Source of the DNA: Bordetella genomosp. 5
GTDB lineage: Bacteria; Pseudomonadota; Gammaproteobacteria; Burkholderiales; Burkholderiaceae_B
Length of the DNA stretch: 64,000 nt
Direction: 5' to 3'
NCBI RefSeq assembly: GCF_002261475.1
Contig: NZ_NEVN01000007.1
Coordinates: 248,001 to 312,000, forward strand
The notes beneath the pieces were generated by a model. The model had not been told where the DNA came from, ran no database searches, and saw only the letters and a list, made by a program, of their open reading frames with translations. The translations under genes and the position numbers were made by a program. Below are positions 1 through 64,000 of this stretch, in pieces (the first letter of the stretch is position 1; each line of letters opens with the position of its first letter).

Positions 1-732
1 GCGGTGGGCATCGAAACCCGCGGAGATCAGCACCAGCTGGGGCCGGTGCGCCTCCAGGCGCGGCAGCCAGGTGTCGCGCACGATGTCGCGCACCGCCGCG
101 CCGGCGGTGTAGGCGTCCACCGGCACGTTGACCATGTTGTCGGCCGGATGATCCGTCCCGCTATTGGGAAAAAACGGATGCTGGAAAAAGCTGCACATCA
201 GCACGCGCTCGTCGCCGGCGAAAATCTCTTCGGTGCCGTTGCCGTGATGCACGTCGAAATCCACGACCGCCACCCGCTCGAGCGTGTGGAATGCGAGGGC
301 ATGCGCCGCCGCGATCGCCACATTGTTCAGAAAGCAGAATCCCATGGCCCGCGCCGACTCGGCGTGGTGCCCGGGCGGGCGGACCGCGCAGAACGCCGTG
401 CTCGCCTCGCCGCCCATCACCGCGTCGACCGCCGCCACCCCTGCCCCGGCGGCATGCAGCGCCGCCTCGTAGGTGTACGGATTCATCAGGGTATCGGGAT
501 CGATCGTGGCGTAGCCCACGTCGGGCTGGCGCGCGCGCAGGTTATCCAGATAGGCCACGGTGTGGACGCGCAGGATGTCGGCGCGCGAGGCTTCGGGCGC
601 CTGCCGCTCGTTGACGTAAGGCGCCAGCCCGCTGGCCAGCAGCTGGTCGGAAATGGCATCCAGCCTCTGTGGGCTCTCGGGGTGCCAGCTGCCCATTTCA
701 TGCATGCGGCATGAGGGGTGGGTAAGATACAT
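1..732 (-). CDS. Histone deacetylase family protein (3' end outside window)
   Basis: Zinc-dependent amidohydrolase of the histone deacetylase/acetylpolyamine amidohydrolase superfamily; it presumably deacetylates a small molecule or protein lysine in the cytoplasm. The 244 visible codons contain the family motifs PPGHHAES (active-site histidine pair) and DFDVHHGNGT (zinc ligands), plus the N-terminal HPESPQRL segment. The start at 732 is chosen because GGAG lies six bases upstream; an in-frame ATG at 741 has no Shine-Dalgarno sequence. The gene runs off the window edge, so roughly the C-terminal quarter to third is missing. It is divergent from mltB, with only 19 bases between the two start codons. 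The exact substrate cannot be read from sequence. Confidence 0.93.
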   Translation of the reverse strand, partial: MYLTHPSCRMHEMGSWHPESPQRLDAISDQLLASGLAPYVNERQAPEASRADILRVHTVAYLDNLRARQPDVGYATIDPDTLMNPYTYEAALHAAGAGVAAVDAVMGGEASTAFCAVRPPGHHAESARAMGFCFLNNVAIAAAHALAFHTLERVAVVDFDVHHGNGTEEIFAGDERVLMCSFFQHPFFPNSGTDHPADNMVNVPVDAYTAGAAVRDIVRDTWLPRLEAHRPQLVLISAGFDAHR

Positions 733-751
733 GGTCTCCATAAGGAAGATT

Positions 752-1960
752 ATGTTCATCAGTGGTCGTTTCCTGCAAATCACCGCGCTAGCCGCCGCCC
801 TCGCCACCTCCCTCGCCGGGTGCGCCACCCGCGCGCCCCAGGCCGCTCCCGCCGCGGCCGCCGCCCCCGAAATCGCCCCCGCGGCCGCCCGTGGCACGCC
901 TGGCGCGGTTCGGATCGGTCCGACCGAACCGCCCGCCGAGCCCTCCGCCACGCTGGATCCGAGCGGCAAGCTGCGCCCCGAGGTGCGCGCTTTCGGCGAA
1001 CAGCTCGCGCGCGACCGCAGCCTGCCGCTGAATCAGGTGCTCACCACGCTGGAGTCGTCCCGCTATAACGCCACGGTCTCGCGTCTGATCGCGCCCTCGC
1101 CGCCGGGCAAGAAGGTATGGCGCAGCTGGAACACCTATCGCGCACGGTTCATCGAGCCCAAGCGCATCGGTTGGGGCGTGGACTTCTGGCAGGCCAATGC
1201 CCCCCTCCTCGACCGCGCGGCGCAGCAGTACGGCGTGCCGGCGTCGATCATCGCGGCCATCATCGGCGTGGAGACGCTCTACGGCCGCAATATGGGCAAT
1301 TTCCGCGTGCTGGACGCGCTGGCGACCCTGGCCTTCGACTACCCGGATCCCGCCAAGCCCGAGCGCGCCGAGATGTTCCGCGGCCAGCTGGCCGACTTCA
1401 TCACGCTGTCGTATCAGGGCAAGCTCGAAATCGACGCCGTGGGCTCATTCGCGGGCGCCATCGGCATGCCGCAGTTCATGCCCGGCTCGATCGCGCGCTA
1501 TGCCGTCGACGGCGACGGCGATGGCCACATCCACCTCGAGAGCAGCGTCGAAGACGCCGTGATGTCGGTGGGCAATTTCCTGGTGCAGCACGGCTGGCAG
1601 CGCGGCCTGCCGGTGTTCGCGCCCGTTACCCTGCCGGCCGATCCCGCGCCGCTGGTGGCGGGCGGCCTGCAACCCACGCTCGACTGGCCCGCCCTGCAGC
1701 GCGCGGGCGCGCGTCTGGCGCCGGGTGCCGCGCCTGCCAGCTGGCAGACGCATCCGCTGGGTGTGATCGACCTCGCCGAAGAAATGCGCGGCACGGCGGT
1801 CTATCGCACCTCCACGCCCAATTTCTTTGCCCTTACCCACTACAACCGCAGCTACTTCTACGCCACGGCGGTCGCCGACCTCGCGGCCGAGCTGCAAAGC
1901 CGCATGAACCGCCAGGCCGCGGCCGGCACGGCCGCGCCGGGCACGACGAAGCGCAATTAG
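752..1960 (+). CDS. mltB: Membrane-bound lytic murein transglycosylase B
   Basis: Cleaves the MurNAc-GlcNAc bond of peptidoglycan to form 1,6-anhydromuropeptides, acting as a lipoprotein facing the periplasm. The 402-residue product has a lipoprotein signal peptide with lipobox LAGC (Cys24), an Ala/Pro-rich linker to about residue 75, and an SLT_2 domain. The segment IIGVETLYG carries the predicted catalytic glutamate (Glu174), and GAIGMPQFMPGS is typical of MltB. The start at 752 has AAGGAAG three bases upstream and gives a proper signal peptide; longer in-frame starts do not. The stop codon overlaps that of convergent cysM. Confidence 0.95.
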   Translation: MFISGRFLQITALAAALATSLAGCATRAPQAAPAAAAAPEIAPAAARGTPGAVRIGPTEPPAEPSATLDPSGKLRPEVRAFGEQLARDRSLPLNQVLTTLESSRYNATVSRLIAPSPPGKKVWRSWNTYRARFIEPKRIGWGVDFWQANAPLLDRAAQQYGVPASIIAAIIGVETLYGRNMGNFRVLDALATLAFDYPDPAKPERAEMFRGQLADFITLSYQGKLEIDAVGSFAGAIGMPQFMPGSIARYAVDGDGDGHIHLESSVEDAVMSVGNFLVQHGWQRGLPVFAPVTLPADPAPLVAGGLQPTLDWPALQRAGARLAPGAAPASWQTHPLGVIDLAEEMRGTAVYRTSTPNFFALTHYNRSYFYATAVADLAAELQSRMNRQAAAGTAAPGTTKRN

Positions 1961-2868
1961 TTGAACACGCCGGTCGACAGATACCGGTCACCCCGGTCGC
2001 AGACGATGAACACGATGGTGGCGTTCTCGACGCGCTCGGCGACGCGCAGCGCGCCGACCAGCGCGCCGGCCGACGAAATGCCGGCGAAGATGCCTTCTTC
2101 GGCGGCCAGCCGGCGGGCCATCTGCTCGGCATCGGCCTGCACGATCGACTCGTACGCGTCGACCAGGCTGCGATCGAAAATCTTGGGCAGGTAGGCTTCG
2201 GGCCACTTGCGGATGCCCGGGATCGACGAGCCTTCGGCGGGCTGCGCACCGACCACCTGCACGGCGGGGTTGCGCGACTTGAGGTAGGTGGACACACCCA
2301 TGATCGTGCCGGTGGTGCCCATGGCGCTCACGAAGTGGGTGATGCGGCCGCCGGTCTGGGTCCAGATCTCGGGACCGGTACCTTCGATGTGGGCGCGCGG
2401 GTTGTCCGGGTTGGCAAACTGATCGAGCACCTTGCCCTTGCCTTCGGCCTGCATCGCCATGGCCAGGTCCCGGGCGTATTCCATGCCGCCCTTGTCGGCC
2501 GGGGTCAGGATCAACTTTGCGCCGTAGGCGGTCATGGCGGCGCGGCGCTCGACCGAGAGGTTGTCGGGCATGATCAGGATCATGCGATAGCCGCGCATCG
2601 CCGCCGTCATGGCGAGCGCGATGCCGGTGTTGCCGCTCGTGGCCTCGATCAGCGTGTCGCCCGGCGCGATCTCGCCGCGCTCCTCGGCGCGCAGGATCAT
2701 CGACAGGGCAGGACGATCCTTGACGGAACCCGCGGGGTTGTTGCCTTCCAGCTTGGCCAGGATCACATTGCCACGCGCCTCGCCGGCCGAGCCGGGGATG
2801 CGCTGCAGGCGGACCAGCGGCGTGTTGCCGACGGTCTGTTCGATGGTGGGATAGGTGACTTTGCTCAT
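1957..2868 (-). CDS. cysM: Cysteine synthase B (O-acetylserine sulfhydrylase B)
   Basis: PLP-dependent enzyme making L-cysteine from O-acetylserine and sulfide or thiosulfate in the cytoplasm. The 303-residue product has the family's usual length. It begins with TIEQTVGNTPLVRL, carries NPAGSVKDR with the PLP lysine (Lys50) and the substrate-binding loop EATSGNTGIA. The shorter CysM-type C-terminus (no long extension as in CysK) and VERRAAMTAYGA support cysM rather than cysK. An open frame continues upstream of 2868 through the repeat array but has no coding character, so the start at MSKVTYPTIEQ is used. Confidence 0.95.
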   Translation of the reverse strand: MSKVTYPTIEQTVGNTPLVRLQRIPGSAGEARGNVILAKLEGNNPAGSVKDRPALSMILRAEERGEIAPGDTLIEATSGNTGIALAMTAAMRGYRMILIMPDNLSVERRAAMTAYGAKLILTPADKGGMEYARDLAMAMQAEGKGKVLDQFANPDNPRAHIEGTGPEIWTQTGGRITHFVSAMGTTGTIMGVSTYLKSRNPAVQVVGAQPAEGSSIPGIRKWPEAYLPKIFDRSLVDAYESIVQADAEQMARRLAAEEGIFAGISSAGALVGALRVAERVENATIVFIVCDRGDRYLSTGVFN

Positions 2869-2990
2869 CGGCTGATCATACCCGCGCGGACGGCGGCGGG
2901 GGCGAAAGCCCCGAATGGGCTCAGGGCCTCCACGACAGGCGGCCGTCAGGTGCGTCGGGACCGGGCCGCTGGCACGGCGCCCGGCAAGCC

Positions 2991-3170
2991 CCTCGGGCAG
3001 TGGTGGCGACAGGGAGTGGCGGGGGCCACCGGCAGTGGCGGCCCCAGGCAGGGACGCGGGCCACCGGCAGTGGCGGCCCCAGGCAGGGACGGAGGCCACC
3101 GGCAGTGGCGGCCGCAGGCGTGGTGGGTGCCACGGGCAGTGGAAGCGGTCGCAGGCAGGGGCGGCGGCCA
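2991..3170. repeat. 35-bp tandem repeat array, about five copies
   Basis: The 347-bp gap between cysM and the ComEA-like gene holds units beginning near 2991, 3026, 3061, 3096 and 3130, each built on the core CCACCGGCAGTGGCGG followed by CCCAGGCAGGGAC. The middle copies are almost identical and the outer ones are degenerate. The period (35, once 34) is not a multiple of three, so no reading frame survives it. It lies upstream of cysM and downstream of the ComEA-like gene, so it would be transcribed in any read-through. I see no gene here. It is not a CRISPR array because there are no unique spacers. Confidence 0.85.
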
Positions 3171-3215
3171 CGGATACCTGTGCGCTGCCGTACCGCCCTG
3201 CCCGAGCCCTCGGGC

Positions 3216-3824
3216 TCAACGGCCCGCCGCCGCGCCGGACTGGGACCGGCCACGGCCGGCCGGCGCCGCCGTGCCGCCCTCCTTGCCCGGCTGCGGGGCA
3301 CCGGCGGAGCTCGCCCCCGCGGCGGGCGGCGAAGCCGCGGGCGCCGCACTGGCACGAGAGGCGCCCTGCTCCGCACCCGCGGACAGGCCGGCCTCGCGCA
3401 GCGACTGCAGCGTCTTCTCGCCGATGCCACGCACGCGCTCGCGCAACGCGTCGAGCGTGGCGAACGGACCATTGCGATCCCGTTCGGTCAGGATGCGCTG
3501 CGCCATGCTGGGACCGATACCGCGCAGGGTTTGCAGCTGGGAGGCGTCGGCCCGATTGACGTCGAGCGCGCGAGCATTACCGGAGGGCAGCGCCAGACCG
3601 CCCATCAACGCCACGCCGAGCAGCGCAGCCCGCGCACGGCCACCCAGCGCGAGCCACGCGCGGCTCGCGGCGCGGCCGGACGGCACGGCGGGTGGCACGG
3701 AAGACGACGGCGCGACGCGACTCGGCGGCGCCGGTCGACGATGCGTCGGGCGGATCGGCGCGGCGGATGTGCGGGAATGAAAGCCGTGAAAGACGGGGAA
3801 ATGGAAAGACGTCGGGCGGGACAT
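3216..3824 (-). CDS. ComEA-like helix-hairpin-helix DNA-binding protein
   Basis: A 202-residue protein with a helix-hairpin-helix pair: LDVNRADASQLQTLRGIG, then LRERVRGIGEKTLQSL, the signature of ComEA-type competence proteins that bind incoming DNA in the periplasm. An Arg/Pro-rich N-terminus of about 60 residues precedes a hydrophobic stretch (about residues 64-86) that may be an export or anchor segment. The C-terminal 60 residues are Ala/Gly/Ser/Pro-rich and low in complexity. AGGAG seven bases before 3824 supports that start, although it makes the signal-like segment unusually internal. No other competence genes are nearby. A role in DNA uptake is inferred from family only. Confidence 0.8.
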   Translation of the reverse strand: MSRPTSFHFPVFHGFHSRTSAAPIRPTHRRPAPPSRVAPSSSVPPAVPSGRAASRAWLALGGRARAALLGVALMGGLALPSGNARALDVNRADASQLQTLRGIGPSMAQRILTERDRNGPFATLDALRERVRGIGEKTLQSLREAGLSAGAEQGASRASAAPAASPPAAGASSAGAPQPGKEGGTAAPAGRGRSQSGAAAGR

Positions 3825-3919
3825 GGCAGGCTCCTGGGAAGGATGACGGCCGATACGGCCGCCACGACCTCATGGTCGGCCCGCGCGGCCCCGCGTGCAC
3901 GGGGAGTGCACGCGATTGC

Positions 3920-3940
3920 CCCTGCGGAAGCCCCGCAGGG
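3920..3940. other. Hairpin between hldD and the ComEA-like gene
   Basis: An 8-bp perfect stem (CCCTGCGG / CCGCAGGG) with a 5-base loop lies in the 221-bp gap downstream of hldD on the minus strand. No T-run follows on either strand, so it is not a canonical intrinsic terminator, but it could help end the heptose operon transcript. Nothing else is recognised in the gap. Confidence 0.35.
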
Positions 3941-4045
3941 TGGGCGCGACACCCGCCCTGCGATTGGCCATCATCGACTTGCCGTCCGCGACTAGCCGTC
4001 CGCGACTGGCCCTCCCGCCTCTCCGACCGCGACTCGCCTTCTGCC

Positions 4046-5035
4046 TCAGCCCTGCGAACGCCAGTAGCGGACGTATTCCGTCACGCCGGTCTGGACGTCC
4101 CGCATGGGAGCGACGAAACCCGTTGCGCGCAGGTTGTCGACGTTGGCCTGCGTGAAGCTCTGATAGCGCCCCTTCAGATCGTCGGGGAACGGCACATAGC
4201 GGATCAGGCCCTGCTCGACCTGCTGCGCCAGCGTGAGGGCCGCCTCGCCGCGTTCGGCGCGCAGCGCGTTGACTACCGCATGCGCGATGTCGTTGAAGGG
4301 CTGCGCCCGGCCGGTGCCGCAATTGAACACGCCGGAAATCTGCGGATGATCGAGGAAGTGCAGGTTCACGGCCACGACATCCTCGACCGAGATGAAGTCG
4401 CGGCTCTGACCGCCGTCGGCCCAGCCGTCCCAGCCGCCGAACAGGCGCACATGTCCTTCGGCCAGGAACTGGTTCATGTTGTGGAATGCCACCGAGGCCA
4501 TGCGGCCCTTGTGCTGCTCGTGCGGACCGTAGACGTTGAAATAACGCAGGCCCACGACCTGCGCCGTGAGGCGGTCCATGCGGGTGCGCAGCACCTGATC
4601 GAACAACAGCTTGGAGTAGCCGTAGACGTTGAGCGGCTTTTCGTTGGCCGGCTCTTCGACATACACCGACGAGCCGCCATAGACCGCGGCCGACGAGGCG
4701 TACAGGAACGGCACGCGCTGCGCCTGGCAGTACTCGAACAACTCCAGCGTGACGCGGTAGTTGTTGTCCATCATGTAGCGGCCGTTGCGCTCGGTCGTGT
4801 CGGAACACGCGCCCTGATGAAACACGGCGCGCAGCTTGGGCAGACGCCCTTCGCGCACGCGCTCGCGGAAGTCATCGTGGCCGATGTAATCGGCGATGCG
4901 GCAATCGACCAGATTGCGGAATTTGTCGCCGTCGGTCAGATCGTCGACGACGATCACGTCGTTGATGCCCCGGCGGTTCAGGCCGCGCACGAGGTTGCTG
5001 CCGATAAAGCCGGCGGCGCCAGTAACCACGATCAT
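4046..5035 (-). CDS. hldD: ADP-L-glycero-D-manno-heptose 6-epimerase
   Basis: Last step of ADP-heptose synthesis for the LPS inner core, epimerising ADP-D,D-heptose to ADP-L,D-heptose. The 329-residue product is an extended short-chain dehydrogenase with the NAD(P)-binding [10 protein letters not shown] at the very N-terminus, DDLTDGDKF, and the catalytic YGYSK. Length and sequence match HldD (RfaD). The start overlaps the stop of rfaE1 by four bases (ATGA), so the two are translationally coupled. Confidence 0.96.
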
Positions 5036-5973
5036 GGTGTCTCTCCTGCAAGTTCGGCGGCCGTCACCACCGAGGTACCGAGTTTGCCGACCACGATGCC
5101 GCCGGCACGATTGGCCCAGCCCATCGCGTCGGCCCAGGGCAGGCCCGCGGCGCGCATGACGGCCAGGGTGGCCAGCACGGTATCGCCCGCGCCGGACACG
5201 TCGAAAACCTCATGAGCCTGTGCGTCCACATGCTCGCGGCCTTCCTGGGTGAAGAGGGTCATGCCCTGCTCCGAACGCGTGACCAGCAGCGCGTCGAGAT
5301 CGAGCTCGCCGCGCAGGCGCTGCGCGCGCTCGGTGAGCTGGGCCTCGGTCGTCCAGCGGCCCACGGCCTGCTGCATCTCGGAACGATTGGGCGTGACCAG
5401 GGCCGCGCCGCGATAACGCGTGTAGTCGTCGCCCTTGGGATCGACCAGCACCGGGATGCCCGCGGCACGCGCCATGGAAATCAGATGCCCGACACGCTCC
5501 AGCGTACCCTTGGCGTAGTCGGACAGAATGACGATGTCGTGCCGGCCGAGCTGACGCGCGAACGCGGACTCGACGCGGTCCAGCGCGGCGGCGTCGGGTT
5601 GTTCTTCGAAGTCGACACGCAGCAACTGCTGCTGGCGGCCCAGCACGCGCATCTTGAGCGTGGTGTGACGCTGCGGATCGCGGACCAGCTCGGCCTGGAC
5701 GCCATCGGCGCCCGCCAGGGCCTGGATGCTCGCGCCGGCTTCGTCGTCGCCGATCACGCCGATCAAGGTGACCTGAGCGCCGAGCGCGGCGATGTTGCGC
5801 GCCACGTTGGCCGCGCCGCCGAGACGGTCTTCGCGGCGCGCCACGCGCACCACGGGCACGGGCGCCTCGGGCGAGATGCGGTCGACCTCGCCGAACCAAT
5901 ACCGGTCGAGCATCACGTCGCCCACGACCAGGATGCGGGCCCCGGCGACTTTATCGGAGGGAAAACGATTCAT
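5032..5973 (-). CDS. rfaE1: D-glycero-beta-D-manno-heptose-7-phosphate kinase
   Basis: Phosphorylates heptose-7-phosphate at position 1 in ADP-heptose synthesis. The 313-residue product is a ribokinase-fold enzyme with [17 protein letters not shown] near the start and the catalytic anion-hole motif [10 protein letters not shown] near the end. It equals only the first domain of E. coli HldE; the nucleotidyltransferase half is absent here and must be encoded elsewhere, as is usual in Burkholderiales. The start at 5973 overlaps the lapB stop by four bases. Longer upstream starts lie inside lapB and are discounted. Confidence 0.94.
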
Positions 5974-7190
5974 TCGGACTCTTCCAGACGACGCGGCGCG
6001 TAGGTCTCCCAGGCATTGCAGCCGGGGCACTGCCAGTAGAAGCGCCGCGCCTGAAAGCCGCAGTTGCGGCAGGCATAACGGTCGAGACGCTGCGTGTGCT
6101 TGTGGATCAGGCTGCGCAGCAGGGTGAGATCCGCGCCGGGCACGGGGCTCTCTTCGCCCGCGCCGGCCGGGCTGGCCAGCTCGGCCTCGAGGAGGCGATC
6201 CAGGCCCAGCAGCGAGGGGTGATGGCGCAGCGCATTGCGGGCGAATGCCCAAGCCGTCGCGCTGCCCTGCTGCACACGCAGCTCGCGAAACACCACGTTG
6301 AACAGATCGAGCGAGGCATGGCGCTCGTATTGCTTGTGCAGCAGCTCCAGGCCCACGGCGGGCTGGCCCGCCTGACGATAATTGTTGAGCAGCGTCTCGG
6401 CGACCAGGCCCGCGAACTCGGGCGCGTCGCTCAGCACCGACTCGAGATGCAGGCGCTCGCTCTTGGTGTCCTGGGTGGCGGCCGCGAGGCGCGCGCGCAG
6501 CATCGCGGTGCGCACCTTGGAGGCTTTGCTCAGGCCACCGCTCTTGCCGGCCAGCTCGGCGGCGTGGTCGGCGGCGTCGAGGGCCGTCTGTGCCGCCTCG
6601 ATGGCGGGCGGCTTGGCCGACAGCGCCGTGTGGGCCTCTTCGCAGTAGTAATGCACGATCTGCGGCACCGGTTCATCGACCAGGCCATGCAGCGTCTTGA
6701 CGGCCTCGATGGCGCGCGGCCAATCGTGCTCGGACTCGTAGATGCGGATCAGCGAGCGCAGCGCCGGCAGCGCGTAACGCGTGTCTTTGAGCGATTCGAA
6801 CGTGGCCTCGGCACGATCCAGCATGCCGGCCTTGAGAAAGTCCTGGGCCAGCTCGTGCTGCGCGTGTTCGCGCTCGGCTGCGGGCAAGTCGGACCGCGCC
6901 AGCAGGCTCTGGTGCACGCGGATCGCGCGCTCCATCTCGCCACGGCGCCGGAACAGGCTGCCGAGCGCGAAGTGCAGTTCGGTGGTTTCGGGGTCGAGCT
7001 TGGCCACTTCGACGAACGCGTCGATGGCGCGATCGGGCTGCTCGTTGAGCAGAAAATTCAGGCCCCGAAAGTACGAGTCGGGCAGCGTGCGCGTCTCGCG
7101 CAGCATTTGGCGGAAGTCAAACCGCGCCGCCAGCCATCCCAGGGCAAACAGCACGGGCACGAAAATGAGCCACCAAGGTTCAAAATCCAC
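5970..7190 (-). CDS. lapB: LPS assembly/regulation protein LapB (YciM)
   Basis: Inner-membrane TPR protein that in enterobacteria brings LpxC to FtsH for degradation and so sets LPS synthesis. The 406-residue product has one N-terminal membrane segment (WWLIFVPVLFALGWLAARF), a string of TPRs from about residue 35 to 350, and a C-terminal rubredoxin-like metal site with two CxxC pairs (CRNC and CPGC). The start is GTG at 7190, preserving the conserved MDFEPWW beginning; no strong Shine-Dalgarno is seen. It is followed by the heptose genes with a 4-base overlap, linking LPS control and LPS core synthesis. Confidence 0.95.
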   Translation of the reverse strand: MDFEPWWLIFVPVLFALGWLAARFDFRQMLRETRTLPDSYFRGLNFLLNEQPDRAIDAFVEVAKLDPETTELHFALGSLFRRRGEMERAIRVHQSLLARSDLPAAEREHAQHELAQDFLKAGMLDRAEATFESLKDTRYALPALRSLIRIYESEHDWPRAIEAVKTLHGLVDEPVPQIVHYYCEEAHTALSAKPPAIEAAQTALDAADHAAELAGKSGGLSKASKVRTAMLRARLAAATQDTKSERLHLESVLSDAPEFAGLVAETLLNNYRQAGQPAVGLELLHKQYERHASLDLFNVVFRELRVQQGSATAWAFARNALRHHPSLLGLDRLLEAELASPAGAGEESPVPGADLTLLRSLIHKHTQRLDRYACRNCGFQARRFYWQCPGCNAWETYAPRRLEESE

Positions 7191-7224
7191 AGTGTGGGCA
7201 CTCGCAGGGTTGCATAAATAACAA

Positions 7225-7255
7225 CGATACCGTCAGCCTGGCGGAGACGGTATCG
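7225..7255 (-). other. Perfect 10-bp hairpin between lapA and lapB
   Basis: CGATACCGTC at 7225-7234 pairs exactly with GACGGTATCG at 7246-7255 around an 11-base loop. On the minus strand it follows lapA and sits 34 bases before the lapB GTG start, with a moderately T-rich stretch after it (GTTGTTATTTATG). It may be a weak terminator/attenuator separating lapA from lapB or an RNA-stability element. Confidence 0.5.
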
Positions 7256-7300
7256 AATAAATCAAGAAAAACGGCCGAACGCGGGATGAATGAACCCGGA

Positions 7301-7615
7301 TCAGAGCGGCGACATGGGCGCCACGGCTTCGGGCACCACGGGCTGCGGGGTGCCGTTGGCGGCGGCCTGCAGGCGCTCGACCTCGCGGCGCAGGCGCTGG
7401 GCCTCGCGGCGGCGGCGCATGGAGGCCGGAACGGTCAGCAACAGGCCGAACAAGGTACCGAGCACGAAGGTCACCAGCATCACCACGATGAGCGGCACGT
7501 CGTGCACCACGTAGTCGGCATAGAACTTCACGGCAACCGGGTCGGTGTTCTTGAGCGCGAACATCAACACCGCAACGAACACGAGCAATCGCAGTGCCCA
7601 GACAAGGTAGCGCAT
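7301..7615 (-). CDS. lapA: Lipopolysaccharide assembly protein A domain protein (DUF1049)
   Basis: A 104-residue inner-membrane partner of LapB. Two membrane segments are visible (about residues 4-22 and 40-62), separated by a short loop with the family motif ALKNTDPVAVKF, followed by an Arg/Glu-rich cytoplasmic coiled coil (about 66-88) and a Pro-rich tail. GGAG lies about nine bases before the start. It sits between ihfB, which ends in a strong terminator, and lapB, as in other Burkholderiales. Confidence 0.9.
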   Translation of the reverse strand: MRYLVWALRLLVFVAVLMFALKNTDPVAVKFYADYVVHDVPLIVVMLVTFVLGTLFGLLLTVPASMRRRREAQRLRREVERLQAAANGTPQPVVPEAVAPMSPL

Positions 7616-7730
7616 GACGCATGCTCCAAATAGAGAAACTCAACGCGGGTGATTGTAAGCGAGAAGCGTCCCCTGCTCCGCTTCGCCAGGCCGTGGCGTC
7701 GCAGCTCGCCTGAAATCCGGCGCGGGCGCC

Positions 7731-7766
7731 AAAAAACAAAGCCCCTCGATCACTCGAGGGGCTTTG
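7731..7766 (-). terminator. Intrinsic terminator after ihfB
   Basis: A 13-bp perfect stem (CAAAGCCCCTCGA at 7737-7749 with its complement at 7754-7766), 4-base loop, followed on the minus strand by six T. It ends the gyrA-to-ihfB transcription block 45 bases past the ihfB stop codon, so lapA needs its own promoter. Confidence 0.92.
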
Positions 7767-7810
7767 TGGGTCGAGACGACCGTGCAGCGCGCCGTACGCG
7801 CCCGCCTTGC

Positions 7811-8170
7811 TCAATGCATGGCGTGCAGGTCCAGCACGGACTGCAACGGGTCGGACGATCCATTGGAGGAATCGCCACCCTGTTCGCTACCAACCAGATC
7901 CACGCGTTCGCGCAATTCCTTGCCGGCCTTGAAGTGAGGCACCTGTTTACCAGGCACCAGCACCTGTTCACCCGACTTGGGATTGCGACCGACGCGGGGC
8001 GACCGCTGGGACAACGAGAAGCTGCCAAAACCGCGGATCTCGATGCGCTGACCCGAGGCCAGGGCCTGGGTCATCGCGTCGAGCATGGTCTTGACGGCGT
8101 AATCGGTGTCGCGGGCGGCCAGCTGGGGATAGCGGGCCGCCAGAGCGGCGATCAGCTCCGACTTGGTCAC
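7811..8170 (-). CDS. ihfB: Integration host factor subunit beta
   Basis: Sequence-specific DNA-bending protein that forms a heterodimer with IHF-alpha. The 119-residue product shows the DNABII family core: [10 protein letters not shown] at the start, [22 protein letters not shown] in the middle and the [13 protein letters not shown] end. About 25 extra residues, Ser/Gly-rich, extend beyond the usual C-terminus, as known in some betaproteobacteria. It begins with GTG at 8170, three bases after the rpsA stop, so it is the last gene of the rpsA transcript. Confidence 0.95.
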
Positions 8171-8173
8171 GTA

Positions 8174-9886
8174 TTAACCGTCGTTGCGCTGTTGGTCCAG
8201 CTTGGCCTTGAGCAGAGCACCCAGGTTGGTGGTACCCGAGGAGGCGCTGGCTTCGGACATGCGCTGAATGGTATCGGCGGTCTCGGCGTTGTCGCGAGCC
8301 TTGATCGACAGCTGGATCGAACGCGCCTTGCGGTCGATGTTGATGATCATGGCTTCGACGTTGGTGCCAGCGGACAGAACCGTGGTGGCATCTTCGACGC
8401 GGCCCGAGGAGATCTCGGAAGCGCGCAGGTAACCTTCGACGTCGACGGACAGCGTCACGACGGCACCCTTGGGTTCGACCGACTTGATCGTACCGGGGAC
8501 CACGGCGCCCTTGTCGTAGGTGGCCACGAAGTTGTTGAACGGATCGCCTTCGAGCTGCTTGATACCCAGCGAGATGCGCTCCTTGTCGGTGTCGATACCG
8601 AGCACAACGGCTTCGATCTCGTCGCCCTTCTTGAAGTTGCGCACGGCTTCTTCGCCGGTTTCCGTCCACGACAGGTCGGACAGGTGAACCAGACCATCGA
8701 TGCCGCCGGGCAGACCGACGAACACGCCGAAGTCGGTGATCGACTTGATGGCGCCGCGGACCTTGTCACCACGCTTGAAGTTGGTGGCGAACTCTTCCCA
8801 CGGATTCTGACGGCACTGCTTCATGCCCAGCGAGATACGACGACGGTCTTCGTCGATTTCCAGGACCATGACTTCGACTTCTTCGCCCAGGGTCACGACC
8901 TTGCGCGGATCGACGTTCTTGTTGGTCCAGTCCATTTCGGAGACGTGCACCAGGCCTTCGATGCCGGCTTCGACTTCAACGAACGCGCCGTAGTCGGTCA
9001 GGTTGGTCACCTTGCCGAACAGACGGGTGCCCTGCGGGTAGCGGCGAGCGAGGCCGACCCACGGATCTTCGCCCAGCTGCTTGACGCCCAGCGACACGCG
9101 GCTCTTTTCCTGGTCGAACTTGAGGACCTTGGCTTCGACTTCCTGACCCACTTGCAGGACTTCGGAGGGGTGACGCACACGGCGCCAGGCCATGTCGGTG
9201 ATGTGCAGCAGGCCGTCGATACCGCCGAGGTCCACGAACGCGCCGTAGTCGGTGATGTTCTTGACCACGCCCTTGACCACAGCACCTTCGTGCAGGGTTT
9301 CGAGCAGCTTCTGACGCTCTTCGCCCATGCTGGCTTCCAGCACTTGGCGGCGCGACAGCACGACGTTGTTGCGCTTGCGGTCGAGCTTGATGACCTTGAA
9401 CTCGAGGGTCTTGCCTTCGTACGGGGTCGTGTCCTTGACCGGACGCAGGTCGACCAGCGAACCCGGCAGGAACGCGCGGATGCCGTTGGTCATGACGGTC
9501 AGGCCGCCCTTGACCTTGCCCGTGATGGTGCCGGTAACCAGCTCGCCATTCTCCAGGGCCTTTTCCAGCTGCAGCCATGCCGACAGACGCTTGGCGCGGT
9601 CACGCGACAGGATCGTGTCGCCGTAGCCGTTTTCGAGCGAGTCGATCGCCACCGAGACGAAGTCGCCAGGTTGAACTTCCAGTTCGCCCTGGTCGTTCAG
9701 GAACTCTTCCAGGGGGATGAGCGCCTCGGACTTCAGGCCGGCGTTGACGACGACGAAATTGTGGTCGACGCGAACGACTTCGGCGCTGATGACCTCGCCG
9801 GACTTCATGTCCTGGCTCTTGAGGCTCTCGGCAAACAGGGCGGCAAAGCTTTCGCCGCCGGCAGCTTGAGTGGAAATGGAAGACAT
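8174..9886 (-). CDS. rpsA: 30S ribosomal protein S1
   Basis: Binds mRNA on the 30S subunit and is needed for initiation on most messages. The 570-residue product has six S1 repeats; typical pieces are [20 protein letters not shown] and [20 protein letters not shown]. The start at 9886 ([18 protein letters not shown]) is preferred; an in-frame ATG at 9901 adds five residues. Neither has a clear Shine-Dalgarno, which is common for rpsA and fits autoregulation through its leader. The next gene, ihfB, follows three bases later. Confidence 0.96.
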
Positions 9887-10189
9887 TAGGTTGGAATCCA
9901 TTAGGCCAAAATGGCCGTTGAAAACACACCGCAACGGATTGCCCGCCACAGTGGAGTGAAAAAACCTGGCGATTGCGCCGGCTCTTGCGGGGTGGTCCCG
10001 TGGGAGCGCGGTCTGGCCGTCAGGGCGGTAAAACCATCCCGTGCACAAACATCCCGCACGGGGTAAAAAACGAGTCAAAACAATCGGCCTGGGCCGGCGG
10101 TGCCTGTGAGCATCCCGCACCCCATTCGCGGGATCTTCGCGCCGCATTTGGGTCACCCCCGCGCCGCATTCGGGTCACATCCGCAAGGC
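9887..10189 (-). promoter_or_regulatory. rpsA leader/intergenic region with hairpins and a 22-bp direct repeat
   Basis: This 303-bp gap between cmk and rpsA has no gene. It holds a 7-bp hairpin at 10038-10062 (CCCGTGC / GCACGGG) whose minus-strand loop contains GGA; a second 7-bp hairpin at 10112-10134 (ATCCCGC / GCGGGAT); and a GGCC-aaaat-GGCC element at 9904-9916 close to the start codon. A 22-bp direct repeat (core GCGCCGCATT, then GGGTCAC) occupies 10139-10182. Hairpins with GGA loops before rpsA are where S1 represses its own synthesis in gammaproteobacteria. Applying that here is inference. Confidence 0.4.
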
Positions 10190-10873
10190 TCAGGCCTGCC
10201 GGGCGCGCCACAGATCGAGCACCGCGGCAACGGTCTGCTCGATCGTGAGACCGGACGAATCCAGCTCCACGGCGTCGGGTGCCGCGGCAAGCGGCGCCAC
10301 CGCTCTCTGGGTGTCGCGGGCGTCACGCTCGCGCATATCCTTCAAGAGGTCGGCTAGGTTAGCAGAAATTCCCTTTTCGATCAACTGCTTACACCGCCTC
10401 TCGGCGCGGGCCTCGACGTCGGCGATCAGGAAGATTTTCAGGGACGCGTCGGGGAAGACGACGGTGCCCATATCGCGGCCGTCTGCCACGAGTCCGGGCG
10501 GGAGCCGGAAGGCCCGCTGGCGCTCCAGCAGCGCCTGGCGCAGGGCGGGATAGCCCGCGATGCGCGACGCGAAATTGCCCACGGCCTCCTGGCGGATGTC
10601 ATGCCCCGCGTCACGGCCGGCCAGATACATATGCGGCCCCTCGAAGCGCACGTCGAGGTTCTGGGCCACGGCGACCACGCCCCCCTCGTCGTCGGGATCG
10701 ATGCCCGCCTGACGCGCGGCGAGCGCCGTCAGGCGATACAGCGCGCCGCTGTCGAGCACCGTGAAACCCAGCGCCTTCGCCACACGGTGCGCGATCGTGC
10801 CCTTGCCCGAAGCGGTCGGGCCGTCGATGGTGATCACCGGCGCCTGGGCGCCTGCGGCTGCGGGAGTGCTCAT
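10190..10873 (-). CDS. cmk: Cytidylate kinase
   Basis: Phosphorylates CMP/dCMP to the diphosphates. The 227-residue product has the P-loop GPTASGKGT close to the N-terminus, LDSGALYRL, the substrate segment [12 protein letters not shown], and the C-terminal [10 protein letters not shown]. The start at 10873 gives the usual Cmk length with GGAAG eight bases upstream; a longer frame to 10963 runs through a GC-rich gap. It lies between aroA and rpsA, the classical order. Confidence 0.95.
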
Positions 10874-11020
10874 GTGTGCTTCCAGTAATGAGGCCCGCGG
10901 CAGGCGGGCCGGCCGGCGGGGCCGGCAATGGGATGTTGCGGTCGATGCGAACGTCTGTGACACGGGACGGCGGCAGGCACGGCGTCGCGACGACGCCGCT
11001 CCCGCAGCCCTCCGGGGCCA

Positions 11021-12343
11021 TCAGGCCCTGACCAGCCCGGCGTAGACGTCGAAGTAGTCGGGGAAGGTCTTGCTCACGCAACCGGGATCGAGAATGCGCA
11101 CGGCCGCCGGCCCGAAGGCGGCGAGCGAGAAGCACATGGCCATGCGATGGTCGTCGTAGGTGCCGATATGCGCATCATGCCACTGCCCCGCCGCCGGCGG
11201 CACCACCTCGAGCCAATCCGGCCCCGAATTGACCGTGGCGCCGAGCTTGGCGAGCTCGGTATGCATGGCGTGTATGCGGTCGGTTTCCTTGACGCGCCAG
11301 CTGCCGATATTGCGCAGGCGGCAGGGGCCATCGGCGTAGAGCGCCAGCGCCGCGGCCGTCATGGCGGCGTCGGGGATCAGGTTGAAGTCGGCGTCGAACG
11401 CCTTCAGGCGCGCGCCCTGCGCGACTTCCACGCCACTGACCTCGATCCAGTCGGGCCCCTTCTCGACGCGCGCGCCCATGGCGGCCAGCGTGTCGGCAAA
11501 GGCCACGTCGCCCTGGATGCTGTCGGCACCGACCCCGGTGACGCGCAACGGCCCGCCGCCAATGGCGCCCAGCGCCAGGAAGTACGACGCCGTGGAGGCA
11601 TCGCCCTCCACCGCGATCTTGCCCGGGCTACGGTAGCGGCTGGCCGCCGGCACCGTGAACCGTTGCCAGCCGTCGCGCTCGACCTGCACGCCGTAGCGCG
11701 CCATCAGGTTCAGCGTGATCTCGATGTACGGCTTGGAGATCAGTTCGCCCACCACCTCGATCACCACCGGCTGGCCGCTGGCGGCGCAGTGGATCGGCGC
11801 GGCCAGCAGCAGCGCGGTGAGGAACTGGCTCGACACCGAGCCCTGCACACGCACGGGGGTGTCGGTCGCGATGGCGCCCTGCCCGATCCGCAGCGGCGGA
11901 TAACCGGGCTGGCCCAGGTAATCAATGCGGGCGCCCCACCCGCGCAGCGCGTCGGCCAGATCGCCGATCGGCCGCTCGTGCATGCGCGGCACGCCCGAGA
12001 GCGTGTAATCGCCGCCCATGAGCGCGAGCGCCGCGCACAACGGCCGGAACGCGGTACCGGCGTTACCCAGGAACAGTTCGGCCTGCTGCACGGGAAAGCG
12101 CGTCACGCCCTCGACCGCCACATGCCCCGTACCCAGGGTCTCGACCGTCACGCCCAATTGACGCAGCGCGGCCAGCATCACGCGCGTATCGTCGGAATCG
12201 AGCAGCCCGGTGATCTCGGTGCGGCCCTCGGCCAGCGCGGCCAGCAGCAGCACGCGATTGGAAATGCTTTTGGATCCGGGCAGCGCCACCACGCCCTGCG
12301 CGTGACGGACCCGCGGCAGATCGAGATAAGCCTGGGCGTTCAT
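11021..12343 (-). CDS. aroA: 3-phosphoshikimate 1-carboxyvinyltransferase (EPSP synthase)
   Basis: Sixth step of the shikimate pathway, joining PEP and shikimate-3-phosphate. The 440-residue product carries [20 protein letters not shown] at its N-terminus and [10 protein letters not shown], the class I EPSP synthase signatures, and [12 protein letters not shown] near the end. It begins directly after the tyrA stop codon (no spacer), so the genes are co-translated. A short GC-rich gap with a 7-bp hairpin (10981-10997) separates it from cmk. Confidence 0.97.
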
Positions 12344-13246
12344 TCAGTGAGACTCCTTGCGCCAGCCGCGGCGCGCATCGGCGGCCTCGGCGAGCAGGTC
12401 GTGCATGGCGTCGCCATCGCGCGCGCGCAGCGCGGCCTCGGCGGCGTCGAGCACCGCACGCACATCGGCCAGCTCCGCGAGCATGGCGTCGCGATTGGAA
12501 AGAAAGATATCCCGCCACATTTCGGGCGAGCCCGCGGCGATGCGGGTGAAGTCGCGAAAGCCCGAGCCGGCCAGCGCCAGCCGCGTGGCGGCGTCGTCTG
12601 CGCGCGCCACCTGCGTCATGTACACCGACGACAGAAAGTGCGGCATGTGGCTGATCGAGGCCAGCACGCGATCGTGCACGACCGCGTCCATGTCGAGCAC
12701 GCGGGCGCCGCAGGCCTGCCAGCTGGCGCGGACCCGTTCTAGGGCCGCCGCGCCGTTCTCGGGCAAGGGGGTCAGGATCACATCGCGCTGCTGATACAGG
12801 CGGGCGTCGGCCGCCTCGGGTCCGGTGCGCTCGGCCCCCGCGATGGGGTGGCCGGGCACGAACTGGCCGATGCGATCGCCCAGCGCCGCGCGGGCGGCAC
12901 CGATCACTTCGGCCTTGGTACTGCCGCCATCGGTGAGCACCGTGTCGGGCCGCAGATGCTCGCGCATCTGCGACAGCACGGCACCCAGGCCGCCTACCGG
13001 CGTGGCCAGCATGATGAGATCGGCCTGGGCGGCCGCCTCCGCCGGCGTGGCGACGGCGTCGATGAGACCCAGCTCGCGGGCGCGCTCGAGCGACTGCGGA
13101 TTGCGCCCCACCCCCAGCACGCGGCCGACGTGGCCGGCCTGGCGCAGCGCGGCGGCATACGAGCCGCCGATCAAGCCGACACCGACCACCGCCAGCACGC
13201 CGATCGCGGGCGCCTGCGCGCCGCCGGGCTTGGCGGTGAGACTCAT
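12344..13246 (-). CDS. tyrA: Prephenate dehydrogenase
   Basis: Oxidative decarboxylation of prephenate (or arogenate) toward tyrosine. The 300-residue product has an N-terminal NAD(P) Rossmann fold (VVGVGLIGGSYAAAL), the GSTKAEV segment, and GHPIAGAERTGPEAAD with the catalytic His. It is a stand-alone dehydrogenase without a chorismate mutase domain, which is instead fused in pheA. The start at 13246 overlaps the hisC stop by four bases. Specificity for prephenate versus arogenate is not decided from sequence. Confidence 0.92.
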   Translation of the reverse strand: MSLTAKPGGAQAPAIGVLAVVGVGLIGGSYAAALRQAGHVGRVLGVGRNPQSLERARELGLIDAVATPAEAAAQADLIMLATPVGGLGAVLSQMREHLRPDTVLTDGGSTKAEVIGAARAALGDRIGQFVPGHPIAGAERTGPEAADARLYQQRDVILTPLPENGAAALERVRASWQACGARVLDMDAVVHDRVLASISHMPHFLSSVYMTQVARADDAATRLALAGSGFRDFTRIAAGSPEMWRDIFLSNRDAMLAELADVRAVLDAAEAALRARDGDAMHDLLAEAADARRGWRKESH

Positions 13247-14361
13247 GCCGACAGAATCTCGGTCAGGGCGTCGATGAAGCGGGCGTTCTCGGCCGGCAGA
13301 CCCACCGTGACGCGCAGCCACTCGGGCAGGTCGTCGCCCGCCACCGGACGCACGATCACGCCGCGCTTGAGCAGCGCGAGGTTGACGCCCGGCGCGTCGC
13401 CGACATGCACCAGCACGAAGTTGCCATAGCCGGGCACGTAGCGCAGCGACAGCGCCTCGAACGCGCGGTAAAGCTGTTCCTTGCCGGCCTTGTTGGCTTC
13501 GTAGGCACGCTGCAGATACTCGGCATCGGCCAGCGCGGCGATCGCGGCGGCCTGCGCCAGCGTATTCACGTTGAAGGGCTGACGCACTCGATTGAGCAGA
13601 TCGGTCAGGGCCGGCTGCGCCACCGAGAAACCCACGCGCAGGCCTGCCAGGCCGTAGGCCTTGGAGAAGGTGCGCGAGACGATCAGGTTGGGGTGCCGGC
13701 GCACCAGCGCCGTGCTGTCGAAACGCAGTTCGGGATCGAGATATTCGTTGTACGCCTCGTCGAGCACGACCGTCACACGGGTGCCGTGGGCCTGCTCGAC
13801 GCGCTCGAGGAAGCGCGCGATCTCGTCGCCGGGCACGAAGGTGCCGGTGGGATTGTTGGGGTTCGCAATAAACACCACGCGCGTATCGGCCTCGATGGCG
13901 TCGAACATCGCGTCGAGGTCATGGCCGTAGTCGCGCGCCGGCACGACGATGTGACGGGCGCCGCGGGCCTGGGTGGCCAGGCGGTACACCGCGAACGAAT
14001 GCCGCGCGTACACCGCCGAGGTGCCCGGCTCGAGCAGCGCGAGCGCCACGATCTCGAGAATGTCGTTGGAGCCGTTGCCCAGCGTCAGCCAGTTGGCCGG
14101 CACGCCATAGCGCTCGGCGAGCGCCGCCTTCAGGTCGAAGCCATTGGGATCGGGGTAGCGGGCCAGCGAAGCGGCCGCGGACAGCATCGCCTGGCGCGCC
14201 GACTCCGGCATGCCCAGGGGGTTTTCGTTGGAGGCCAGCTTCACGATGCCGGCCGGATCCAGCCCGAACTCACGAGCCAGCTCCTCGATGGGCTTGCCGG
14301 CCTGGTACGGGGCGATAGCGCCGACGTGGGCGGGCGCGACGAGAGTTTTTTGTGCGGTCAT
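13243..14361 (-). CDS. hisC: Histidinol-phosphate aminotransferase family
   Basis: PLP-dependent fold type I aminotransferase, 372 residues. KLASNENPLG, ANPNNPTGTF, VLDEAYNEYLD and the PLP lysine in SRTFSKAYGLAG (Lys234) are diagnostic of HisC. Its place between pheA and tyrA suggests it may also, or mainly, transaminate phenylpyruvate or hydroxyphenylpyruvate, as known for several HisC paralogues in the serC-aro supra-operon. The start MTAQKTLVAPAHVG at 14361 is used; an upstream open frame has no coding support. A 119-bp gap follows pheA. Confidence 0.9.
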   Translation of the reverse strand: MTAQKTLVAPAHVGAIAPYQAGKPIEELAREFGLDPAGIVKLASNENPLGMPESARQAMLSAAASLARYPDPNGFDLKAALAERYGVPANWLTLGNGSNDILEIVALALLEPGTSAVYARHSFAVYRLATQARGARHIVVPARDYGHDLDAMFDAIEADTRVVFIANPNNPTGTFVPGDEIARFLERVEQAHGTRVTVVLDEAYNEYLDPELRFDSTALVRRHPNLIVSRTFSKAYGLAGLRVGFSVAQPALTDLLNRVRQPFNVNTLAQAAAIAALADAEYLQRAYEANKAGKEQLYRAFEALSLRYVPGYGNFVLVHVGDAPGVNLALLKRGVIVRPVAGDDLPEWLRVTVGLPAENARFIDALTEILSA

Positions 14362-14480
14362 GGTGACGAACGAGGGGCGAAACGTTGAACGGACGGCAGC
14401 GGGACGGGTTGCAGCGGAAAGAAAACCTGTGCGCGGAGAAAGCAGGACAGCGGCGGGCAGGCGTTCTGCCCGCGCGCCGA

Positions 14481-15566
14481 TCACTGTGCCGGGTAGGATC
14501 CCAGAATCTTCAGGAAAGCGGCCTGTGCCTGCAATTCGGTCAGGGCGGCCACCACCTGCGGATCGCGCTGGTGACCCAGCACGTCGACATAGAAGTAATA
14601 CTCCCACTGACCCGTGCGTGCCGGACGCGATTCGAAGCGGGTCATGGAGACGCCGTTGGCCGCCAGCGGCTTGAGCATCTCGTAGACGGCGCCGGCGCGA
14701 TGCGGCACGGCCAGGATGAGACTGGTCTTGTCCTTGCCGCTGGAGAGCGGCTCGATGTGGCCGATGGCCAGGAAGCGCGTGCGGTTGTACGGGTCGTCCT
14801 GGATGCCGGCCTCGACCACGCGCAGCTTCCAGGCCGGCGCCGCGACCTCGCCCGCGATCGCCGCGACCGCCGGGTTTTCGGAGGCCACGCGCGCGGCTTC
14901 GGAATTGCTCGCGGCGGCGACGCGCTCCAGATTCGGGTAGTGGCGGGTGAGCCAGCCCTGGCACTGGGCCAGCGCCTGCGGATGCGCCGAGATGGTCGTG
15001 ATGCCGTCCATCGTGCCCGATTGCGTCATCAGGCAATGGCGGATCAGCAGCGAGCGCTCGCCCATGATTTTGAGCGGCGTGTTCAGCAGCAGGTCCATGC
15101 TGCGATTGACGGCGCCTTCGGTCGAATTCTCGACCGGCACCATGCCCACGTCGGCCTGGCCCCCTTCGATCGCGCGGAACACGTCATCGAACGAGGCGCA
15201 CGGCAAGCCCTGCACGGAATGGCCGAACTGCTCGAAGGCCGCCTGCTCGGAAAACGAGCCCTGCGGGCCCAGATAGGCGACGGTCATGCCGCGCTCCAGG
15301 CCACGGCAGGCCGACATGATTTCGGTCCAGACGGAGGCCACCGCGGCGTTGGGAAACGGCCCCGGATTGCGGGCCTGCAGACCGCGGATCACCTCGGCCT
15401 CGCGCTCGGGGCGCAACACCGGGCCATCGGCCTGGGCCGCATGCTTGACCACGCCCACTTCCTGCGCGGCCAGGGCACGCTGCGACAGCAGTTCGAGAAT
15501 CTGTGCATCGATCGCATCGATGCGCGCGCGCAGCGGCGCGAGCTGGGCCTGCAGCGACTCATCCAT
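14481..15566 (-). CDS. pheA: Bifunctional chorismate mutase/prephenate dehydratase (P-protein)
   Basis: Turns chorismate into prephenate and then phenylpyruvate for phenylalanine synthesis. The 361-residue product has an AroQ-type chorismate mutase domain (about 1-90; [19 protein letters not shown]), a prephenate dehydratase domain (about 95-270, with the TRF catalytic motif in NRTRFLAIG), and an ACT regulatory domain (about 280-361) containing the phenylalanine-binding ESRP motif, so feedback inhibition is expected. It overlaps the serC end by eight bases. Confidence 0.96.
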
Positions 15567-16689
15567 GGCGGCGCTCGAATTCCTTGAGGTACTCGACCAG
15601 CGCCTGCACGCCGGCCAGCGGCATGGCGTTGTAGATCGAGGCGCGCATGCCGCCCACGCTCTTGTGGCCTTTGAGCTGAGTGAGGCCGGCCGCGTCCGCG
15701 CCCTGCAGGAAGGCGTCGTTGAGCGATTCGTCGCGCAGCACGAACGGCACGTTCATGCGCGAGCGCACCGGCGCATGCACGGGGTTGCGGTAGAAGCCGC
15801 TGCTGTCGAGGAAACCGTAGAGCAGGTCGGCCTTGGCACGATTGGCGGCTTCCATGCCGGCCACGCCGCCATTGGCCTTGACCCACTTGTAGACCAGGCC
15901 CGCCACATAGATGGCGAACGTGGGCGGCGTGTTGTAGCGCGAATGCTCGGCGGCCACGTTGGCGTAGTCGAACGCCGACGGGCAGATGGGCAGCGCCTTG
16001 CCGATGAGGTCACGGCGCGCGATGACGACCGTCACGCCGGCGGGGCCTGCGTTTTTCTGGGCACCGGCGAACACCAGGCCGGCGCGCTGCACGTCGAGCG
16101 GACGCGACAGGAAGTGCGAGGACGCGTCCACCACCAGCGGCACGTCGGGCGCGCCGAGCGCGGCCGTATCGGGCCACTCGGTGAACTCGACGCCACCGAT
16201 GGTTTCGTTGCTGCACAGGTGCAGATAGGCCGCTTCGGGACGAACCTGCCAGCTTTCGACCGGCGGCACCCACGAGAACGGCGCCTGCTCGACACCGTCG
16301 AGCCTGGCGGCCACGCCGCTGCTGGCGGCGATGCGCGCATCGCCGTAGCGCCCGGCTTCCTTGTGCGAACGGGTCGACCAGTGGCCGGTGACCACGAAGT
16401 CGGCCGCGGCGGCGCCGCGGCGGCCGATCAAGTTCATCGGCACGATCGCGTTTTCGCCCAGACCGCCGCCCTGCATGAACATCACGGCATAGTCGGCCGA
16501 CACGCCGAGCAGTTCACGCAGATCCGCTTCGGCTTCGTCGCAGATCTGCACGAAGTGGCGCCCCCGGTGACTCATCTCCATCACTGACATGCCACTGCCA
16601 TGCCAGTCCAGCATCTCGGCAGCGGCCTGCTGCAAGACGGTCTCCGGCAATACCGAAGGACCGGCCGAGAAATTCCAGGGGCGGGCCAT
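15559..16689 (-). CDS. serC: Phosphoserine aminotransferase
   Basis: PLP enzyme of serine biosynthesis (also used in pyridoxal phosphate synthesis). The 376-residue product begins [15 protein letters not shown], contains [13 protein letters not shown] and the PLP lysine in [11 protein letters not shown], all characteristic of SerC. It starts two bases after the gyrA stop and overlaps pheA, so gyrA, serC and pheA likely share a transcript. Confidence 0.97.
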
Positions 16690-16691
16690 TT

Positions 16692-19370
16692 TTACTCCGT
16701 AGGTTCTGTCGTGTCGGTTGCGGCATCGGGCTTGGCATCGCCCTCGCCATTGTCATCGGCGGCCGCGTCGGCGCCGTCGGCATCGTCTTCGGCGCCTTCG
16801 TCGGCGTCGCTTTCGACCACGCGGCGCACGCCCGAGAGCGAGCTGCCATCATCGACGCTGATGAGCGTGACGCCTTGCGTGGCGCGGCCCATTTCGCGAA
16901 TCTCGCCCACGCGGGTACGCACCAGCACGCCGCCCGTCGTGATCAGCATGATCTCGTCGGTCGGGGTGACGAGCACGGCGCCCACCACCTTGCCATTACG
17001 CGAGCTGGTCTGGATGGCGATCATGCCCTTCGTGCCGCGGCCGTGGCGCGTGTACTCGACGATCGAGGTGCGCTTGCCGTAGCCGTTTTCGGTGGCGGTC
17101 AGCACGCTCTGGCTTTCGTCGCCGGCCACGAGCAGCGAAATCACGGTCTGGCTGTCTTCGAGCATCATGCCGCGCACGCCGCGGGCGTTGCGGCCCATCG
17201 GACGCACGTCGTTTTCGTCGAAACGCACGGCCTTGCCGGCGTCGGAGAACAGCATGACGTCGTGCTTGCCGTCGGTAAGGTCGGCGCCGATCAGGTAGTC
17301 GCCATCATCGAGGTCGACCGCGATGATGCCGGCCTTGCGCGGATTGGAGAAATCGGACAGCGGGGTCTTCTTGACCGTGCCGCGCGAGGTCGCCATGAAC
17401 ACGAAGTGATCTTCGCTGAATTCCTTGACCGGCAGCACCACGGTGATCTTCTCGCCGTCGGCCAGCGGGAACATGTTGACGATGGGCTTGCCACGCGAAT
17501 TGCGCGTGCCTTGCGGCACTTCCCAGACCTTGAGCCAGTACACGCGGCCGCGGTTCGAGAAGCACAGCAGGTAGTCGTGCGTGTTGGCGATGAAGAGCTG
17601 GTCGACCCAGTCGTTTTCCTTGGTGGCGGTGGCCTGCTTGCCGCGCCCGCCGCGCTTCTGCGAACGGTACTCGGACAGGGGCTGGCTCTTGATGTAGCCG
17701 CCGTGCGAGAGCGTCACCACCATGTCCATGGGGGTGATCAGGTCTTCGGTGTCGAGTTCGGTCGCGTTGACTTCGATGTCGGAGCGGCGCGAATCCTTGG
17801 CCGAGGTGGAGAACTCCGCCTTGATGGCCTGCAGCTCTTCGCTGATGATCGACGAGATGCGCTCCGGCTTGGCCAGGATGTCGAGCAGGTCGGCGATGGT
17901 GGCCATCACGTCCTTGTACTCGCCAATGATCTTGTCCTGCTCCAGCCCGGTGAGGCGTTGCAGGCGCATGTTCAGGATTTCCTGGGCCTGGGTGTCGCTC
18001 AGGCGGTACATGCCGTCGCCCTGCAGACCGAATTCGGCCGCCAGGTCGTCGGGACGGAACGCCGCGCGGCCACCGGCCGCATCGCCATCCACGCGCGACA
18101 GCATCTCGCGCACCAGCGACGAATCCCAGGTGCGGGCCATCAGTTCCTGGCGCGCCACCGGCGGGGTCGGCGCGGCCTTGATGATCGCGATGAAGTCGTC
18201 GATGTTGGCCAGTGCCACGGCCAGGCCTTCGAGCACGTGACCGCGCTCGCGCGCCTTGCGCAGCTGGAATACCGTGCGACGCGTCACCACTTCGCGGCGA
18301 TGCTGCAGGAAGTATTCGATCATCTGCTTCAGGTTGAGCAGACGCGGCTGACCGTCGACCAGCGCGACCAGGTTCATCCCGAAGGTGTCCTGGAGCTGGG
18401 TGTTTTTGTAGAGGTTGTTGAGCACGACCTCGGGCACTTCACCGCGCTTGAGCTCGATCACGAGACGCATGCCGTCCTTGTCGGACTCGTCACGGATGTC
18501 GGAGATGCCTTCGATCTTCTTGTCGTTGACCAGCTCGGCGATGCGCTCCTGCAGGGTCTTCTTGTTGACCTGATAGGGAATCGCGTCGACCACGATGGCC
18601 TGACGGTTGCCCTTTTCGAGGTCTTCGAAGTGGGTCTTGGCGCGCATGATGACGCGGCCGCGGCCCGTGCGGTAACCCTCGCGCACACCGGAGATGCCAT
18701 AGATGACGCCACCGGTGGGGAAATCAGGGGCCGGAATCAGCTCGATCAGTTCGTCGATCGTGCAGCCGGGGTTGCGCAGGCAATACAGGCAGCCGTCGAC
18801 GACTTCCTGGAGATTGTGCGGCGGAATATTGGTGGCCATGCCCACCGCGATACCCGAGCTGCCGTTGACGAGCAGGTTGGGCAGACGCGACGGGAGCAGG
18901 AGCGGCTCTTGCTCGCTGCCGTCGTAGTTAGGACCGAAGTCGACCGTTTCCTGGTCGATGTCGGCCAGCAGCTCGTGCGCGATCTTGGCCAGGCGGATTT
19001 CGGTGTAACGCATCGCCGCGGCGTTGTCGCCGTCGATGGAGCCGAAGTTGCCCTGGCCGTCGACGAGCATGTAGCGCATGGAGAAATCCTGCGCCATGCG
19101 GACGATGGTGTCGTAAACGGACTGGTCGCCGTGGGGATGGTACTTACCGATCACATCGCCGACGATACGAGCCGACTTCTTGTACGCGCGGTTCCAGTCG
19201 TTGTTGAGTTCGTGCATCGCGTACAACACGCGCCGGTGCACGGGCTTGAGGCCGTCTCGCACATCCGGTAGCGCCCGACCCACGATCACGCTCATTGCGT
19301 AATCGAGGTAACTGCGGCGCATCTCTTCTTCCAGCGATACCGGAAGCGTCTCCTTGGCAAAGGAATCCAT
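16692..19370 (-). CDS. gyrA: DNA gyrase subunit A
   Basis: ATP-dependent introduction of negative supercoils with GyrB. The 892-residue product has the winged-helix/tower breakage-reunion domain with catalytic Tyr122 ([11 protein letters not shown]), the coiled coil, and the C-terminal beta-pinwheel with its GyrA box (QKRGGRGKQ). In the quinolone-resistance region the sequence is [10 protein letters not shown]: Gln occupies the position of E. coli Ser83 and Ser that of Ala84, while Asp87 is kept. The tail ends in an acidic Asp/Glu/Ala-rich segment. The ATG at 19370 has no clear Shine-Dalgarno. Confidence 0.98.
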
Positions 19371-19424
19371 ATATATAACGACTGAATCGTGTTTAAGAAG
19401 GAACCCAGGCCGGGTAAACGCGAA

Positions 19425-19433
19425 ATTCTATCA
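19425..19433 (-). promoter_or_regulatory. Possible gyrA promoter (extended -10)
   Basis: On the minus strand TGATAGAAT fits an extended -10 element (TGn-TATAAT) about 55 bases before the gyrA start. No convincing -35 hexamer is visible. The 402-bp gap between gyrA and ompA otherwise holds only this, the divergent ompA promoter and GC-rich sequence. Confidence 0.35.
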
Positions 19434-19669
19434 TCCGAACGTCGTAGGCACCCCGGGGGCGCCTCAAGGAGGCCCCGGAGTCGGCGGACGAGATGCCGCC
19501 ATCGGCTTGCATTGCGCCGCTTCTCGGCCTGTTGCCAAAAACCAACACGAAGAACGCGCCGACCCGCTAAATGGTCATATCCTGAGCCAATGGGGGGCAC
19601 CAAGGAAGCCAAAGGTCCCCAAATGCCTTAAGATTGTTTCCAGCACGCAGGAGACCCAGTGGCGATCCT

Positions 19670-19697
19670 TTGAACCTGTTCTTAGCGTTGCTATACT
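19670..19697 (+). promoter_or_regulatory. Sigma-70-type promoter of ompA
   Basis: TTGAAC (19670-19675) and TATACT (19692-19697) are separated by 16 bases, about 75 bases before the ompA start, which itself has AGGAG at the right distance. This is the best promoter match in the window and suits a highly expressed outer-membrane protein gene. Confidence 0.75.
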
Positions 19698-19772
19698 GGC
19701 CCCGTTTTCCTGATATGCGGCGGGGGTTCGCTGCGAGTCACTTATCCAGCTTCAAGCTCAACGAGGAGAAAC

Positions 19773-20369
19773 ATGAACAAACCCTCCAAATTCGCTCTGG
19801 CGCTCGCCTTCGCCGCCGTTACGGCCTCTGGTGTAGCCTCGGCCCAGTCCTACCCGCAGACGGTGGACAACTGGCGTAATGCGTTCGGCGACGTGTGGAA
19901 GAACGGCACGAACGAACTGTGCTGGCGCGATGCGTTCTGGACCCCGGCCACCGGTATCCCCGGTTGCGACGGCGTGCCGGTCGCTCAACAAAAAGACAAG
20001 CCGGCTCCGATGGCTGCCAAGGTCGTCTTCAACGCTGACACGTTCTTCGACTTCGACAAGTCGGTTCTGAAGCCCGAAGGCCGTCAACTGCTGGATCAAG
20101 TGGCCCAGCAAGCTGGCACCATCGATCTGGAAACCATCATCGCCGTCGGCCACACCGACTCGATCGGTACCGAGGCTTACAACCAGAAGCTGTCCGAGCG
20201 CCGTGCCGCTTCGGTCAAGGCCTACCTGGTCAGCAAGGGCATCGACCCCAACCGTGTCTACACGGAAGGCAAGGGCGAGCTGCAACCGATCGCCACGAAC
20301 AAGACGGCCGAAGGCCGTGCGCGCAACCGTCGCGTGGAAATCGAAATCGTCGGCAGCCGTCGCAAGTAA
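19773..20369 (+). CDS. ompA: OmpA-family outer membrane protein
   Basis: Outer-membrane lipid- or peptidoglycan-associated protein, 198 residues. It has a cleavable signal peptide (MNKPSKFALALAFAAVTASG, cleavage near ASA-QS), a short unique region (about 25-80) with two cysteines that could form a disulfide, and a C-terminal OmpA/MotB peptidoglycan-binding domain (about 85-195) with FNADTFFDFDKSVLKPEG, GHTDSIGTEAYNQKLSERRA and the NRRVEIEI end. There is no full N-terminal beta-barrel, as in Bordetella OmpA homologues. It has a strong promoter and terminator and is probably monocistronic. Confidence 0.95.
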   Translation: MNKPSKFALALAFAAVTASGVASAQSYPQTVDNWRNAFGDVWKNGTNELCWRDAFWTPATGIPGCDGVPVAQQKDKPAPMAAKVVFNADTFFDFDKSVLKPEGRQLLDQVAQQAGTIDLETIIAVGHTDSIGTEAYNQKLSERRAASVKAYLVSKGIDPNRVYTEGKGELQPIATNKTAEGRARNRRVEIEIVGSRRK

Positions 20370-20389
20370 TTGCTTCGTCAGTCGTACTG

Positions 20390-20421
20390 AAAAAGGCCTC
20401 GCTCATGCGAGGCCTTTTTTT
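20390..20421 (+). terminator. Intrinsic terminator after ompA
   Basis: An 8-bp GC stem (GGCCTCGC / GCGAGGCC) extended by A-T pairs, 4-base loop TCAT and seven T, 21 bases past the ompA stop. Confidence 0.95.
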
Positions 20422-20606
20422 ATGCCCGTCTCGAGCGACTCGGCGGGCGGATGCGGCCATACCCCCCTGATTTTTCAGGCACAATCTAGGCTGAGGGCGG
20501 CCCAGACCTGCCCGCCGCTGCTCGCGATCCTGACGCAGGATCCGCCAGCGCTCCCTTTCGTTTGCGCACGCATCCGGCCTCGCGCGCGCCACAGCCAGCC
20601 ACGCCC

Positions 20607-21332
20607 ATGACCGTAGATACCCCTACCCCCTCCCGCCCCGTCAACGCCGACCAGGCTGAACTCGACAAGTTCGCCGCGCTGGCCTCGCGCTGGTGGGACC
20701 CGGAAAGCGAGTTCAAGCCGCTGCACGCCATCAACCCGTTGCGCCTGGAATGGATCCAGGAAGTGGCGGGCCCGCTCACCGGACGCCGGGTGCTGGACGT
20801 CGGCTGCGGCGGGGGCATCCTGTCGGAGAGCATGGCGCGCGCCGGTGCCGACGTGACCGGCATCGATCTGGCCGACAAATCGCTCAAGGTGGCGCGGCTG
20901 CACGGCCTGGAATCGGGCGTGAAGGTCGAGTACCGCAAGGTGCCGGTCGAAGAGCTTGCCGCCGAGCAGCCCGGTCAGTACGACGTCGTGACCTGCATGG
21001 AAATGCTGGAACACGTGCCCGACCCCGCCTCCATCGTGCGCGCCTGCTCGGCGCTGGTGAAACCGGGCGGCTGGGTGTTCTTCTCCACGCTGAACCGCAA
21101 TCCGAAGTCGTTCCTGTTCGCCATCGTCGGCGCCGAATATGTGCTGCGGCTCTTGCCGCGCGGCACGCACTCGTATGCGCAGTTCATCAAGCCGAGCGAA
21201 CTGGCCACCTCGGCCCGCCAGGCTCAGCTCGAGCCGGTGGGCATGCGCGGCATGGAATACAACCCCATTACCCAGGTCTACACCCTGAGCGGCGATACCT
21301 CGGTCAACTACCTGATGGCGACCCGCAAATGA
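20607..21332 (+). CDS. ubiG: Ubiquinone biosynthesis O-methyltransferase
   Basis: SAM-dependent enzyme carrying out both O-methylations of ubiquinone synthesis. The 241-residue product has [19 protein letters not shown] near the start, typical of UbiG, and the SAM-binding motif [13 protein letters not shown]. Start at 20607; an upstream in-frame ATG at 20562 is weaker. The stop overlaps the start of the phosphatase gene by four bases. Confidence 0.95.
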
Positions 21333-22003
21333 GCGCGCTGGTTCTGTTTGATTTTGATGGCACCCTGGCCGACACGGCGCCCGACCTGGCGGCGGCCGCC
21401 AACCAGCAGCGCGTGCGCCGGGGGCTCGCCCCCCTGCCCTACGAGACGCTGCGGCCGGTAGCCTCGCAGGGCGCGCGCGGATTGTTGCGTGTAGCGCTCG
21501 AACTGACGCCCGGCCATCCCGACTACGAACCCACGCGACTGCAGTTTCTGGAGGACTACGCGGCGGGTTCTACGGTGCACAGCCGGCTCTTCCCGGGCAT
21601 CGCGGCACTGCTCGAAAAGCTGCGCGATCGGGGGCTGTCCTGGGGGATTGTTACCAATAAAGTCACGCACCTTACATTGCCCATTGTTGCTTACCTGGGC
21701 CTGAATGAGCACAGTGCAGTGTTGGTTTGTGGCGACACTACGGCTCATGCCAAGCCGCACCCCCTCCCGCTGCTCCACGCCGCCGAACAGGCCGGTTTCG
21801 CACCGGATCGGTGCGTTTATGTGGGCGACGATCTCCGCGACATCCAGTCGGCCCACGCGGCCCGCATGCCCGCCATTGCTGCCGCTTACGGGTATGTCGG
21901 TCAGGATGAGGACTGCACGACCTGGCTTGCCGAAGCCACGGTGCATACGCCAGACGCGCTCTGGCCGGCAATCGAATCTTTGCTACCGGACGATCTGCAC
22001 TGA
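21329..22003 (+). CDS. gph: HAD phosphatase, phosphoglycolate/MurNAc-6-phosphate type
   Basis: A 224-residue haloacid dehalogenase with the nucleophile motif [16 protein letters not shown] in motif [10 protein letters not shown] in motif III and [10 protein letters not shown] in motif IV. It is annotated in relatives as phosphoglycolate phosphatase (gph). Directly downstream of ubiG, the same position holds mupP (MurNAc-6-phosphate phosphatase of cell-wall recycling) in Pseudomonas, so that function is equally possible. Start codon overlaps the ubiG stop (ATGA). Confidence 0.9.
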
Positions 22004-22046
22004 TTCGAGGCCGTTGGCAATGCTGCTTACGGCCTCTTTCAAATGT

Positions 22047-22062
22047 GTCTCGTATGTGAGAC
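22047..22062. promoter_or_regulatory. Palindrome upstream of wecB
   Basis: GTCTC-gtatgt-GAGAC is a 5+5 inverted repeat in the AT-rich 189-bp region between gph and wecB, 24 bases before the proposed -35. It could be an operator for a repressor or activator of the exopolysaccharide operon. No known regulator site is recognised. Confidence 0.4.
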
Positions 22063-22085
22063 TTTAATACGCAGGATTAAGCATC

Positions 22086-22113
22086 TTGCTATATCCTGCC
22101 ACGCAAATATTCT
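22086..22113 (+). promoter_or_regulatory. Candidate promoter of the exopolysaccharide operon
   Basis: TTGCTA (22086-22091) and TATTCT (22108-22113) with a 16-base spacer lie about 80 bases before the wecB start in a strikingly AT-rich stretch that contrasts with its surroundings. Confidence 0.5.
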
Positions 22114-22192
22114 AGTTTTCAGATTATTGCGAGGCTTATCGCCCACGCAGAATCTGCGCTCGGGGCCACTCATTCTTTGACTGGTGCGTCCG

Positions 22193-23365
22193 ATGAAAAT
22201 CCTGTCGATCTTTGGTACCCGGCCCGAGGCCATCAAAATGATGCCGCTGGTTCGGGCATTGCAACAGGAACGCACCGTCGAGAGCGTCGTGTGTGTCACC
22301 GGCCAGCATCGCCAGATGCTGGACCAGGTGCTGCAGCTGTTCGAGATCCAGGCCGATCACGATCTGGATGTGATGGTGCCCAACCAGACGCTCAACGGCC
22401 TCTTCGCCCGCATCATGACGCGCGTGGACGCGCTGCTCGAAGAGGTGAAGCCCGACGTCGTGCTCGTGCACGGCGATACGAGCACCGCCACCGCCTGCAG
22501 CCTCGCCGCCTTTCATCGCCGCATTCCGATCGGCCACGTCGAGGCCGGTCTGCGCACCGGCGATCTCGCACAACCCTTTCCTGAAGAAATGAACCGCCGC
22601 GTCGTGGATGTGGTGGGACAGTGGCTGTTCGCACCCACGCTGACCTCGCGTGCGAACCTGCGCCAGGAGAATCTGCAGGGCCGCATTTACGTCACCGGGA
22701 ACACCGTGATCGATGCGCTGGACCTGACCTTGACAAAGCTTGACAGTGATCGGGCCCTCAATAATGCGCTATCGACGCGCTATCACTGGCAGAATCCGGA
22801 CCGCCGACTACTGCTTGTTACGGGGCATCGTCGCGAAAGCTTCGGAGAGGGCTTTCGCAACATCTGCGCCGCCCTCGCCACCCTCGCGAAACGCGATGAC
22901 CTGGATATCGTCTATCCGGTGCATCTGAATCCGCAGGTGCGCGAGGTCGTGATGGGCACGTTGTCGGGACTGTCGAACGTCCACCTCATCGATCCGCTCG
23001 ATTACCTCGATTTCGTTTGGTTCATGCGCCGCGCCCACATCATTCTCACCGACTCTGGTGGTGTCCAGGAGGAAGCCCCTCACCTGGGCAAGCCCGTTCT
23101 CGTCATGCGCGATGTGACGGAACGGCCGGAGGCCCTGGCCGCCGGCACGGTGGCGCTGGTCGGCACGGAATCCGACCGCATCGTGCGGGCGGTCAATGCA
23201 CTGCTCGATGATCCCGCGCATTACGAACGCTTCGCCCGGGGCGTCAATCCCTACGGCGACGGCAACGCAAGCGCGCGCATCGTGTCTGCCCTGCTGGGTC
23301 GCGCGGTGCAAGAGTTCGATCCCAGCCAGCCTGGCCTGGCCGTCCCTCACTCCTTGGTCGCCTAA
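22193..23365 (+). CDS. wecB: UDP-N-acetylglucosamine 2-epimerase (non-hydrolysing)
   Basis: Interconverts UDP-GlcNAc and UDP-ManNAc in the cytoplasm. The 390-residue product begins with the canonical MKILSIFGTRPEAIKMMPLV and contains HGDTSTA, GHVEAGLRTG, FPEEMNR and TDSGGVQEEAP, all active-site or UDP-binding segments of WecB. The ATG at 22193 is preferred over a GTG nine bases earlier. It is the first gene of the polysaccharide operon, nine bases before the BcsB-like gene, and no wecC or other enterobacterial common antigen gene is present. That points to UDP-ManNAc (or a derivative) as substrate of the downstream NfrB-like enzyme. Confidence 0.96.
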   Translation: MKILSIFGTRPEAIKMMPLVRALQQERTVESVVCVTGQHRQMLDQVLQLFEIQADHDLDVMVPNQTLNGLFARIMTRVDALLEEVKPDVVLVHGDTSTATACSLAAFHRRIPIGHVEAGLRTGDLAQPFPEEMNRRVVDVVGQWLFAPTLTSRANLRQENLQGRIYVTGNTVIDALDLTLTKLDSDRALNNALSTRYHWQNPDRRLLLVTGHRRESFGEGFRNICAALATLAKRDDLDIVYPVHLNPQVREVVMGTLSGLSNVHLIDPLDYLDFVWFMRRAHIILTDSGGVQEEAPHLGKPVLVMRDVTERPEALAAGTVALVGTESDRIVRAVNALLDDPAHYERFARGVNPYGDGNASARIVSALLGRAVQEFDPSQPGLAVPHSLVA

Positions 23366-23374
23366 AACCCCATC

Positions 23375-25588
23375 ATGGTCATCACTTCTACCCGCACTTT
23401 CCGCCTCCATGCCGCGCGCCGCGCGCTGCTGCTGGCCTGCCTCGCCGGTCCGGCAGCCGTCATGGCCAGCCCTGCCAGCGACGCCCTGCTCGAGCTGGGA
23501 CGTGACGGTTTGATCCAGCGCAGTCTGTCTCTGAAGGACCTGGGCATCGGCAATCCTGTCGTGCTCGACCAAAGCGATAACCGCCAGGAATTCTTCCTGC
23601 CGGTGCCGCGCGGCGTGACCTTGACCGATGCCGCGCTGACGCTGGAAGGCAATTACCTGAAGGGCGAGGACGTGCCCGCCACGCTGAACGTGGCGATCGA
23701 TGGACGTCCTCAGGTCGCGCAGCGCGTCGTGGATCGCGAAGGCAATCTGCATCGCGCCCTGCCGATCGAGCCGCGTGCGCGTGAATCGGGCTTCGTGCAA
23801 CTCACCGTGAACTGGAGCTCGCCGATCGGCCTGCGCCTGTGCGAGTCGGACCGCCTCACGGCCAATGTGCTGACGCTGTCGCCCGACACGCGCCTGACCT
23901 ACCGCTATCCCGCCCAGGCCGTGCGCGGCCTGGACGACACCTGGCACACGCTGCCGGGCCAACCGGTCCTGCTGGTGGCCGGTGGCAAGCTCGACAAGCA
24001 GAGCTTCGACGCGGCGTGGCGCGTGGGCGTGGCGCTCGAGCGCACCGGCAAGCGCGCGGTCGTGAAAAGCCTGCCCGCCGTGGGCGACGAGATCCGCCTG
24101 GCCGGCCTGCAGGTGCCCGCCGCGCTGAGCAGCATCCCGGCCTTTGCCGCCTTCGCGGGCAAAGACACGCACAAGATCGCCGACCCGGCCGAGGTCGGCG
24201 CCTTGATCGTGCTGGGCGGCGCGCAAGGGGATCTGGCGATCACCGATAGCGCGCTGACCGGCCAGATCGATCAGGCGCTGGATGCGCTCGCCGGGCAGTT
24301 GCAGAACGATGCCGACGCGGCCCGCGAACTCACGCAATGGCGCGAGCGCCATGCCACGCTCGCCAGCGACAAGCCGGCCGCGCAGCAGGTCAAGGTGGCG
24401 CTGCTCGGGCATCAGCCGATGATCTCGATCTCGCCGGACGCCGGCGCGCAAGCCGCCGGCATCTTCGACAGCATCTGGCGCCGCGTGCTCACGTCGCGCC
24501 AGGCCACGGTGTTCCAGGCCGGCCAGAACGCAGCCAGCCTGGGCGACACGACGCGCCTGACGGCGCTCGGCGCCTCCACCACGGTGTTCGATGTGGTGAC
24601 GCGCGGCGACTGGAACATGACGTTCCCGCTGGCCGCCATCTCCAGCGATGGCCGCATTCCGGGCGAACTGGTGCTCGACCTGGCCGCCGCGCCCGGCGCG
24701 TCCATCACCAAGCCCGTGGCGTCGGTCATCTGGAACGGCGTGCTGCTCAATGCCAAGCAACTCGACGCGGACGGCCACCCGGAGCGGCTCGCCGCGCGGG
24801 TGCCGGGCTATGCGCTGGGCGTGACCAACAACCTGCGCGTGTCGTTCCAGCGCCAGCCCGTGTCGCCCAACTGTGCCGAAACGCCGCAGGGCTATCCGGT
24901 CAACGTGCTGCCTTCGAGCTTCGTGCGTGCCGGCAGCGCGCAACCGGACGGCACCTTCGTGGGCATCCTGCCGCTGCTGGCGGGCACGCCGCAGGTGCTG
25001 GTGCCGCAGAGCGCGCTCGACGCGCCGGTGACGCCGCTGCGCAACCTGATCGCGCTGGCCAACGCCAGCGCCCTGTCGCCGGTGCGCGCCGAACTCGTGC
25101 TGGCCGACGGCGCACAGGCCGTCAAACCGACGAAGCCGTTCCTGTCGATGGGTGTGCCTGTCGACGGCGTGGCACCGGTCATCAATGTGGTCGACGGCAA
25201 GCGCCTGACCGTCCGTGGCAAGGCGCAGAACGACCAGCCCTGGCTCGACGTCGAAGGCCCGGACCGTCTCAGCACGGCGTCGGTGGTCAAGTCGGGCACG
25301 CAGAACGGCATTCTCTGGCAGGCACTCGGCGAGCATCCCGCGCGCTTCGCGGAGTCGTTCGTGCTGACCCGCGGCAACGCCGTGGTGCTGGGCGAACAAG
25401 GCGCGCTGGCCTGGATCGACACCACCGACCCCGGCCTGAGCCAACCGCCCGGCATGGGTGGCGGTCCGTTCTACGAATGGCGTCAGTATCTGGGCTGGGG
25501 TGTGCCGCTGCTGGGCGCCCTGATCCTGCTGGCGCTGGTGCTGGCCGTGATGGCGCGCCGCGCCCGGGCCCGCAGCGAGAAGAAGTAA
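23375..25588 (+). CDS. BcsB-like periplasmic polysaccharide synthase subunit
   Basis: A 737-residue exported protein of the cellulose-synthase regulatory subunit (BcsB) family. It has a signal peptide (cleavage near VMA-SP), a large periplasmic body with beta-rich carbohydrate-binding-like segments, and one C-terminal membrane helix (about 706-728, WGVPLLGALILLALVLAVMA) followed by an Arg/Lys tail. In cellulose synthesis BcsB anchors to BcsA and guides the emerging glucan. Here the partner glycosyltransferase is NfrB-like and no BcsA/PilZ protein exists. I infer that this subunit receives the nascent polymer from NfrB and passes it toward NfrA. It follows wecB by nine bases. Confidence 0.85.
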   Translation: MVITSTRTFRLHAARRALLLACLAGPAAVMASPASDALLELGRDGLIQRSLSLKDLGIGNPVVLDQSDNRQEFFLPVPRGVTLTDAALTLEGNYLKGEDVPATLNVAIDGRPQVAQRVVDREGNLHRALPIEPRARESGFVQLTVNWSSPIGLRLCESDRLTANVLTLSPDTRLTYRYPAQAVRGLDDTWHTLPGQPVLLVAGGKLDKQSFDAAWRVGVALERTGKRAVVKSLPAVGDEIRLAGLQVPAALSSIPAFAAFAGKDTHKIADPAEVGALIVLGGAQGDLAITDSALTGQIDQALDALAGQLQNDADAARELTQWRERHATLASDKPAAQQVKVALLGHQPMISISPDAGAQAAGIFDSIWRRVLTSRQATVFQAGQNAASLGDTTRLTALGASTTVFDVVTRGDWNMTFPLAAISSDGRIPGELVLDLAAAPGASITKPVASVIWNGVLLNAKQLDADGHPERLAARVPGYALGVTNNLRVSFQRQPVSPNCAETPQGYPVNVLPSSFVRAGSAQPDGTFVGILPLLAGTPQVLVPQSALDAPVTPLRNLIALANASALSPVRAELVLADGAQAVKPTKPFLSMGVPVDGVAPVINVVDGKRLTVRGKAQNDQPWLDVEGPDRLSTASVVKSGTQNGILWQALGEHPARFAESFVLTRGNAVVLGEQGALAWIDTTDPGLSQPPGMGGGPFYEWRQYLGWGVPLLGALILLALVLAVMARRARARSEKK

Positions 25589-25603
25589 GGACGGCGGGCG
25601 ATC

Positions 25604-27307
25604 ATGTCCTCGCTCTACCTGCCCTATCTGGTGGCGGACTACTATCGCGGCCTGGAGATCATGGCCGCGATCGTAGGCGTGCTCATCATGCTCTCGAGCC
25701 TCGATGATCTGTTCATCGATCTCTGGTACTGGGTGCGCGAAGCCTGGCGATCGGTCACGATCAAGCGGCGCTACAAGGCCCTGACGGCCGAGGAGCTGCG
25801 CGCCAAGCCCGAGCAGCCGCTGGCGATCATGGTGCCGGCCTGGCTCGAGTACGACGTGATCGCGCCCATGCTCGAGAACATGGTCGCCACGCTCGAGTAC
25901 AAGAACTACATGATCTTCGCGGGCACCTACCAGAACGACGCCCGCACGATCCAGGAAGTCGAGCGCATGAAGCTGCGCTACCGCCAGCTCGTGCGCGTGG
26001 AGGTGCCGCACGATGGCCCGACCTGCAAGGCCGATTGTCTGAACTGGATCGTGCAAGCGATCTTCGCGCAGGACGCCAAGCAGGACGAGCCGTTTGCCGG
26101 CGTGATCCTGCACGACAGCGAAGACGTGCTTCACCCGCTCGAGCTGAAGTACTTCAATTACCTGCTGCCGCGCATCGACTTCATCCAGCTGCCCGTGACC
26201 TCGCTCGAGCGTCACTGGCACGAGTTCGTTGCCGGCACCTACATGGACGAGTTCGCCGAGTGGCACACCAAGGATCTGGTGGTGCGCGAGAGCATGTCGC
26301 GCATGGTGCCGTCGGCCGGTGTGGGCACCTGTTTTTCGCGCCGCGCCCTGCTCGATCTGGCGGCCCAGACCCACAACCAGCCGTTCAACACGGATACCCT
26401 GACCGAGGATTACGACATCGGCGCGCGGCTCTCGCAGCGCGGCATGAAGCAGATCTTCGGCAAGTTTCCGGTGGACTACGTCGCCAAGCGCCGGGGGCTC
26501 TTCGGCTGGGGCAAGGAACGCATGGTGGCGGTGCACATGCCGCTGGGCGTGCGCGAGTACTTCCCGAACACCTTCCGCACCGCCTACCGCCAGAAGGCGC
26601 GCTGGACGCTCGGGATCGGGCTGCAGGGCTGGCAGCAGGTCGGCTGGACGGGCTCGTTCGCGACCAAGTATCTGCTGTTCCGTGACCGCAAGGGCCTCTT
26701 CACGTCGTTCATCGCGATCGTGGCGTACCTGCTGCTGGCGCAGTTCGTCCTGTTCATGTTCATCAATGCGATGGGCTGGTGGACCGTGTTCTTCCCGTCG
26801 GCATTCGGGCCCAGCAGCTGGGTGCTGAACCTGATGTGGATCAACACGATCCTGCTGGGGCTGCGCCTGACGCAACGCGCGTATTTCGTGGGCCGCCTCT
26901 ACGGGTGGGAGCACGCCCTGCTGTCGGCGCCGCGCATGATCGTGGGCAACTTCATCAACGCCATGGCGGCGGCGCGCGCGTGGCGCCTGTACCTGGGCCA
27001 CCTCATCTTCCGCAAGCGCCTGGTCTGGGACAAGACCATGCATGACTTCCCGTCGGCCGACCAGCTGACGCAGCAGCGTCTGCGTCTGGGCGATCTGCTG
27101 CTATCGTGGCGCGCCGTCGACGAGAACCATCTGCGTCAGGCGCTGGAAGCGCAGGCGACCGAACACCGCCCCCTCGGGCAAATCCTGCTCGAGCGCGGCT
27201 GGCTCGACGAGCCGACGCTGAACGAGGCGATCTCGTATCAGCACGGCAACGCCGCACCGAATCACCCCCCGTCGGCCTCGCCCGAACAAAGATCGAACCC
27301 AACATGA
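25604..27307 (+). CDS. nfrB: NfrB-like glycosyltransferase with C-terminal MshEN c-di-GMP domain
   Basis: Inner-membrane family-2 glycosyltransferase, 567 residues. An N-terminal membrane helix (about 18-32) is followed by a cytoplasmic GT2 domain with DSED (171-174), TEDYD (267-271) and QKARW (330-334), the D, TED and QxxRW motifs of processive synthases. Three or so membrane helices follow (about 365-445). The C-terminus holds two 24-residue MshEN motifs: RLGDLLLSWRAV...LEAQ (494-517) and PLGQILLERGWL...SYQ (523-546), with the standard 5-residue spacer. E. coli NfrB, a c-di-GMP-activated glycan synthase, has the same layout but is longer (about 745). The stop overlaps the nfrA start (ATGA). 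Confidence 0.92.
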   Translation: MSSLYLPYLVADYYRGLEIMAAIVGVLIMLSSLDDLFIDLWYWVREAWRSVTIKRRYKALTAEELRAKPEQPLAIMVPAWLEYDVIAPMLENMVATLEYKNYMIFAGTYQNDARTIQEVERMKLRYRQLVRVEVPHDGPTCKADCLNWIVQAIFAQDAKQDEPFAGVILHDSEDVLHPLELKYFNYLLPRIDFIQLPVTSLERHWHEFVAGTYMDEFAEWHTKDLVVRESMSRMVPSAGVGTCFSRRALLDLAAQTHNQPFNTDTLTEDYDIGARLSQRGMKQIFGKFPVDYVAKRRGLFGWGKERMVAVHMPLGVREYFPNTFRTAYRQKARWTLGIGLQGWQQVGWTGSFATKYLLFRDRKGLFTSFIAIVAYLLLAQFVLFMFINAMGWWTVFFPSAFGPSSWVLNLMWINTILLGLRLTQRAYFVGRLYGWEHALLSAPRMIVGNFINAMAAARAWRLYLGHLIFRKRLVWDKTMHDFPSADQLTQQRLRLGDLLLSWRAVDENHLRQALEAQATEHRPLGQILLERGWLDEPTLNEAISYQHGNAAPNHPPSASPEQRSNPT

Positions 27308-30078
27308 TTGCATTCACGCGCCCCCTGCTGCTGGCCGCAGCCTTGTGCGCCGTTACCGGCGCCAGCCTGGTCCCCGCCGGCCCTGTCCTGGCGGCCGAAG
27401 AAGTCCCGCTGAGCGGCGAGGCCTTCGAGCTGGCCGACCAGGCCTACAAAAGCTACAACGCCGGCAAGTTCGCCGACGCGCTGACGCAGGTCAACGGCGC
27501 GCTCAAGACGCGTCCGGACGTCGCGCGGCTGCAGCTGCTGAAGGTCTACACGCTGCAGAAGCTCGGCCGCATCAAAGAGGCGCGCGAGGCCGCGCAGGCC
27601 GCGCTCAAGCAGGGGGTGGACGATCCGGGCCTGCGCGCCGCGGTGACCAACCTGCGCCAGGGCCCGGCCCCCGGCGCCGGCGCCGGCAATGGCCGCAGCG
27701 CCGCCTACAACCGCGCGTTCCCGATCGCCACCAAGGCCTACGCCGACTACAACCGCGGCGAGATGCAGGCGGCGGCCGCCGGCGCCGAGCGCGCGGTGCG
27801 CATCGATCCCTCGCAAGGCGAGTGGTCGATCCTGTGGGTGGACTCGTTGCAGGCGCAACAAAAATTTCCCGAGGCCGAGAAGGCGGCCACGGCCGCCATC
27901 GCACTGGGCGCGCCCAACAAGGGCGACCTGGAAGCGCGCCGCGCGGCCATCAAGCGCCGCATCGCCATCGATCCGGTCGCGGCCGCCTACCGCGAACTCG
28001 CCGTGGATCGGCCCGCCGCGGCCATCCCGCTCGCGCGCGAAGCCGTGGCGCTCGCGCCCGATGTCTCCAGCTACCGCCTGCTGCTGCTCACCACGCTGAT
28101 GCTGGCCGACCAGCTCGACGCCGCCGAAGCCGCCGCCAGCGACGCGCTGGTGCAGGACGACGAAAACACCGTGGCGCTCGTGCTGCGCGGCTATCTGAAG
28201 CAGCGCCAGGGCAAGACCGCCGAAGCGAACGCCGATTTCGACGAAGCGCTCAAGCAGGACTGGCTCGACGACGATCAGCGCCGCAACATCCGCCTGATCG
28301 CCATCGACGGCGCCATCGCCGCGGGCGACTACGCGCGGGCGCGCAGCATCATCGAGCCCATGGACGCCAAGGACGAAGGCGTCGCACGGCGCCAGAAGCT
28401 CATCCGCGCGGGCAAGTCCGCGCCCATGCTGACGGCATCGAACTATCCCCCGCCGGCGCAGGCCTGCCGCGACACGCCGTACGGCACGCAGTGCGAGCTT
28501 GCGCCCTCGGACGAAGCCGGCGGCGGCAACAGCCCGGCCGCGCTGGCCTACGCGGCCTATGGCCGCCAGCACTACCAGGAAGCGATCGAGCAGGCCCAGC
28601 GCGCGGTCGCCGCGTCGCCCGATGACCCGGCCCTGCAGCAATTGCTGACGACCGCGCTCGCTTCGGGCAATGCCGCCCAGGCGGCGCAGGCCGAGCAACG
28701 GCTCAATGCCGCGCTGGCCAAGACCCCGCAGGATCCGTCGCTGCTGATGCAGCGCGCCTACCTGCGCCAGCGCACCGGCCGGCCCGAACTGGCGCTGCAG
28801 GATTTCCGTGCCGCGCGCGACACCGGCAAGGCACCGCCCACGGTGATCCTCGACGAGGCGTATGCGCTCTCGGCCACCGGCGATAACCGCCAGGCCGTCG
28901 AGAAGCTCAAACAGGCCATCGATCTGGACGACACCGGCAATCTGAAGCTCGATCCCCAGCAACGCGAGAACACGCGCGGCGCCATCGCCGGCCTGTCGCG
29001 AGAATGGGGCGCCATCGCCTCGATCGGCTATCGCGGCGCGCGCCCCGCCTCGAGCAGCCTGGACGGCGCGGCCATCAGCACCCCCGGAGACGCCGCGTTC
29101 AGCACGGCCGAAGTGTTCTGGCGTCCGCCCGCGACCAACAACCAGTACGGCACGCTGGAAGCCTACGCCCGCCTGTCGAACACGATCTACGAGGGCAGCA
29201 GCAAGTTCCAATCCACCCGCTTCGTGGATCCCTGCGGCATTCAGAACGACGTGGAAGTGACCGGTCCCGACGGCACCCTGCGCTCCCGCTCGGCCACCGG
29301 CTTCCCGAGCACGATCGGCTCGCTGGGCCTGCGCTACGCCTTGTCGGACACGGGCGTGTCGTTCGGCCTCGAGCGGCGCTTCTTCCTGGGCAGCGCCACG
29401 CGCCAGGGCTCGCTGAACCCGGCCTCGCGTCAGCTCCAGTGCGACATCCGCCAGCAGTTCGATCCGCGCCTGCAGAACGCGACCGCGTCGTACAAGCTGA
29501 ACGGCGACGCGGGCGGCTGGATGACCTACCTGACCTACGGCTACTACTACGGCAACAGCCTGCGTTCCGACGTGCCGAGCTGGCTCACGATCGAAGGCTA
29601 CTCGCAGCTGGGCTATGCGTGGGACAGCAACAGCGCGCGCTTCGACGTGCGCGGCCTCGACTCGAATGGCAATACCGCAGACCGCTACCAGTCCCGCGGC
29701 AAGCTCTCGCGCGACCAGGCTTTTGCCTCCGCCGAGTTGCGCGTGGGTCAGAGCTTCCGCCTCGACCGCATCAGCAACAAGCTGGTCGTGTTTCCGCACG
29801 CCGTGCTCGCGACCGACTGGCTGTGGCAGAAGAGCCGTGTCAGCGGCGTCGATTACGGCGACCCGCTGGGCACGCAAAGCTACGCCCTGTCGGGCAACGG
29901 CAAGAGCTGGTCGATGGGCGTGGGCCCCGGTATCGACGTGCGCTACTGGTTCCGCGAAGACCACTACAACGCGGCCCGCTCTTATTTCAATGTGTCCATG
30001 CAGTACCGCACCCCTATCGGTGGCGGCGCGACCGACCGCGCCAAGGGCTTCTTCATGAACATGACGATGTACTACTAG
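27304..30078 (+). CDS. nfrA: NfrA-like outer-membrane TPR/beta-barrel protein
   Basis: A 924-residue exported protein with a signal peptide (cleavage near VLA-AE), long TPR-type alpha-helical repeats (about residues 30-570) and a C-terminal beta-barrel region (about 590-924) rich in alternating aromatic strands and ending in MYY, a terminal aromatic typical of outer-membrane barrels. The layout matches NfrA, the outer-membrane porin of the E. coli N4-receptor glycan pathway, and is analogous to BcsC and PgaA. It overlaps nfrB by four bases, so synthase and secretin-like exporter are coupled. I infer that it exports the polymer. Confidence 0.9.
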   Translation: MIAFTRPLLLAAALCAVTGASLVPAGPVLAAEEVPLSGEAFELADQAYKSYNAGKFADALTQVNGALKTRPDVARLQLLKVYTLQKLGRIKEAREAAQAALKQGVDDPGLRAAVTNLRQGPAPGAGAGNGRSAAYNRAFPIATKAYADYNRGEMQAAAAGAERAVRIDPSQGEWSILWVDSLQAQQKFPEAEKAATAAIALGAPNKGDLEARRAAIKRRIAIDPVAAAYRELAVDRPAAAIPLAREAVALAPDVSSYRLLLLTTLMLADQLDAAEAAASDALVQDDENTVALVLRGYLKQRQGKTAEANADFDEALKQDWLDDDQRRNIRLIAIDGAIAAGDYARARSIIEPMDAKDEGVARRQKLIRAGKSAPMLTASNYPPPAQACRDTPYGTQCELAPSDEAGGGNSPAALAYAAYGRQHYQEAIEQAQRAVAASPDDPALQQLLTTALASGNAAQAAQAEQRLNAALAKTPQDPSLLMQRAYLRQRTGRPELALQDFRAARDTGKAPPTVILDEAYALSATGDNRQAVEKLKQAIDLDDTGNLKLDPQQRENTRGAIAGLSREWGAIASIGYRGARPASSSLDGAAISTPGDAAFSTAEVFWRPPATNNQYGTLEAYARLSNTIYEGSSKFQSTRFVDPCGIQNDVEVTGPDGTLRSRSATGFPSTIGSLGLRYALSDTGVSFGLERRFFLGSATRQGSLNPASRQLQCDIRQQFDPRLQNATASYKLNGDAGGWMTYLTYGYYYGNSLRSDVPSWLTIEGYSQLGYAWDSNSARFDVRGLDSNGNTADRYQSRGKLSRDQAFASAELRVGQSFRLDRISNKLVVFPHAVLATDWLWQKSRVSGVDYGDPLGTQSYALSGNGKSWSMGVGPGIDVRYWFREDHYNAARSYFNVSMQYRTPIGGGATDRAKGFFMNMTMYY

Positions 30079-30111
30079 GCCGAGCCCGCCACTTATCACC
30101 AGGAGAATCGC

Positions 30112-31107
30112 TTGAGCACCCTCTTTCGCACCCTGACCGCCCTGCGCCGCCCCGCGGCCGCGGTCGCCCTCACCCTGGCCGGCCTCGGCGCGGCGCACGC
30201 GCAGGCCACCGCGTCGTCGATCGTCTTCATGGGCAAGGACGGCTGGCTCTTCCCCGGCTGGGGCAGCCTGACCCAGGTCGACACGGCCGGCATCGACGCC
30301 TCGACCCAGCTCATCAAGGACACGCGCGACGCGCTGGCCAAACGCAACATCCAGCTCGAAGTGCTGGTGCTGCCGGACAAGACCCGTTTCTACGGCGACA
30401 AGCTGCCCGCCGACAAGTCGTTGAGCCCCGCCGTGCAGGGCCGCTACCAGACCATTCTGGGCAAGCTCAAGCAGGCGCAGATCCTCGCGATCGACGACGA
30501 GGCGGTGCTGCAGAAGGTCAAGCAGGGCGGCCAGGACGTGTTCTACCGCAGCGACCAGCACTGGACGCAGCCGGCGGCCGACGCCACCGCGGTCGCCGTG
30601 GCGGCCCAGATCAAGCAGAACGTCAAGCAGCTCGCGGGCAAGCCGGGCACCGGCATGCCGCTCGGCACGGTGTTCAACGAGCGTCGCTATGGCGACCTGG
30701 CCGAGCTTTTCCTGACGGCCGAGCAACGCAAGCAGATCGGCCGCGACACTTTCACGGTGCGCCGCCAGGCCGAAGGTCAGAGCCTGCTCGAGGATGCGCC
30801 CGCGCCGGTGCACGTGACCGGTCACAGCATGGTGCAGCCGTACTTCGGCTTCCCGCAGAAGCTGTCCAACGAGCTCGACCGTCCGGTCAGCGTCAACTGG
30901 AAGCCGGGTAACGTCGGCCACTGGACCATGCTGCTCGAGTATCTCGAGTCCCCCGCGTTCAAGCAGAACCCGCCGCAAGTGCTGGTGTGGCAGATGTTCG
31001 AGCCCGCCTACTCGCAGGGCCCGAACGCGCAAGGGCTGTGGGATAACGCCTCGATCATGAGCCCCGACACCTTCCGCAGCCGCATGCGCCGCGCACTGGG
31101 TCAATGA
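30112..31107 (+). CDS. AlgX/AlgJ-like SGNH acyltransferase, soluble periplasmic form
   Basis: A 331-residue exported protein with a cleavable signal peptide (AHA-QA, about residue 30) and an AlgX/AlgJ-type SGNH hydrolase domain. The catalytic triad candidates are Asp148 and His150 in FYRSDQHW and Ser239 in VTGHSM. AlgX-type proteins transfer acetyl groups to exopolysaccharide hydroxyls in the periplasm. The start codon is TTG at 30112, supported by AGGAG six bases upstream; no ATG fits the signal peptide. It is the first gene of the modification module, 33 bases after nfrA. Confidence 0.85.
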   Translation: MSTLFRTLTALRRPAAAVALTLAGLGAAHAQATASSIVFMGKDGWLFPGWGSLTQVDTAGIDASTQLIKDTRDALAKRNIQLEVLVLPDKTRFYGDKLPADKSLSPAVQGRYQTILGKLKQAQILAIDDEAVLQKVKQGGQDVFYRSDQHWTQPAADATAVAVAAQIKQNVKQLAGKPGTGMPLGTVFNERRYGDLAELFLTAEQRKQIGRDTFTVRRQAEGQSLLEDAPAPVHVTGHSMVQPYFGFPQKLSNELDRPVSVNWKPGNVGHWTMLLEYLESPAFKQNPPQVLVWQMFEPAYSQGPNAQGLWDNASIMSPDTFRSRMRRALGQ

Positions 31108-32315
31108 GCATGAGCACGCCGCAAGAGCCCGGCGAATCGGGCGCGCAGACCGCGCCCGGCATGGCCGCGGGCAAGTTGGCCGCGAAGGCCGGGGCGCCCG
31201 GTATCAAGAAGGCGGGTTCGCCCCCGCCGGATACCGGGCCCGAGCCGTCGCACCGGCTGACCGCCCTCGTGGTCGCGGGTCTGCTGACCGTGGGCGGGCT
31301 GTCCGGCATGTGGATGCTGGCCAACGCCAAGGTCAGCGCCGATCAGCTCACGCCGTCGTCGTGGGCCGATGGTCACGCCGGGAATGCGCTCAATGCGGCG
31401 TTGCGCCTGCCGATTCAGGCAGAAATGGATACCGCCACCGCGGCCGCCCGCTATCGTCTGCTGGGCGATCTCGGCCCGCAGGTGACGATGGGTTGCCCCG
31501 ACTGGCTCTATTACCGCGACGGCCTGCGTCCGCAACCCGGCGTACGCGATGCCTATGAAGGCCGCATCACGCTGATGCGGCACTGGGTCGACCGCCTGCG
31601 CGAGCGCGGCGTGCAGGTGCTCGTGGTGCCGGTGCCCGACAAGTCGCGCATCCAGGCCGACGGACTTTGCGGCCTGCGCTACTCGCAGGCCATGCGTGAC
31701 CGCCTGGACGACTGGCAGCGCGTGCTGGGCAGCTACAAGGTGCCCTATGTGGACCTGCGGCCCGCGCTCGCGCAGGGCACGGCGCCGCGCTTCTTTCATA
31801 CCGACGTACACATGACATCGGTGGGCGCGCAGGCGGCGGCCAACGCCGTCGCGCAGGCCGCCTTGCCGCTGCTGGGCGGACGCGGTCCTCAGGCTTTCAA
31901 GGTGGATCCGCCCGGACCCGCCGTGCCGCGCATGGGCGACCTGATCGTGCTGGCCGGTTTGGAGCATGCGCCGCCGGCCTGGCGTCCGCCGCTGGACAAG
32001 GAACCCGAACAGACCATCGCCCCGGTGCGTGGCGGGGGCCTGCTCGACGACACGCCGCCCGTCGAGGTGCTGCTGGCAGGCAGCTCCAACGGCCGGCGCA
32101 GCCTGTTCGCCGAACGCCTGGGCGAAGGCCTGGGTCGCGAAGTCTGGAATCTGAGCCTGGATGGCGGCCAGTTTTCCGGCGCCCTGCTCGCGGCATTCCA
32201 GCAGCAGGACAAGTGGCCGAAGAGTCTGAAGCTGGTGATCTGGGAGTTCTCGGAAATGGCGCTTTCGCTGCCGCTCACGCCCGAAGAACGCAAGGCGCTT
32301 GCCGCGCTCAAATAA
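31104..32315 (+). CDS. AlgJ-like SGNH acyltransferase, membrane-anchored form
   Basis: A 403-residue protein with a 48-residue Pro/Ala/Gly-rich cytoplasmic tail, one membrane helix (about 51-72) and a periplasmic SGNH domain. FHTDVHMTSVGA supplies the Asp234-x-His236 pair and LLAGSSNGRR the nucleophile Ser (327/328), matching AlgJ and WssI-like polysaccharide acetyltransferases. Its start overlaps the previous stop (ATGA); a second ATG six bases on is possible. Having one anchored and one soluble SGNH protein mirrors AlgJ plus AlgX in alginate acetylation. Confidence 0.85.
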   Translation: MSMSTPQEPGESGAQTAPGMAAGKLAAKAGAPGIKKAGSPPPDTGPEPSHRLTALVVAGLLTVGGLSGMWMLANAKVSADQLTPSSWADGHAGNALNAALRLPIQAEMDTATAAARYRLLGDLGPQVTMGCPDWLYYRDGLRPQPGVRDAYEGRITLMRHWVDRLRERGVQVLVVPVPDKSRIQADGLCGLRYSQAMRDRLDDWQRVLGSYKVPYVDLRPALAQGTAPRFFHTDVHMTSVGAQAAANAVAQAALPLLGGRGPQAFKVDPPGPAVPRMGDLIVLAGLEHAPPAWRPPLDKEPEQTIAPVRGGGLLDDTPPVEVLLAGSSNGRRSLFAERLGEGLGREVWNLSLDGGQFSGALLAAFQQQDKWPKSLKLVIWEFSEMALSLPLTPEERKALAALK

Positions 32316-32331
32316 CAACGACGACGCCGCG

Positions 32332-33915
32332 ATGCTCTTCAACTCCTATCTCTTCCTGCTGGTCTTCCTGCCCATCACGCTGGCCGTGCACTACGCCGTC
32401 GGCTCGGTGAGCCTGCGCCTGGCCGCGCTCTGGCTGTGCATCACCTCGATCGTTTTCTATGGCTGGTGGAATCCGCAGTTCGTCGTGCTGCTGTCGGGCT
32501 CGATCGCGTTTAACTACATCGTCAGCCAGATCATCTTGAGCCTGGGCTCGCGGCCCAAGCTGCAGCTGCTCGTGACCGGCCTGGGCGTGGCGGGCGACCT
32601 CGCCCTGCTCTTTTATTACAAGTACTTCACGGCGCTGCTGGGCTTTCTGCATGGCATGGGCATGGGCAGCGGCGGCCCGATCGACGACATCCTGCTGCCG
32701 CTGGGCATCTCGTTTTTCACGTTCACCCAGATCGGCTACCTGCTGGACTGCCGCGCCGGCGTGGTCAACGAGCGCAGCCTGCTCTCGTACGTGCTGTTCG
32801 TGACGTTCTTCCCGCACCTGATCGCCGGCCCGATCCTGCATCACAAAGAGATGATGCCGCAATTCGCGCAGCGCGATAACTACCGCTTCCGCTCCGAAAA
32901 CCTGTCCATCGGCGGCATGCTGTTCCTGATCGGCCTGACCAAGAAGGTGGTGCTGGCCGACTCGATCGCGCCGTATGCCGACGCGGGCTTCGCCGAACCG
33001 GGATCGCTGCAGTTCTGGGCCGCCTGGGGCGCGAGCATGAGCTACGCCCTGCAGCTCTATTTCGATTTTTCGGGCTACTCGGACATGGCCCTGGGCCTGG
33101 CCAAGATGTTCGGCATCCGCTTCCCGCTGAATTTCAATTCGCCCTACAAGGCGACCAGCATCATCGATTTCTGGGCGCGCTGGCACATCACGCTGACGCG
33201 ATATCTGACCGCCTATCTCTATTACCCGGTGGCCATGGCGGTGTCGCGCTGGCGCACCGACCGCGGCAAGCCCGTGGGCGCGGCGGGCGTCGCGACCGCC
33301 GGCGGCTTCGCCTCGACCATCGTGCTTCCGACCGTCTTCACCATGGGGCTCGCCGGGATCTGGCACGGCGCCGGTCTGCAGTATCTGGTGTTCGGCCTGT
33401 TGCATGCCGGGTATCTGTCGATCAATCACGCCTGGCGCATCTTCGTGGTGGGCCGCCAGGCGGCCGTGTCGCGCAACCCCGGCCGCCTCGCCAAGATCTT
33501 TTATCTGCTGCTGACCTTCGCCGCGGTGCTGGTGGCCCAGGCCTTCTTCCGTGCGCACAGCACCGCGGATGCCTGGCTGCTGGTGCAGGGCATGATGGGC
33601 CTGCGCGGCTTCGAAGGCATGGAGACCTTCTCCTACCTGTCGGGCGTCTCGTTCGCGGACGGCTGGCGCATGCTGGCGGGCCGCCACATTCAGCTGCTGT
33701 ACGTGATCGTGCTGCTGGCCATCGTGTGGTTCACGCCCAACGCGCACCAGATCATGGGCCGCTACTCGCCCGCCCTGGTGCGTCCGAATCCGGCGCCCAC
33801 GCCGTGGATGCGCTGGCGGCCGAACCTGGCCTGGCTGGGCGTGATGCTGCTGATGCTGGCCCTGTGCCTGCTGAATCTGCACAAAGAAACCCGCTTCCTC
33901 TACTTCCAATTCTGA
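32332..33915 (+). CDS. algI: MBOAT acyltransferase (AlgI/DltB family)
   Basis: Multipass inner-membrane O-acyltransferase that moves an acyl group from a cytoplasmic donor to periplasmic acceptors. The 527-residue product has about ten membrane helices and the MBOAT signatures YFDFSGYSDMA, FWARWHITLTRYL (His285) and the catalytic GIWHGAG (His345). Its length (AlgI about 520, DltB about 400) favours the AlgI branch. The start at 32332 (MLFNSYLFLLVFLPI) is conserved in the family; an upstream TTG is discounted. The neighbouring carrier protein gene implies that its donor may be an acyl-carrier thioester, as for DltB, rather than acetyl-CoA. Confidence 0.92.
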   Translation: MLFNSYLFLLVFLPITLAVHYAVGSVSLRLAALWLCITSIVFYGWWNPQFVVLLSGSIAFNYIVSQIILSLGSRPKLQLLVTGLGVAGDLALLFYYKYFTALLGFLHGMGMGSGGPIDDILLPLGISFFTFTQIGYLLDCRAGVVNERSLLSYVLFVTFFPHLIAGPILHHKEMMPQFAQRDNYRFRSENLSIGGMLFLIGLTKKVVLADSIAPYADAGFAEPGSLQFWAAWGASMSYALQLYFDFSGYSDMALGLAKMFGIRFPLNFNSPYKATSIIDFWARWHITLTRYLTAYLYYPVAMAVSRWRTDRGKPVGAAGVATAGGFASTIVLPTVFTMGLAGIWHGAGLQYLVFGLLHAGYLSINHAWRIFVVGRQAAVSRNPGRLAKIFYLLLTFAAVLVAQAFFRAHSTADAWLLVQGMMGLRGFEGMETFSYLSGVSFADGWRMLAGRHIQLLYVIVLLAIVWFTPNAHQIMGRYSPALVRPNPAPTPWMRWRPNLAWLGVMLLMLALCLLNLHKETRFLYFQF

Positions 33916-33931
33916 CCTCACTGGAGCCGTC

Positions 33932-34171
33932 ATGGACATGCAAGAACTCGAACAGCAAGTTGCCGACATCATCGAAGGCGTCATCCTCACCAAGGTCGAT
34001 GCCGATACGCTGCTGGTGGAATCCGGCCTGATCGATTCGCTTTCGGCGGTGGACGTGGCGCTCGCCGTGGAGCGCAAGTTCGGCGTCAAGATCCCGCCGA
34101 CCGAGATCGACGTGCATCTGGAATCGGTGCAGGCGCTGGCGCAGTTCATCGCCGAAAACAAGCAAGGCTGA
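33932..34171 (+). CDS. Stand-alone acyl/peptidyl carrier protein (DltC-like)
   Basis: A 79-residue acidic helical protein with the phosphopantetheine attachment motif GLIDSLSAVD; Ser36 is the predicted site. Size and sequence resemble DltC, the D-alanyl carrier protein. It sits between the MBOAT gene (16-base gap) and the adenylating ligase, the same functional neighbours as in dlt operons, so it should shuttle the activated acyl or aminoacyl group to the MBOAT protein. A dedicated phosphopantetheinyl transferase is not present in the window. Confidence 0.9.
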   Translation: MDMQELEQQVADIIEGVILTKVDADTLLVESGLIDSLSAVDVALAVERKFGVKIPPTEIDVHLESVQALAQFIAENKQG

Positions 34172-34216
34172 TCGTTCACTCGCGCCGCCGCGCGCATCCG
34201 CAGCAGGAGTTCCGAC

Positions 34217-35689
34217 ATGCGCTTCGATTTCGATCTTTACGACTTCGCCGATACCGATGTCGCTGCGGAGGCGCCCGCCATCCAGGATGCCAGCGGCACG
34301 ATGAGCTGGGGCGCGCTGCGCGAGGCGACCGACGCGTGGATCACGCGCGCGCGCGCCGCGGGTGTCGCCCCCGGCTATGCCCTGGTGATCTCGGGCCACA
34401 AGGAAGCCGGCTTCCTGGTGGCCATGCTCGCCTGCCTGCGCATGGGCGTGACCTACGTGCCGGTCGACACCATCAATCCGCAGCAACGCATCCAGCGCAT
34501 CGGCGATATCGTGCAGGCGCCCGTGCGTTACGACGCGACGGCCGACCGCTTCGAGCCGGCCTGCGCCGACCCGCAGCCGCTCAGGCAGACCGGCCTGGCC
34601 TACATCATGTTCACCTCGGGCAGCACCGGGGATCCCAAGGGCGTGCAGATCGGCCGCGAAAGCGTGGCGCTGTTCGCCGGCTGGATCCGCGACTGCCTGA
34701 ATCTGGGTCCGGCGCCCGCGTTCATGAACCAGATGCTGTTTTCGTTCGACTTCTCGTTGTTCGATATCTGCGGCGCGCTGGTGCTGGGCGGCGTGTGCGT
34801 GCTGTGCCCGCGCGAGGTGATCGGTCAGCGCGACCAGTTCGTGGGCTATCTGGCGCAGAACAAGATCGAGGTGTGGGCGTCCACGCCTTCGTTCGTGCGT
34901 CAGCAGCTCATCAATCCGGAGTTCAACCACGAACACCTGCCGGCACTGAAGGTGTTCGTGTTCGGCGCCGAATCGCTCACGCCGACGCTGGCCGAGGAGC
35001 TCTGGACGCGCTTTCCGTCGGTGCGCATCATCAACTCGTACGGGCCGACCGAAGCCACCTGCTCCACCACCTGGGTCGAGATCGACCCGGCCCTGCGTGC
35101 CCGCGCGCCCAATCCGTTTCCGATCGGCCGCGCCAAGCCCTACGCCGAGGTCTTCCTGGTGGACGGCGAAATCTGCATGTCGGGCGATCACGTCATGTAT
35201 GGCTATCTGAACCGGCCCGATCTCGACCAGAACGTGCTGTTCACGCACAACGGCAAGCGGGCCTATCGCAGCGGCGACCTGGGCGTGATCGATGACCAGG
35301 GTCTCGTGACCTTCAAGGGCCGCAAGGACGACCAGATCAAGATGCACGGCTACCGCATCGAGCTGGCCGAAGTCGACGCCGCGCTCGCCACCCTGCCCGG
35401 CGTGCGCGCCGGCGCCACCGTCGCATTGCGCCGGCCGGACGGCACGCTCGTGCGCATGATCGGCTTCGTCGAGCTCACCCAGACCGCCCCGCCCGGACTG
35501 GGTCCGCTGCCCGACGCGCTGGCGAGCTGGAAAGACCTGCTGGCGGTGCGCATGCCGCCTTATATGATCCCGTCGGAACTGCTCGCCTGCGATGCGTTCC
35601 CGACGACCAACAGCGATAAAGTCGATCGCAAGAAACTCGAGCGCATGTACCTCGATGCGCGCACCAGCCGATCCTCGGAGAAAGCATGA
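34217..35689 (+). CDS. DltA-like amino-acid adenylating ligase
   Basis: ATP-dependent adenylation enzyme, 490 residues, that would activate a carboxylic acid and load it onto the carrier protein. Core motifs are intact: A3 FTSGSTGDPKG (132-142), A5 NSYGPTEAT (273-281), A7 YRSGDLG, A8 GRKDDQIKMHGYRIE and the A10 lysine in NSDKVDRK (Lys468). Asp178 in FSFDFSLFD is the residue that binds the substrate amino group in amino-acid-activating enzymes, as in DltA. In DltA the position after FMF is the Cys that discriminates D-alanine; here it is Gly250 (VFGAES). The amino acid is therefore uncertain. Confidence 0.87.
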   Translation: MRFDFDLYDFADTDVAAEAPAIQDASGTMSWGALREATDAWITRARAAGVAPGYALVISGHKEAGFLVAMLACLRMGVTYVPVDTINPQQRIQRIGDIVQAPVRYDATADRFEPACADPQPLRQTGLAYIMFTSGSTGDPKGVQIGRESVALFAGWIRDCLNLGPAPAFMNQMLFSFDFSLFDICGALVLGGVCVLCPREVIGQRDQFVGYLAQNKIEVWASTPSFVRQQLINPEFNHEHLPALKVFVFGAESLTPTLAEELWTRFPSVRIINSYGPTEATCSTTWVEIDPALRARAPNPFPIGRAKPYAEVFLVDGEICMSGDHVMYGYLNRPDLDQNVLFTHNGKRAYRSGDLGVIDDQGLVTFKGRKDDQIKMHGYRIELAEVDAALATLPGVRAGATVALRRPDGTLVRMIGFVELTQTAPPGLGPLPDALASWKDLLAVRMPPYMIPSELLACDAFPTTNSDKVDRKKLERMYLDARTSRSSEKA

Positions 35690-36375
35690 ACACCCTGTCG
35701 TCCCGCCTCCTGGCTGCCGCGCTGGCCGCCGCCGCCCTGAGCGCCACCGCCCCCGCCGCGGCCCAGGCCCAGGCCGAAGGCGCCTTCGCGCAGCTGTACG
35801 CGCCGCGCCCGCCCGCGGGCTCCTCATTCGTGCGCGTGGTCAATCCCGGCACGGCGCCGATCAAGGTCAAGCTCGCCAGCGGCCCCGAGCAGGAAATCGG
35901 CCCCAAGCAGCGCGCCAGCAGCTATGCCATCGTCAAGGGCGGCCAGTCGTTCGAGATTCGTATCGACGGCAAGGTGGCCGGCTCGCTGCAGGTGCAACCG
36001 GACAGCTTCAACACGCTCGTGCCCACGCCGGGTGCCGCGCAGCCGTTCAAGGCGCTGGATGATTCCAATGGCAACCAGGATGCGCTGAAAGCGGAGATCC
36101 GGTTCTACAATCTGGCTCAGGATTGCCCCGCGGGCAGCCTGACGGTGGCCAACGGCCCCACGCTGTTCGCCGATGTGGCGCCGGCCAGCGCCAAGGCACG
36201 GGCCATCAACCCGGTCACGGCGAGCCTCATGGCCACCTGCGGCCAGGCCGTCACCGCCGCCTGGCCCCTGCCCGCCCTGCAACCCGGCGACCATTACAGC
36301 CTGTTCCTGACCGGCAGCGCCGCCTCCCCCCAACTTTCGGGCCAGACCGGCCAGACCGACCCGTACACCCGCTAG
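35686..36375 (+). CDS. algF: AlgF-like periplasmic acylation adaptor
   Basis: A 229-residue exported protein with a signal peptide (cleavage near AQA-QA) and the two-domain beta-rich pattern of AlgF: AFAQLYAPRPPAGSSFVRVVNPG at the start of the mature protein and repeated similar strands later (about 110-200). In Pseudomonas, AlgF is required for alginate acetylation along with AlgI and AlgJ. The start overlaps the ligase stop (ATGA). It closes the modification module and is the best evidence, with AlgI, that the module acts on an exopolysaccharide. Confidence 0.85.
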   Translation: MNTLSSRLLAAALAAAALSATAPAAAQAQAEGAFAQLYAPRPPAGSSFVRVVNPGTAPIKVKLASGPEQEIGPKQRASSYAIVKGGQSFEIRIDGKVAGSLQVQPDSFNTLVPTPGAAQPFKALDDSNGNQDALKAEIRFYNLAQDCPAGSLTVANGPTLFADVAPASAKARAINPVTASLMATCGQAVTAAWPLPALQPGDHYSLFLTGSAASPQLSGQTGQTDPYTR

Positions 36376-36385
36376 GCAGCACCGC

Positions 36386-37513
36386 ATGCGCACCGTATTT
36401 CGCGACGACCACGAGCTGTTTCGTGACCAGGTTCGCCGCTTCATCGCCGAAGAGATCAAGCCGCATTACGAGCAATGGGAACGTGATGGCGTGACGCCGC
36501 GCAGCCTGTGGCGCCGCGCGGGCGAAGAAGGTCTGCTGAATTGCGCGCTGCCCGATCCGTATGGGCTGGGCGGCGACGACGGGCATTCGGCCTGCGTCAT
36601 CGAAGAGCTGGCGCGCGCCAATTATCTGGGCATCGGCTTCTCGATCCACTCGGATATGGTCTCGCCCTACATCATGCGGTATGGCACCGATGCGCAACGC
36701 GAACGCTGGCTGCCGCGCATGACCCGGGGCGAGCTGATCGGCGCGATCGCCATGACGGAGCCCGGCGCGGGCAGCGATCTCAAGGCCATCCGCAGCCGCG
36801 CCGTGCGCGAAGGCGATGGTTATGTGCTGAACGGCCAGAAGACCTTCATCACCAACGGCACGAACGCCGGCATCGTGGTGCTGGCCGCCAGTACCAATCC
36901 CGATCTCGGCGCGCGCGGCCTGTCGCTGTTCGCCGTGGAAGAAGGCACGCCCGGCTTCACCAAGGGCCCGCCCATCGCCAAGATCGGCCAGCATGCCCAG
37001 GACACCTGCGAGCTCTTCTTTACCGACGTGCGCCTGCCCGCCGACGCCCTGCTCGGCGAAGAGGGGCGCGGGTTCGAATACATGAACGAGCAGCTGGCCG
37101 GCGAACGCATGGCCATCGCATTGCGCGCGGCCGCCTCGGCCGAGGGCATGTTGCGCGAAGCCGTCACCTACACCAGCGAGCGCAAGGCCTTCGGCCGCCG
37201 CGTGCTGGACTACCAGAACAGCCGCTTCAAGCTGGCCGATGCGCAGGCGCAGCTCACGATGTTGCGTGTGTTTCTCGACGACTGCCTGGCGCGCCAGATG
37301 GCCGGCACGCTCGACGCGCTGACGGCCGCCGTGGCCAAGCTCAACGCCACCGAGATTCAGGGCAAGGTGCTCGACGACCTGCTGCAACTCTACGGCGGCT
37401 ATGGCTACACCACCGAGTACGGCATCGGCCGCGCCTGGGCCGACGCCCGCGCGCTGCGTATCTTCGGCGGCACCAGCGAAATCCTGCGCGAGATCATCGG
37501 CCGCTCGCTGTAA
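36386..37513 (+). CDS. Acyl-CoA dehydrogenase family flavoprotein
   Basis: A 375-residue FAD enzyme of the acyl-CoA dehydrogenase superfamily. It has the FAD/substrate motif AMTEPGAGSDLKAIR, the ITNGTNAGIVVLAA loop, LYGGYGYTTEYGIGR with the usual catalytic glutamate region, and the C-terminal FGGTSEILREIIGRSL. Only 10 bases separate it from algF, so it is probably on the same transcript. It may be an ordinary fatty-acid-type dehydrogenase, or it may oxidise a carrier-bound acyl group made by the upstream ligase. The sequence alone does not decide. Confidence 0.92.
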   Translation: MRTVFRDDHELFRDQVRRFIAEEIKPHYEQWERDGVTPRSLWRRAGEEGLLNCALPDPYGLGGDDGHSACVIEELARANYLGIGFSIHSDMVSPYIMRYGTDAQRERWLPRMTRGELIGAIAMTEPGAGSDLKAIRSRAVREGDGYVLNGQKTFITNGTNAGIVVLAASTNPDLGARGLSLFAVEEGTPGFTKGPPIAKIGQHAQDTCELFFTDVRLPADALLGEEGRGFEYMNEQLAGERMAIALRAAASAEGMLREAVTYTSERKAFGRRVLDYQNSRFKLADAQAQLTMLRVFLDDCLARQMAGTLDALTAAVAKLNATEIQGKVLDDLLQLYGGYGYTTEYGIGRAWADARALRIFGGTSEILREIIGRSL

Positions 37514-37547
37514 GGCGTCGCGTCCACGACTGCAGGCGCGACGGGCA

Positions 37548-37572
37548 CCGTCCGGGCAGCACGGCCGGACGG
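37548..37572. terminator. Hairpin between convergent genes
   Basis: An 8-bp perfect stem (CCGTCCGG / CCGGACGG) with a 9-base loop in the 66-bp gap between the convergent acyl-CoA dehydrogenase and VOC genes. It lacks a T-run on either side, so termination function is only suggested by position. Confidence 0.4.
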
Positions 37573-37579
37573 GCCGCCT

Positions 37580-38059
37580 TCAACCGCGGCGTGCCGCCTC
37601 GATCGCGGCGATGTCGATCTTGCGCATCGTCATCATGGCCTGGAAGGCGCGTTGCGCGACGCCCGGGTCGGCGTCCATGATCGCGTCGGTCAGCGCGCGC
37701 GGCGTGATCTGCCACGACACGCCCCACTTATCCTTGCACCAGCCGCAATCGCTTTCCTGACCGCCGTTGCTCACGATGGCGTTCCACAGGCGATCGGTCT
37801 CGGCCTGATCGTCGGTGGCGATCTGGAACGAGAACGCCTCGTTATGCCGGAACGTCGGGCCCCCGTTCAGGCCCAGGCACGGAATGCCCGCCACGGTGAA
37901 TTGCACCGTCAGCACGTCGCCCTGCTGGCCGGCCGGATAGTCGCCGGGCGCATGCATGACGCGGCCGACGCTGCTGTCGGGAAAGGTCTGCGCATAGAAA
38001 CGCGCGGCGTCGAGCGCGTCGCGGTCGTACCAGAGGCAGATGGTGTTTTTGCTGAGCAT
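37580..38059 (-). CDS. VOC superfamily (PhnB/3-demethylubiquinone methyltransferase-like) protein
   Basis: A 159-residue vicinal-oxygen-chelate fold protein of the PhnB-like group: MLSKNTICLWYDRDALDAARFY, FTVAGIPCLGLNGGP, and CGWCKDKWGVSWQITP are hallmarks. Members are dioxygenase- or glyoxalase-like, but the function of this branch is not established. GGGAGA precedes the start. A 236-bp gap on its upstream side shows no gene. Confidence 0.88.
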   Translation of the reverse strand: MLSKNTICLWYDRDALDAARFYAQTFPDSSVGRVMHAPGDYPAGQQGDVLTVQFTVAGIPCLGLNGGPTFRHNEAFSFQIATDDQAETDRLWNAIVSNGGQESDCGWCKDKWGVSWQITPRALTDAIMDADPGVAQRAFQAMMTMRKIDIAAIEAARRG

Positions 38060-38295
38060 GGGCGTCTCCCTGAAAATCCGGGCAGCTCGCGGGGCGCGTT
38101 GCGGACACGACGATGCAGAGGCCCCGGCGCGGCATCCGGCAGAACCAGCTTAGCCGCGTCGGCGCGTCAGATGCGTGACCAACGGTATGCGACGGCGCGG
38201 CCCGGCTCAGGCAGGCGCGATGCCTGCGGCGTTCCGACGCGACGGTTGCGTGGCGGTTGCGCGACGGGCCCGGCGCGGCGCCCGTTCAAACGGGG

Positions 38296-39318
38296 TCAGA
38301 AGTAGGAGCGGCGCCAGTTGCGGCGCAGCGCCCGCGCCCGCTCGTCTTCGTTGGTGACCCACGGATCCACCGCAAAGCCCACCACCTTTTCCGCCCCGGT
38401 CTGCCGTGCCCACTCGAGCTGGCGCTGCACGCGCGCCCAGTCGGCCGAGCGCGCCTTGAAATCGGTGCCGTCCTTCTTCTCGGAGGGCAGCTCCTCGAAC
38501 AGCTCGATGATCACGTCGAACGGCACGCCACGCGCGCGCAGCATTTCGATCAGCGGCGCGAGCTTGGCCAGATTGGGCCAACCGGCCACGCCCACGCCGT
38601 CCTGCACCATCGGGCGCACCGGCGCGCGTTCGAGGATGCGGGTCCAGAGCTGGGTCAGGGTGCCGGGGGTTTCGAGCTGACTGAAGTAAGTGGAGACCGC
38701 GGGCGCGCCACGGTTGGCCGCCTGCGCGCCTTGCGCCAGCGCCTGCAGCCAGCCGCTCAGCATGTCCTGCCGCGCCGGGTCCGCCCAGTGGTACTGCTCG
38801 ATCTCATAGGGGATATACCAGCCGGCGAAGCGGCGGCGCTGCGGCCACGGGGACGCCGCCATGAACGCCAGCGCCGCCTCGCGCGACTGCGTGAAGAAAT
38901 CCTGCAACACGCGCGGGTCCTGCGCACCGATGGCGCTCCACCAGCGATTGTCGAACGGCAGGCCCACCCTCACGTTCATGCCCTGCACGCCGGCCGTCTC
39001 GAAGATGGTCTCCATCACCTCGTCGGGCACCAGCCAGTCGGGATCCTTGCCGCCCACGAGCCCCACCCACTGCAGCACCACCTCGCGGCAGCCCAGCGCA
39101 TGCATCTCACCCATGCGCCGCCGCCACTGCGTGCGCGACAGCTCCAGATGGCTTTTCCAGGGCTGCAGAAAGCTGGCCTGCAGGCCGGGCGTGGTCGCAC
39201 ACCCCGCAAGGGCGCCAAGCCCCAGCACGGCCGGCGTGGACAAGGCCAGGCGCAACAGCCTGCGGCGGGTCGGGTTGAGGGAATTGGACGAATCCAGGAC
39301 AGACGAATCGACGGGCAT
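38296..39318 (-). CDS. Putative Tat-exported lipoprotein with a TIM-barrel (DUF4434-like) domain
   Basis: A 340-residue exported protein. The N-terminus has a twin-arginine pattern (TRRRLLRLAL) followed by a lipobox LAGC (Cys40), so it is probably a Tat-translocated lipoprotein. The body, with REVVLQWVG, VRVGLPFDNRWW, GWYIPYEIEQYHW and VGFAVDPWV, resembles DUF4434-type proteins with a glycoside-hydrolase-like barrel; glutamates in YIPYEIEQ and ELFEELP are possible catalytic residues. A 217-bp gap before the next gene suggests its own promoter. A role in cutting or editing the nearby exopolysaccharide is possible but unproven. Confidence 0.65.
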   Translation of the reverse strand: MPVDSSVLDSSNSLNPTRRRLLRLALSTPAVLGLGALAGCATTPGLQASFLQPWKSHLELSRTQWRRRMGEMHALGCREVVLQWVGLVGGKDPDWLVPDEVMETIFETAGVQGMNVRVGLPFDNRWWSAIGAQDPRVLQDFFTQSREAALAFMAASPWPQRRRFAGWYIPYEIEQYHWADPARQDMLSGWLQALAQGAQAANRGAPAVSTYFSQLETPGTLTQLWTRILERAPVRPMVQDGVGVAGWPNLAKLAPLIEMLRARGVPFDVIIELFEELPSEKKDGTDFKARSADWARVQRQLEWARQTGAEKVVGFAVDPWVTNEDERARALRRNWRRSYF

Positions 39319-39535
39319 CGCTACTCACGCAATCGTGGCGGACCCGCGGCAACGCGCCGCCGGGCCTCGTTGCTAGATTATGCCCTCCGGACCCGATTTT
39401 GGGGCTCGCGCGGCGGAAGTATCCGGCATCGCCCGTGAGAGGCATGGACCCAGACGGAAAAACGTGCGTTGGAGCACTGGAGCCGGGTTCAGGCGTCGCG
39501 TCGTGGCACCTCGCGCTTCGCGACAGCGCGAGGGT

Positions 39536-41452
39536 TCAGAACATCGGGCATCCCGGGGTGAGGCCGCGGCTGCCATCGGAAAAGACATACCGCACGCAGG
39601 TCAGGTCGGGGCCGTTCTCGTCATGGCTTTCCCAGGTGCTGATGCCCACGCCGGTTCGCCATTGAATATCGCCGGCGATATAGCTGCCCTGTGGAATGTC
39701 GAATCGCTGATAGCGATTGTCCGCCAGGCCCGCCAGCGAGAACTCGAGACTCACCCGCTCGCCGCCCGCTTCCTCGAGCATCAGACGCGCCTTGCCGGGA
39801 TTGATGCGGGCATGCGTGCCGAATCTGATCTCGATCGCGGTCAGCGCGTGATCCCGGGACATTGCGATCAGGTCCTTGTCGATGTGCAATTTGATGCGCC
39901 GGGTCTTTTCGAGCGCCGGGCTGGCCACCAGCCGGCGCGTGCCGGGCACGCGATACCGCTCGAACCCGCGCAGCAGGTCCTTGCGCACGTAAAAGGGCCT
40001 GTCGGGCACCTGCAGATAATTTGAGTCGATCAGCGCCTGCACGCAGCTCGCGTAGCTGTCCCACGGAAACTTGTCCCAGACCTTCCACTTGTTGATATAC
40101 ATGACCTTGGGCGCGGCCTGCCGGATCTGCCCGCAAGCATCGATGGCGATCCCGAACTTCGGCTGCTCGTTGTATTTTTCTTGCCAGGGCAAATAGAAGA
40201 AATGGCCCGATGCAGGCAAGCGGTGCGATGCCAGGTATTCGATGTTCATGAACGAATAGGCGATGATCCGATCACCCTCGTCGGTGAAATCCGCCACCAG
40301 GCGCGAAAACTCCGTCTGCACCGGTACCGGCTGCGATTCGATCTTCTGCTGGTCTCCGGGCAGCAGCAGAGAGACCTTCGCCAGACACAGCAGCAAAAAC
40401 GCCAGCAGCAGCGGCCGGGAGGCAGGCGACTTGGTATCGACCGCGCTCAGGCTCAGCCCGATCAGGGGCAGGATCGCGTAGAAGTACGGCATGCCGTGCA
40501 CGTCCGCGCCGCGCATCAGCAAGCTGCACAAACCGGCGAGCACCAGCAGCGTCCGCCACGGAAAGCGCGCGTCTTTCCTGGCCAGCATCGAGGCGCTCAG
40601 CAGCACGGCGACGAGCGACAGTACATGCGCGAAGTCGGCGGTGGCGACCGAGAGCGCGTTCCAGATCAGCGCCATGCCGGGCTGCAGTCCAGAATAGAAC
40701 GGCAGCACCTTCGCATTCAGATAAAGATGAAAGGCCAGAAAGCCCGCGAAAGACCCGTATACCCCCAGAAAAACCACATTCGCCAACACACCCAGCGAGG
40801 CGCCGATCACGGCAGCGCGCAGGCTTTTTTGCCTCAATGACGCGATAAACAACAGCCCCGCGATCGGCAGATACGTGACGGCCAGGAACGGAAGCGAAGC
40901 GATCAGGGCGGCTGCCGGGATCACCCGCGACGCCGTCAGCGCCGCGGGACAAAGAATCGCAGGGATCGTGTACTGCGCCAGAATCATGACCAGCAAAATG
41001 CCCGCAAGGGTTTGATACTGGTACATATGCCCGTATATCTCGGGCAACAGTATGAGGATGATCGTCTTGGCGGCGACCGACGCCATGACGCGGTGCGCGC
41101 CATGCTTCAAGGCGGGCGATGTGGTGATGGACAGTACGGCCAGCACCTGCAGCAGCGCGATGAATGCGCGGTGGCCGGCGATCCCGACGTCGCCGAGCTT
41201 CTCGAGCACCAGGCCTGGCAAGAACGTAAGTGGACCGTGATGATTGAAAATGTCGGCATAGAGCCGCATCCCTGCCGCCATCATCTTCGCGGTCACGATG
41301 GTCTCGGACTCGTCACCCCACTCCCGATAATCGAGCAGCAGGTATTGATAGCGCAGACTCAGGCCGGCAAACAGAAGCAGCAACAGCGCGAACAGCCACG
41401 CGTAAATGCGGCGCCCGTGGGTCAGGAACATTTTCTCAAGGCATCCCGACAT
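39536..41452 (-). CDS. Large polytopic membrane protein, GT-C glycosyltransferase-like
   Basis: A 638-residue inner-membrane protein with about ten hydrophobic segments in its first two thirds and a soluble, presumably periplasmic, C-terminal domain of about 230 residues. The segment DYREWGDESETIVTAK after the first helix fits the acidic loop of GT-C enzymes (PMT/ArnT type), which move sugars from polyprenyl carriers in the periplasm. The start at 41452 is preferred because AAGG lies shortly upstream; an ATG at 41473 would overlap the preceding gene. It is the last gene of the minus-strand glycan cluster and by position would be the specific transferase. No exact family is recognised. Confidence 0.75.
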   Translation of the reverse strand: MSGCLEKMFLTHGRRIYAWLFALLLLLFAGLSLRYQYLLLDYREWGDESETIVTAKMMAAGMRLYADIFNHHGPLTFLPGLVLEKLGDVGIAGHRAFIALLQVLAVLSITTSPALKHGAHRVMASVAAKTIILILLPEIYGHMYQYQTLAGILLVMILAQYTIPAILCPAALTASRVIPAAALIASLPFLAVTYLPIAGLLFIASLRQKSLRAAVIGASLGVLANVVFLGVYGSFAGFLAFHLYLNAKVLPFYSGLQPGMALIWNALSVATADFAHVLSLVAVLLSASMLARKDARFPWRTLLVLAGLCSLLMRGADVHGMPYFYAILPLIGLSLSAVDTKSPASRPLLLAFLLLCLAKVSLLLPGDQQKIESQPVPVQTEFSRLVADFTDEGDRIIAYSFMNIEYLASHRLPASGHFFYLPWQEKYNEQPKFGIAIDACGQIRQAAPKVMYINKWKVWDKFPWDSYASCVQALIDSNYLQVPDRPFYVRKDLLRGFERYRVPGTRRLVASPALEKTRRIKLHIDKDLIAMSRDHALTAIEIRFGTHARINPGKARLMLEEAGGERVSLEFSLAGLADNRYQRFDIPQGSYIAGDIQWRTGVGISTWESHDENGPDLTCVRYVFSDGSRGLTPGCPMF

Positions 41453-41462
41453 CGCCCCGACC

Positions 41463-42278
41463 TTATGCCACATCGTATTTACCCAGGCAGGCTCGAAAAA
41501 GAATGGTCAGCACGGCCCAATTGCCCTTGAAGCCGTTGATCTTGGTCGGGACTTCGCCGACCGGATAGCGCCTGGCCGTCGGCACCTCGCGGCACACGTA
41601 GCCGAGCTGCGGGACCCGGCATGACAGATAGGCCAGCAGCTCGTAGGTCATGAAGACATCGCGGAACGGGGCGATCCGGGGATCCAGCAACATCCGGCGA
41701 CTGTAGGCGCGGAAGCCCTGCGTGGTGTCTGTCCAGCGGAATCCCGAAGCGATGCTCAAGCACGGCGCATGGATACAGCGGATCGCGAAAGCGCGTGACG
41801 CCGGCGTGTTTACGGCCACCCCGCCCGGCAGAAAGCGCGACCCTTGCGCAAAATCGACGCCGTCCTGCAGCGCGTCGATAAAGCGCGGTATGGCTTCGGG
41901 ATCGTCCTTGTCGTTGCCATCGAGGGTGATGATGCCCTCGTAACCCTGATCCAGCGCAAAGGCATAGGCACATCGAAGCTGGGCACTCAGCTTTCCGGGG
42001 CCGGTTTTGACCAGCAAACCGCGCACGCCCAACTGGCGCAGCATGTCCGTTGCCAGCGAGCCATCGGTGCTGCCCCCGTCGACGATGATGATGTCCGCGG
42101 TCGCAGGAATATGCTGGTGTTGCATACGCCCGAGCAGGCGTTTGATTCGGTCGCCTTCGTTGATGACGGGAATCACGACGCAATAGGGATGGCGCCTGCC
42201 CGACCACAGGGGAATGTCCATGGCGGGCACGCGCCAGGCGGCCCGGCCCGCGGGAGAGATCTCGTGTCTGGTGTTCAT
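41463..42278 (-). CDS. Family 2 glycosyltransferase (polyprenyl-phosphate sugar synthase type)
   Basis: A 271-residue GT2 enzyme: CVVIPVINEGDRI, ADIIIVDGGSTDGS and ITLDGNDKDDPEAI (a DxD-like motif) form the nucleotide-sugar site. No membrane helix is evident, so it resembles dolichol/undecaprenyl-phosphate mannose-synthase-like enzymes without an anchor. Closely spaced with the SMR-like gene upstream and the GT-C-like gene downstream, it could make the lipid-linked sugar donor for that transferase. Confidence 0.88.
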   Translation of the reverse strand: MNTRHEISPAGRAAWRVPAMDIPLWSGRRHPYCVVIPVINEGDRIKRLLGRMQHQHIPATADIIIVDGGSTDGSLATDMLRQLGVRGLLVKTGPGKLSAQLRCAYAFALDQGYEGIITLDGNDKDDPEAIPRFIDALQDGVDFAQGSRFLPGGVAVNTPASRAFAIRCIHAPCLSIASGFRWTDTTQGFRAYSRRMLLDPRIAPFRDVFMTYELLAYLSCRVPQLGYVCREVPTARRYPVGEVPTKINGFKGNWAVLTILFRACLGKYDVA

Positions 42279-42281
42279 GTT

Positions 42282-42638
42282 TTATGCAAGCCGTGCCGTG
42301 ATGAGTGCGACCCCCGCCATCACAAGCAGGATGCCGACGCCCGTGCTCCAGTGAAACGGTTCACGGAACAGCACCACGGACGCGCAGGCGACCGTGGCGA
42401 TCGCACCGGCCGTCAGGATCGGGTGCGCGACGTGCAGGGGAAGCCTGGCCAACGCCGCGGCATAGAGCAGAAAGGCGGCGCCGTACAGGCCAAGGCCCAG
42501 CCAGAACGGCCAGTTGCCGAGCGCGGCGACGGGATCGGTGAGAGAGGGAAACTTTCTGGGTGCCGTCATGGCCAGCTTGACCAGGACGCTCGCCGACGCG
42601 TTGGCGACGATACCGAGCAACAGAATCAACCATTTCAT
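42282..42638 (-). CDS. Small EmrE/SMR-like four-helix membrane protein
   Basis: A 118-residue protein with four predicted membrane helices of the small multidrug resistance/ArnE-like fold (MKWLILLLGIVANASASVLVK, then VAHPILTAGAIATVACASVVL and a final GVGILLVMAGVALI). In surface-glycan loci such proteins act as flippases for polyprenyl-phosphate sugars (ArnE/ArnF), a better fit here than drug export because it lies between glycan genes. The start at 42638 overlaps the stop of the upstream isomerase gene (ATGA); a longer start at 42668 is less likely. Confidence 0.82.
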   Translation of the reverse strand: MKWLILLLGIVANASASVLVKLAMTAPRKFPSLTDPVAALGNWPFWLGLGLYGAAFLLYAAALARLPLHVAHPILTAGAIATVACASVVLFREPFHWSTGVGILLVMAGVALITARLA

Positions 42639-43468
42639 CCGGCTGCCCCCGGTGCGGTGCGATAGCACGCGAGCGCGCAGGTCAGCGCCCGCTCGATCGC
42701 CTGAAGATGAGGCTCATCGCGTGCCGCGAGCATTTCGATCGACACCACGTGGCCGGGAAGATGGCGCCGCAATGCGGCGTGCATCCGCCGATGGTCGGTG
42801 CCCCCCTCGCCCAGGGGCAGCAGGTCGGGCTCACTGGCATGCACATGCCCGATCAGGCCGGCGCTGCGCAGCAGCAGGTCTTCGGGCGACTCCTGGTTGA
42901 TCGTCAAGGCGCCGGTGTCGAACTGCATGCGGATCGACGCGTGCCCCACTGCGTCGACGACCTCGACCGTCTCGGCGCTGGTGGTCATGAAGTTGCAGCC
43001 GTAACGCGCGGGATTCGGCTCCAGGCATACGAGGACACCGTGCTCCCGCGCCACGGCGCCCAGGCGGCGGAAGAAGCCGACGGCGTGATCGAAGGCGTCG
43101 GCATCGCGCCAACCCGTGCGGTCACGGTTCTTGGGAGACCCGAACACCAGGCGCGTGGCGCCCAGGCGCGCGCCGATGCGGCACACGGCCCGCAGATGCG
43201 CCAGCATCGCTTCCTGACGCTCGCTCGCGCCGAACAGATTCAGCCCCGTCGTGCCGAACAGCAGCGCCTGCATGCCCGTCAGCGCGATGCCGCGGTCGGC
43301 CCACCATCGGCCGACGTGATCGATCTCGTGGTCGGTGGCCCTGACGGGATCCGGGAAGTACTTGCCGGGCGCGATATCGATGGCGTCCACGCCGGACCTG
43401 GCCAGCAGGCTGGCGACGCAGGCGTCCTCAGTGGTATCCCAGGCGATGTTGGAGATCGCGAGCCTCAC
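42635..43468 (-). CDS. Sugar phosphate isomerase/epimerase-like TIM barrel
   Basis: A 277-residue AP-endonuclease-2-type barrel of the xylose-isomerase-like group. Metal-binding residues are expected in VCLEPNPARYGCNF, QFDTGAL and GHVHASEPD. The start is GTG at 43468, overlapping the stop of the epimerase gene (GTGA). Its place between an NAD-dependent epimerase and a flippase-like gene suggests sugar or polyol interconversion for a nucleotide- or lipid-linked donor. Confidence 0.85.
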   Translation of the reverse strand: MRLAISNIAWDTTEDACVASLLARSGVDAIDIAPGKYFPDPVRATDHEIDHVGRWWADRGIALTGMQALLFGTTGLNLFGASERQEAMLAHLRAVCRIGARLGATRLVFGSPKNRDRTGWRDADAFDHAVGFFRRLGAVAREHGVLVCLEPNPARYGCNFMTTSAETVEVVDAVGHASIRMQFDTGALTINQESPEDLLLRSAGLIGHVHASEPDLLPLGEGGTDHRRMHAALRRHLPGHVVSIEMLAARDEPHLQAIERALTCALACYRTAPGAAG

Positions 43469-44262
43469 GATGCCGCTCCGTGGCCGGTCTGCACGGTCAG
43501 CGGTTCGGACTGGGCGTAGGCCCGGATCGCCTGGATGGTTTCGCGCGCGCTGTATTGATACGGGCCGGGCGAGCCGAAGCGTGGCGCATGCCGGCTTGTC
43601 ATGTCGTAGCGTGCGGGCGGCGCATCCAGTGTCTGCGCGAAGCGCCGTCCGAATCCATGCAGCGCCACGTCCGCCACGCTGATGGGTTCGGCGGTCAGAT
43701 GCACCAGGGACAGGCCCGCCGCCAGCGCGGTCTGGATGTCATACCAGAGGTTGATCATGGGATAGAACTGGAATATCCCGCGACTCTCGATGGCCTGGAG
43801 ATTGTTGTGGTTCAGGAAATCGAAAATCACGTTCTTGCGTAATCCCGGCCCGACCAGACCCGGCAAGCGGACGATCAGAGGCCGGGCAAACGTCTGCTCG
43901 ACGAAGGTTTCGAGCTGCCGGCGATGCAGGCCGTAAGGATGCAGTCCCCGCTCATCGACCCGTGTGGCTTCGTCGACGTTGGCCGGCTGTTTGAAAACAT
44001 CCACCGTGCTGATCAGGATGAAGGTCTTGCACGTGATCGTTCGGAGGTGGTCCGTCAGGCCTTCGATACGCGCACGGTCGGCGGCAGGATCGCGATTGGC
44101 GAGCCACTTCTGTGCCGGGGCGCCCGCGCACACGACGACATCGAACTCCCGATGCGCGATCTCCGCGATATCGGTCGAACGATAGAGCGCGGCAAACCGC
44201 GCCTGCCTGAGCAGCGTGGTGCCGACAAAACCGGAGCATCCGATCAAAGCGTTTTGATTCAT
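43465..44262 (-). CDS. NAD-dependent epimerase/dehydratase-like protein
   Basis: A 265-residue SDR-type protein with a short N-terminal nucleotide-binding motif (NALIGCSGFVGTTLL) and LISTVDVF, HPYGLHRRQLE resembling the YxxxK region (Y-x-x-H-R here, so the usual catalytic lysine appears replaced), and VRLPGLVGPGLRKN. Such substitutions occur in RmlD/WcaG-like relatives. It overlaps the flavoprotein gene upstream by four bases. The substrate is unknown. Confidence 0.78.
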   Translation of the reverse strand: MNQNALIGCSGFVGTTLLRQARFAALYRSTDIAEIAHREFDVVVCAGAPAQKWLANRDPAADRARIEGLTDHLRTITCKTFILISTVDVFKQPANVDEATRVDERGLHPYGLHRRQLETFVEQTFARPLIVRLPGLVGPGLRKNVIFDFLNHNNLQAIESRGIFQFYPMINLWYDIQTALAAGLSLVHLTAEPISVADVALHGFGRRFAQTLDAPPARYDMTSRHAPRFGSPGPYQYSARETIQAIRAYAQSEPLTVQTGHGAAS

Positions 44263-45410
44263 GACGCCAGCGCCACCGTGAAATCTTCCGTCTCGAGCTT
44301 TTCGAGCACGTCGTAAATGTTGTCGATTTTTCCGCCCAGCACCGAATAGCAGCCGGGCAGGTCCGCGTGTTTCTCGAAGAGAATGGGCCGGCCGTCGTCC
44401 ACTTCGTTTTTCATCAGCACCGTCTTTACCTCGAAGAGCGATTCCACATACTTCGCATCGCGCACCGCCGGCAGATAACGGCCCACGTCTCGCACCATCC
44501 GGTCGACCCGCGTGACGCGGTCGTAGTGACCGAGCCGCTCGTAGGGGTCGGCACCGCGCTGGTCCTGCCACTGGCAGTGCGGCGTATAGCGGACGTGCGA
44601 CAGGGTGTGCAGGCCGCGCGCGGGAAAGGGCATCATCGAAAAGAACGGGCCGTCCATTACGGTCACGCCGATGTCCTCGAGCACGGCGGGCACCTGCATC
44701 AGCGCCATCTCGGTCACTTCCTGCTTGAGGCGCGTCTGCGTGCCGGGAAAATCGCCGGAGAATTGATTGAGCCCGCTGTAGGTGCAGTTGAAAGCGTAGC
44801 GGCAGCGGATGGGCGAGCGCTCGCCCGACTTCGCCTCGGTCGCGACGCTCAGGCGCGGGTCGGACGCCGACCGGAAGATCGCCAGCGCGCGGTTGGAGGT
44901 CTGGATCTCGACGCCCGCCTCCCGCAGCGCATCGACGGCCCACGCCGCCAGCCGGGTCGCGTCGAAGGCGTACTCCTCGACCAGAAACACGTCTTCGATC
45001 AGCCTCGGCTCGAACAGCCTTTTCAGGCCGGGCTCCGCAGGCTTGATGCTGGCGCCGATCTCGCGGCAGAAGCGCTCGAACTGCCTGGCCGTGACCTTGG
45101 AATTGCGTCTTGCGATCGCGTATAGCTTGACGAAGTCGCGCTTGACCGCCTGCGGCCAGTCGTGCACGAAGCGCGGCATGTTGATCCGGCTGCGGAAGGC
45201 CGTCGTGAAGCTTCGGGGATAGTGATAACCGTTGTGCACGCGCGCCTGGTTGTTGTACGACGCGCGTGACAGCAGCGTGCGCTCGCGCTCCAGCAGAACG
45301 ACGCGCCGCATGCCGCGATGTTTGGCTAGGTAGATGGCGATCGCGGCGCCGTAGAAGCCGCCGCCGATGACGACGGCATCCGCGTCCGAATCCGGGAACG
45401 ACACGTTCAT
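44259..45410 (-). CDS. FAD-dependent oxidoreductase (DAO family)
   Basis: A 383-residue flavoprotein with the FAD-binding motif ADAVVIGGGFYGAAIAIYLA, the LLERE adenine-ribose segment and a C-terminal GGKIDNIYDV that fits the second FAD contact. DAO-family enzymes oxidise amines, amino acids or glycerol-3-phosphate. A copy within a glycan cluster, coupled by ATGA overlaps to a GT2 gene and an epimerase, suggests oxidation of a sugar or aminosugar intermediate, but I cannot name the reaction. Confidence 0.85.
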   Translation of the reverse strand: MNVSFPDSDADAVVIGGGFYGAAIAIYLAKHRGMRRVVLLERERTLLSRASYNNQARVHNGYHYPRSFTTAFRSRINMPRFVHDWPQAVKRDFVKLYAIARRNSKVTARQFERFCREIGASIKPAEPGLKRLFEPRLIEDVFLVEEYAFDATRLAAWAVDALREAGVEIQTSNRALAIFRSASDPRLSVATEAKSGERSPIRCRYAFNCTYSGLNQFSGDFPGTQTRLKQEVTEMALMQVPAVLEDIGVTVMDGPFFSMMPFPARGLHTLSHVRYTPHCQWQDQRGADPYERLGHYDRVTRVDRMVRDVGRYLPAVRDAKYVESLFEVKTVLMKNEVDDGRPILFEKHADLPGCYSVLGGKIDNIYDVLEKLETEDFTVALAS

Positions 45411-46432
45411 GCCGCGGCCTGATCCGAGGGGCGGGAATCGCGCGCCGCCGTTGGCGAAACACTCTCGATATTCAGCTTTTCGCGGCGGCTGATGCGCGTG
45501 CTCGTGAACTCCTGGCCCACGTGATAAAGCGGCCCCTCGTTACTGAGGCTCGCCATATGCAGCACATATTCGCCCAGCACCAGCAGCACGAGCGAAATCA
45601 GGAAAAACATGCCCGACAGCTGGGAAGACAGGCTGACCCAACCGGGCGCCACGTCGGATTTGAACAGCGCGACGGCGACCACGTACAGCGAATAAACCAG
45701 ATTGGCGAGCGCGCCGAACAGCGACAGCGAGGTGACGAGCCGCATCGGCGCATGCGTCGTGGAAACCAGCAGCCGCATGCCGCGATCGATGCTTTCGCGA
45801 AGTTTTTTGGTGTTGTTGGCGCGCGGCGGGGTGCTGTACTCGAGATTGATGCGCGCGAATCCCGCGGTGGCCGGTAGGTGCCGATAAGACACGGCCGGCT
45901 GCGGATGCTGCATGATGAAGTTCACGACGCGCTTGCTCAGCAGACGATACTGGGGCGCGTCTTTGGCCAGATGAATGCCGTTGAAGACCTTGTACAGAAA
46001 ATTGAAGGCGGCGCACGCGGCGCGATACGCCAGGCTGCGGGGCGGCTTCTGGCGGTTGTTGGCGAACACCACGTCCGCCCCCAGCACCGCCTTATCGAGC
46101 ATTTCGGGCAGAAAGCCGATGTCGTCGAGCATGGGATCGATCACCGCCACGAAATCGCCCAGGGCATTTTCCAGCCCGACCCACGACGCGGTGTCGCCAT
46201 CGACCTCTTTGGTGAGCGCATACACCTGCATGTCCGGGTAGCCCGAATGCCCGGTCAGGTTTTTGAGGATGCAGATGCTGTCGTCGTCGGACGCGTTGTC
46301 GACGATGATCAGCTCGCACGCGGGCACCAGCGATGACAGTTTTTCGGTGGCGTTCCGGACGATGCTCTCCAGCTGATGGGCCTGGTTGCGCACCACATAA
46401 ACGACCGATAGAAATACCGGGAAAAATGCCAT
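45407..46432 (-). CDS. GtrB-like family 2 glycosyltransferase with two membrane helices
   Basis: A 341-residue GT2 enzyme. FPVFLSVVYVVRNQ and ELIIVDNASDDDS form the nucleotide-sugar fold, and FVAVIDPMLDD supplies the DxD-like metal site. Two C-terminal helices (about 225-250 and 265-290, the latter near LSGMFFLISLVLLVLGEYVLH) match GtrB/DPM3-type bactoprenol glycosyltransferases. The start at 46432 (MAFFPVFLS) has AAGAG just upstream; an ATG at 46477 adds 15 residues. It is the first gene of the minus-strand cluster and may make the undecaprenyl-phosphate-linked sugar. Confidence 0.87.
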   Translation of the reverse strand: MAFFPVFLSVVYVVRNQAHQLESIVRNATEKLSSLVPACELIIVDNASDDDSICILKNLTGHSGYPDMQVYALTKEVDGDTASWVGLENALGDFVAVIDPMLDDIGFLPEMLDKAVLGADVVFANNRQKPPRSLAYRAACAAFNFLYKVFNGIHLAKDAPQYRLLSKRVVNFIMQHPQPAVSYRHLPATAGFARINLEYSTPPRANNTKKLRESIDRGMRLLVSTTHAPMRLVTSLSLFGALANLVYSLYVVAVALFKSDVAPGWVSLSSQLSGMFFLISLVLLVLGEYVLHMASLSNEGPLYHVGQEFTSTRISRREKLNIESVSPTAARDSRPSDQAAA

Positions 46433-46852
46433 TCTCTTGGTCCCTTCCGAGCCTGCGATCGCTATGCAATCGCGCATATCCGCAAAATTTTTTCATCCTA
46501 AATTTCGGGAGGGCCGAAGACTCACACACATCCTCGCAATGAATGGAAGAAACGCCATTGCGGCGGCGCGGTTGCGGCAGCGCGGTTGCGCCGACGACGA
46601 GGCGCGCCCAGAGCGGAGCCGGCGCAGAACCACCCAGGCGGCGCGGGCGCATGTCAGGACGGGATCGGTGTGGCGGGATGCGAGCGCGACGCCGGTTCAG
46701 GGCGGAGCGACTCGGGCGCGTCGGTCCGGAAAGAATGGAAAGGAATACGCGCGGGCGTCGTCGCGTGGGGCGGACGCGGGCTACCCATAGGGTGGCCCGG
46801 CATGCGCCGGGGAGATTTCCGAGCGCGTGACGGGCGAGAGGAAGCCCAAAAG
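46433..46852. other. Intergenic region upstream of the glycan cluster
   Basis: About 420 bp without a supported gene. Next to the cluster (46433-46530) it is AT-rich, which would suit a promoter, but I find no clear -10/-35 pair. The rest is GC-rich, with a short direct repeat of GCGCGGTTGCG about 15 bases apart near 46563-46590. Confidence 0.5.
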
Positions 46853-46884
46853 AAAAAACCCCAACCGCGAAGGGTTGGGGTTTT
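46853..46884 (-). terminator. Intrinsic terminator of ssrA
   Basis: A 12-bp perfect stem (AAAACCCCAACC / GGTTGGGGTTTT), 6-base loop, with a T-run on the minus strand, seven bases beyond the CCA end of the tmRNA. Confidence 0.93.
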
Positions 46885-46890
46885 GAATAG

Positions 46891-47280
46891 TGGTGGAGCC
46901 GGGGGGAATTGAACCCCCGTCCGCAAGCCCTCCACAGTCAGTTCTACATGCTTAGTCGATCTATTTGGATTTAACCCTGGACTTAGCCGATCAACGGGCC
47001 GGACCAGGGCGATTCACGTAATTTAAACCTACGCCGTGTGACCCCAGCGCAGACCGATTCCTTGTGAATGTCGCTGCTGCGGTTCGGGGGTTACCCCCCT
47101 AAAGAGTTGCCTCTTCCCGCCTGACCCAAGGACAGATCAGTGCAGCGGCTCACCGCTTAAGCGGCGAGAGCGAAACGCTCGTCGTTGGCGTTTAGTTTGT
47201 TTCCAGTGGTTTTACGAGCGTACTGGTGCTCGGCATGCCCTGAGCTGCTTCATGACCCACGTCGAATCCGGATCGGCCCC
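46891..47280 (-). ncRNA. ssrA: Transfer-messenger RNA
   Basis: Rescues stalled ribosomes and tags their products for proteolysis. The 390-base RNA starts GGGGCCG and ends CGGCTCCACCA; these form the 7-bp tRNA-like acceptor stem with one G-U pair. The T-arm GGGGGTTCAATTCCCCC precedes the end. The tag frame (47157-47189) reads ANDERFALAA then TAA, identical to the tag reported for Bordetella, and gives good evidence of the family. The CCA is encoded. A terminator follows immediately. Confidence 0.97.
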
Positions 47281-47291
47281 AGGTGATCTCT

Positions 47292-47297
47292 ATTGTA
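47292..47297 (-). promoter_or_regulatory. Probable -10 element of ssrA
   Basis: TACAAT on the minus strand lies 11 bases before the mature 5' end of tmRNA, a plausible distance for a primary transcript trimmed by RNase P. The -35 region (C/A-rich) is not a good match. Confidence 0.45.
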
Positions 47298-47350
47298 CGC
47301 CAAAAGCGGGACGGGTTTTCGCGGGGCGCTGCCCCGGCGGCGCAGAGGTC

Positions 47351-47410
47351 CGGCGGCCGGCGCCCCGGCGGCCGGCGCCCCGGCGGCTGGCGCCCCGGCA
47401 GCTGGCGTCA
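47351..47410. repeat. 15-bp tandem repeat, four copies
   Basis: CGGCGGCCGGCGCCC is repeated at 47351, 47366, 47381 (one change) and 47396 (several changes) in the 192-bp gap between ssrA and the MFS gene. The period is divisible by three, but no convincing gene spans it. Confidence 0.8.
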
Positions 47411-47472
47411 CGAAGCCCGGCGTTCCGCCGGCCGGAGCGCCTGCGCCGCGTGAACGAGCGCCCCGCCCTCCC

Positions 47473-48699
47473 TCAGCCCCGGCCTTCCGCGCAGGACGCG
47501 GGCGTGGGGCACGTCAGCGCGTGGGCCTCGGCCGACCCCCGGGCATCGCGGGCGCGGGCCCGGCGCGTGGCGCCCATCAGCGCCACGCCCACCGCGATCG
47601 CAGCCGCCACGATCAGGGCGGAGGTCCAGCCCAGCGCGGCCAGGCCCAGCCGGTCGATGATCGCGCCGCCGATCACGGCGCCCACGCCGATGCCGATGTT
47701 GGCGCCGGAGATGTTCAGCGAGGCGGCGAAGGCCGGCGCCTGCGGCGCGGACTTCATCACGCGCACATGGCACACGAGGAACAGCGCGGCCTGCGCGATG
47801 CCCCAGGCGCCCAGCGCGATGGCCAGCAGCACGGGCGCGTCCATCACGGTGGTGACGAAGGTGAGCCCGAAGGCCATCAGGGCGGCAAAAAACAGCGTGG
47901 TACCGAGCGGGCTTCGGTCGACCAGCCGGCCGCCGATCCAGTTGCCCAGGATGCCGATACCGCCGAACGCCATCATGCTCCAGCCCACGACCTTGCCGTC
48001 GAAGCCGCCCAGACGCTCCAGCATGTCGGCCAGATAGGTGTAGGCGGTGAACATGCCGGTAAAGATCAGCAGCGACAGCAGCACGTGGGTGACCACGATG
48101 GGGTCGCGCACGATGCGAAGCTGCGTGGCGAAGCGGATGGTCTCGCCGGCCATGCGCTTCTGGGGGAAATACACCATCAGCAGCAAGGCTTTGGCGAACG
48201 CCACGGCCGCCAGCACGCCGAAGGCGGCGCGCCAGCCGAACGCGTCGGAGATCAGCACGCCGATCGGAATGCCGAACACCGTGGCCGCGACGATGCCGAA
48301 GGCCACGGTGGAAATGGCGCGGCCCGCGTAGGCCGGGCCGACGATCTCGACCGCGGTGGCGCTGGCGAGCGACCAGAACACCGGCAACGTGAGCGCCGGA
48401 ATGAAGCGCGCCACGGCCATGACCCAGATGTTGGGCGCCAGCGCGGCCGCCACGTTGGACAGGCCGAACACGATCAGCACGCCGATGAACAGGCGCTTGC
48501 GCTCGATGTTGGCCATCAGGGCGGTCAGGAACGGGCCGGCGGCCGCCACCGTGAAGGCGAACAGCGACACCAGCAGGCCGGCCTGCGACACGGTGACCTG
48601 GAGGTCGCGCGCCATGGGCGGCAAGAGGCCGATGATGAGAAATTCGGTGGTCAGGATGGTGAATCCGGCCGCCGACAGCAGCAGAATAGGCAAAAGCAT
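47473..48699 (-). CDS. MFS transporter, DHA1 drug/metabolite exporter type
   Basis: A 408-residue inner-membrane exporter with 12 predicted helices. FLIIGLLPPMARDL after helix 1 and ERKRLFIGVLIVFGLSNVAAA between helices 2 and 3 correspond to the DHA1 (AraJ/YdhP/NepI-like) family, and GIPIGVLISDAFGWR is the antiporter motif C region. The start at 48699 follows GGGAACACC; 16 extra residues upstream are not typical. The C-terminal 35 residues are polar and low in complexity. Substrate unknown. Confidence 0.93.
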   Translation of the reverse strand: MLLPILLLSAAGFTILTTEFLIIGLLPPMARDLQVTVSQAGLLVSLFAFTVAAAGPFLTALMANIERKRLFIGVLIVFGLSNVAAALAPNIWVMAVARFIPALTLPVFWSLASATAVEIVGPAYAGRAISTVAFGIVAATVFGIPIGVLISDAFGWRAAFGVLAAVAFAKALLLMVYFPQKRMAGETIRFATQLRIVRDPIVVTHVLLSLLIFTGMFTAYTYLADMLERLGGFDGKVVGWSMMAFGGIGILGNWIGGRLVDRSPLGTTLFFAALMAFGLTFVTTVMDAPVLLAIALGAWGIAQAALFLVCHVRVMKSAPQAPAFAASLNISGANIGIGVGAVIGGAIIDRLGLAALGWTSALIVAAAIAVGVALMGATRRARARDARGSAEAHALTCPTPASCAEGRG

Positions 48700-48879
48700 G
48701 GTGTTCCCTGCGCTGCGCAAAAAGGCAACGCGGACTGGCCCGGTCAACGGGCTATGGACTAGGTGATATCGGAGCTTGACGCGAGGTCAGGTGGCGCGCC
48801 GCGGTGGACGATCGAAGCGGCGGCTTGTCGAGGCGCTACTGTAGAACGGATTGCTCGCCGAATAAAGCCGGACGACTGG

Positions 48880-49115
48880 AAATGACTATCCGGCAGAACC
48901 GACAGAACGGGTAGGACCGGGAGAACCGACCGAACAGAGAGAACCGGGGGAGCCGGGAGAATCGGGAAGAGCCGGGAGCGCCGCGGGAGCCGGGAGGGGC
49001 CGGGAGGCGCCGGGGGGACCGGGGGATCGGGGGATCGGGCGATCGGGGGGACCGGAGCGCCGGGGTACCGGGAGGCACCGGAGGCATCGGGAGAACCGGA
49101 AGGAGCCGGCCGAAG
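48880..49115. repeat. Low-complexity CCGGGAGA-type repeat tract
   Basis: A degenerate, roughly 9-base periodic tract of CCGGGAG-, CCGGGGG- and GATCGGG-like units. It makes several open frames with Pro/Leu/Ser-rich triplets on the minus strand, but codon patterns are those of the repeat and no start/RBS pair is convincing. It sits in a 942-bp gene-free stretch (48700-49641). Confidence 0.75.
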
Positions 49116-49131
49116 AGCGGATGACGGGCAC

Positions 49132-49163
49132 AAAAAAAGTGCCGAAGGCGGCGCCTTCGGCAC
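49132..49163 (-). terminator. Orphan intrinsic terminator on the minus strand
   Basis: An 11-bp perfect stem (GTGCCGAAGGC / GCCTTCGGCAC) with a 3-base loop is followed on the minus strand by seven T. No convincing protein gene on that strand ends here, so it may end a small RNA or a short unrecognised gene lying at about 49164-49330. Confidence 0.85.
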
Positions 49164-49340
49164 AGGACCGCCGGAGGAACGATGCGCGAGGACTGGGCCC
49201 GCGACTCGTGCGGTACGCGCCAGCCGGTTCGTTGAGGGGTAAACAGGCCGACGCGAGCCCTGTTTATAAGTCGCCATCGCCGCCTCCATCCTCCCGAATA
49301 CACGCGCCCGCGGCTTCGCCCGCCCTGGCCGCACCGTGTG
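49164..49340 (-). other. Candidate small RNA or small ORF region ahead of the orphan terminator
   Basis: On the minus strand this segment has GGGAGG directly before an ATG at 49288 (a frame beginning MEAAMATYKQGSRR), which stays open through the terminator and so is unlikely to be the full explanation. It also contains an 8-bp inverted repeat (TAAACAGG / CCTGTTTA) at about 49228-49267. Together with the strong terminator this suggests a transcript, coding or not. No known family is recognised. Confidence 0.35.
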
Positions 49341-49354
49341 CGCGCCGACGAAGG

Positions 49355-49450
49355 AAGCGAGGAATGAAGCAGGAAAGCAGGGAAGGAACGAAGGAAGGAA
49401 GCAGGGAAGCAAGGAAGCAACGAAGGAAGGAAGCAAGCAAGAGAGGCAGC
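49355..49450. repeat. Purine-rich GGAA/GCAAGGAA simple repeat
   Basis: About 95 bases of nearly pure purine on the plus strand, made of degenerate GGAA and AGCAGGGAA units. It is a simple-sequence tract of the kind that changes length by slippage. No gene is supported in it. Confidence 0.8.
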
Positions 49451-49641
49451 CGACAGAAACCCTGAGACCTGCGCCGGCCACCAGGCTATTTCGCAATTCT
49501 TCTATTCGCTTGCCACCCGGATTCGCCCCTAATTACAGGAGTGCGACGAGGGCCGCTAGCGGTCATTGCCGCGTCGGCATCCTCGAGCCGGTGCCACAGG
49601 GTTCCGGCACGTCGCTCCCCCTTCCGCCGACCCCGTTTCCG

Positions 49642-50358
49642 ATGCGCATCCTCATTGCCGAAGACCACCCCGAGTGGGGCCACATTCTCCAGACCCACGT
49701 CGCGCAACTCGCCTACAGCAGCACCCTGTGCACGAGCTGCGAAGAGACGCTGACGGCCCTGAACGAAACCGGCCCCCAGATCCTGCTGACCGACGCGTTG
49801 CTCAGCGATGGCGACATCCGCGACGAGATTCCGGGCATCCGGCAGCGTCTGCCCGGCCTGGGCATCATCGTGCTCACCGCGCGCACGCATTTCGACGATC
49901 AGATCCGCGCCCTCACCGATGGGGCCGACTACTACCTCATCAAACCGATCAAGCTGCCGATCCTGACGGCCACCCTGACCGCGCTGGCGCGCCGCCTCGC
50001 GGCGCAGGCGCGCCACGCCTGCGCGAAAGCCGCGCCCGGATGGGTGTTCGACCGCGCGGCCAGCCTGCTGCTGCGGCCGTCCGACGGCGCATCGATCAAG
50101 CTCACCGACCGCGAAGGCACCGTGTTCTCGCTGCTCCTGCAGAACCCGACGTTTCCGGTGCGGCATCAGGCGCTGTGCCATGCGCTCGGCATCCCCGACT
50201 ACGCGTTCGATCCTCATCGGATCGACAGCCTGATGTATCGCGTGCGCAAGAAGCTGTTGCAGGTCGCGGACTCGCCGTTTTCGATCCGCAATGTCTACGC
50301 CGAAGGCTTTTTGCTGTCCACGGGCGGGGCCAGCGTGCAGTTCAGCAGCGAAACCTGA
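49642..50358 (+). CDS. Response regulator with a C-terminal winged-helix-like domain
   Basis: A 238-residue two-domain protein. The receiver domain (about 1-118) has the acid pair Glu7-Asp8, phosphoacceptor Asp51 (ILLTDALLSDGD), Thr79 and Lys101 (LIKPIKLP), all in place. The C-terminal region (about 140-230; LTDREGTVFSLLLQNP, then FDPHRIDSLMYRVRKKL, NVYAEGFLL) fits an OmpR/PhoB winged helix. No histidine kinase is adjacent. No strong ribosome-binding site precedes the ATG, although the MRILIAEDHPEW start is typical. Its upstream 942-bp region is gene-free. Confidence 0.88.
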   Translation: MRILIAEDHPEWGHILQTHVAQLAYSSTLCTSCEETLTALNETGPQILLTDALLSDGDIRDEIPGIRQRLPGLGIIVLTARTHFDDQIRALTDGADYYLIKPIKLPILTATLTALARRLAAQARHACAKAAPGWVFDRAASLLLRPSDGASIKLTDREGTVFSLLLQNPTFPVRHQALCHALGIPDYAFDPHRIDSLMYRVRKKLLQVADSPFSIRNVYAEGFLLSTGGASVQFSSET

Positions 50359-50380
50359 CCGCGCGCAGCGGCACCTTCCC

Positions 50381-51232
50381 TCAGCTCGCATCCACGCTGC
50401 CACCGCCACCCAGGAAGTGATTCGGGCGGCGCAGCGCCGGGTCGAACGGGTTGATGCGCGCGCCGATCTGCTGGGCCTCGCGCCGCAACATTTCCACGAT
50501 CATCGGCACCCGTTCCGGCGTCATGCGTTCCGACGGCGCGGCCACGCTGAGGGCTGCGACCACCGTGCCGTTGCGGTCGGTGATCGGTACGGCCAGGCCC
50601 ATGGTCCCGGGATACAGCGCCGGCCCGGAGCTGAGCGCGTAGTCTTTCTCCAGGCATTCTTTCAGCAGAACGCGCACCGAGATCTCGTCCATGAAGCCGA
50701 GGTGGCGCAGACGCGGAATATTGAATCGGATCACTTCCTCGCGCTCCGCTTCGGGCAGCCGGGCGAGCAGGATGAGACCCGCCTGGCCCAGGCCGAGCGG
50801 CATCTTGCCGCCGATATCGCCCGTGTGCGAGCGCACCGGAAACGGCCCGTCGATACGATCCAGGCACACCGCATCGAAGCCGTGGCGCACCAGCACGAAC
50901 ACGGTGTCGTTGAGCATGCCTGACAGGCGCAGCAGCGCCGGCCGGCACACATCGCGCAGCGTGGAGTGACGGTTGCCCGCCGACGCGGCCAGCGCGAAGA
51001 ACGCCACGCTCAGCTGGTAGGCCTTGCTCTGCGCCGGCTGCTCCACCATGTCTTCCTGGATGAGGGCCTGCAACACGCGGTGCGCCGTCGCCGGCGCCTG
51101 GCCGGTGCGCGCCGCGATCTCGGTCAGGCGCAGGCGCTCGCCCTGTGCCTCGGCGAGTACGCGCAACACGCTGAAGGCCCGCTGCAGCGATCCGGGCGCG
51201 CCGGACTCGCCAGCCTCTTTTTTATCCGCCAT
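50381..51232 (-). CDS. IclR-family transcriptional regulator
   Basis: A 283-residue regulator with an N-terminal winged helix (about 18-75; SLQRAFSVLRVLAEA and LTEIAARTGQAPATAHRVLQAL) and a C-terminal effector domain (about 90-265; PVRSHTGDIGGKMPLGLGQAG, YALSSGPALYPGTMGLAVPI). AAGGA precedes the start at 51232. It is divergent from the ABC transporter operon with a 219-bp shared regulatory region, so it most likely controls that operon in response to its substrate. Confidence 0.93.
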   Translation of the reverse strand: MADKKEAGESGAPGSLQRAFSVLRVLAEAQGERLRLTEIAARTGQAPATAHRVLQALIQEDMVEQPAQSKAYQLSVAFFALAASAGNRHSTLRDVCRPALLRLSGMLNDTVFVLVRHGFDAVCLDRIDGPFPVRSHTGDIGGKMPLGLGQAGLILLARLPEAEREEVIRFNIPRLRHLGFMDEISVRVLLKECLEKDYALSSGPALYPGTMGLAVPITDRNGTVVAALSVAAPSERMTPERVPMIVEMLRREAQQIGARINPFDPALRRPNHFLGGGGSVDAS

Positions 51233-51277
51233 TCGTTTTCCTTGATCGGAAAAAATAAGCACTCTTAAAAACCTTCG

Positions 51278-51292
51278 TTCCATTTTACGGAA
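51278..51292. promoter_or_regulatory. Candidate IclR operator
   Basis: TTCC-attttac-GGAA is a near-perfect 15-bp palindrome in the AT-rich divergent region, 46 bases from the IclR start. A second TACGGAA half-site occurs near 51316, about 30 bases further on. Placement upstream of the proposed ABC promoter suits activation or repression of both genes. Confidence 0.5.
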
Positions 51293-51330
51293 TTTATTGA
51301 AGAAAAATTCACGTCTACGGAAAAACACCC

Positions 51331-51360
51331 TTGACCCGCCAAATGACGCCCTCCTAGACT
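51331..51360 (+). promoter_or_regulatory. Candidate promoter of the ABC transporter operon
   Basis: TTGACC (51331-51336) and TAGACT (51355-51360) with an 18-base spacer, about 90 bases before the first gene of the operon. Confidence 0.55.
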
Positions 51361-51451
51361 GCGCTGCATCGAATGACGGCCCCGGCCACCACCGGGGTGG
51401 TCGCGAGGTCAGTCAGCACAAGGCCGCAAGCACGGCCAAACGGGGCGGAAA

Positions 51452-52531
51452 ATGGCTTTTCTCAGACTGGAGCACGTCTCCAAGTACTACGGCGACCTGT
51501 GCGTGGTCTCCGACATGAACCTGAGCGTGGAGCAGGGAGAATTCGTCTCGCTGCTCGGGCCCTCGGGCTGCGGCAAGACCACAACGCTGCAAATGATCGC
51601 GGGCTTCGCGGACGTCACGCGCGGTGCCATCACCCTGGCCGGACGCGACATCACGCACGCCAAAGCCAATACGCGCGGACTGGGCATCGTGTTCCAGAGC
51701 TACGCCCTCTTCCCCCACATGACCGTGCAGGACAACGTGGCCTTCGGCCTGGCGATGCGCAAAGTGGGACGCGCCGAGCGCGACGCCCGCACGCGGGACG
51801 CGCTGGCGATGGTGCGGCTCGACAAACATGCCGAGCGCTATCCCCGCGAGCTCTCCGGCGGACAACGGCAACGCGTGGCCCTCGCGCGCGCGCTCGTCAT
51901 CCGGCCGCCGGTGCTGCTGCTCGACGAACCCCTGTCCAATCTCGACGCACAGCTGCGCGAGGAAATGCAGTTCGAATTGCGCGATATCCAGCGCAAGACC
52001 GGCACCACCACGATCATGGTCACGCACGATCAGGCCGAAGCGCTCTCGATCAGCGATCGCGTGGTCGTGATGCAGGAAGGCCGCGCGACCCAGATCGATG
52101 CGCCCTACCGCATGTACGAGCATCCGGAGACCCACTTCATCTCGCGCTTCGTCGGCAAGACGAACATGCTCGACGGCACGGTCGATCGGATCGATGCCGA
52201 GGGCGCCGATGTGCGCGCCGGCACCCTGGCGCTGCGGGTGAGCGCGGCCGGCATGCGGCCGGGCAGCGTCCGCGCGGGCGACCGGGTGAGCGTGTCGCTG
52301 CGGCCCGAAAAGCTCGTGGCCGTGGCGCCGGGCGCGGGCAAGCTGGACGGCCGCGTCACGACCCGCTACTTCCTGGGCAGCCAATGGCAGTACGAGCTCG
52401 ACACCGCCGCCGGCCCCCTGCTGATGCTCGCGCCCAACGACGGGCGCGCGCCGCACGGCGATGGCGCGACCGTGGGCCTGGACTGGCCAGCCGAAATCGT
52501 GCGGGTGCTGCCCGCCGCCGCCGAGGCCTGA
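51452..52531 (+). CDS. ABC transporter ATP-binding protein, PotA type
   Basis: A 359-residue ATPase with Walker A GPSGCGKT (36-43), Q-loop FQSYALFPHMT, signature LSGGQRQRVALARAL, Walker B VLLLDEPLSNLD, and a C-terminal TOBE domain (about 280-355). Overall it matches the spermidine/putrescine and Fe(III)/2-aminoethylphosphonate class of importers (PotA-like). First gene of the operon; the next gene starts one base after its stop. Confidence 0.95.
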   Translation: MAFLRLEHVSKYYGDLCVVSDMNLSVEQGEFVSLLGPSGCGKTTTLQMIAGFADVTRGAITLAGRDITHAKANTRGLGIVFQSYALFPHMTVQDNVAFGLAMRKVGRAERDARTRDALAMVRLDKHAERYPRELSGGQRQRVALARALVIRPPVLLLDEPLSNLDAQLREEMQFELRDIQRKTGTTTIMVTHDQAEALSISDRVVVMQEGRATQIDAPYRMYEHPETHFISRFVGKTNMLDGTVDRIDAEGADVRAGTLALRVSAAGMRPGSVRAGDRVSVSLRPEKLVAVAPGAGKLDGRVTTRYFLGSQWQYELDTAAGPLLMLAPNDGRAPHGDGATVGLDWPAEIVRVLPAAAEA

Positions 52532-52532
52532 C

Positions 52533-53423
52533 ATGACCAGCCCCTCCCACACCCTGGCGGCGCCGGCCGCACCGCGGCCCCGCACCGATGGCGCCGCCGC
52601 CATTCTCGGTTCGATACCGCTGGCCCTGCTGTTCCTGACGATGGTGCTGACGCCGCTGGCGCTCACGCTGCTGCTGTCGTTCGCCCAGTTCGACTACAAC
52701 ACCGGCATCCAGCCGGGCTACACGCTCTCGCAATACGGCGAGGTGCTGACGGACTCGTACTTCCTCGAGATCTTCTGGCGCACGTTCTGGATCTCGGCGC
52801 TCACCACGCTGATCTGCGCGGCGATCGGGCTGCCCGAGGCCTACATCCTGAGCCGCATGCGCAAGCCCTGGCGCTCGATTTTCCTGCTGGTGGTGCTGTC
52901 GCCGCTGCTCATCTCGCTGGTGGTGCGCGCCTTCGGCTGGAGCCTGCTGCTCGGCCCGAATGGCCCGATCGGCGCAGCATCGGACGCGATGGGACTCGGC
53001 TCGCTGCTATACACGCCGACCGCGGTCATCATCGGCCTGGTGCACGTGATGCTGCCCTTCATGGTGATTCCGGTCTGGACCTCGCTGCAAAAGCTCGATC
53101 CGACCGTCGAACAGGCCGCCTATTCGCTCAACGCCTCGCGCACGCAAACCTTCCTGCGGGTGATCCTGCCGCAGGCCACGCCCGGTCTGCTGTCGGGCAG
53201 CCTGATCGTGTTCGGCCTCGCGGCAAGCTCGTTCGCCATCCCGGCGCTGCTGGGCGGACGCCGTCTCAAGATGGTGGCGACGATCGTGTACGACGAGTTC
53301 CTCACCGAGCTGAACTGGCCGCTGGGCGCCGCCATCGCCGTGCTGCTGCTGCTGGCCAATCTGATCATCATGCTGAGCTACAACCGCATCGTCGAGCGCA
53401 GCTATCGCCGCAGCCTGGGCTGA
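52533..53423 (+). CDS. ABC transporter permease, PotB type
   Basis: A 296-residue inner-membrane permease with six predicted helices and the EAA loop QAAYSLNASRTQTFLRVILPQATPG (written in part; it contacts the ATPase). LAPYxxR-like segments and LVVLSPLLISLVVRAFGW are characteristic of PotB/PhnU-like permeases. The start is the ATG at 52533, one base past the previous stop. Confidence 0.93.
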   Translation: MTSPSHTLAAPAAPRPRTDGAAAILGSIPLALLFLTMVLTPLALTLLLSFAQFDYNTGIQPGYTLSQYGEVLTDSYFLEIFWRTFWISALTTLICAAIGLPEAYILSRMRKPWRSIFLLVVLSPLLISLVVRAFGWSLLLGPNGPIGAASDAMGLGSLLYTPTAVIIGLVHVMLPFMVIPVWTSLQKLDPTVEQAAYSLNASRTQTFLRVILPQATPGLLSGSLIVFGLAASSFAIPALLGGRRLKMVATIVYDEFLTELNWPLGAAIAVLLLLANLIIMLSYNRIVERSYRRSLG

Positions 53424-53436
53424 GCCGGAGAATCCC

Positions 53437-54231
53437 ATGCAAAAGAACGGCGCCATCGCGCTCGCCTTCAACGCGCTGGTCGTGGCCTTCGTGCTGGCCC
53501 CGCTGGCCATCGTCTGCCTGGTGGCTTTCACGCCCGGCTCCACACTTTCGATTCCGACCACGGAGTTCTCGCTGCGCTGGTTCCGCGCGGTCTTCGCGCA
53601 CTCGGATTTCATGCAGGCGTTTCGCAATAGCCTGTGGCTGGCCTTCTGCGCGGCAAGCATCGCCTCGTGTCTGGCCGTGCCGGCCGCCATCGCGATCACG
53701 CGCTACCGCTTTCCGGGCCGCGACGTGCTCAACGGCCTGTTTCTTTCGCCGCTCATGATTCCGCATCTGGTGCTGGGGGTCGCGTTGCTGCGCTTCTTCG
53801 CGCTGATGGGGACCACGGGCAGCTTCGGCTGGCTGATCCTGGCGCACGTGGTGGTGATCACGCCATACGTGATGCGGCTGGTGATCGGCGCGCTGGTGGG
53901 CTTCGACCGCTCGATCGAACACGCGGCGCTGTCCCTGGGCGCGAGCCGCGCAACAGTGTTCTTCAAGGTCACCCTGCCGCTGATCCTGCCGGGCGTATCG
54001 GGCGGCTGGCTGCTCGCCTTCATCAACAGCTTCGACGAGCTGACGATGTCGATCTTCATCACCGCGCCCAGCACGGTGACGCTGCCCGTGCGCATGTACA
54101 TGTATGCGACCGAATCGATCGATCCGATGATGGCGGCGATTTCCGCGCTGGTCATCGCACTCACCGCCCTCACCATGCTGCTGCTCGACCGGGTCTATGG
54201 CCTGGACCGCGTGCTGGTCGGCCAGAAGTGA
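53437..54231 (+). CDS. ABC transporter permease, PotC type
   Basis: A 264-residue permease with six predicted helices, pairing with the preceding PotB-like protein. EFSLRWFRAVF near the start and the EAA loop HAALSLGASRATVFFKVTLP are PotC hallmarks, and FDELTMSIFITAP matches PotC-type helix 5. The gap to the previous gene is 13 bases with a GGAG site. Confidence 0.94.
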   Translation: MQKNGAIALAFNALVVAFVLAPLAIVCLVAFTPGSTLSIPTTEFSLRWFRAVFAHSDFMQAFRNSLWLAFCAASIASCLAVPAAIAITRYRFPGRDVLNGLFLSPLMIPHLVLGVALLRFFALMGTTGSFGWLILAHVVVITPYVMRLVIGALVGFDRSIEHAALSLGASRATVFFKVTLPLILPGVSGGWLLAFINSFDELTMSIFITAPSTVTLPVRMYMYATESIDPMMAAISALVIALTALTMLLLDRVYGLDRVLVGQK

Positions 54232-54274
54232 TCGCACCTCATCCCATCAGGCAACCCCGGAGACCGGCAGCATC

Positions 54275-54568
54275 ATGCCCTTGCTCAAACGCGTGGCCGA
54301 AATCGACCGGCCGGCGCTGACTTTCATGCTCGACGGCGAACCCGTCACGGCACTCGCCGGCGACACGCTGCTGACCGCCGTGCTCACCCACGGTGAGCGG
54401 CTGCGCCGCTCGGAGTTCAGCGGCGCGCCGCGTGCCGGATTCTGCATGATGGGGGCCTGCCAGGACTGCTGGATGCAGCTGGAGGACGGCACGCGCGTGC
54501 GCGCCTGCTCGACGCCGGTACTCGCCGGCATGCGTGTGCGGACCCGCCCGCTGACGGAGACGCCATGA
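54275..54568 (+). CDS. [2Fe-2S] subunit of an HcnABC-like dehydrogenase
   Basis: A 97-residue ferredoxin-like protein with cysteines at 57, 62, 65 and 78 (GFCMMGACQDCW, then RAC), the plant-type [2Fe-2S] pattern CxxxxCxxC...C. Homologues are HcnA of cyanide synthase, OoxX-type subunits of octopine/nopaline oxidase and the small subunit of D-hydroxyproline dehydrogenase. It overlaps the next gene by four bases, so the three subunits are made together. Confidence 0.9.
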   Translation: MPLLKRVAEIDRPALTFMLDGEPVTALAGDTLLTAVLTHGERLRRSEFSGAPRAGFCMMGACQDCWMQLEDGTRVRACSTPVLAGMRVRTRPLTETP

Positions 54569-55953
54569 GCCCGGCACTATCGCCTGTCATCGTGGGCGCG
54601 GGACCGGCCGGTGTGCGCGCGGCCCAGACCCTGGCGAACGCGGGACTGCGCCCCATCGTGATCGACGAGGCCCCGCGCGCCGGTGGACAGATCTACCGGC
54701 AGCCTCCGCCCGGATTCGTGCGCGACAAGCGCGCGTTGTACGGCTCGGAGCATCGCAAGGCCGACGCCGTGCATCGCGCCATGGAGGGCCTCGCGGCACG
54801 CATCGACTATCGCCCCGGCACGCTGGTATGGAACGGCGAGGACGGCATGCTCGACCTCATCCGCGACGGCGTGGGCAGCGAACTGCCGTATCGGCACCTC
54901 ATCATCGCCACGGGCGCGACCGACCGCGTGCTGCCGTTTCCGGGCTGGCTCACGCCCGGCGTCTACACGCTCGGCGGAGCGCAGGTGGCCCTCAAGTATC
55001 AGGGCTGTGCCATCGGCGAAGCGGTGGTGTTTCTGGGCACCGGCCCCCTGCTCTACCTCGTGGCCTATCAATACGCCCGCGCCGGCGCGCATGTCGCCGC
55101 CGTGCTCGACACGGCCGGCGCGGCGGACCGCATGCGCGGTCTGCCCGGCATGCTCGCCGCGCCCCTGCTGCTGGCCCGGGGCATGTATTACATGGCGTGG
55201 CTGCGCGCGCATGGCGTGCCATTGCACGGCGGCGTGAGGCCGCTGCGCGTGCTGGGCGCGGATCGCGTCGCCGGCCTGGTCTGGCAGGATGCGGCCGGCC
55301 GGCAACACCAGACCGACTGCGATGCCGTGGGCTACGGCCTCGCGCTGCGCGCCGAGACGCAGCTGGCCGCGCTGACCGGCTGCGAGTTCGACTTCAACGA
55401 GCGCGACCGCAACTGGCTGCCGCGCCGCGATGCCGCGGGCCGCAGCTCCGCGGCAGGCGTTTATCTGGCCGGTGACTGTGCCGGCATCGCCGGCGCCGAC
55501 GCCGCGGAAATAGCGGGTGAACGCGCCGCACTGGCGGTGCTGCAGGACGCTGGGCTGCCCTTCGATTCGCGCCGCGCCGCCGCCCTGGAGCGGCGTCTGG
55601 CCCGAATCAGCCGGATCCGCGATGCCCTGGAACGCGCCTTTCCCTTCCCGGCCGACTGGGCCCGCGAGATCGACGACGAGGTGGTGCTGTGCCGCTGCGA
55701 GGAGATCACGGCCGGAACGCTGCGCGCCGCCGCGGCCAGCGGCGCCGCGCGCGAGATGAACCGCTTGAAGGCGCTGACCCGCGTGGGCATGGGCCGCTGC
55801 CAGGGCCGGATGTGCGGCGCCGGCGCCGCCGAGGTGCTGGCCCATGCGCTGGGCGTGGCCCCCGGCGCGGTGGGCCGCCTGCGCAATCAGCCGCCAATCA
55901 AGCCGATTCCGATCACGTTCGTGGCGCCGCCCGCGGCGGAGCAATCACGATGA
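54565..55953 (+). CDS. HcnB/OoxA-like FAD-NAD(P) oxidoreductase subunit
   Basis: A 462-residue flavoprotein. It has an FAD motif (VIVGAGPAGVRAAQTL), a second nucleotide-binding motif (AVVFLGTGPLLYLVAYQYARAG), and a C-terminal BFD-like [2Fe-2S] domain with LCRCEE and GRCQGRMCG. This layout is that of the alpha subunit of opine oxidases, D-hydroxyproline dehydrogenase and cyanide synthase. It overlaps its partners at both ends by four bases. Confidence 0.93.
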   Translation: MSPALSPVIVGAGPAGVRAAQTLANAGLRPIVIDEAPRAGGQIYRQPPPGFVRDKRALYGSEHRKADAVHRAMEGLAARIDYRPGTLVWNGEDGMLDLIRDGVGSELPYRHLIIATGATDRVLPFPGWLTPGVYTLGGAQVALKYQGCAIGEAVVFLGTGPLLYLVAYQYARAGAHVAAVLDTAGAADRMRGLPGMLAAPLLLARGMYYMAWLRAHGVPLHGGVRPLRVLGADRVAGLVWQDAAGRQHQTDCDAVGYGLALRAETQLAALTGCEFDFNERDRNWLPRRDAAGRSSAAGVYLAGDCAGIAGADAAEIAGERAALAVLQDAGLPFDSRRAAALERRLARISRIRDALERAFPFPADWAREIDDEVVLCRCEEITAGTLRAAAASGAAREMNRLKALTRVGMGRCQGRMCGAGAAEVLAHALGVAPGAVGRLRNQPPIKPIPITFVAPPAAEQSR

Positions 55954-57134
55954 ACCGCCCCGAGAACGCGCCACGGAACACCGAGGTCGTCATCATCGGC
56001 GGCGGCATCGTCGGCGCGAGCGCCGCGCTGTTCCTGCGCCGCCGCGGCGTCGACGTGACCTTGCTGGACATGGGGGCGTGCGGCGCCAAGGCCAGCGGCG
56101 TGAATTACGGCGGCGTGCGCCGCCAGGGCCGGCCGCTGTCGCAGATGCCGCTCACCGCCCGCGCGCACGAACTCTGGCAGCAACTGCCCGCGCTGATCGG
56201 CACCGACGGCGAATATGTTCGCAGCGGCCATCTGAAGCTGGCGCGCACCGAGGCCGACCTGCACGCGCTCGAACAGTATCGCGACGCCACCCGCGGCTAC
56301 CGCATGAATCTGCAGCTGATCGGCACGAATGAGCTGCGCCGCCGCTTCGGCTGGCTGAGCGCCGATCTGGCCGGCGCATCGCTCTGCCCCGACGACGGCC
56401 ACGCCAACCCGCGACTCGTATCGCCCGCGTTCGCGCAGGCCGCCGCCGCGGCCGGCGCATGCATCCTCGAAAACACGCGGGTCACGCGCGCCACGCATGA
56501 CGGCCAGCGCTTCGAGGTCGAGACCGAACAGGGCCCGCGCGTCCGCGCCCGTTACCTGCTCAACTGCGCCGGGGCCTGGGCGGGCGACATCGCCGCCGGC
56601 TTCGGCGAACCCGTGCCCGAAGATGTCATCCATCCGCTCATGATGGTGACCGAGCCGTTGCCGCAGTTCATGGCCGTGAGCCTCGGCATGCAGGGCGGCG
56701 GCATCTACGCGCGCCAGGTCGACCGCGGCAACTGCGTGATCGGTGGCGGACGTGGCGTGATGCAGCCCGATGGCTACGCACGTCCCGCGCGCAGCGCCCT
56801 GCCCGCCCTGCTCGCCAGGGCCGCCGAGCTGTTGCCGCCGCTGCGCGGCGCGCACGTCATCCGGTTCTGGACGGGCGTGGAAGGCAGCATGCCTGACCAC
56901 AACCCCGTGCTGGGCCCGAGCCGGCGCGTGCCCGGCCTGATCCATGCCTTCGGCCTCTCGGGCGCGGGCTTTCAGGTCGGCCCCGCGATCGGCGAGATCC
57001 TTTCTGAATTGGTCGTCGATGGCACGTCGACCATCCCTATCGACGCATTTGGCGTCGAACGATACGCGGTCCCCGCTCATGAGGCCGCGCATCGATCCGA
57101 GCTTTCTCGTGAGCAATCGCTGGAGTCAACATGA
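55950..57134 (+). CDS. HcnC/OoxB-like FAD-dependent amine/amino acid oxidase subunit
   Basis: A 394-residue DAO-family flavoprotein with EVVIIGGGIVGASAALFLRR near the N-terminus, ASGVNYGGVRRQGR, and the C-terminal GLSGAGFQVGPAIGE FAD contact. It is the likely catalytic subunit that oxidises a C-N bond of an amino or imino acid. Start ATG at 55950 overlaps the previous stop, and its own stop overlaps the binding-protein start. Confidence 0.93.
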   Translation: MNRPENAPRNTEVVIIGGGIVGASAALFLRRRGVDVTLLDMGACGAKASGVNYGGVRRQGRPLSQMPLTARAHELWQQLPALIGTDGEYVRSGHLKLARTEADLHALEQYRDATRGYRMNLQLIGTNELRRRFGWLSADLAGASLCPDDGHANPRLVSPAFAQAAAAAGACILENTRVTRATHDGQRFEVETEQGPRVRARYLLNCAGAWAGDIAAGFGEPVPEDVIHPLMMVTEPLPQFMAVSLGMQGGGIYARQVDRGNCVIGGGRGVMQPDGYARPARSALPALLARAAELLPPLRGAHVIRFWTGVEGSMPDHNPVLGPSRRVPGLIHAFGLSGAGFQVGPAIGEILSELVVDGTSTIPIDAFGVERYAVPAHEAAHRSELSREQSLEST

Positions 57135-58204
57135 TCAATCGGAATCGCGGCGCACAACAGCGCGTCAAAAAAATCGGGGGTTGGGTCGCGGGCGCACTGA
57201 TGCTGGCAGCCTCGGCCGGGGCCGTCGCGCAGCAGAAGACGCTGTACGTGGGCATGAATGGCGGCGACATGGAACGCGCCTTCACGCAGCACGTATTCCC
57301 GGCATTCGAGAAGGCCAACAACGTGAAGATCGTGGTGGTGCCCGGCACCTCCACCGACGTGCTGGCCAAGGCCCAGGCCTACAAGGACAAGCCGCAGATG
57401 CACCTGATGTTCCTCGATGACGGCGTGATGGCGCGCGCGATCTCGATGGGCCTGTGCCAGAAAATGGACGACGCGCCGGTCTTCCAGGATCTGTACCCCA
57501 CCGCCATCATGAAGGACCGCATGGCCGCCGGTATCGACATCGGCATGACCGGCCTGGGCTACAACACCAAGATCTTCGCCGACAAGGGCTGGGCCCCGCC
57601 CACCTCCTGGATGGACCTGGCGGATCCCAAGTACAAGGGCAAGGTCGTGTTCCAGTCGGCATCGGGCAGCACGTTCGGCCTGCACGCCTTTTTGATGTAC
57701 AACCGCATCCTGGGCGGCGACGACAAGAATCCGGAGCCCGGCTTCAAGAAGTGGAGCGACACGATCGGCCCCAACGTGCTCGAGTACATTCCGAACTCGG
57801 CCAAGCTGGCGGAGATGATCCAGGGCGGCGAGGCGGCGATCTTCCCGCTCACGCCGACCGCGATCGCGCGTCTCAAGAAACGCGACATTCCGGTCGAGTA
57901 TGCGCAGCCCAAGGAAGGCTCCGTGATCCTCATGGTGGGTGAGTGCGTGATCGCCAACAACACCGAGCCGGCCCTGTCGCAGAAGCTCGCGCAGTACCTG
58001 CTGTCGCCCGAGGCACAGAAGGCCGCGCTGGAGTTCGGCGGTCACTTCCCGTCCAACCGCAAGGTCCAGGCCGACGCCGCCAATGCCGCCACGCTCAAGC
58101 AGTTCCAGGGCTATATGGAAAGCGCGAAGGTGCTGGACTGGGACGTGATCAACGCCAGCCGTCCGGCCTTCAACGCGCGCTGGAACCGCACGGTCGAACG
58201 CTGA
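57131..58204 (+). CDS. ABC transporter periplasmic substrate-binding protein, PotD type
   Basis: A 357-residue periplasmic protein with a signal peptide (cleavage near VAQ-QK) and the SBP_bac_8 layout: [39 protein letters not shown], and the [12 protein letters not shown] hinge. It delivers the ligand to the two permeases upstream. Oddly, it is encoded after the dehydrogenase subunits instead of beside the permeases, which ties transport and oxidation to one substrate. A GC-rich hairpin follows. Confidence 0.93.
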
Positions 58205-58210
58205 AAGCCC

Positions 58211-58254
58211 GCGGCCGGTGTCGACGCCGCGTTGGGCGGCGCGGCGCCGGCCGC
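58211..58254 (+). other. GC-rich hairpin after the binding-protein gene
   Basis: GCGGCCGG (58211-58218) pairs with CCGGCCGC (58247-58254), with an inner CGCCGC/GCGGCG pair. No T-run follows. Such structures often shield the abundant binding-protein mRNA or partly reduce read-through into downstream genes. Confidence 0.5.
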
Positions 58255-58329
58255 GCCAGCGGGATCGCGTGGTTGCGCGGCGCGGCTGCGCCGCCCCCTT
58301 CATTCTTTTCAAGCAACAAGGAAGTCGTT

Positions 58330-59109
58330 ATGAGCAGCACCCAGTTTCACTTCGAGGGCAAGGTCGCCGTGGTCACGGGCGGCGCGCAGGGCATCGGCGC
58401 CGCGTGCGTGCGGGCCCTGGCCCGCGCCGGCGCCACCGTCTGCATCTGGGACGTGGCGGACGCGCCCGGCGAGGCCCTCGCGCGTGAACTGGACGGCGCC
58501 GGCACGCGCGTGCATTACCAGCGCTGCGACGTGTCCAGCAAAGCCGACGTCGACGCAGCGCTGGCGCAAACGCTCGCGCAGTGCGGGCGGGTCGACCAGC
58601 TCGTCAACAACGCCGGCATCGTGCGCCCCTGCGATTTTCTCGACATCACCGAAGCCGATTGGGATCTCGTGATGGGCGTGAACCTCAAGGGCGCCTTTCT
58701 GGTGGGCCAGGCCGTGGCCCGCGCCATGGCCGGCGCCGAAGGCGGCGCGATCGTGCACATGAGCTCGGTGAATGCCGTCATGGCCATCCCGACCATCGCG
58801 TCGTACAACGCCAGCAAGGGCGGCATCGCCCAGCTCACGCGCGCGATGGCGCTCGCGCTGATCGACCGCGGCATCCGCGTGAACGCGGTGGCACCCGGCA
58901 CGATCGCCACCGAGCTCGCGCAGAACGCCGTGATGTCCGATCCGGCCGGCCGCGCGCGCCTGTTGAGCCGCACCCCCATGCGCCGTCTCGGCGAACCCGC
59001 CGAAGTCGCCGATGCCGTGCTCTATCTGCTGAGCGACGCCTCCAGCTACATCACGGGCGAGACGCTCTTCGTCGACGGCGGCCGCCTGGCGCTGAACTAC
59101 ACGGTCTGA
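58330..59109 (+). CDS. Short-chain dehydrogenase/reductase
   Basis: A 259-residue classical SDR with [19 protein letters not shown] (NAD(P) binding), NNAGIVRP, the catalytic Ser in HMSSVNA and YNASK, and the C-terminal [17 protein letters not shown] lies five bases before the start. It probably acts on a hydroxylated product of the HcnABC-like enzyme, but the substrate is not identifiable. Confidence 0.93.
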
Positions 59110-59111
59110 GC

Positions 59112-60050
59112 ATGCGCATCGCGATCGCTTCCGGCGGCCCGGCCGCCCTGCCCGAGTGGCAGGCACATTTCCAGGCGTTCGACCCCGCCATCGAGGTGCT
59201 GGGCTGGGAAGCGGCGCAAGCCGATCCGGCCGGCGTGCGCTATGCGCTGGTGTGGCAGCCCCCGCACGGCGGGCTGGCCGCGCTGCCCGATCTGCGCCTC
59301 ATCATCAGCGCCGGCGCGGGTGTGGACGGCATTCTCGACGACCCGCTGCGCCCGGCCCACCTGCCGATCGCGCGCATGATCACCGACAGCACGCCCGACG
59401 TGATGGCCGAATACGTGCTGAGCGCGGCCCTGATGCTGTTGCGCGAGGGGCGCCGCATGGCGCTGAACCAGGCCGAACGGCGCTGGGAAATCCTGCCCGC
59501 GCCGCGGCGCATGCAGGACACGCGCGTGGGCGTCATGGGCCTCGGGCAGCTGGGCAAGGCGAGCGCGCTGCTGCTCGCGCGGGCCGGGTTCCCGGTCTCG
59601 GGCTGGTCCCGTACGCCCACCGAACTGCCCGGCGTGCGCACGCATGCCGGCGCGGCGGGCTTCGATGCCTTTCTGGCCGACACCGACATCCTGGTGTGCC
59701 TGCTCCCCGCCACGCCCGCCACCCAGGGCATCCTGGGCGCGCGCACCTTCGAGCGCCTGCCCGCCGGCGCCGCGGTCATCAACGTGGGCCGAGGCAGTCA
59801 CCTCGACGAGCCTGCCCTGCTGGCCGCGCTCGACGCAGGCCGGCTCTCGGGCGCGGTGCTCGACGTGTTCGAGACCGAGCCCCTGCCGGCCGCGTCGCCG
59901 CTCTGGTCGCACCCGGCCATCATCGTCACGCCGCATTACGGCGCGACGCCGTCGCGGCGCGATCGTGCGCAGCACGCCGTGCAGTTGATCCACCTCGCCG
60001 AGCGGGGCCAGCCGCTGCCGCATCTGTACGACGCCGCCCGCGGCTATTGA
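59112..60050 (+). CDS. D-isomer-specific 2-hydroxyacid dehydrogenase (GhrA-like)
   Basis: A 312-residue NAD(P)H enzyme with VGVMGLGQLGKASALLLARAG (nucleotide binding), INVGRGSHLDE (catalytic Arg region), VLDVFETEPLP (Glu) and VTPHYGA (His), the conserved active-site set. It resembles the GhrA branch, which reduces glyoxylate and hydroxypyruvate. Oxidative deamination of a glycine- or opine-like substrate releases glyoxylate or another 2-oxoacid, so this gene could reduce the product. It starts two bases after the SDR stop. Confidence 0.92.
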   Translation: MRIAIASGGPAALPEWQAHFQAFDPAIEVLGWEAAQADPAGVRYALVWQPPHGGLAALPDLRLIISAGAGVDGILDDPLRPAHLPIARMITDSTPDVMAEYVLSAALMLLREGRRMALNQAERRWEILPAPRRMQDTRVGVMGLGQLGKASALLLARAGFPVSGWSRTPTELPGVRTHAGAAGFDAFLADTDILVCLLPATPATQGILGARTFERLPAGAAVINVGRGSHLDEPALLAALDAGRLSGAVLDVFETEPLPAASPLWSHPAIIVTPHYGATPSRRDRAQHAVQLIHLAERGQPLPHLYDAARGY

Positions 60051-60097
60051 GGCGGGCTTGCGGGATAATGGCTGCCTCATCACTCGCGAGCACAACC

Positions 60098-60433
60098 ATG
60101 GAATGGCATCTCTACCGCACGGCCCCGATCGACGTGGGCTGGGATTTTCTGCTGACACTGGCGGAGGCCTTCGCGCTGCTCGAAACCGCCGAGGCGCGCG
60201 AAGAGCCGCTGGGCATCGACCACGATCTGTTGCGCGCGCAATTCAATGAGGTGCAGGAGCGCGCCGAGCAGCTCGGCTGGGAGGGCGATTTCCGCACCGA
60301 GCCGCACGTGCTCATGCTGCCCGACCCGGCGCAGGGCCGGCTCGCGCCCGGCTTCGTCTGGAAACAGGACAACGGCGGCCTGTGCTTCGTGGCCTCGCCG
60401 ATCGCCCTGCCCTGGCTCGATCAGCCGGCCTGA
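60098..60433 (+). CDS. Hypothetical protein, 111 residues
   Basis: A small acidic, soluble protein (MEWHLYRTAPIDVGWDFL start, VLMLPDPAQGRLAPGFVWKQDNGG in the second half) with no signal peptide or membrane helix. The codon pattern matches the neighbouring genes, and an independent start is plausible at 60098. I do not recognise a family. It lies 47 bases after the hydroxyacid dehydrogenase and is convergent with the diguanylate cyclase gene (3-base gap). Confidence 0.75.
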   Translation: MEWHLYRTAPIDVGWDFLLTLAEAFALLETAEAREEPLGIDHDLLRAQFNEVQERAEQLGWEGDFRTEPHVLMLPDPAQGRLAPGFVWKQDNGGLCFVASPIALPWLDQPA

Positions 60434-60436
60434 CGC

Positions 60437-62050
60437 TCAGTCTTGGCGCGCTGCCGCGCCGGTGCCGAGGTCGCTCGCCGGACGGCTGCCTGCCGCCGAG
60501 TACACATAAGCGCGGTCGCGCCCGGCCTCCTTGGCGTCGTACAGCGCCTCGTCGGCATGCTGAAACACGATCTCGCTGGTCTTGCCCGACGACGGGAAGT
60601 GCGCCACGCCCACCGAGATCGTCATCGGCCGCCCGCCCTCCACCCGCAGCCGCGCCACGCACTCACGCAGGCGCTCGGCGAACACGGCGCCGCCCTCCAG
60701 CGGCACGCGGGGCAGCACGATCATGAACTCGTCGCCGCCCAGGCGCGCCACGGCATCGCGCCGGCGCGCCTGCTGCTCGATCGCGCGTGCCACCTCCTGC
60801 ACCGACAGATCGCCGATGTGGTGGCCGAAGGTGTCGTTGATGGTCTTGAAGCGGTCGATGTCGAAGGTGACCACCGAGAACGGCACATCGGCCCGCTCCA
60901 GCGCCTCGACCACGTTCTGCAGACCGCGCCGGTTGAGCAGCTCGGTGAGCGGGTCGCTCTCGCTCTCGCGCCGCAACGACCGGATCCGGCGCAAGGTGGC
61001 GGTCAGGCCGATCAACAGCCCCCGCCTGAGATCGGCCGCCTCCTGATACCAGGCGCGGATCGTCCGCACGTCGTTGGGGGTGGCCGGATCCTGCATGGCC
61101 GTGGCGGCCCGGGCCAGTTGGCGCAAGGGCCGCGTGATGAGGCCCGACAGCCACCAGATGCCCAGCAGGCTCAGGCCCACTAGCGGCAAGGCGTACATCA
61201 GGGTGCGCCATAGCGCGGCGTCGACCCGGTCGAGCGCGGCCTCGGTGGGCTTCTGGATGATCACGCCCCATCCGGCCGACGGCACCGGGGCATAGCCGCC
61301 CAGCATGTCCACCCCCTCCTGATTGACGAAGCGCATGGCGCCGCGCTCGCCGCGCCGGGCGGCGGACTCGGCCGCATTGCTCACCACTTCGCCCTCGCGC
61401 GTGGTGGTGGGGTGGTAGATCAGCGCGCCGCTTCGGTCCACCACATAGCCATAGGTGCCGTCGAGAAACGTGTGCTCGTCGAGGATGGCCTGCAGGATGG
61501 CGGGCTCATGCAGATAAATGAGACCGGCCACGAAGCCCAGGGCGCTGCCGTCGGCGGCCCGTATCGGCTGGGACAGCATCACCGCCCACAACCCGTTCGG
61601 GCGGCGATAGGGCTGACCGGTCAGCGGGCCGTGCGCCTCGAGCGCCGCCCGCGCCTGCGGGCTGTCCACCCGCGTGCCGACGAGGTCCGCCGTGGCGTCG
61701 GTGCCGGCCAGCACGACGGAACGGGTGTCGACCACGACCAGCGCATTGAACAGATCGCTTGCGCGCAGCATGTGCTCGACGGCGGCCTGCGCCCGCGCGG
61801 GCGTGAGCGGCTGGCCGCCCAGGTCGTCGCCCAGCGTGGTCAGCAGCTGACGGCAGCTGCGCAGGTAGTTTTCGGTGACGCGCGCGAGCTTCTCGGCGTA
61901 GACGCGATGCGAGGCGAGGATGTCCTGCAGCAGTACGTCGCGCTTGACGATGTAGGTGGCGTAGAACGTGTTCGCGAAGACGGCCACCACGAAGAACACG
62001 CAGATCCCCAGGATCAGGCTGCGCAGGTGCACGCGTATGGGAAGTAGCAT
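60437..62050 (-). CDS. Membrane diguanylate cyclase with periplasmic Cache-type sensor (copy 1)
   Basis: Makes c-di-GMP. The 537-residue product has a membrane helix (about 11-32), a periplasmic double-Cache-like domain (about 33-280), a second helix (about 283-305), a HAMP-like linker and a C-terminal GGDEF domain (about 370-520). The active site GGDEF (438-442) is intact, as is the inhibitory I-site RRRD (429-432), so the enzyme should be active and product-inhibited. It shares layout with the next gene, which ends 169 bases upstream. Confidence 0.94.
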   Translation of the reverse strand: MLLPIRVHLRSLILGICVFFVVAVFANTFYATYIVKRDVLLQDILASHRVYAEKLARVTENYLRSCRQLLTTLGDDLGGQPLTPARAQAAVEHMLRASDLFNALVVVDTRSVVLAGTDATADLVGTRVDSPQARAALEAHGPLTGQPYRRPNGLWAVMLSQPIRAADGSALGFVAGLIYLHEPAILQAILDEHTFLDGTYGYVVDRSGALIYHPTTTREGEVVSNAAESAARRGERGAMRFVNQEGVDMLGGYAPVPSAGWGVIIQKPTEAALDRVDAALWRTLMYALPLVGLSLLGIWWLSGLITRPLRQLARAATAMQDPATPNDVRTIRAWYQEAADLRRGLLIGLTATLRRIRSLRRESESDPLTELLNRRGLQNVVEALERADVPFSVVTFDIDRFKTINDTFGHHIGDLSVQEVARAIEQQARRRDAVARLGGDEFMIVLPRVPLEGGAVFAERLRECVARLRVEGGRPMTISVGVAHFPSSGKTSEIVFQHADEALYDAKEAGRDRAYVYSAAGSRPASDLGTGAAARQD

Positions 62051-62219
62051 AGGCAGGCAGCAGGACGGGCAAGCTACCTATGATAGCGACACACCATGGC
62101 AACGGCGAGCGTATGCCATGGCCGGAACAAGCGCCGTCTCACGCGCGCCACGTCTGCGAGTATGGCCGGGCCATAGGCCGCCTGCCCGCCAGACCCCGCC
62201 GCTCGGTCTGGCTGCCGGG

Positions 62220-63776
62220 TCAATCGGGATTCTGCGCGGAGCACACCCGATTGCGGCCGCTGGCCTTGGCGCGGTAGAGCGCCTGGTCCGCGCGCGCCAG
62301 CGTCTCGGCCAGCGTGGCGCCATCCTGCGGATAGGCGGCCACGCCGATCGACACCGTGCGCGCGCCCTGCGGGATGGCCTGGAATCCCTCGATATCCACG
62401 CGGATCCGTTCGGCCACGCGCAGCGCCACATCGTGCGGCGCGCCGGGCAGCAGCATGACGAACTCCTCTCCGCCCAGCCGTCCGACGATGTCGTGGCTGC
62501 GGGCGCGCTTGCTCAACAAGGCCGCGATGCCTCGCAGCACCGTGTCGCCCGCGGCGTGGCCGTGCTCGTCGTTCACCGACTTGAACAGGTCGATGTCGAT
62601 CGCCAGCACCCCCACCGGCGCGGCCAGCGTAATCTCGTGCTGCAGGTATTCGTCGAGCCCCCGGCGATTGAGCGTGCCGGTCAGCGGGTCGGTCAGGCTC
62701 TCCTGACGCAGGCGGTCGAACTTGTTGCCGATGCGGCGCCGCGCGGCGGCCAGCGAGCGCTTGATCTGATCGGCTTCGCGGTACCACGCGCTGATGGCCT
62801 CGATCCGGCGCGGCGCGCGGAACTGGTCCAGGTCGACCGCCACCGCGGCCAGGCGCGAGAGCGGGCGCACGATGCGGTTGGCCAGCCACCACACGAACAG
62901 GATGGACAGGCACAACCACGGCAGGGAGATCTGAAGCGTGCGTTGCACCAGCTGGGGCGAGCGGGCCAGCACGGTATCGACCGGGCGCTGCACGACCAGC
63001 CCCCACCCCGCCGTGCGCACGCGCGCGTAGCCGGCGAGCATCTCGCCGCCTTGCGGCGCCGTCAGCCGCTGGGATCCCTCTTCGCCACGCATCAGCGCGG
63101 CCACGGCCGGATCGTCGACCAGATCCGCCCCGACCGTCTCGAACCTCGGGTGATACAGCACCACCCCTTCGGCGTCGACCACGTAATGCTCGGTGCCGTT
63201 GCGGTGCACCTGCTCGCCCAGCAACTCGCTCAAGCCATTGGGCTCGTGCAGATACAACACGCCGGCCACCATGCCGCCGTAGCTGCCATCCTCGAGAAAC
63301 ACCGGATGCGAAATGGAGACGACCCACCGGCCCGTCGGCGATACGAAAGGCGCGCTGATGCGGGGCTCGCGGCTGGCGAGCGCCCGGGCGCTTTCGGAGG
63401 AGGTCACCCGGCGCGGCAGGACGCCCGAGGGCGGCGCCTGGGCGGCGATCATGCCGTCGGCCCGCACGTAGATCACGGTGTTGAAATCGGTGCCAAGGCT
63501 CTGCATGCGGCGCAGCTCGGCTTCGACCACGTCGGGCCGGCCATCGGCCTCGCCGATTTCCTCGGCGCCATAAGCCAGATCGGACAGCGCCTTGCGCAGA
63601 AACACATCGGCCGTGTGCGCGAGCTTCTGCGCGAACACGCGGTTGTCTTCGAGGGTGCTGCTGGTGAGGATCTCGCGCTGTACGACGGTGCTCGAATAGA
63701 GGGCGCCCGCCAGGCCAAGCAGCAGAGAAAGGACGCTCAACCCGAGAACCAGGTGACGTAGATCGAGTTGGCGCAT
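62220..63776 (-). CDS. Membrane diguanylate cyclase with periplasmic Cache-type sensor (copy 2)
   Basis: A 518-residue paralogue of the preceding enzyme: N-terminal helix (about 8-28), periplasmic Cache-like domain (with the shared MVAGVLYLHEP segment), second helix (about 282-302), and GGDEF domain with GGEEF (435-439) and I-site RSHD (426-429), both intact. The two copies differ most in the ligand-binding half, so they probably respond to different signals. Transcription would run from here toward copy 1. Confidence 0.94.
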   Translation of the reverse strand: MRQLDLRHLVLGLSVLSLLLGLAGALYSSTVVQREILTSSTLEDNRVFAQKLAHTADVFLRKALSDLAYGAEEIGEADGRPDVVEAELRRMQSLGTDFNTVIYVRADGMIAAQAPPSGVLPRRVTSSESARALASREPRISAPFVSPTGRWVVSISHPVFLEDGSYGGMVAGVLYLHEPNGLSELLGEQVHRNGTEHYVVDAEGVVLYHPRFETVGADLVDDPAVAALMRGEEGSQRLTAPQGGEMLAGYARVRTAGWGLVVQRPVDTVLARSPQLVQRTLQISLPWLCLSILFVWWLANRIVRPLSRLAAVAVDLDQFRAPRRIEAISAWYREADQIKRSLAAARRRIGNKFDRLRQESLTDPLTGTLNRRGLDEYLQHEITLAAPVGVLAIDIDLFKSVNDEHGHAAGDTVLRGIAALLSKRARSHDIVGRLGGEEFVMLLPGAPHDVALRVAERIRVDIEGFQAIPQGARTVSIGVAAYPQDGATLAETLARADQALYRAKASGRNRVCSAQNPD

Positions 63777-64000
63777 GAGACGCTAAGGGCCGGGCAACAC
63801 ACAAACCTTCGATCATAGCCCCGGGGGGCTCACTATGGTTAGTCCTGCGTCGATGAAACCGCAAAACTGTGGGGCGCCAGCCTCCTTTTGGGGGATCCGT
63901 CTCTGCTTTGCGCAGGCTTGCACCGCCCCGCCGAACGCACGATAGTTAGGGGACAGCGCCGTCCCGCGGGCCCCGCCCGCGCCGCGACCAGGAGAAGGCC
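63777..64000 (+). other. Upstream region and ribosome-binding site of a gene beyond the window
   Basis: No gene lies in these 224 bp. The last bases include CAGGAGAAGG, a strong Shine-Dalgarno sequence for a plus-strand gene whose start codon would fall just outside. The divergent diguanylate cyclase probably has its promoter here too, but I see no clear -35/-10 pair. Confidence 0.4.

What the first reader, a model, noticed from the sequence alone, without database searches (positions are those of the whole stretch)
22193..36375. Hybrid exopolysaccharide operon: WecB-BcsB-NfrB-NfrA core with a combined alginate/dlt modification module
Ten genes in one direction, several with 4-base overlaps, encode sugar supply (WecB), a BcsB-like guide, an NfrB-like synthase, an NfrA-like exporter, two AlgX/AlgJ-like proteins, an AlgI-type MBOAT, a carrier protein, a DltA-like ligase and AlgF. 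The E. coli NfrA/NfrB/WecB pathway (c-di-GMP-controlled glycan, phage N4 receptor) is known. I know of no described system where it carries a BcsB subunit plus an adenylation/carrier/acyl-transfer module. Inference: a ManNAc-based polymer, esterified with an amino acid or similar acid, exported under c-di-GMP control.
Basis: partly seen in the sequence, partly recalled or inferred. Interest (0 to 1): 0.92.

Follow-up and report, generated by a model that had tools for sequence, protein, structure and literature searches.

The report
Amino-acid-decorated NfrA/NfrB surface glycan operon
A conserved set of eleven bacterial genes appears to make a surface sugar polymer under second-messenger control and to attach to it an amino acid that is first activated and perhaps chemically changed inside the cell, combining parts that were thought to belong to separate systems.

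Summary
The core wecB-bcsB-nfrB-nfrA is an Nfr/NGR-type glycan system; NfrB keeps a c-di-GMP motif. The add-on is a real module: found in 22 distinct genomes, absent from a congener's core, and apparently moved between two NfrB lineages (AU p 5e-40). It joins the Dlt donor side (adenylation enzyme, carrier protein) to the Alg/Pat acceptor side (MBOAT whose own C-terminus is the FXYXXF acyl shuttle, two AlgX, AlgF). A 2025 paper says that MBOAT/SGNH pathways other than Dlt lack a carrier; seven Dlt-type loci examined keep the shuttle in a separate reading frame. The adenylation pocket has Phe and Gly for DltA's Leu198 and Cys269, predicting an L-amino acid rather than D-Ala; the ACAD suggests dehydrogenation on the carrier. 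Ester, polymer and co-transcription are untested. BcsB and O-acetyltransferase genes beside nfr in Achromobacter were noted in print in 2021; ligase, carrier and ACAD were not, in my searches.

The parts
22193..23365 (+). wecB: non-hydrolysing UDP-GlcNAc 2-epimerase (UDP-ManNAc supply); only match found in the genome
   Evidence: TIGR00236 476 bits over cut-off 210; single match in own genome
23375..25588 (+). BcsB-like subunit
   Evidence: PF03170 0.00098 for this protein, below the curated cut-off; 13 of 15 orthologues match at E up to 0.01, best 4.4e-12; no BcsB chain among solved structures by profile
25604..27307 (+). nfrB: family 2 glycosyltransferase with TED and QxxRW motifs and a C-terminal MshE-type c-di-GMP motif domain (residues 494-546)
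   Evidence: NF012033 926 bits over cut-off 537; the NfrB equivalog NF008411 583 bits, below its cut-off 1170; NF053729 51.8 over 38; 43% identical to E. coli NfrB over 544 aligned columns; motifs
27304..30078 (+). nfrA: TPR plus NfrA C-terminal domain, exporter
   Evidence: PF13283 NfrA_C 7.6e-23 and TPR families
30112..31107 (+). algX1: AlgX/AlgJ-type SGNH protein with DQHW and GHSM motifs
   Evidence: PF16822 1.5e-71; motifs
31104..32315 (+). algX2: second AlgX/AlgJ-type SGNH protein, TDVH and GSS motifs
   Evidence: PF16822 2.8e-63; motifs
32332..33915 (+). AlgI/PatA-type MBOAT, 527 aa from this start, ending FLYFQF (FXYXXF acyl-shuttle motif)
   Evidence: PF03062 2.3e-20; FXYXXF at the C-terminus in 23 of 23 module rows; meaning of the motif from PMC12148441 (passages)
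33932..34171 (+). carrier protein with GLIDSLS phosphopantetheine site
   Evidence: PF00550 2e-9
34217..35689 (+). DltA-like amino-acid adenylation enzyme; pocket DFFAVGSCSK
   Evidence: PF00501 2.4e-51; DltA models 335 and 329 bits, below cut-offs 476 and 560; pocket
35686..36375 (+). AlgF-like protein
   Evidence: PF11182 1.1e-17
   Evidence: PF00441, PF02771, PF02770; same gene in 19 of 22 distinct module genomes
38296..39318 (-). DUF4434 protein related to E. coli YbcH (third gene of nfrBA-ybcH); conserved neighbour, opposite strand
   Evidence: PF14488 1.3e-57; 26% identity over 199 columns, 4e-9, to YbcH

Best explanation
It is an Nfr/NGR-type exopolysaccharide operon with an aminoacyl-ester decoration module. 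WecB makes UDP-ManNAc; NfrB, switched on by c-di-GMP at its MshE-type tail, polymerises it; the BcsB-like protein guides the chain through the periplasm and NfrA exports it. In the cytoplasm the adenylation enzyme activates an amino acid with a side chain (L rather than D) and loads it on the carrier protein; the acyl-CoA-dehydrogenase-family enzyme then probably removes hydrogens across the alpha and beta carbons of the carrier-bound residue. The MBOAT takes the residue from the carrier to the tyrosine of its own C-terminal FLYFQF tail, hands it to AlgX1/AlgX2 with AlgF as adaptor, and these esterify the polymer. Shown here: gene content, order, conservation, tree evidence that the module moved between cores, domain and motif content. 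Inferred: sugar, amino acid, oxidation, ester, co-transcription.
For: Core. Conservation: 22 distinct genomes with module, order intact in 19. Modularity: same-genus G001 has the core only, with nfrA next to the DUF4434 gene; Stenotrophomonas NfrB groups with core-only NfrBs (96/95) while its ligase groups with the window's (98/95), AU test p 5e-40; the ACAD tree gives the same grouping less firmly (87/93). Hybrid acylation: FXYXXF at the end of the MBOAT in 23 of 23 rows, whereas in 7 of 7 Dlt-type loci examined the MBOAT lacks it and a separate reading frame just before it ends in FQYQQF or FEYQKF; DltD shown by Pfam for one of them, L050. Amino acid: the Asp197/Asp235 equivalent kept, Leu198 and Cys269 replaced by Phe and Gly by direct alignment to B. 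cereus DltA; roles of these residues from PMC11253843 (passages). ACAD: present in 19 of 22 distinct genomes; the sampled module copies form a clade (98/98) apart from the best paralogue in the same genome (53% identical); helix-G Glu-Arg kept in 20 of 20 rows.
Against: The ACAD is missing in 3 of 22 distinct genomes (S. daejeonensis L047 has the same pocket but no ACAD; L166; L030 has a different ACAD-fold protein lacking the helix-G Glu), so oxidation is not obligatory. It is nearest to long-chain acyl-CoA dehydrogenases (362 bits), not to prolyl-carrier dehydrogenases (173 bits and less). L030 has a DltA-type pocket (DVYVLCTVAK). The window's own genome has no second full ligase at E up to 1e-100, only a truncated relative, so there the module ligase could also have to serve a D-Ala need. 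NfrB stays below the cut-off of the NfrB equivalog model. The trees contain long branches, and most module rows were found with the ligase as query. No expression data, polymer chemistry or structure model (tool switched off). Sigma-70 and terminator scans are at chance.
Confidence: 0.62

Rival explanations
1. The ester is plain D-alanine: the module is a Dlt/Dra pathway re-aimed at an exopolysaccharide, and the ACAD is a metabolic passenger.
For: The ligase is nearest DltA by model score and about 51-53% identical to the ligases of Dlt-type loci in relatives; L030 has a DltA-like pocket; the window's own genome has no second full ligase at E up to 1e-100.
Against: DltA's D-Ala contacts Leu198 and Cys269 are Phe and Gly in 21 of 22 distinct module genomes (L166 differs at other positions), while 5 of 5 Dlt-locus ligases of relatives keep Leu and Cys; 15 of the 47 genomes with a match hold two ligases, so there the module copy is not needed for D-Ala. 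The ACAD follows the module across genera.
Confidence: 0.15
2. Ordinary acetylation: MBOAT, AlgX and AlgF transfer acetyl from acetyl-CoA, as in alginate and peptidoglycan O-acetylation, and the ligase, carrier and ACAD serve another product.
For: MBOAT with a C-terminal FXYXXF, AlgX and AlgF are the parts of known acetyl systems; two published nfr papers read such genes as O-acetyltransferases; a more distant MBOAT relative (L183, 42%) has no ligase, carrier or nfr gene detectable by tblastn in 20 kb.
Against: Carrier and ligase sit between mboat and algF in 20 of 22 distinct genomes, beside them but inverted in L030, and next to mboat in L047 where algF has moved. Presence of the ligase is partly by construction, because most rows were found with it; its position is not.
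Confidence: 0.15
3. The adenylation enzyme is an acyl-acid ligase and the ACAD makes an unsaturated acyl group, so the polymer carries an unsaturated short or medium acyl ester rather than an aminoacyl one.
For: The ACAD is nearest long-chain acyl-CoA dehydrogenases and has its Glu-Arg at helix G.
Against: The Asp that binds the alpha-amino group (D197 in DltA, D235 in GrsA) is kept in 23 of 23 module ligases, and the best-scoring solved relatives are amino-acid enzymes.
Confidence: 0.06

Closest known systems
E. coli nfrBA-ybcH / WecB NGR glycan system (phage N4 receptor; PMC8669469, PMC8669472)
   Same: NfrB synthase with c-di-GMP motif, NfrA exporter, WecB supply, YbcH-type DUF4434 neighbour
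   Different: Here WecB and a BcsB-like subunit are in the operon, NfrB ends soon after the c-di-GMP motif (567 against 745 aa), and seven further genes are added
nfrA/nfrB/wecB/BcsB/O-acetyltransferase cluster of Achromobacter xylosoxidans (one passage in PMC8669472; Fig. S5 not seen)
   Same: Very probably the same kind of locus in a relative; core and acyltransferase part already noted in print
   Different: The text seen names no adenylation enzyme, carrier protein or acyl-CoA dehydrogenase, and no amino-acid ester
Dlt pathway (DltABCDX), including the dra locus of Bordetella (D-Ala; locus named in a passage of PMC9858536, primary paper not held)
   Same: Adenylation enzyme plus carrier protein beside an MBOAT and SGNH proteins
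   Different: Shuttle hexapeptide on the MBOAT itself instead of on DltX; AlgX/AlgF instead of DltD; Phe and Gly for Leu198 and Cys269; ACAD added
Alginate (AlgIJFX), cellulose (WssHIFG) and peptidoglycan (PatAB) MBOAT-SGNH O-acetylation
   Same: MBOAT with C-terminal FXYXXF, AlgX-type SGNH proteins, AlgF
   Different: Those are said to lack a carrier protein because an acyl-CoA is the donor (PMC12148441, passages); here carrier and adenylation enzyme are encoded between MBOAT and AlgF
AlmEFG glycylation of Vibrio LPS (passages in PMC11253843, PMC3783018)
   Same: DltA-like adenylation enzyme and carrier decorating an envelope glycan in a Gram-negative
   Different: Other acyltransferase (AlmG), LPS target; the Leu/Cys pair near the alpha carbon is not kept
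Prolyl-adenylation / carrier / dehydrogenase trios (PltF-PltL-PltE kind; trio recalled)
   Same: Same three enzyme classes: adenylation enzyme, carrier, ACAD-family dehydrogenase
   Different: ACAD is nearer to long-chain acyl-CoA dehydrogenases by score; pocket not shown to fit proline

Membership tests
Nfr/NGR exopolysaccharide system | NfrB glycosyltransferase with TED and QxxRW motifs | tested here: met
   the NfrB equivalog model scores 583, below its cut-off of 1170, while NF012033 is met
Nfr/NGR exopolysaccharide system | MshE-type c-di-GMP motif on NfrB | tested here: met
   NF053729 51.8 bits over cut-off 38; binding itself not tested
Nfr/NGR exopolysaccharide system | NfrA outer-membrane TPR exporter | tested here: met
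   NfrA_C 7.6e-23 and TPR; direct match to E. coli NfrA is weak, 8e-5
Nfr/NGR exopolysaccharide system | polymer is ManNAc-based | not testable with these tools
   WecB in operon and sole match in the genome is indirect support
Dlt pathway | DltA-type adenylation enzyme and DltC-type carrier | tested here: inconclusive
   Best ligase models are DltA (335 and 329 bits) but below cut-offs 476 and 560; DltC 33.8 and 28.5, below 68 and 52
Dlt pathway | D-Ala pocket (Leu198, Cys269) | tested here: not met
   Phe and Gly
Dlt pathway | separate DltX-like peptide and DltD | tested here: not met
   The module has AlgX-type proteins and the motif on the MBOAT; Dlt-type loci have it in a separate frame
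Alg/Pat-type MBOAT-SGNH O-acetylation | MBOAT ending in FXYXXF plus AlgX-type SGNH protein | tested here: met
Alg/Pat-type MBOAT-SGNH O-acetylation | no carrier protein, acyl-CoA donor | tested here: not met
   Carrier and adenylation genes in 23 of 23 module rows, a set mostly found with the ligase as query; the donor itself was not tested
Prolyl-carrier dehydrogenase trio | ACAD of the RedW/PigA kind | tested here: not met
   RedW model 215 bits against cut-off 650, PigA 194 against 500; human LCAD 362 bits against 173 for the best prolyl-ACP dehydrogenase among solved structures

The most novel reading that the evidence does not exclude
A third kind of envelope-acylation pathway: a carrier-protein donor combined with an MBOAT whose own tail is the acyl shuttle, in which the amino acid is oxidised on the carrier before transfer, so that the exported c-di-GMP-controlled glycan bears an alpha,beta-dehydro (or pyrrole-like) L-amino acid ester, a polysaccharide substituent that I know from no described biofilm polymer (recalled, not searched for exhaustively).
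Probability: 0.3. Interest if true: 0.9.

Novelty: new variant of a known kind. Interest (0 to 1): 0.74.

Why it matters
[quoted passage not shown] It also suggests that the Nfr phage-receptor glycan carries swappable chemistry, which could change phage sensitivity, surface charge and biofilm behaviour in Achromobacter, Stenotrophomonas and relatives, and it points to a possible aminoacyl-carrier dehydrogenase of a new lineage.

Tried and rejected
Proline to pyrrole as a firm claim: not upheld, because the ACAD scores far better with long-chain acyl-CoA dehydrogenases than with prolyl-carrier dehydrogenases, and I could not see a prolyl enzyme's pocket in alignment (in one search PltF ranked seventh of seven and only five alignments are printed). 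Specificity codes of other amino acids that I considered were recalled and are not used as evidence.

ACAD as chance neighbour: rejected, since it stays with the module in Alcaligenaceae, Cupriavidus and one Stenotrophomonas, and the sampled module copies form a clade apart from the best own-genome paralogue.

My first reading of the pocket columns was one column off at positions 299 and 301; corrected and checked against DltA.

BcsB by solved structures: profile A3 found no BcsB chain up to E 1; only Pfam supports it. Structure models of the BcsB-like and DUF4434 proteins could not be made, so the YbcH-type function stays open.

Promoter/terminator scan: no informative site.

One of the 17 module-type hits (58% identity or more), G992, was not fetched, so 16 of 17 were examined. 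Only 5 of 18 NfrB-bearing genomes found without using the ligase carry the module.
Full report
WHAT IS THERE. The window lies in a 5.2 Mb genome on contig C4. Eleven same-strand genes run from 22193 to 37513: wecB, bcsB-like, nfrB, nfrA, algX1, algX2, mboat, acp, ligA, algF and an acyl-CoA-dehydrogenase-family gene. The first ten are those of the finding. The eleventh starts 10 bases after algF ends and was missed. Three junctions overlap by 4 bases and the rest are 9-45 bases apart, so one transcript is likely but not shown; a promoter and terminator scan gave chance levels. The flanks are a gyrA-type gene, an OmpA-family gene, a methyltransferase and a HAD hydrolase upstream and, downstream on the other strand, a small methyltransferase-family gene and a DUF4434 gene. 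The Alcaligenaceae assignment is inferred: a genome placed in the window's own family (G1000) has the same NfrB and contig length as A. pestifer LMG 3431. The genus is not settled.

THE CORE. WecB is a clear equivalog and the only match found in the genome. NfrB scores 926 bits with the glycosyltransferase model NF012033 (cut-off 537) and 583 with the NfrB equivalog model, below that model's cut-off of 1170; it is 43% identical to E. coli NfrB over 544 columns and carries the MshE-type c-di-GMP domain at residues 494-546. It ends soon after that domain (567 residues), whereas E. coli NfrB has 745. NfrA has TPRs and the NfrA C-terminal domain, though its direct match to E. coli NfrA is weak. 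The BcsB assignment is weak for this protein but is found for 13 of 15 orthologues. The DUF4434 gene is a distant relative of E. coli ybcH, the third gene of nfrBA-ybcH (PMC8669469 passages), and lies near the operon in 22 of 23 module rows and in core-only G001.

CONSERVATION. NfrB searches of 41 relatives and 399 genomes of the order gave 18 distinct genomes with a match at E up to 1e-60. I looked at about 20 kb around each by tblastn with the window's proteins: 9 of 18 have the BcsB-like gene near nfrB, and 5 of 18 have the modification module (window, G007, G017, G156, G193); in two of the 18 (G302, G287) nfrB lies at a contig end, so upstream genes could not be seen. G001, of the same genus, has wecB-bcsB-nfrB-nfrA followed directly by the DUF4434 gene, so the module is absent exactly where it sits in the window. 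With the ligase as query, 17 of 250 genomes of the family have a module-type copy (58% identity or more), of which I examined 16; a named-genome scan added Achromobacter sp. UMC46, Stenotrophomonas nematodicola, S. daejeonensis and Cupriavidus basilensis, and A. pestifer, which is also one of the 16. In all I hold 23 module rows from 22 distinct genomes. Two of them (G156, G193) carry another family code of the order, which may or may not be that of Cupriavidus. The order nfrB nfrA algX1 algX2 mboat acp ligA algF acad is intact in 19 of 22. Exceptions: S. daejeonensis (algF moved, no ACAD), L166 (no ACAD; the window's other proteins find nothing downstream) and G193/L030 (ligase and carrier inverted, with another ACAD-fold gene that lacks the helix-G Glu). 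Since most rows were found with the ligase, its presence in them is by construction; presence and order of the other genes is not.

THE MODULE SEEMS TO MOVE AS A UNIT. On the NfrB tree the Stenotrophomonas proteins group with core-only NfrBs (96/95), and one clade of all module-bearing NfrBs is rejected (AU p 5e-40; long branches are present, and the group was named after the loci were seen). On the ligase tree Stenotrophomonas groups with the window and G007 (98/95), and the ACAD tree, with one Stenotrophomonas, gives the same grouping with less support (87/93). So ligase and ACAD appear to have moved together onto a different core.

HOW THE ACYL GROUP IS HANDLED. [quoted passage not shown] In the module, the MBOAT ends in an FXYXXF hexapeptide in 23 of 23 rows (FLYFQF in the window and in the rows printed), yet a carrier gene and an adenylation gene lie beside it. 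Dlt-type loci are different: in 7 of 7 examined (five of Alcaligenaceae, two of enterobacteria) the MBOAT lacks the motif, its stop-to-stop frame is 373-405 residues in six (490 in L050, of which I used the last 404), and a separate reading frame just before it ends FQYQQF or FEYQKF (that frame is 78 and 89 residues in the two loci where it was listed). In L050 the gene next to it is DltD by Pfam. The module is thus a Dlt donor side joined to an Alg/Pat acceptor side. AlgX1 has a DxHW motif in 23 of 23 rows and GHSM in 20; AlgX2 has TDVH in 21 (the other two rows are start-choice fragments) and the simple pattern GSS in 13, so its serine is less firmly placed. AlgF is present in 23 of 23. A distant MBOAT relative (G1263, 42-46% identical; one of 4 of 398 genomes of the phylum with a match at E up to 1e-120, the other three being module genomes) has no ligase, carrier or nfr gene detected in 20 kb.

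WHICH AMINO ACID. The ligase keeps the Asp that binds the alpha-amino group, the A3 loop and the C-terminal Lys in 23 of 23 rows. Aligned to B. cereus DltA, Leu198 is Phe and Cys269 is Gly. [quoted passage not shown] A larger residue on the D side and none on the L side predicts an L-amino acid with a side chain; this is my inference. The pocket DFFA(V/L/M)GSCSK is kept in 20 of 22 genomes; L166 has DFFAYGGVSK, with the same Phe and Gly, and L030 has DVYVLCTVAK, close to the Dlt-locus ligases of relatives (DLYVLCTVAK in 5 of 5). The identity of the amino acid is not determined. Of the 47 of 250 family genomes with a ligase match at E up to 1e-100, 15 hold two; the window's genome holds one plus a truncated relative.

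WHAT THE DEHYDROGENASE MAY DO. It belongs to the long-chain acyl-CoA dehydrogenase neighbourhood, keeps the Glu-Arg of helix G in 20 of 20 rows, is 71-90% identical to the eight other module copies sampled but 53% identical to its best paralogue in the same genome. A carrier-bound L-amino acid is a plausible substrate, as for known prolyl-carrier dehydrogenases, but it is not of their kind by score, and three genomes do without it. I hold this step at about one chance in two.

WHAT IS IN PRINT. PMC8669472 (passages and section 9; Fig. S5 not seen) notes nfrA, nfrB and wecB clustered with a BcsB homologue and O-acetyltransferase homologues in A. xylosoxidans, and N4-like phages of that species. 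PMC8669469 (passages) notes an alginate-acetylation-like cluster in Simplicispira suum. My nine searches (listings only, save for the papers cited here by passage) showed no account of the ligase, carrier or dehydrogenase in such a locus; the library holds open-licence papers only, and no supplements could be read. The dra locus of Bordetella is known to me from passages of PMC9858536; its primary paper is not held.

VERDICT. Real, conserved, larger than reported, partly noted in print, with a likely mechanism that combines two pathway types described as separate. New variant of a known kind.

Noticed in passing
L043:17401-18525 (own genome contig C13): A truncated DltA-like ligase relative (42% identical to the operon ligase) without the A3 loop or C-terminal part, just after a GGDEF gene (Pfam) and, judged by eye from the translations, beside a histidine kinase-like gene, a response-regulator-like gene and a transposase-like gene; relic or repurposed protein.
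   Followed up: partly
L030:14282-17212: In G193 the ligase and carrier are inverted and followed by a divergent ACAD-fold protein lacking the helix-G Glu, with a DltA-type pocket: perhaps an independent re-assembly of the module.
   Followed up: partly
L050, L051, L059, L167, L168, L052, L053: Gram-negative Dlt-type loci carry a separate DltX-like reading frame ending FQYQQF or FEYQKF immediately before the MBOAT.
   Followed up: partly
38296-39318: DUF4434 / YbcH-type gene lies near nfr genes in 22 of 23 module rows and in core-only G001; function unknown, perhaps polymer processing.
   Followed up: partly
39536-41473: 645-residue minus-strand protein without a Pfam match at E up to 0.001, beside a family 2 glycosyltransferase (41463-42278) and a small EamA/SMR-type membrane protein.
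   Followed up: no
46891-47280: tmRNA gene, tag peptide ANDERFALAA.
   Followed up: no
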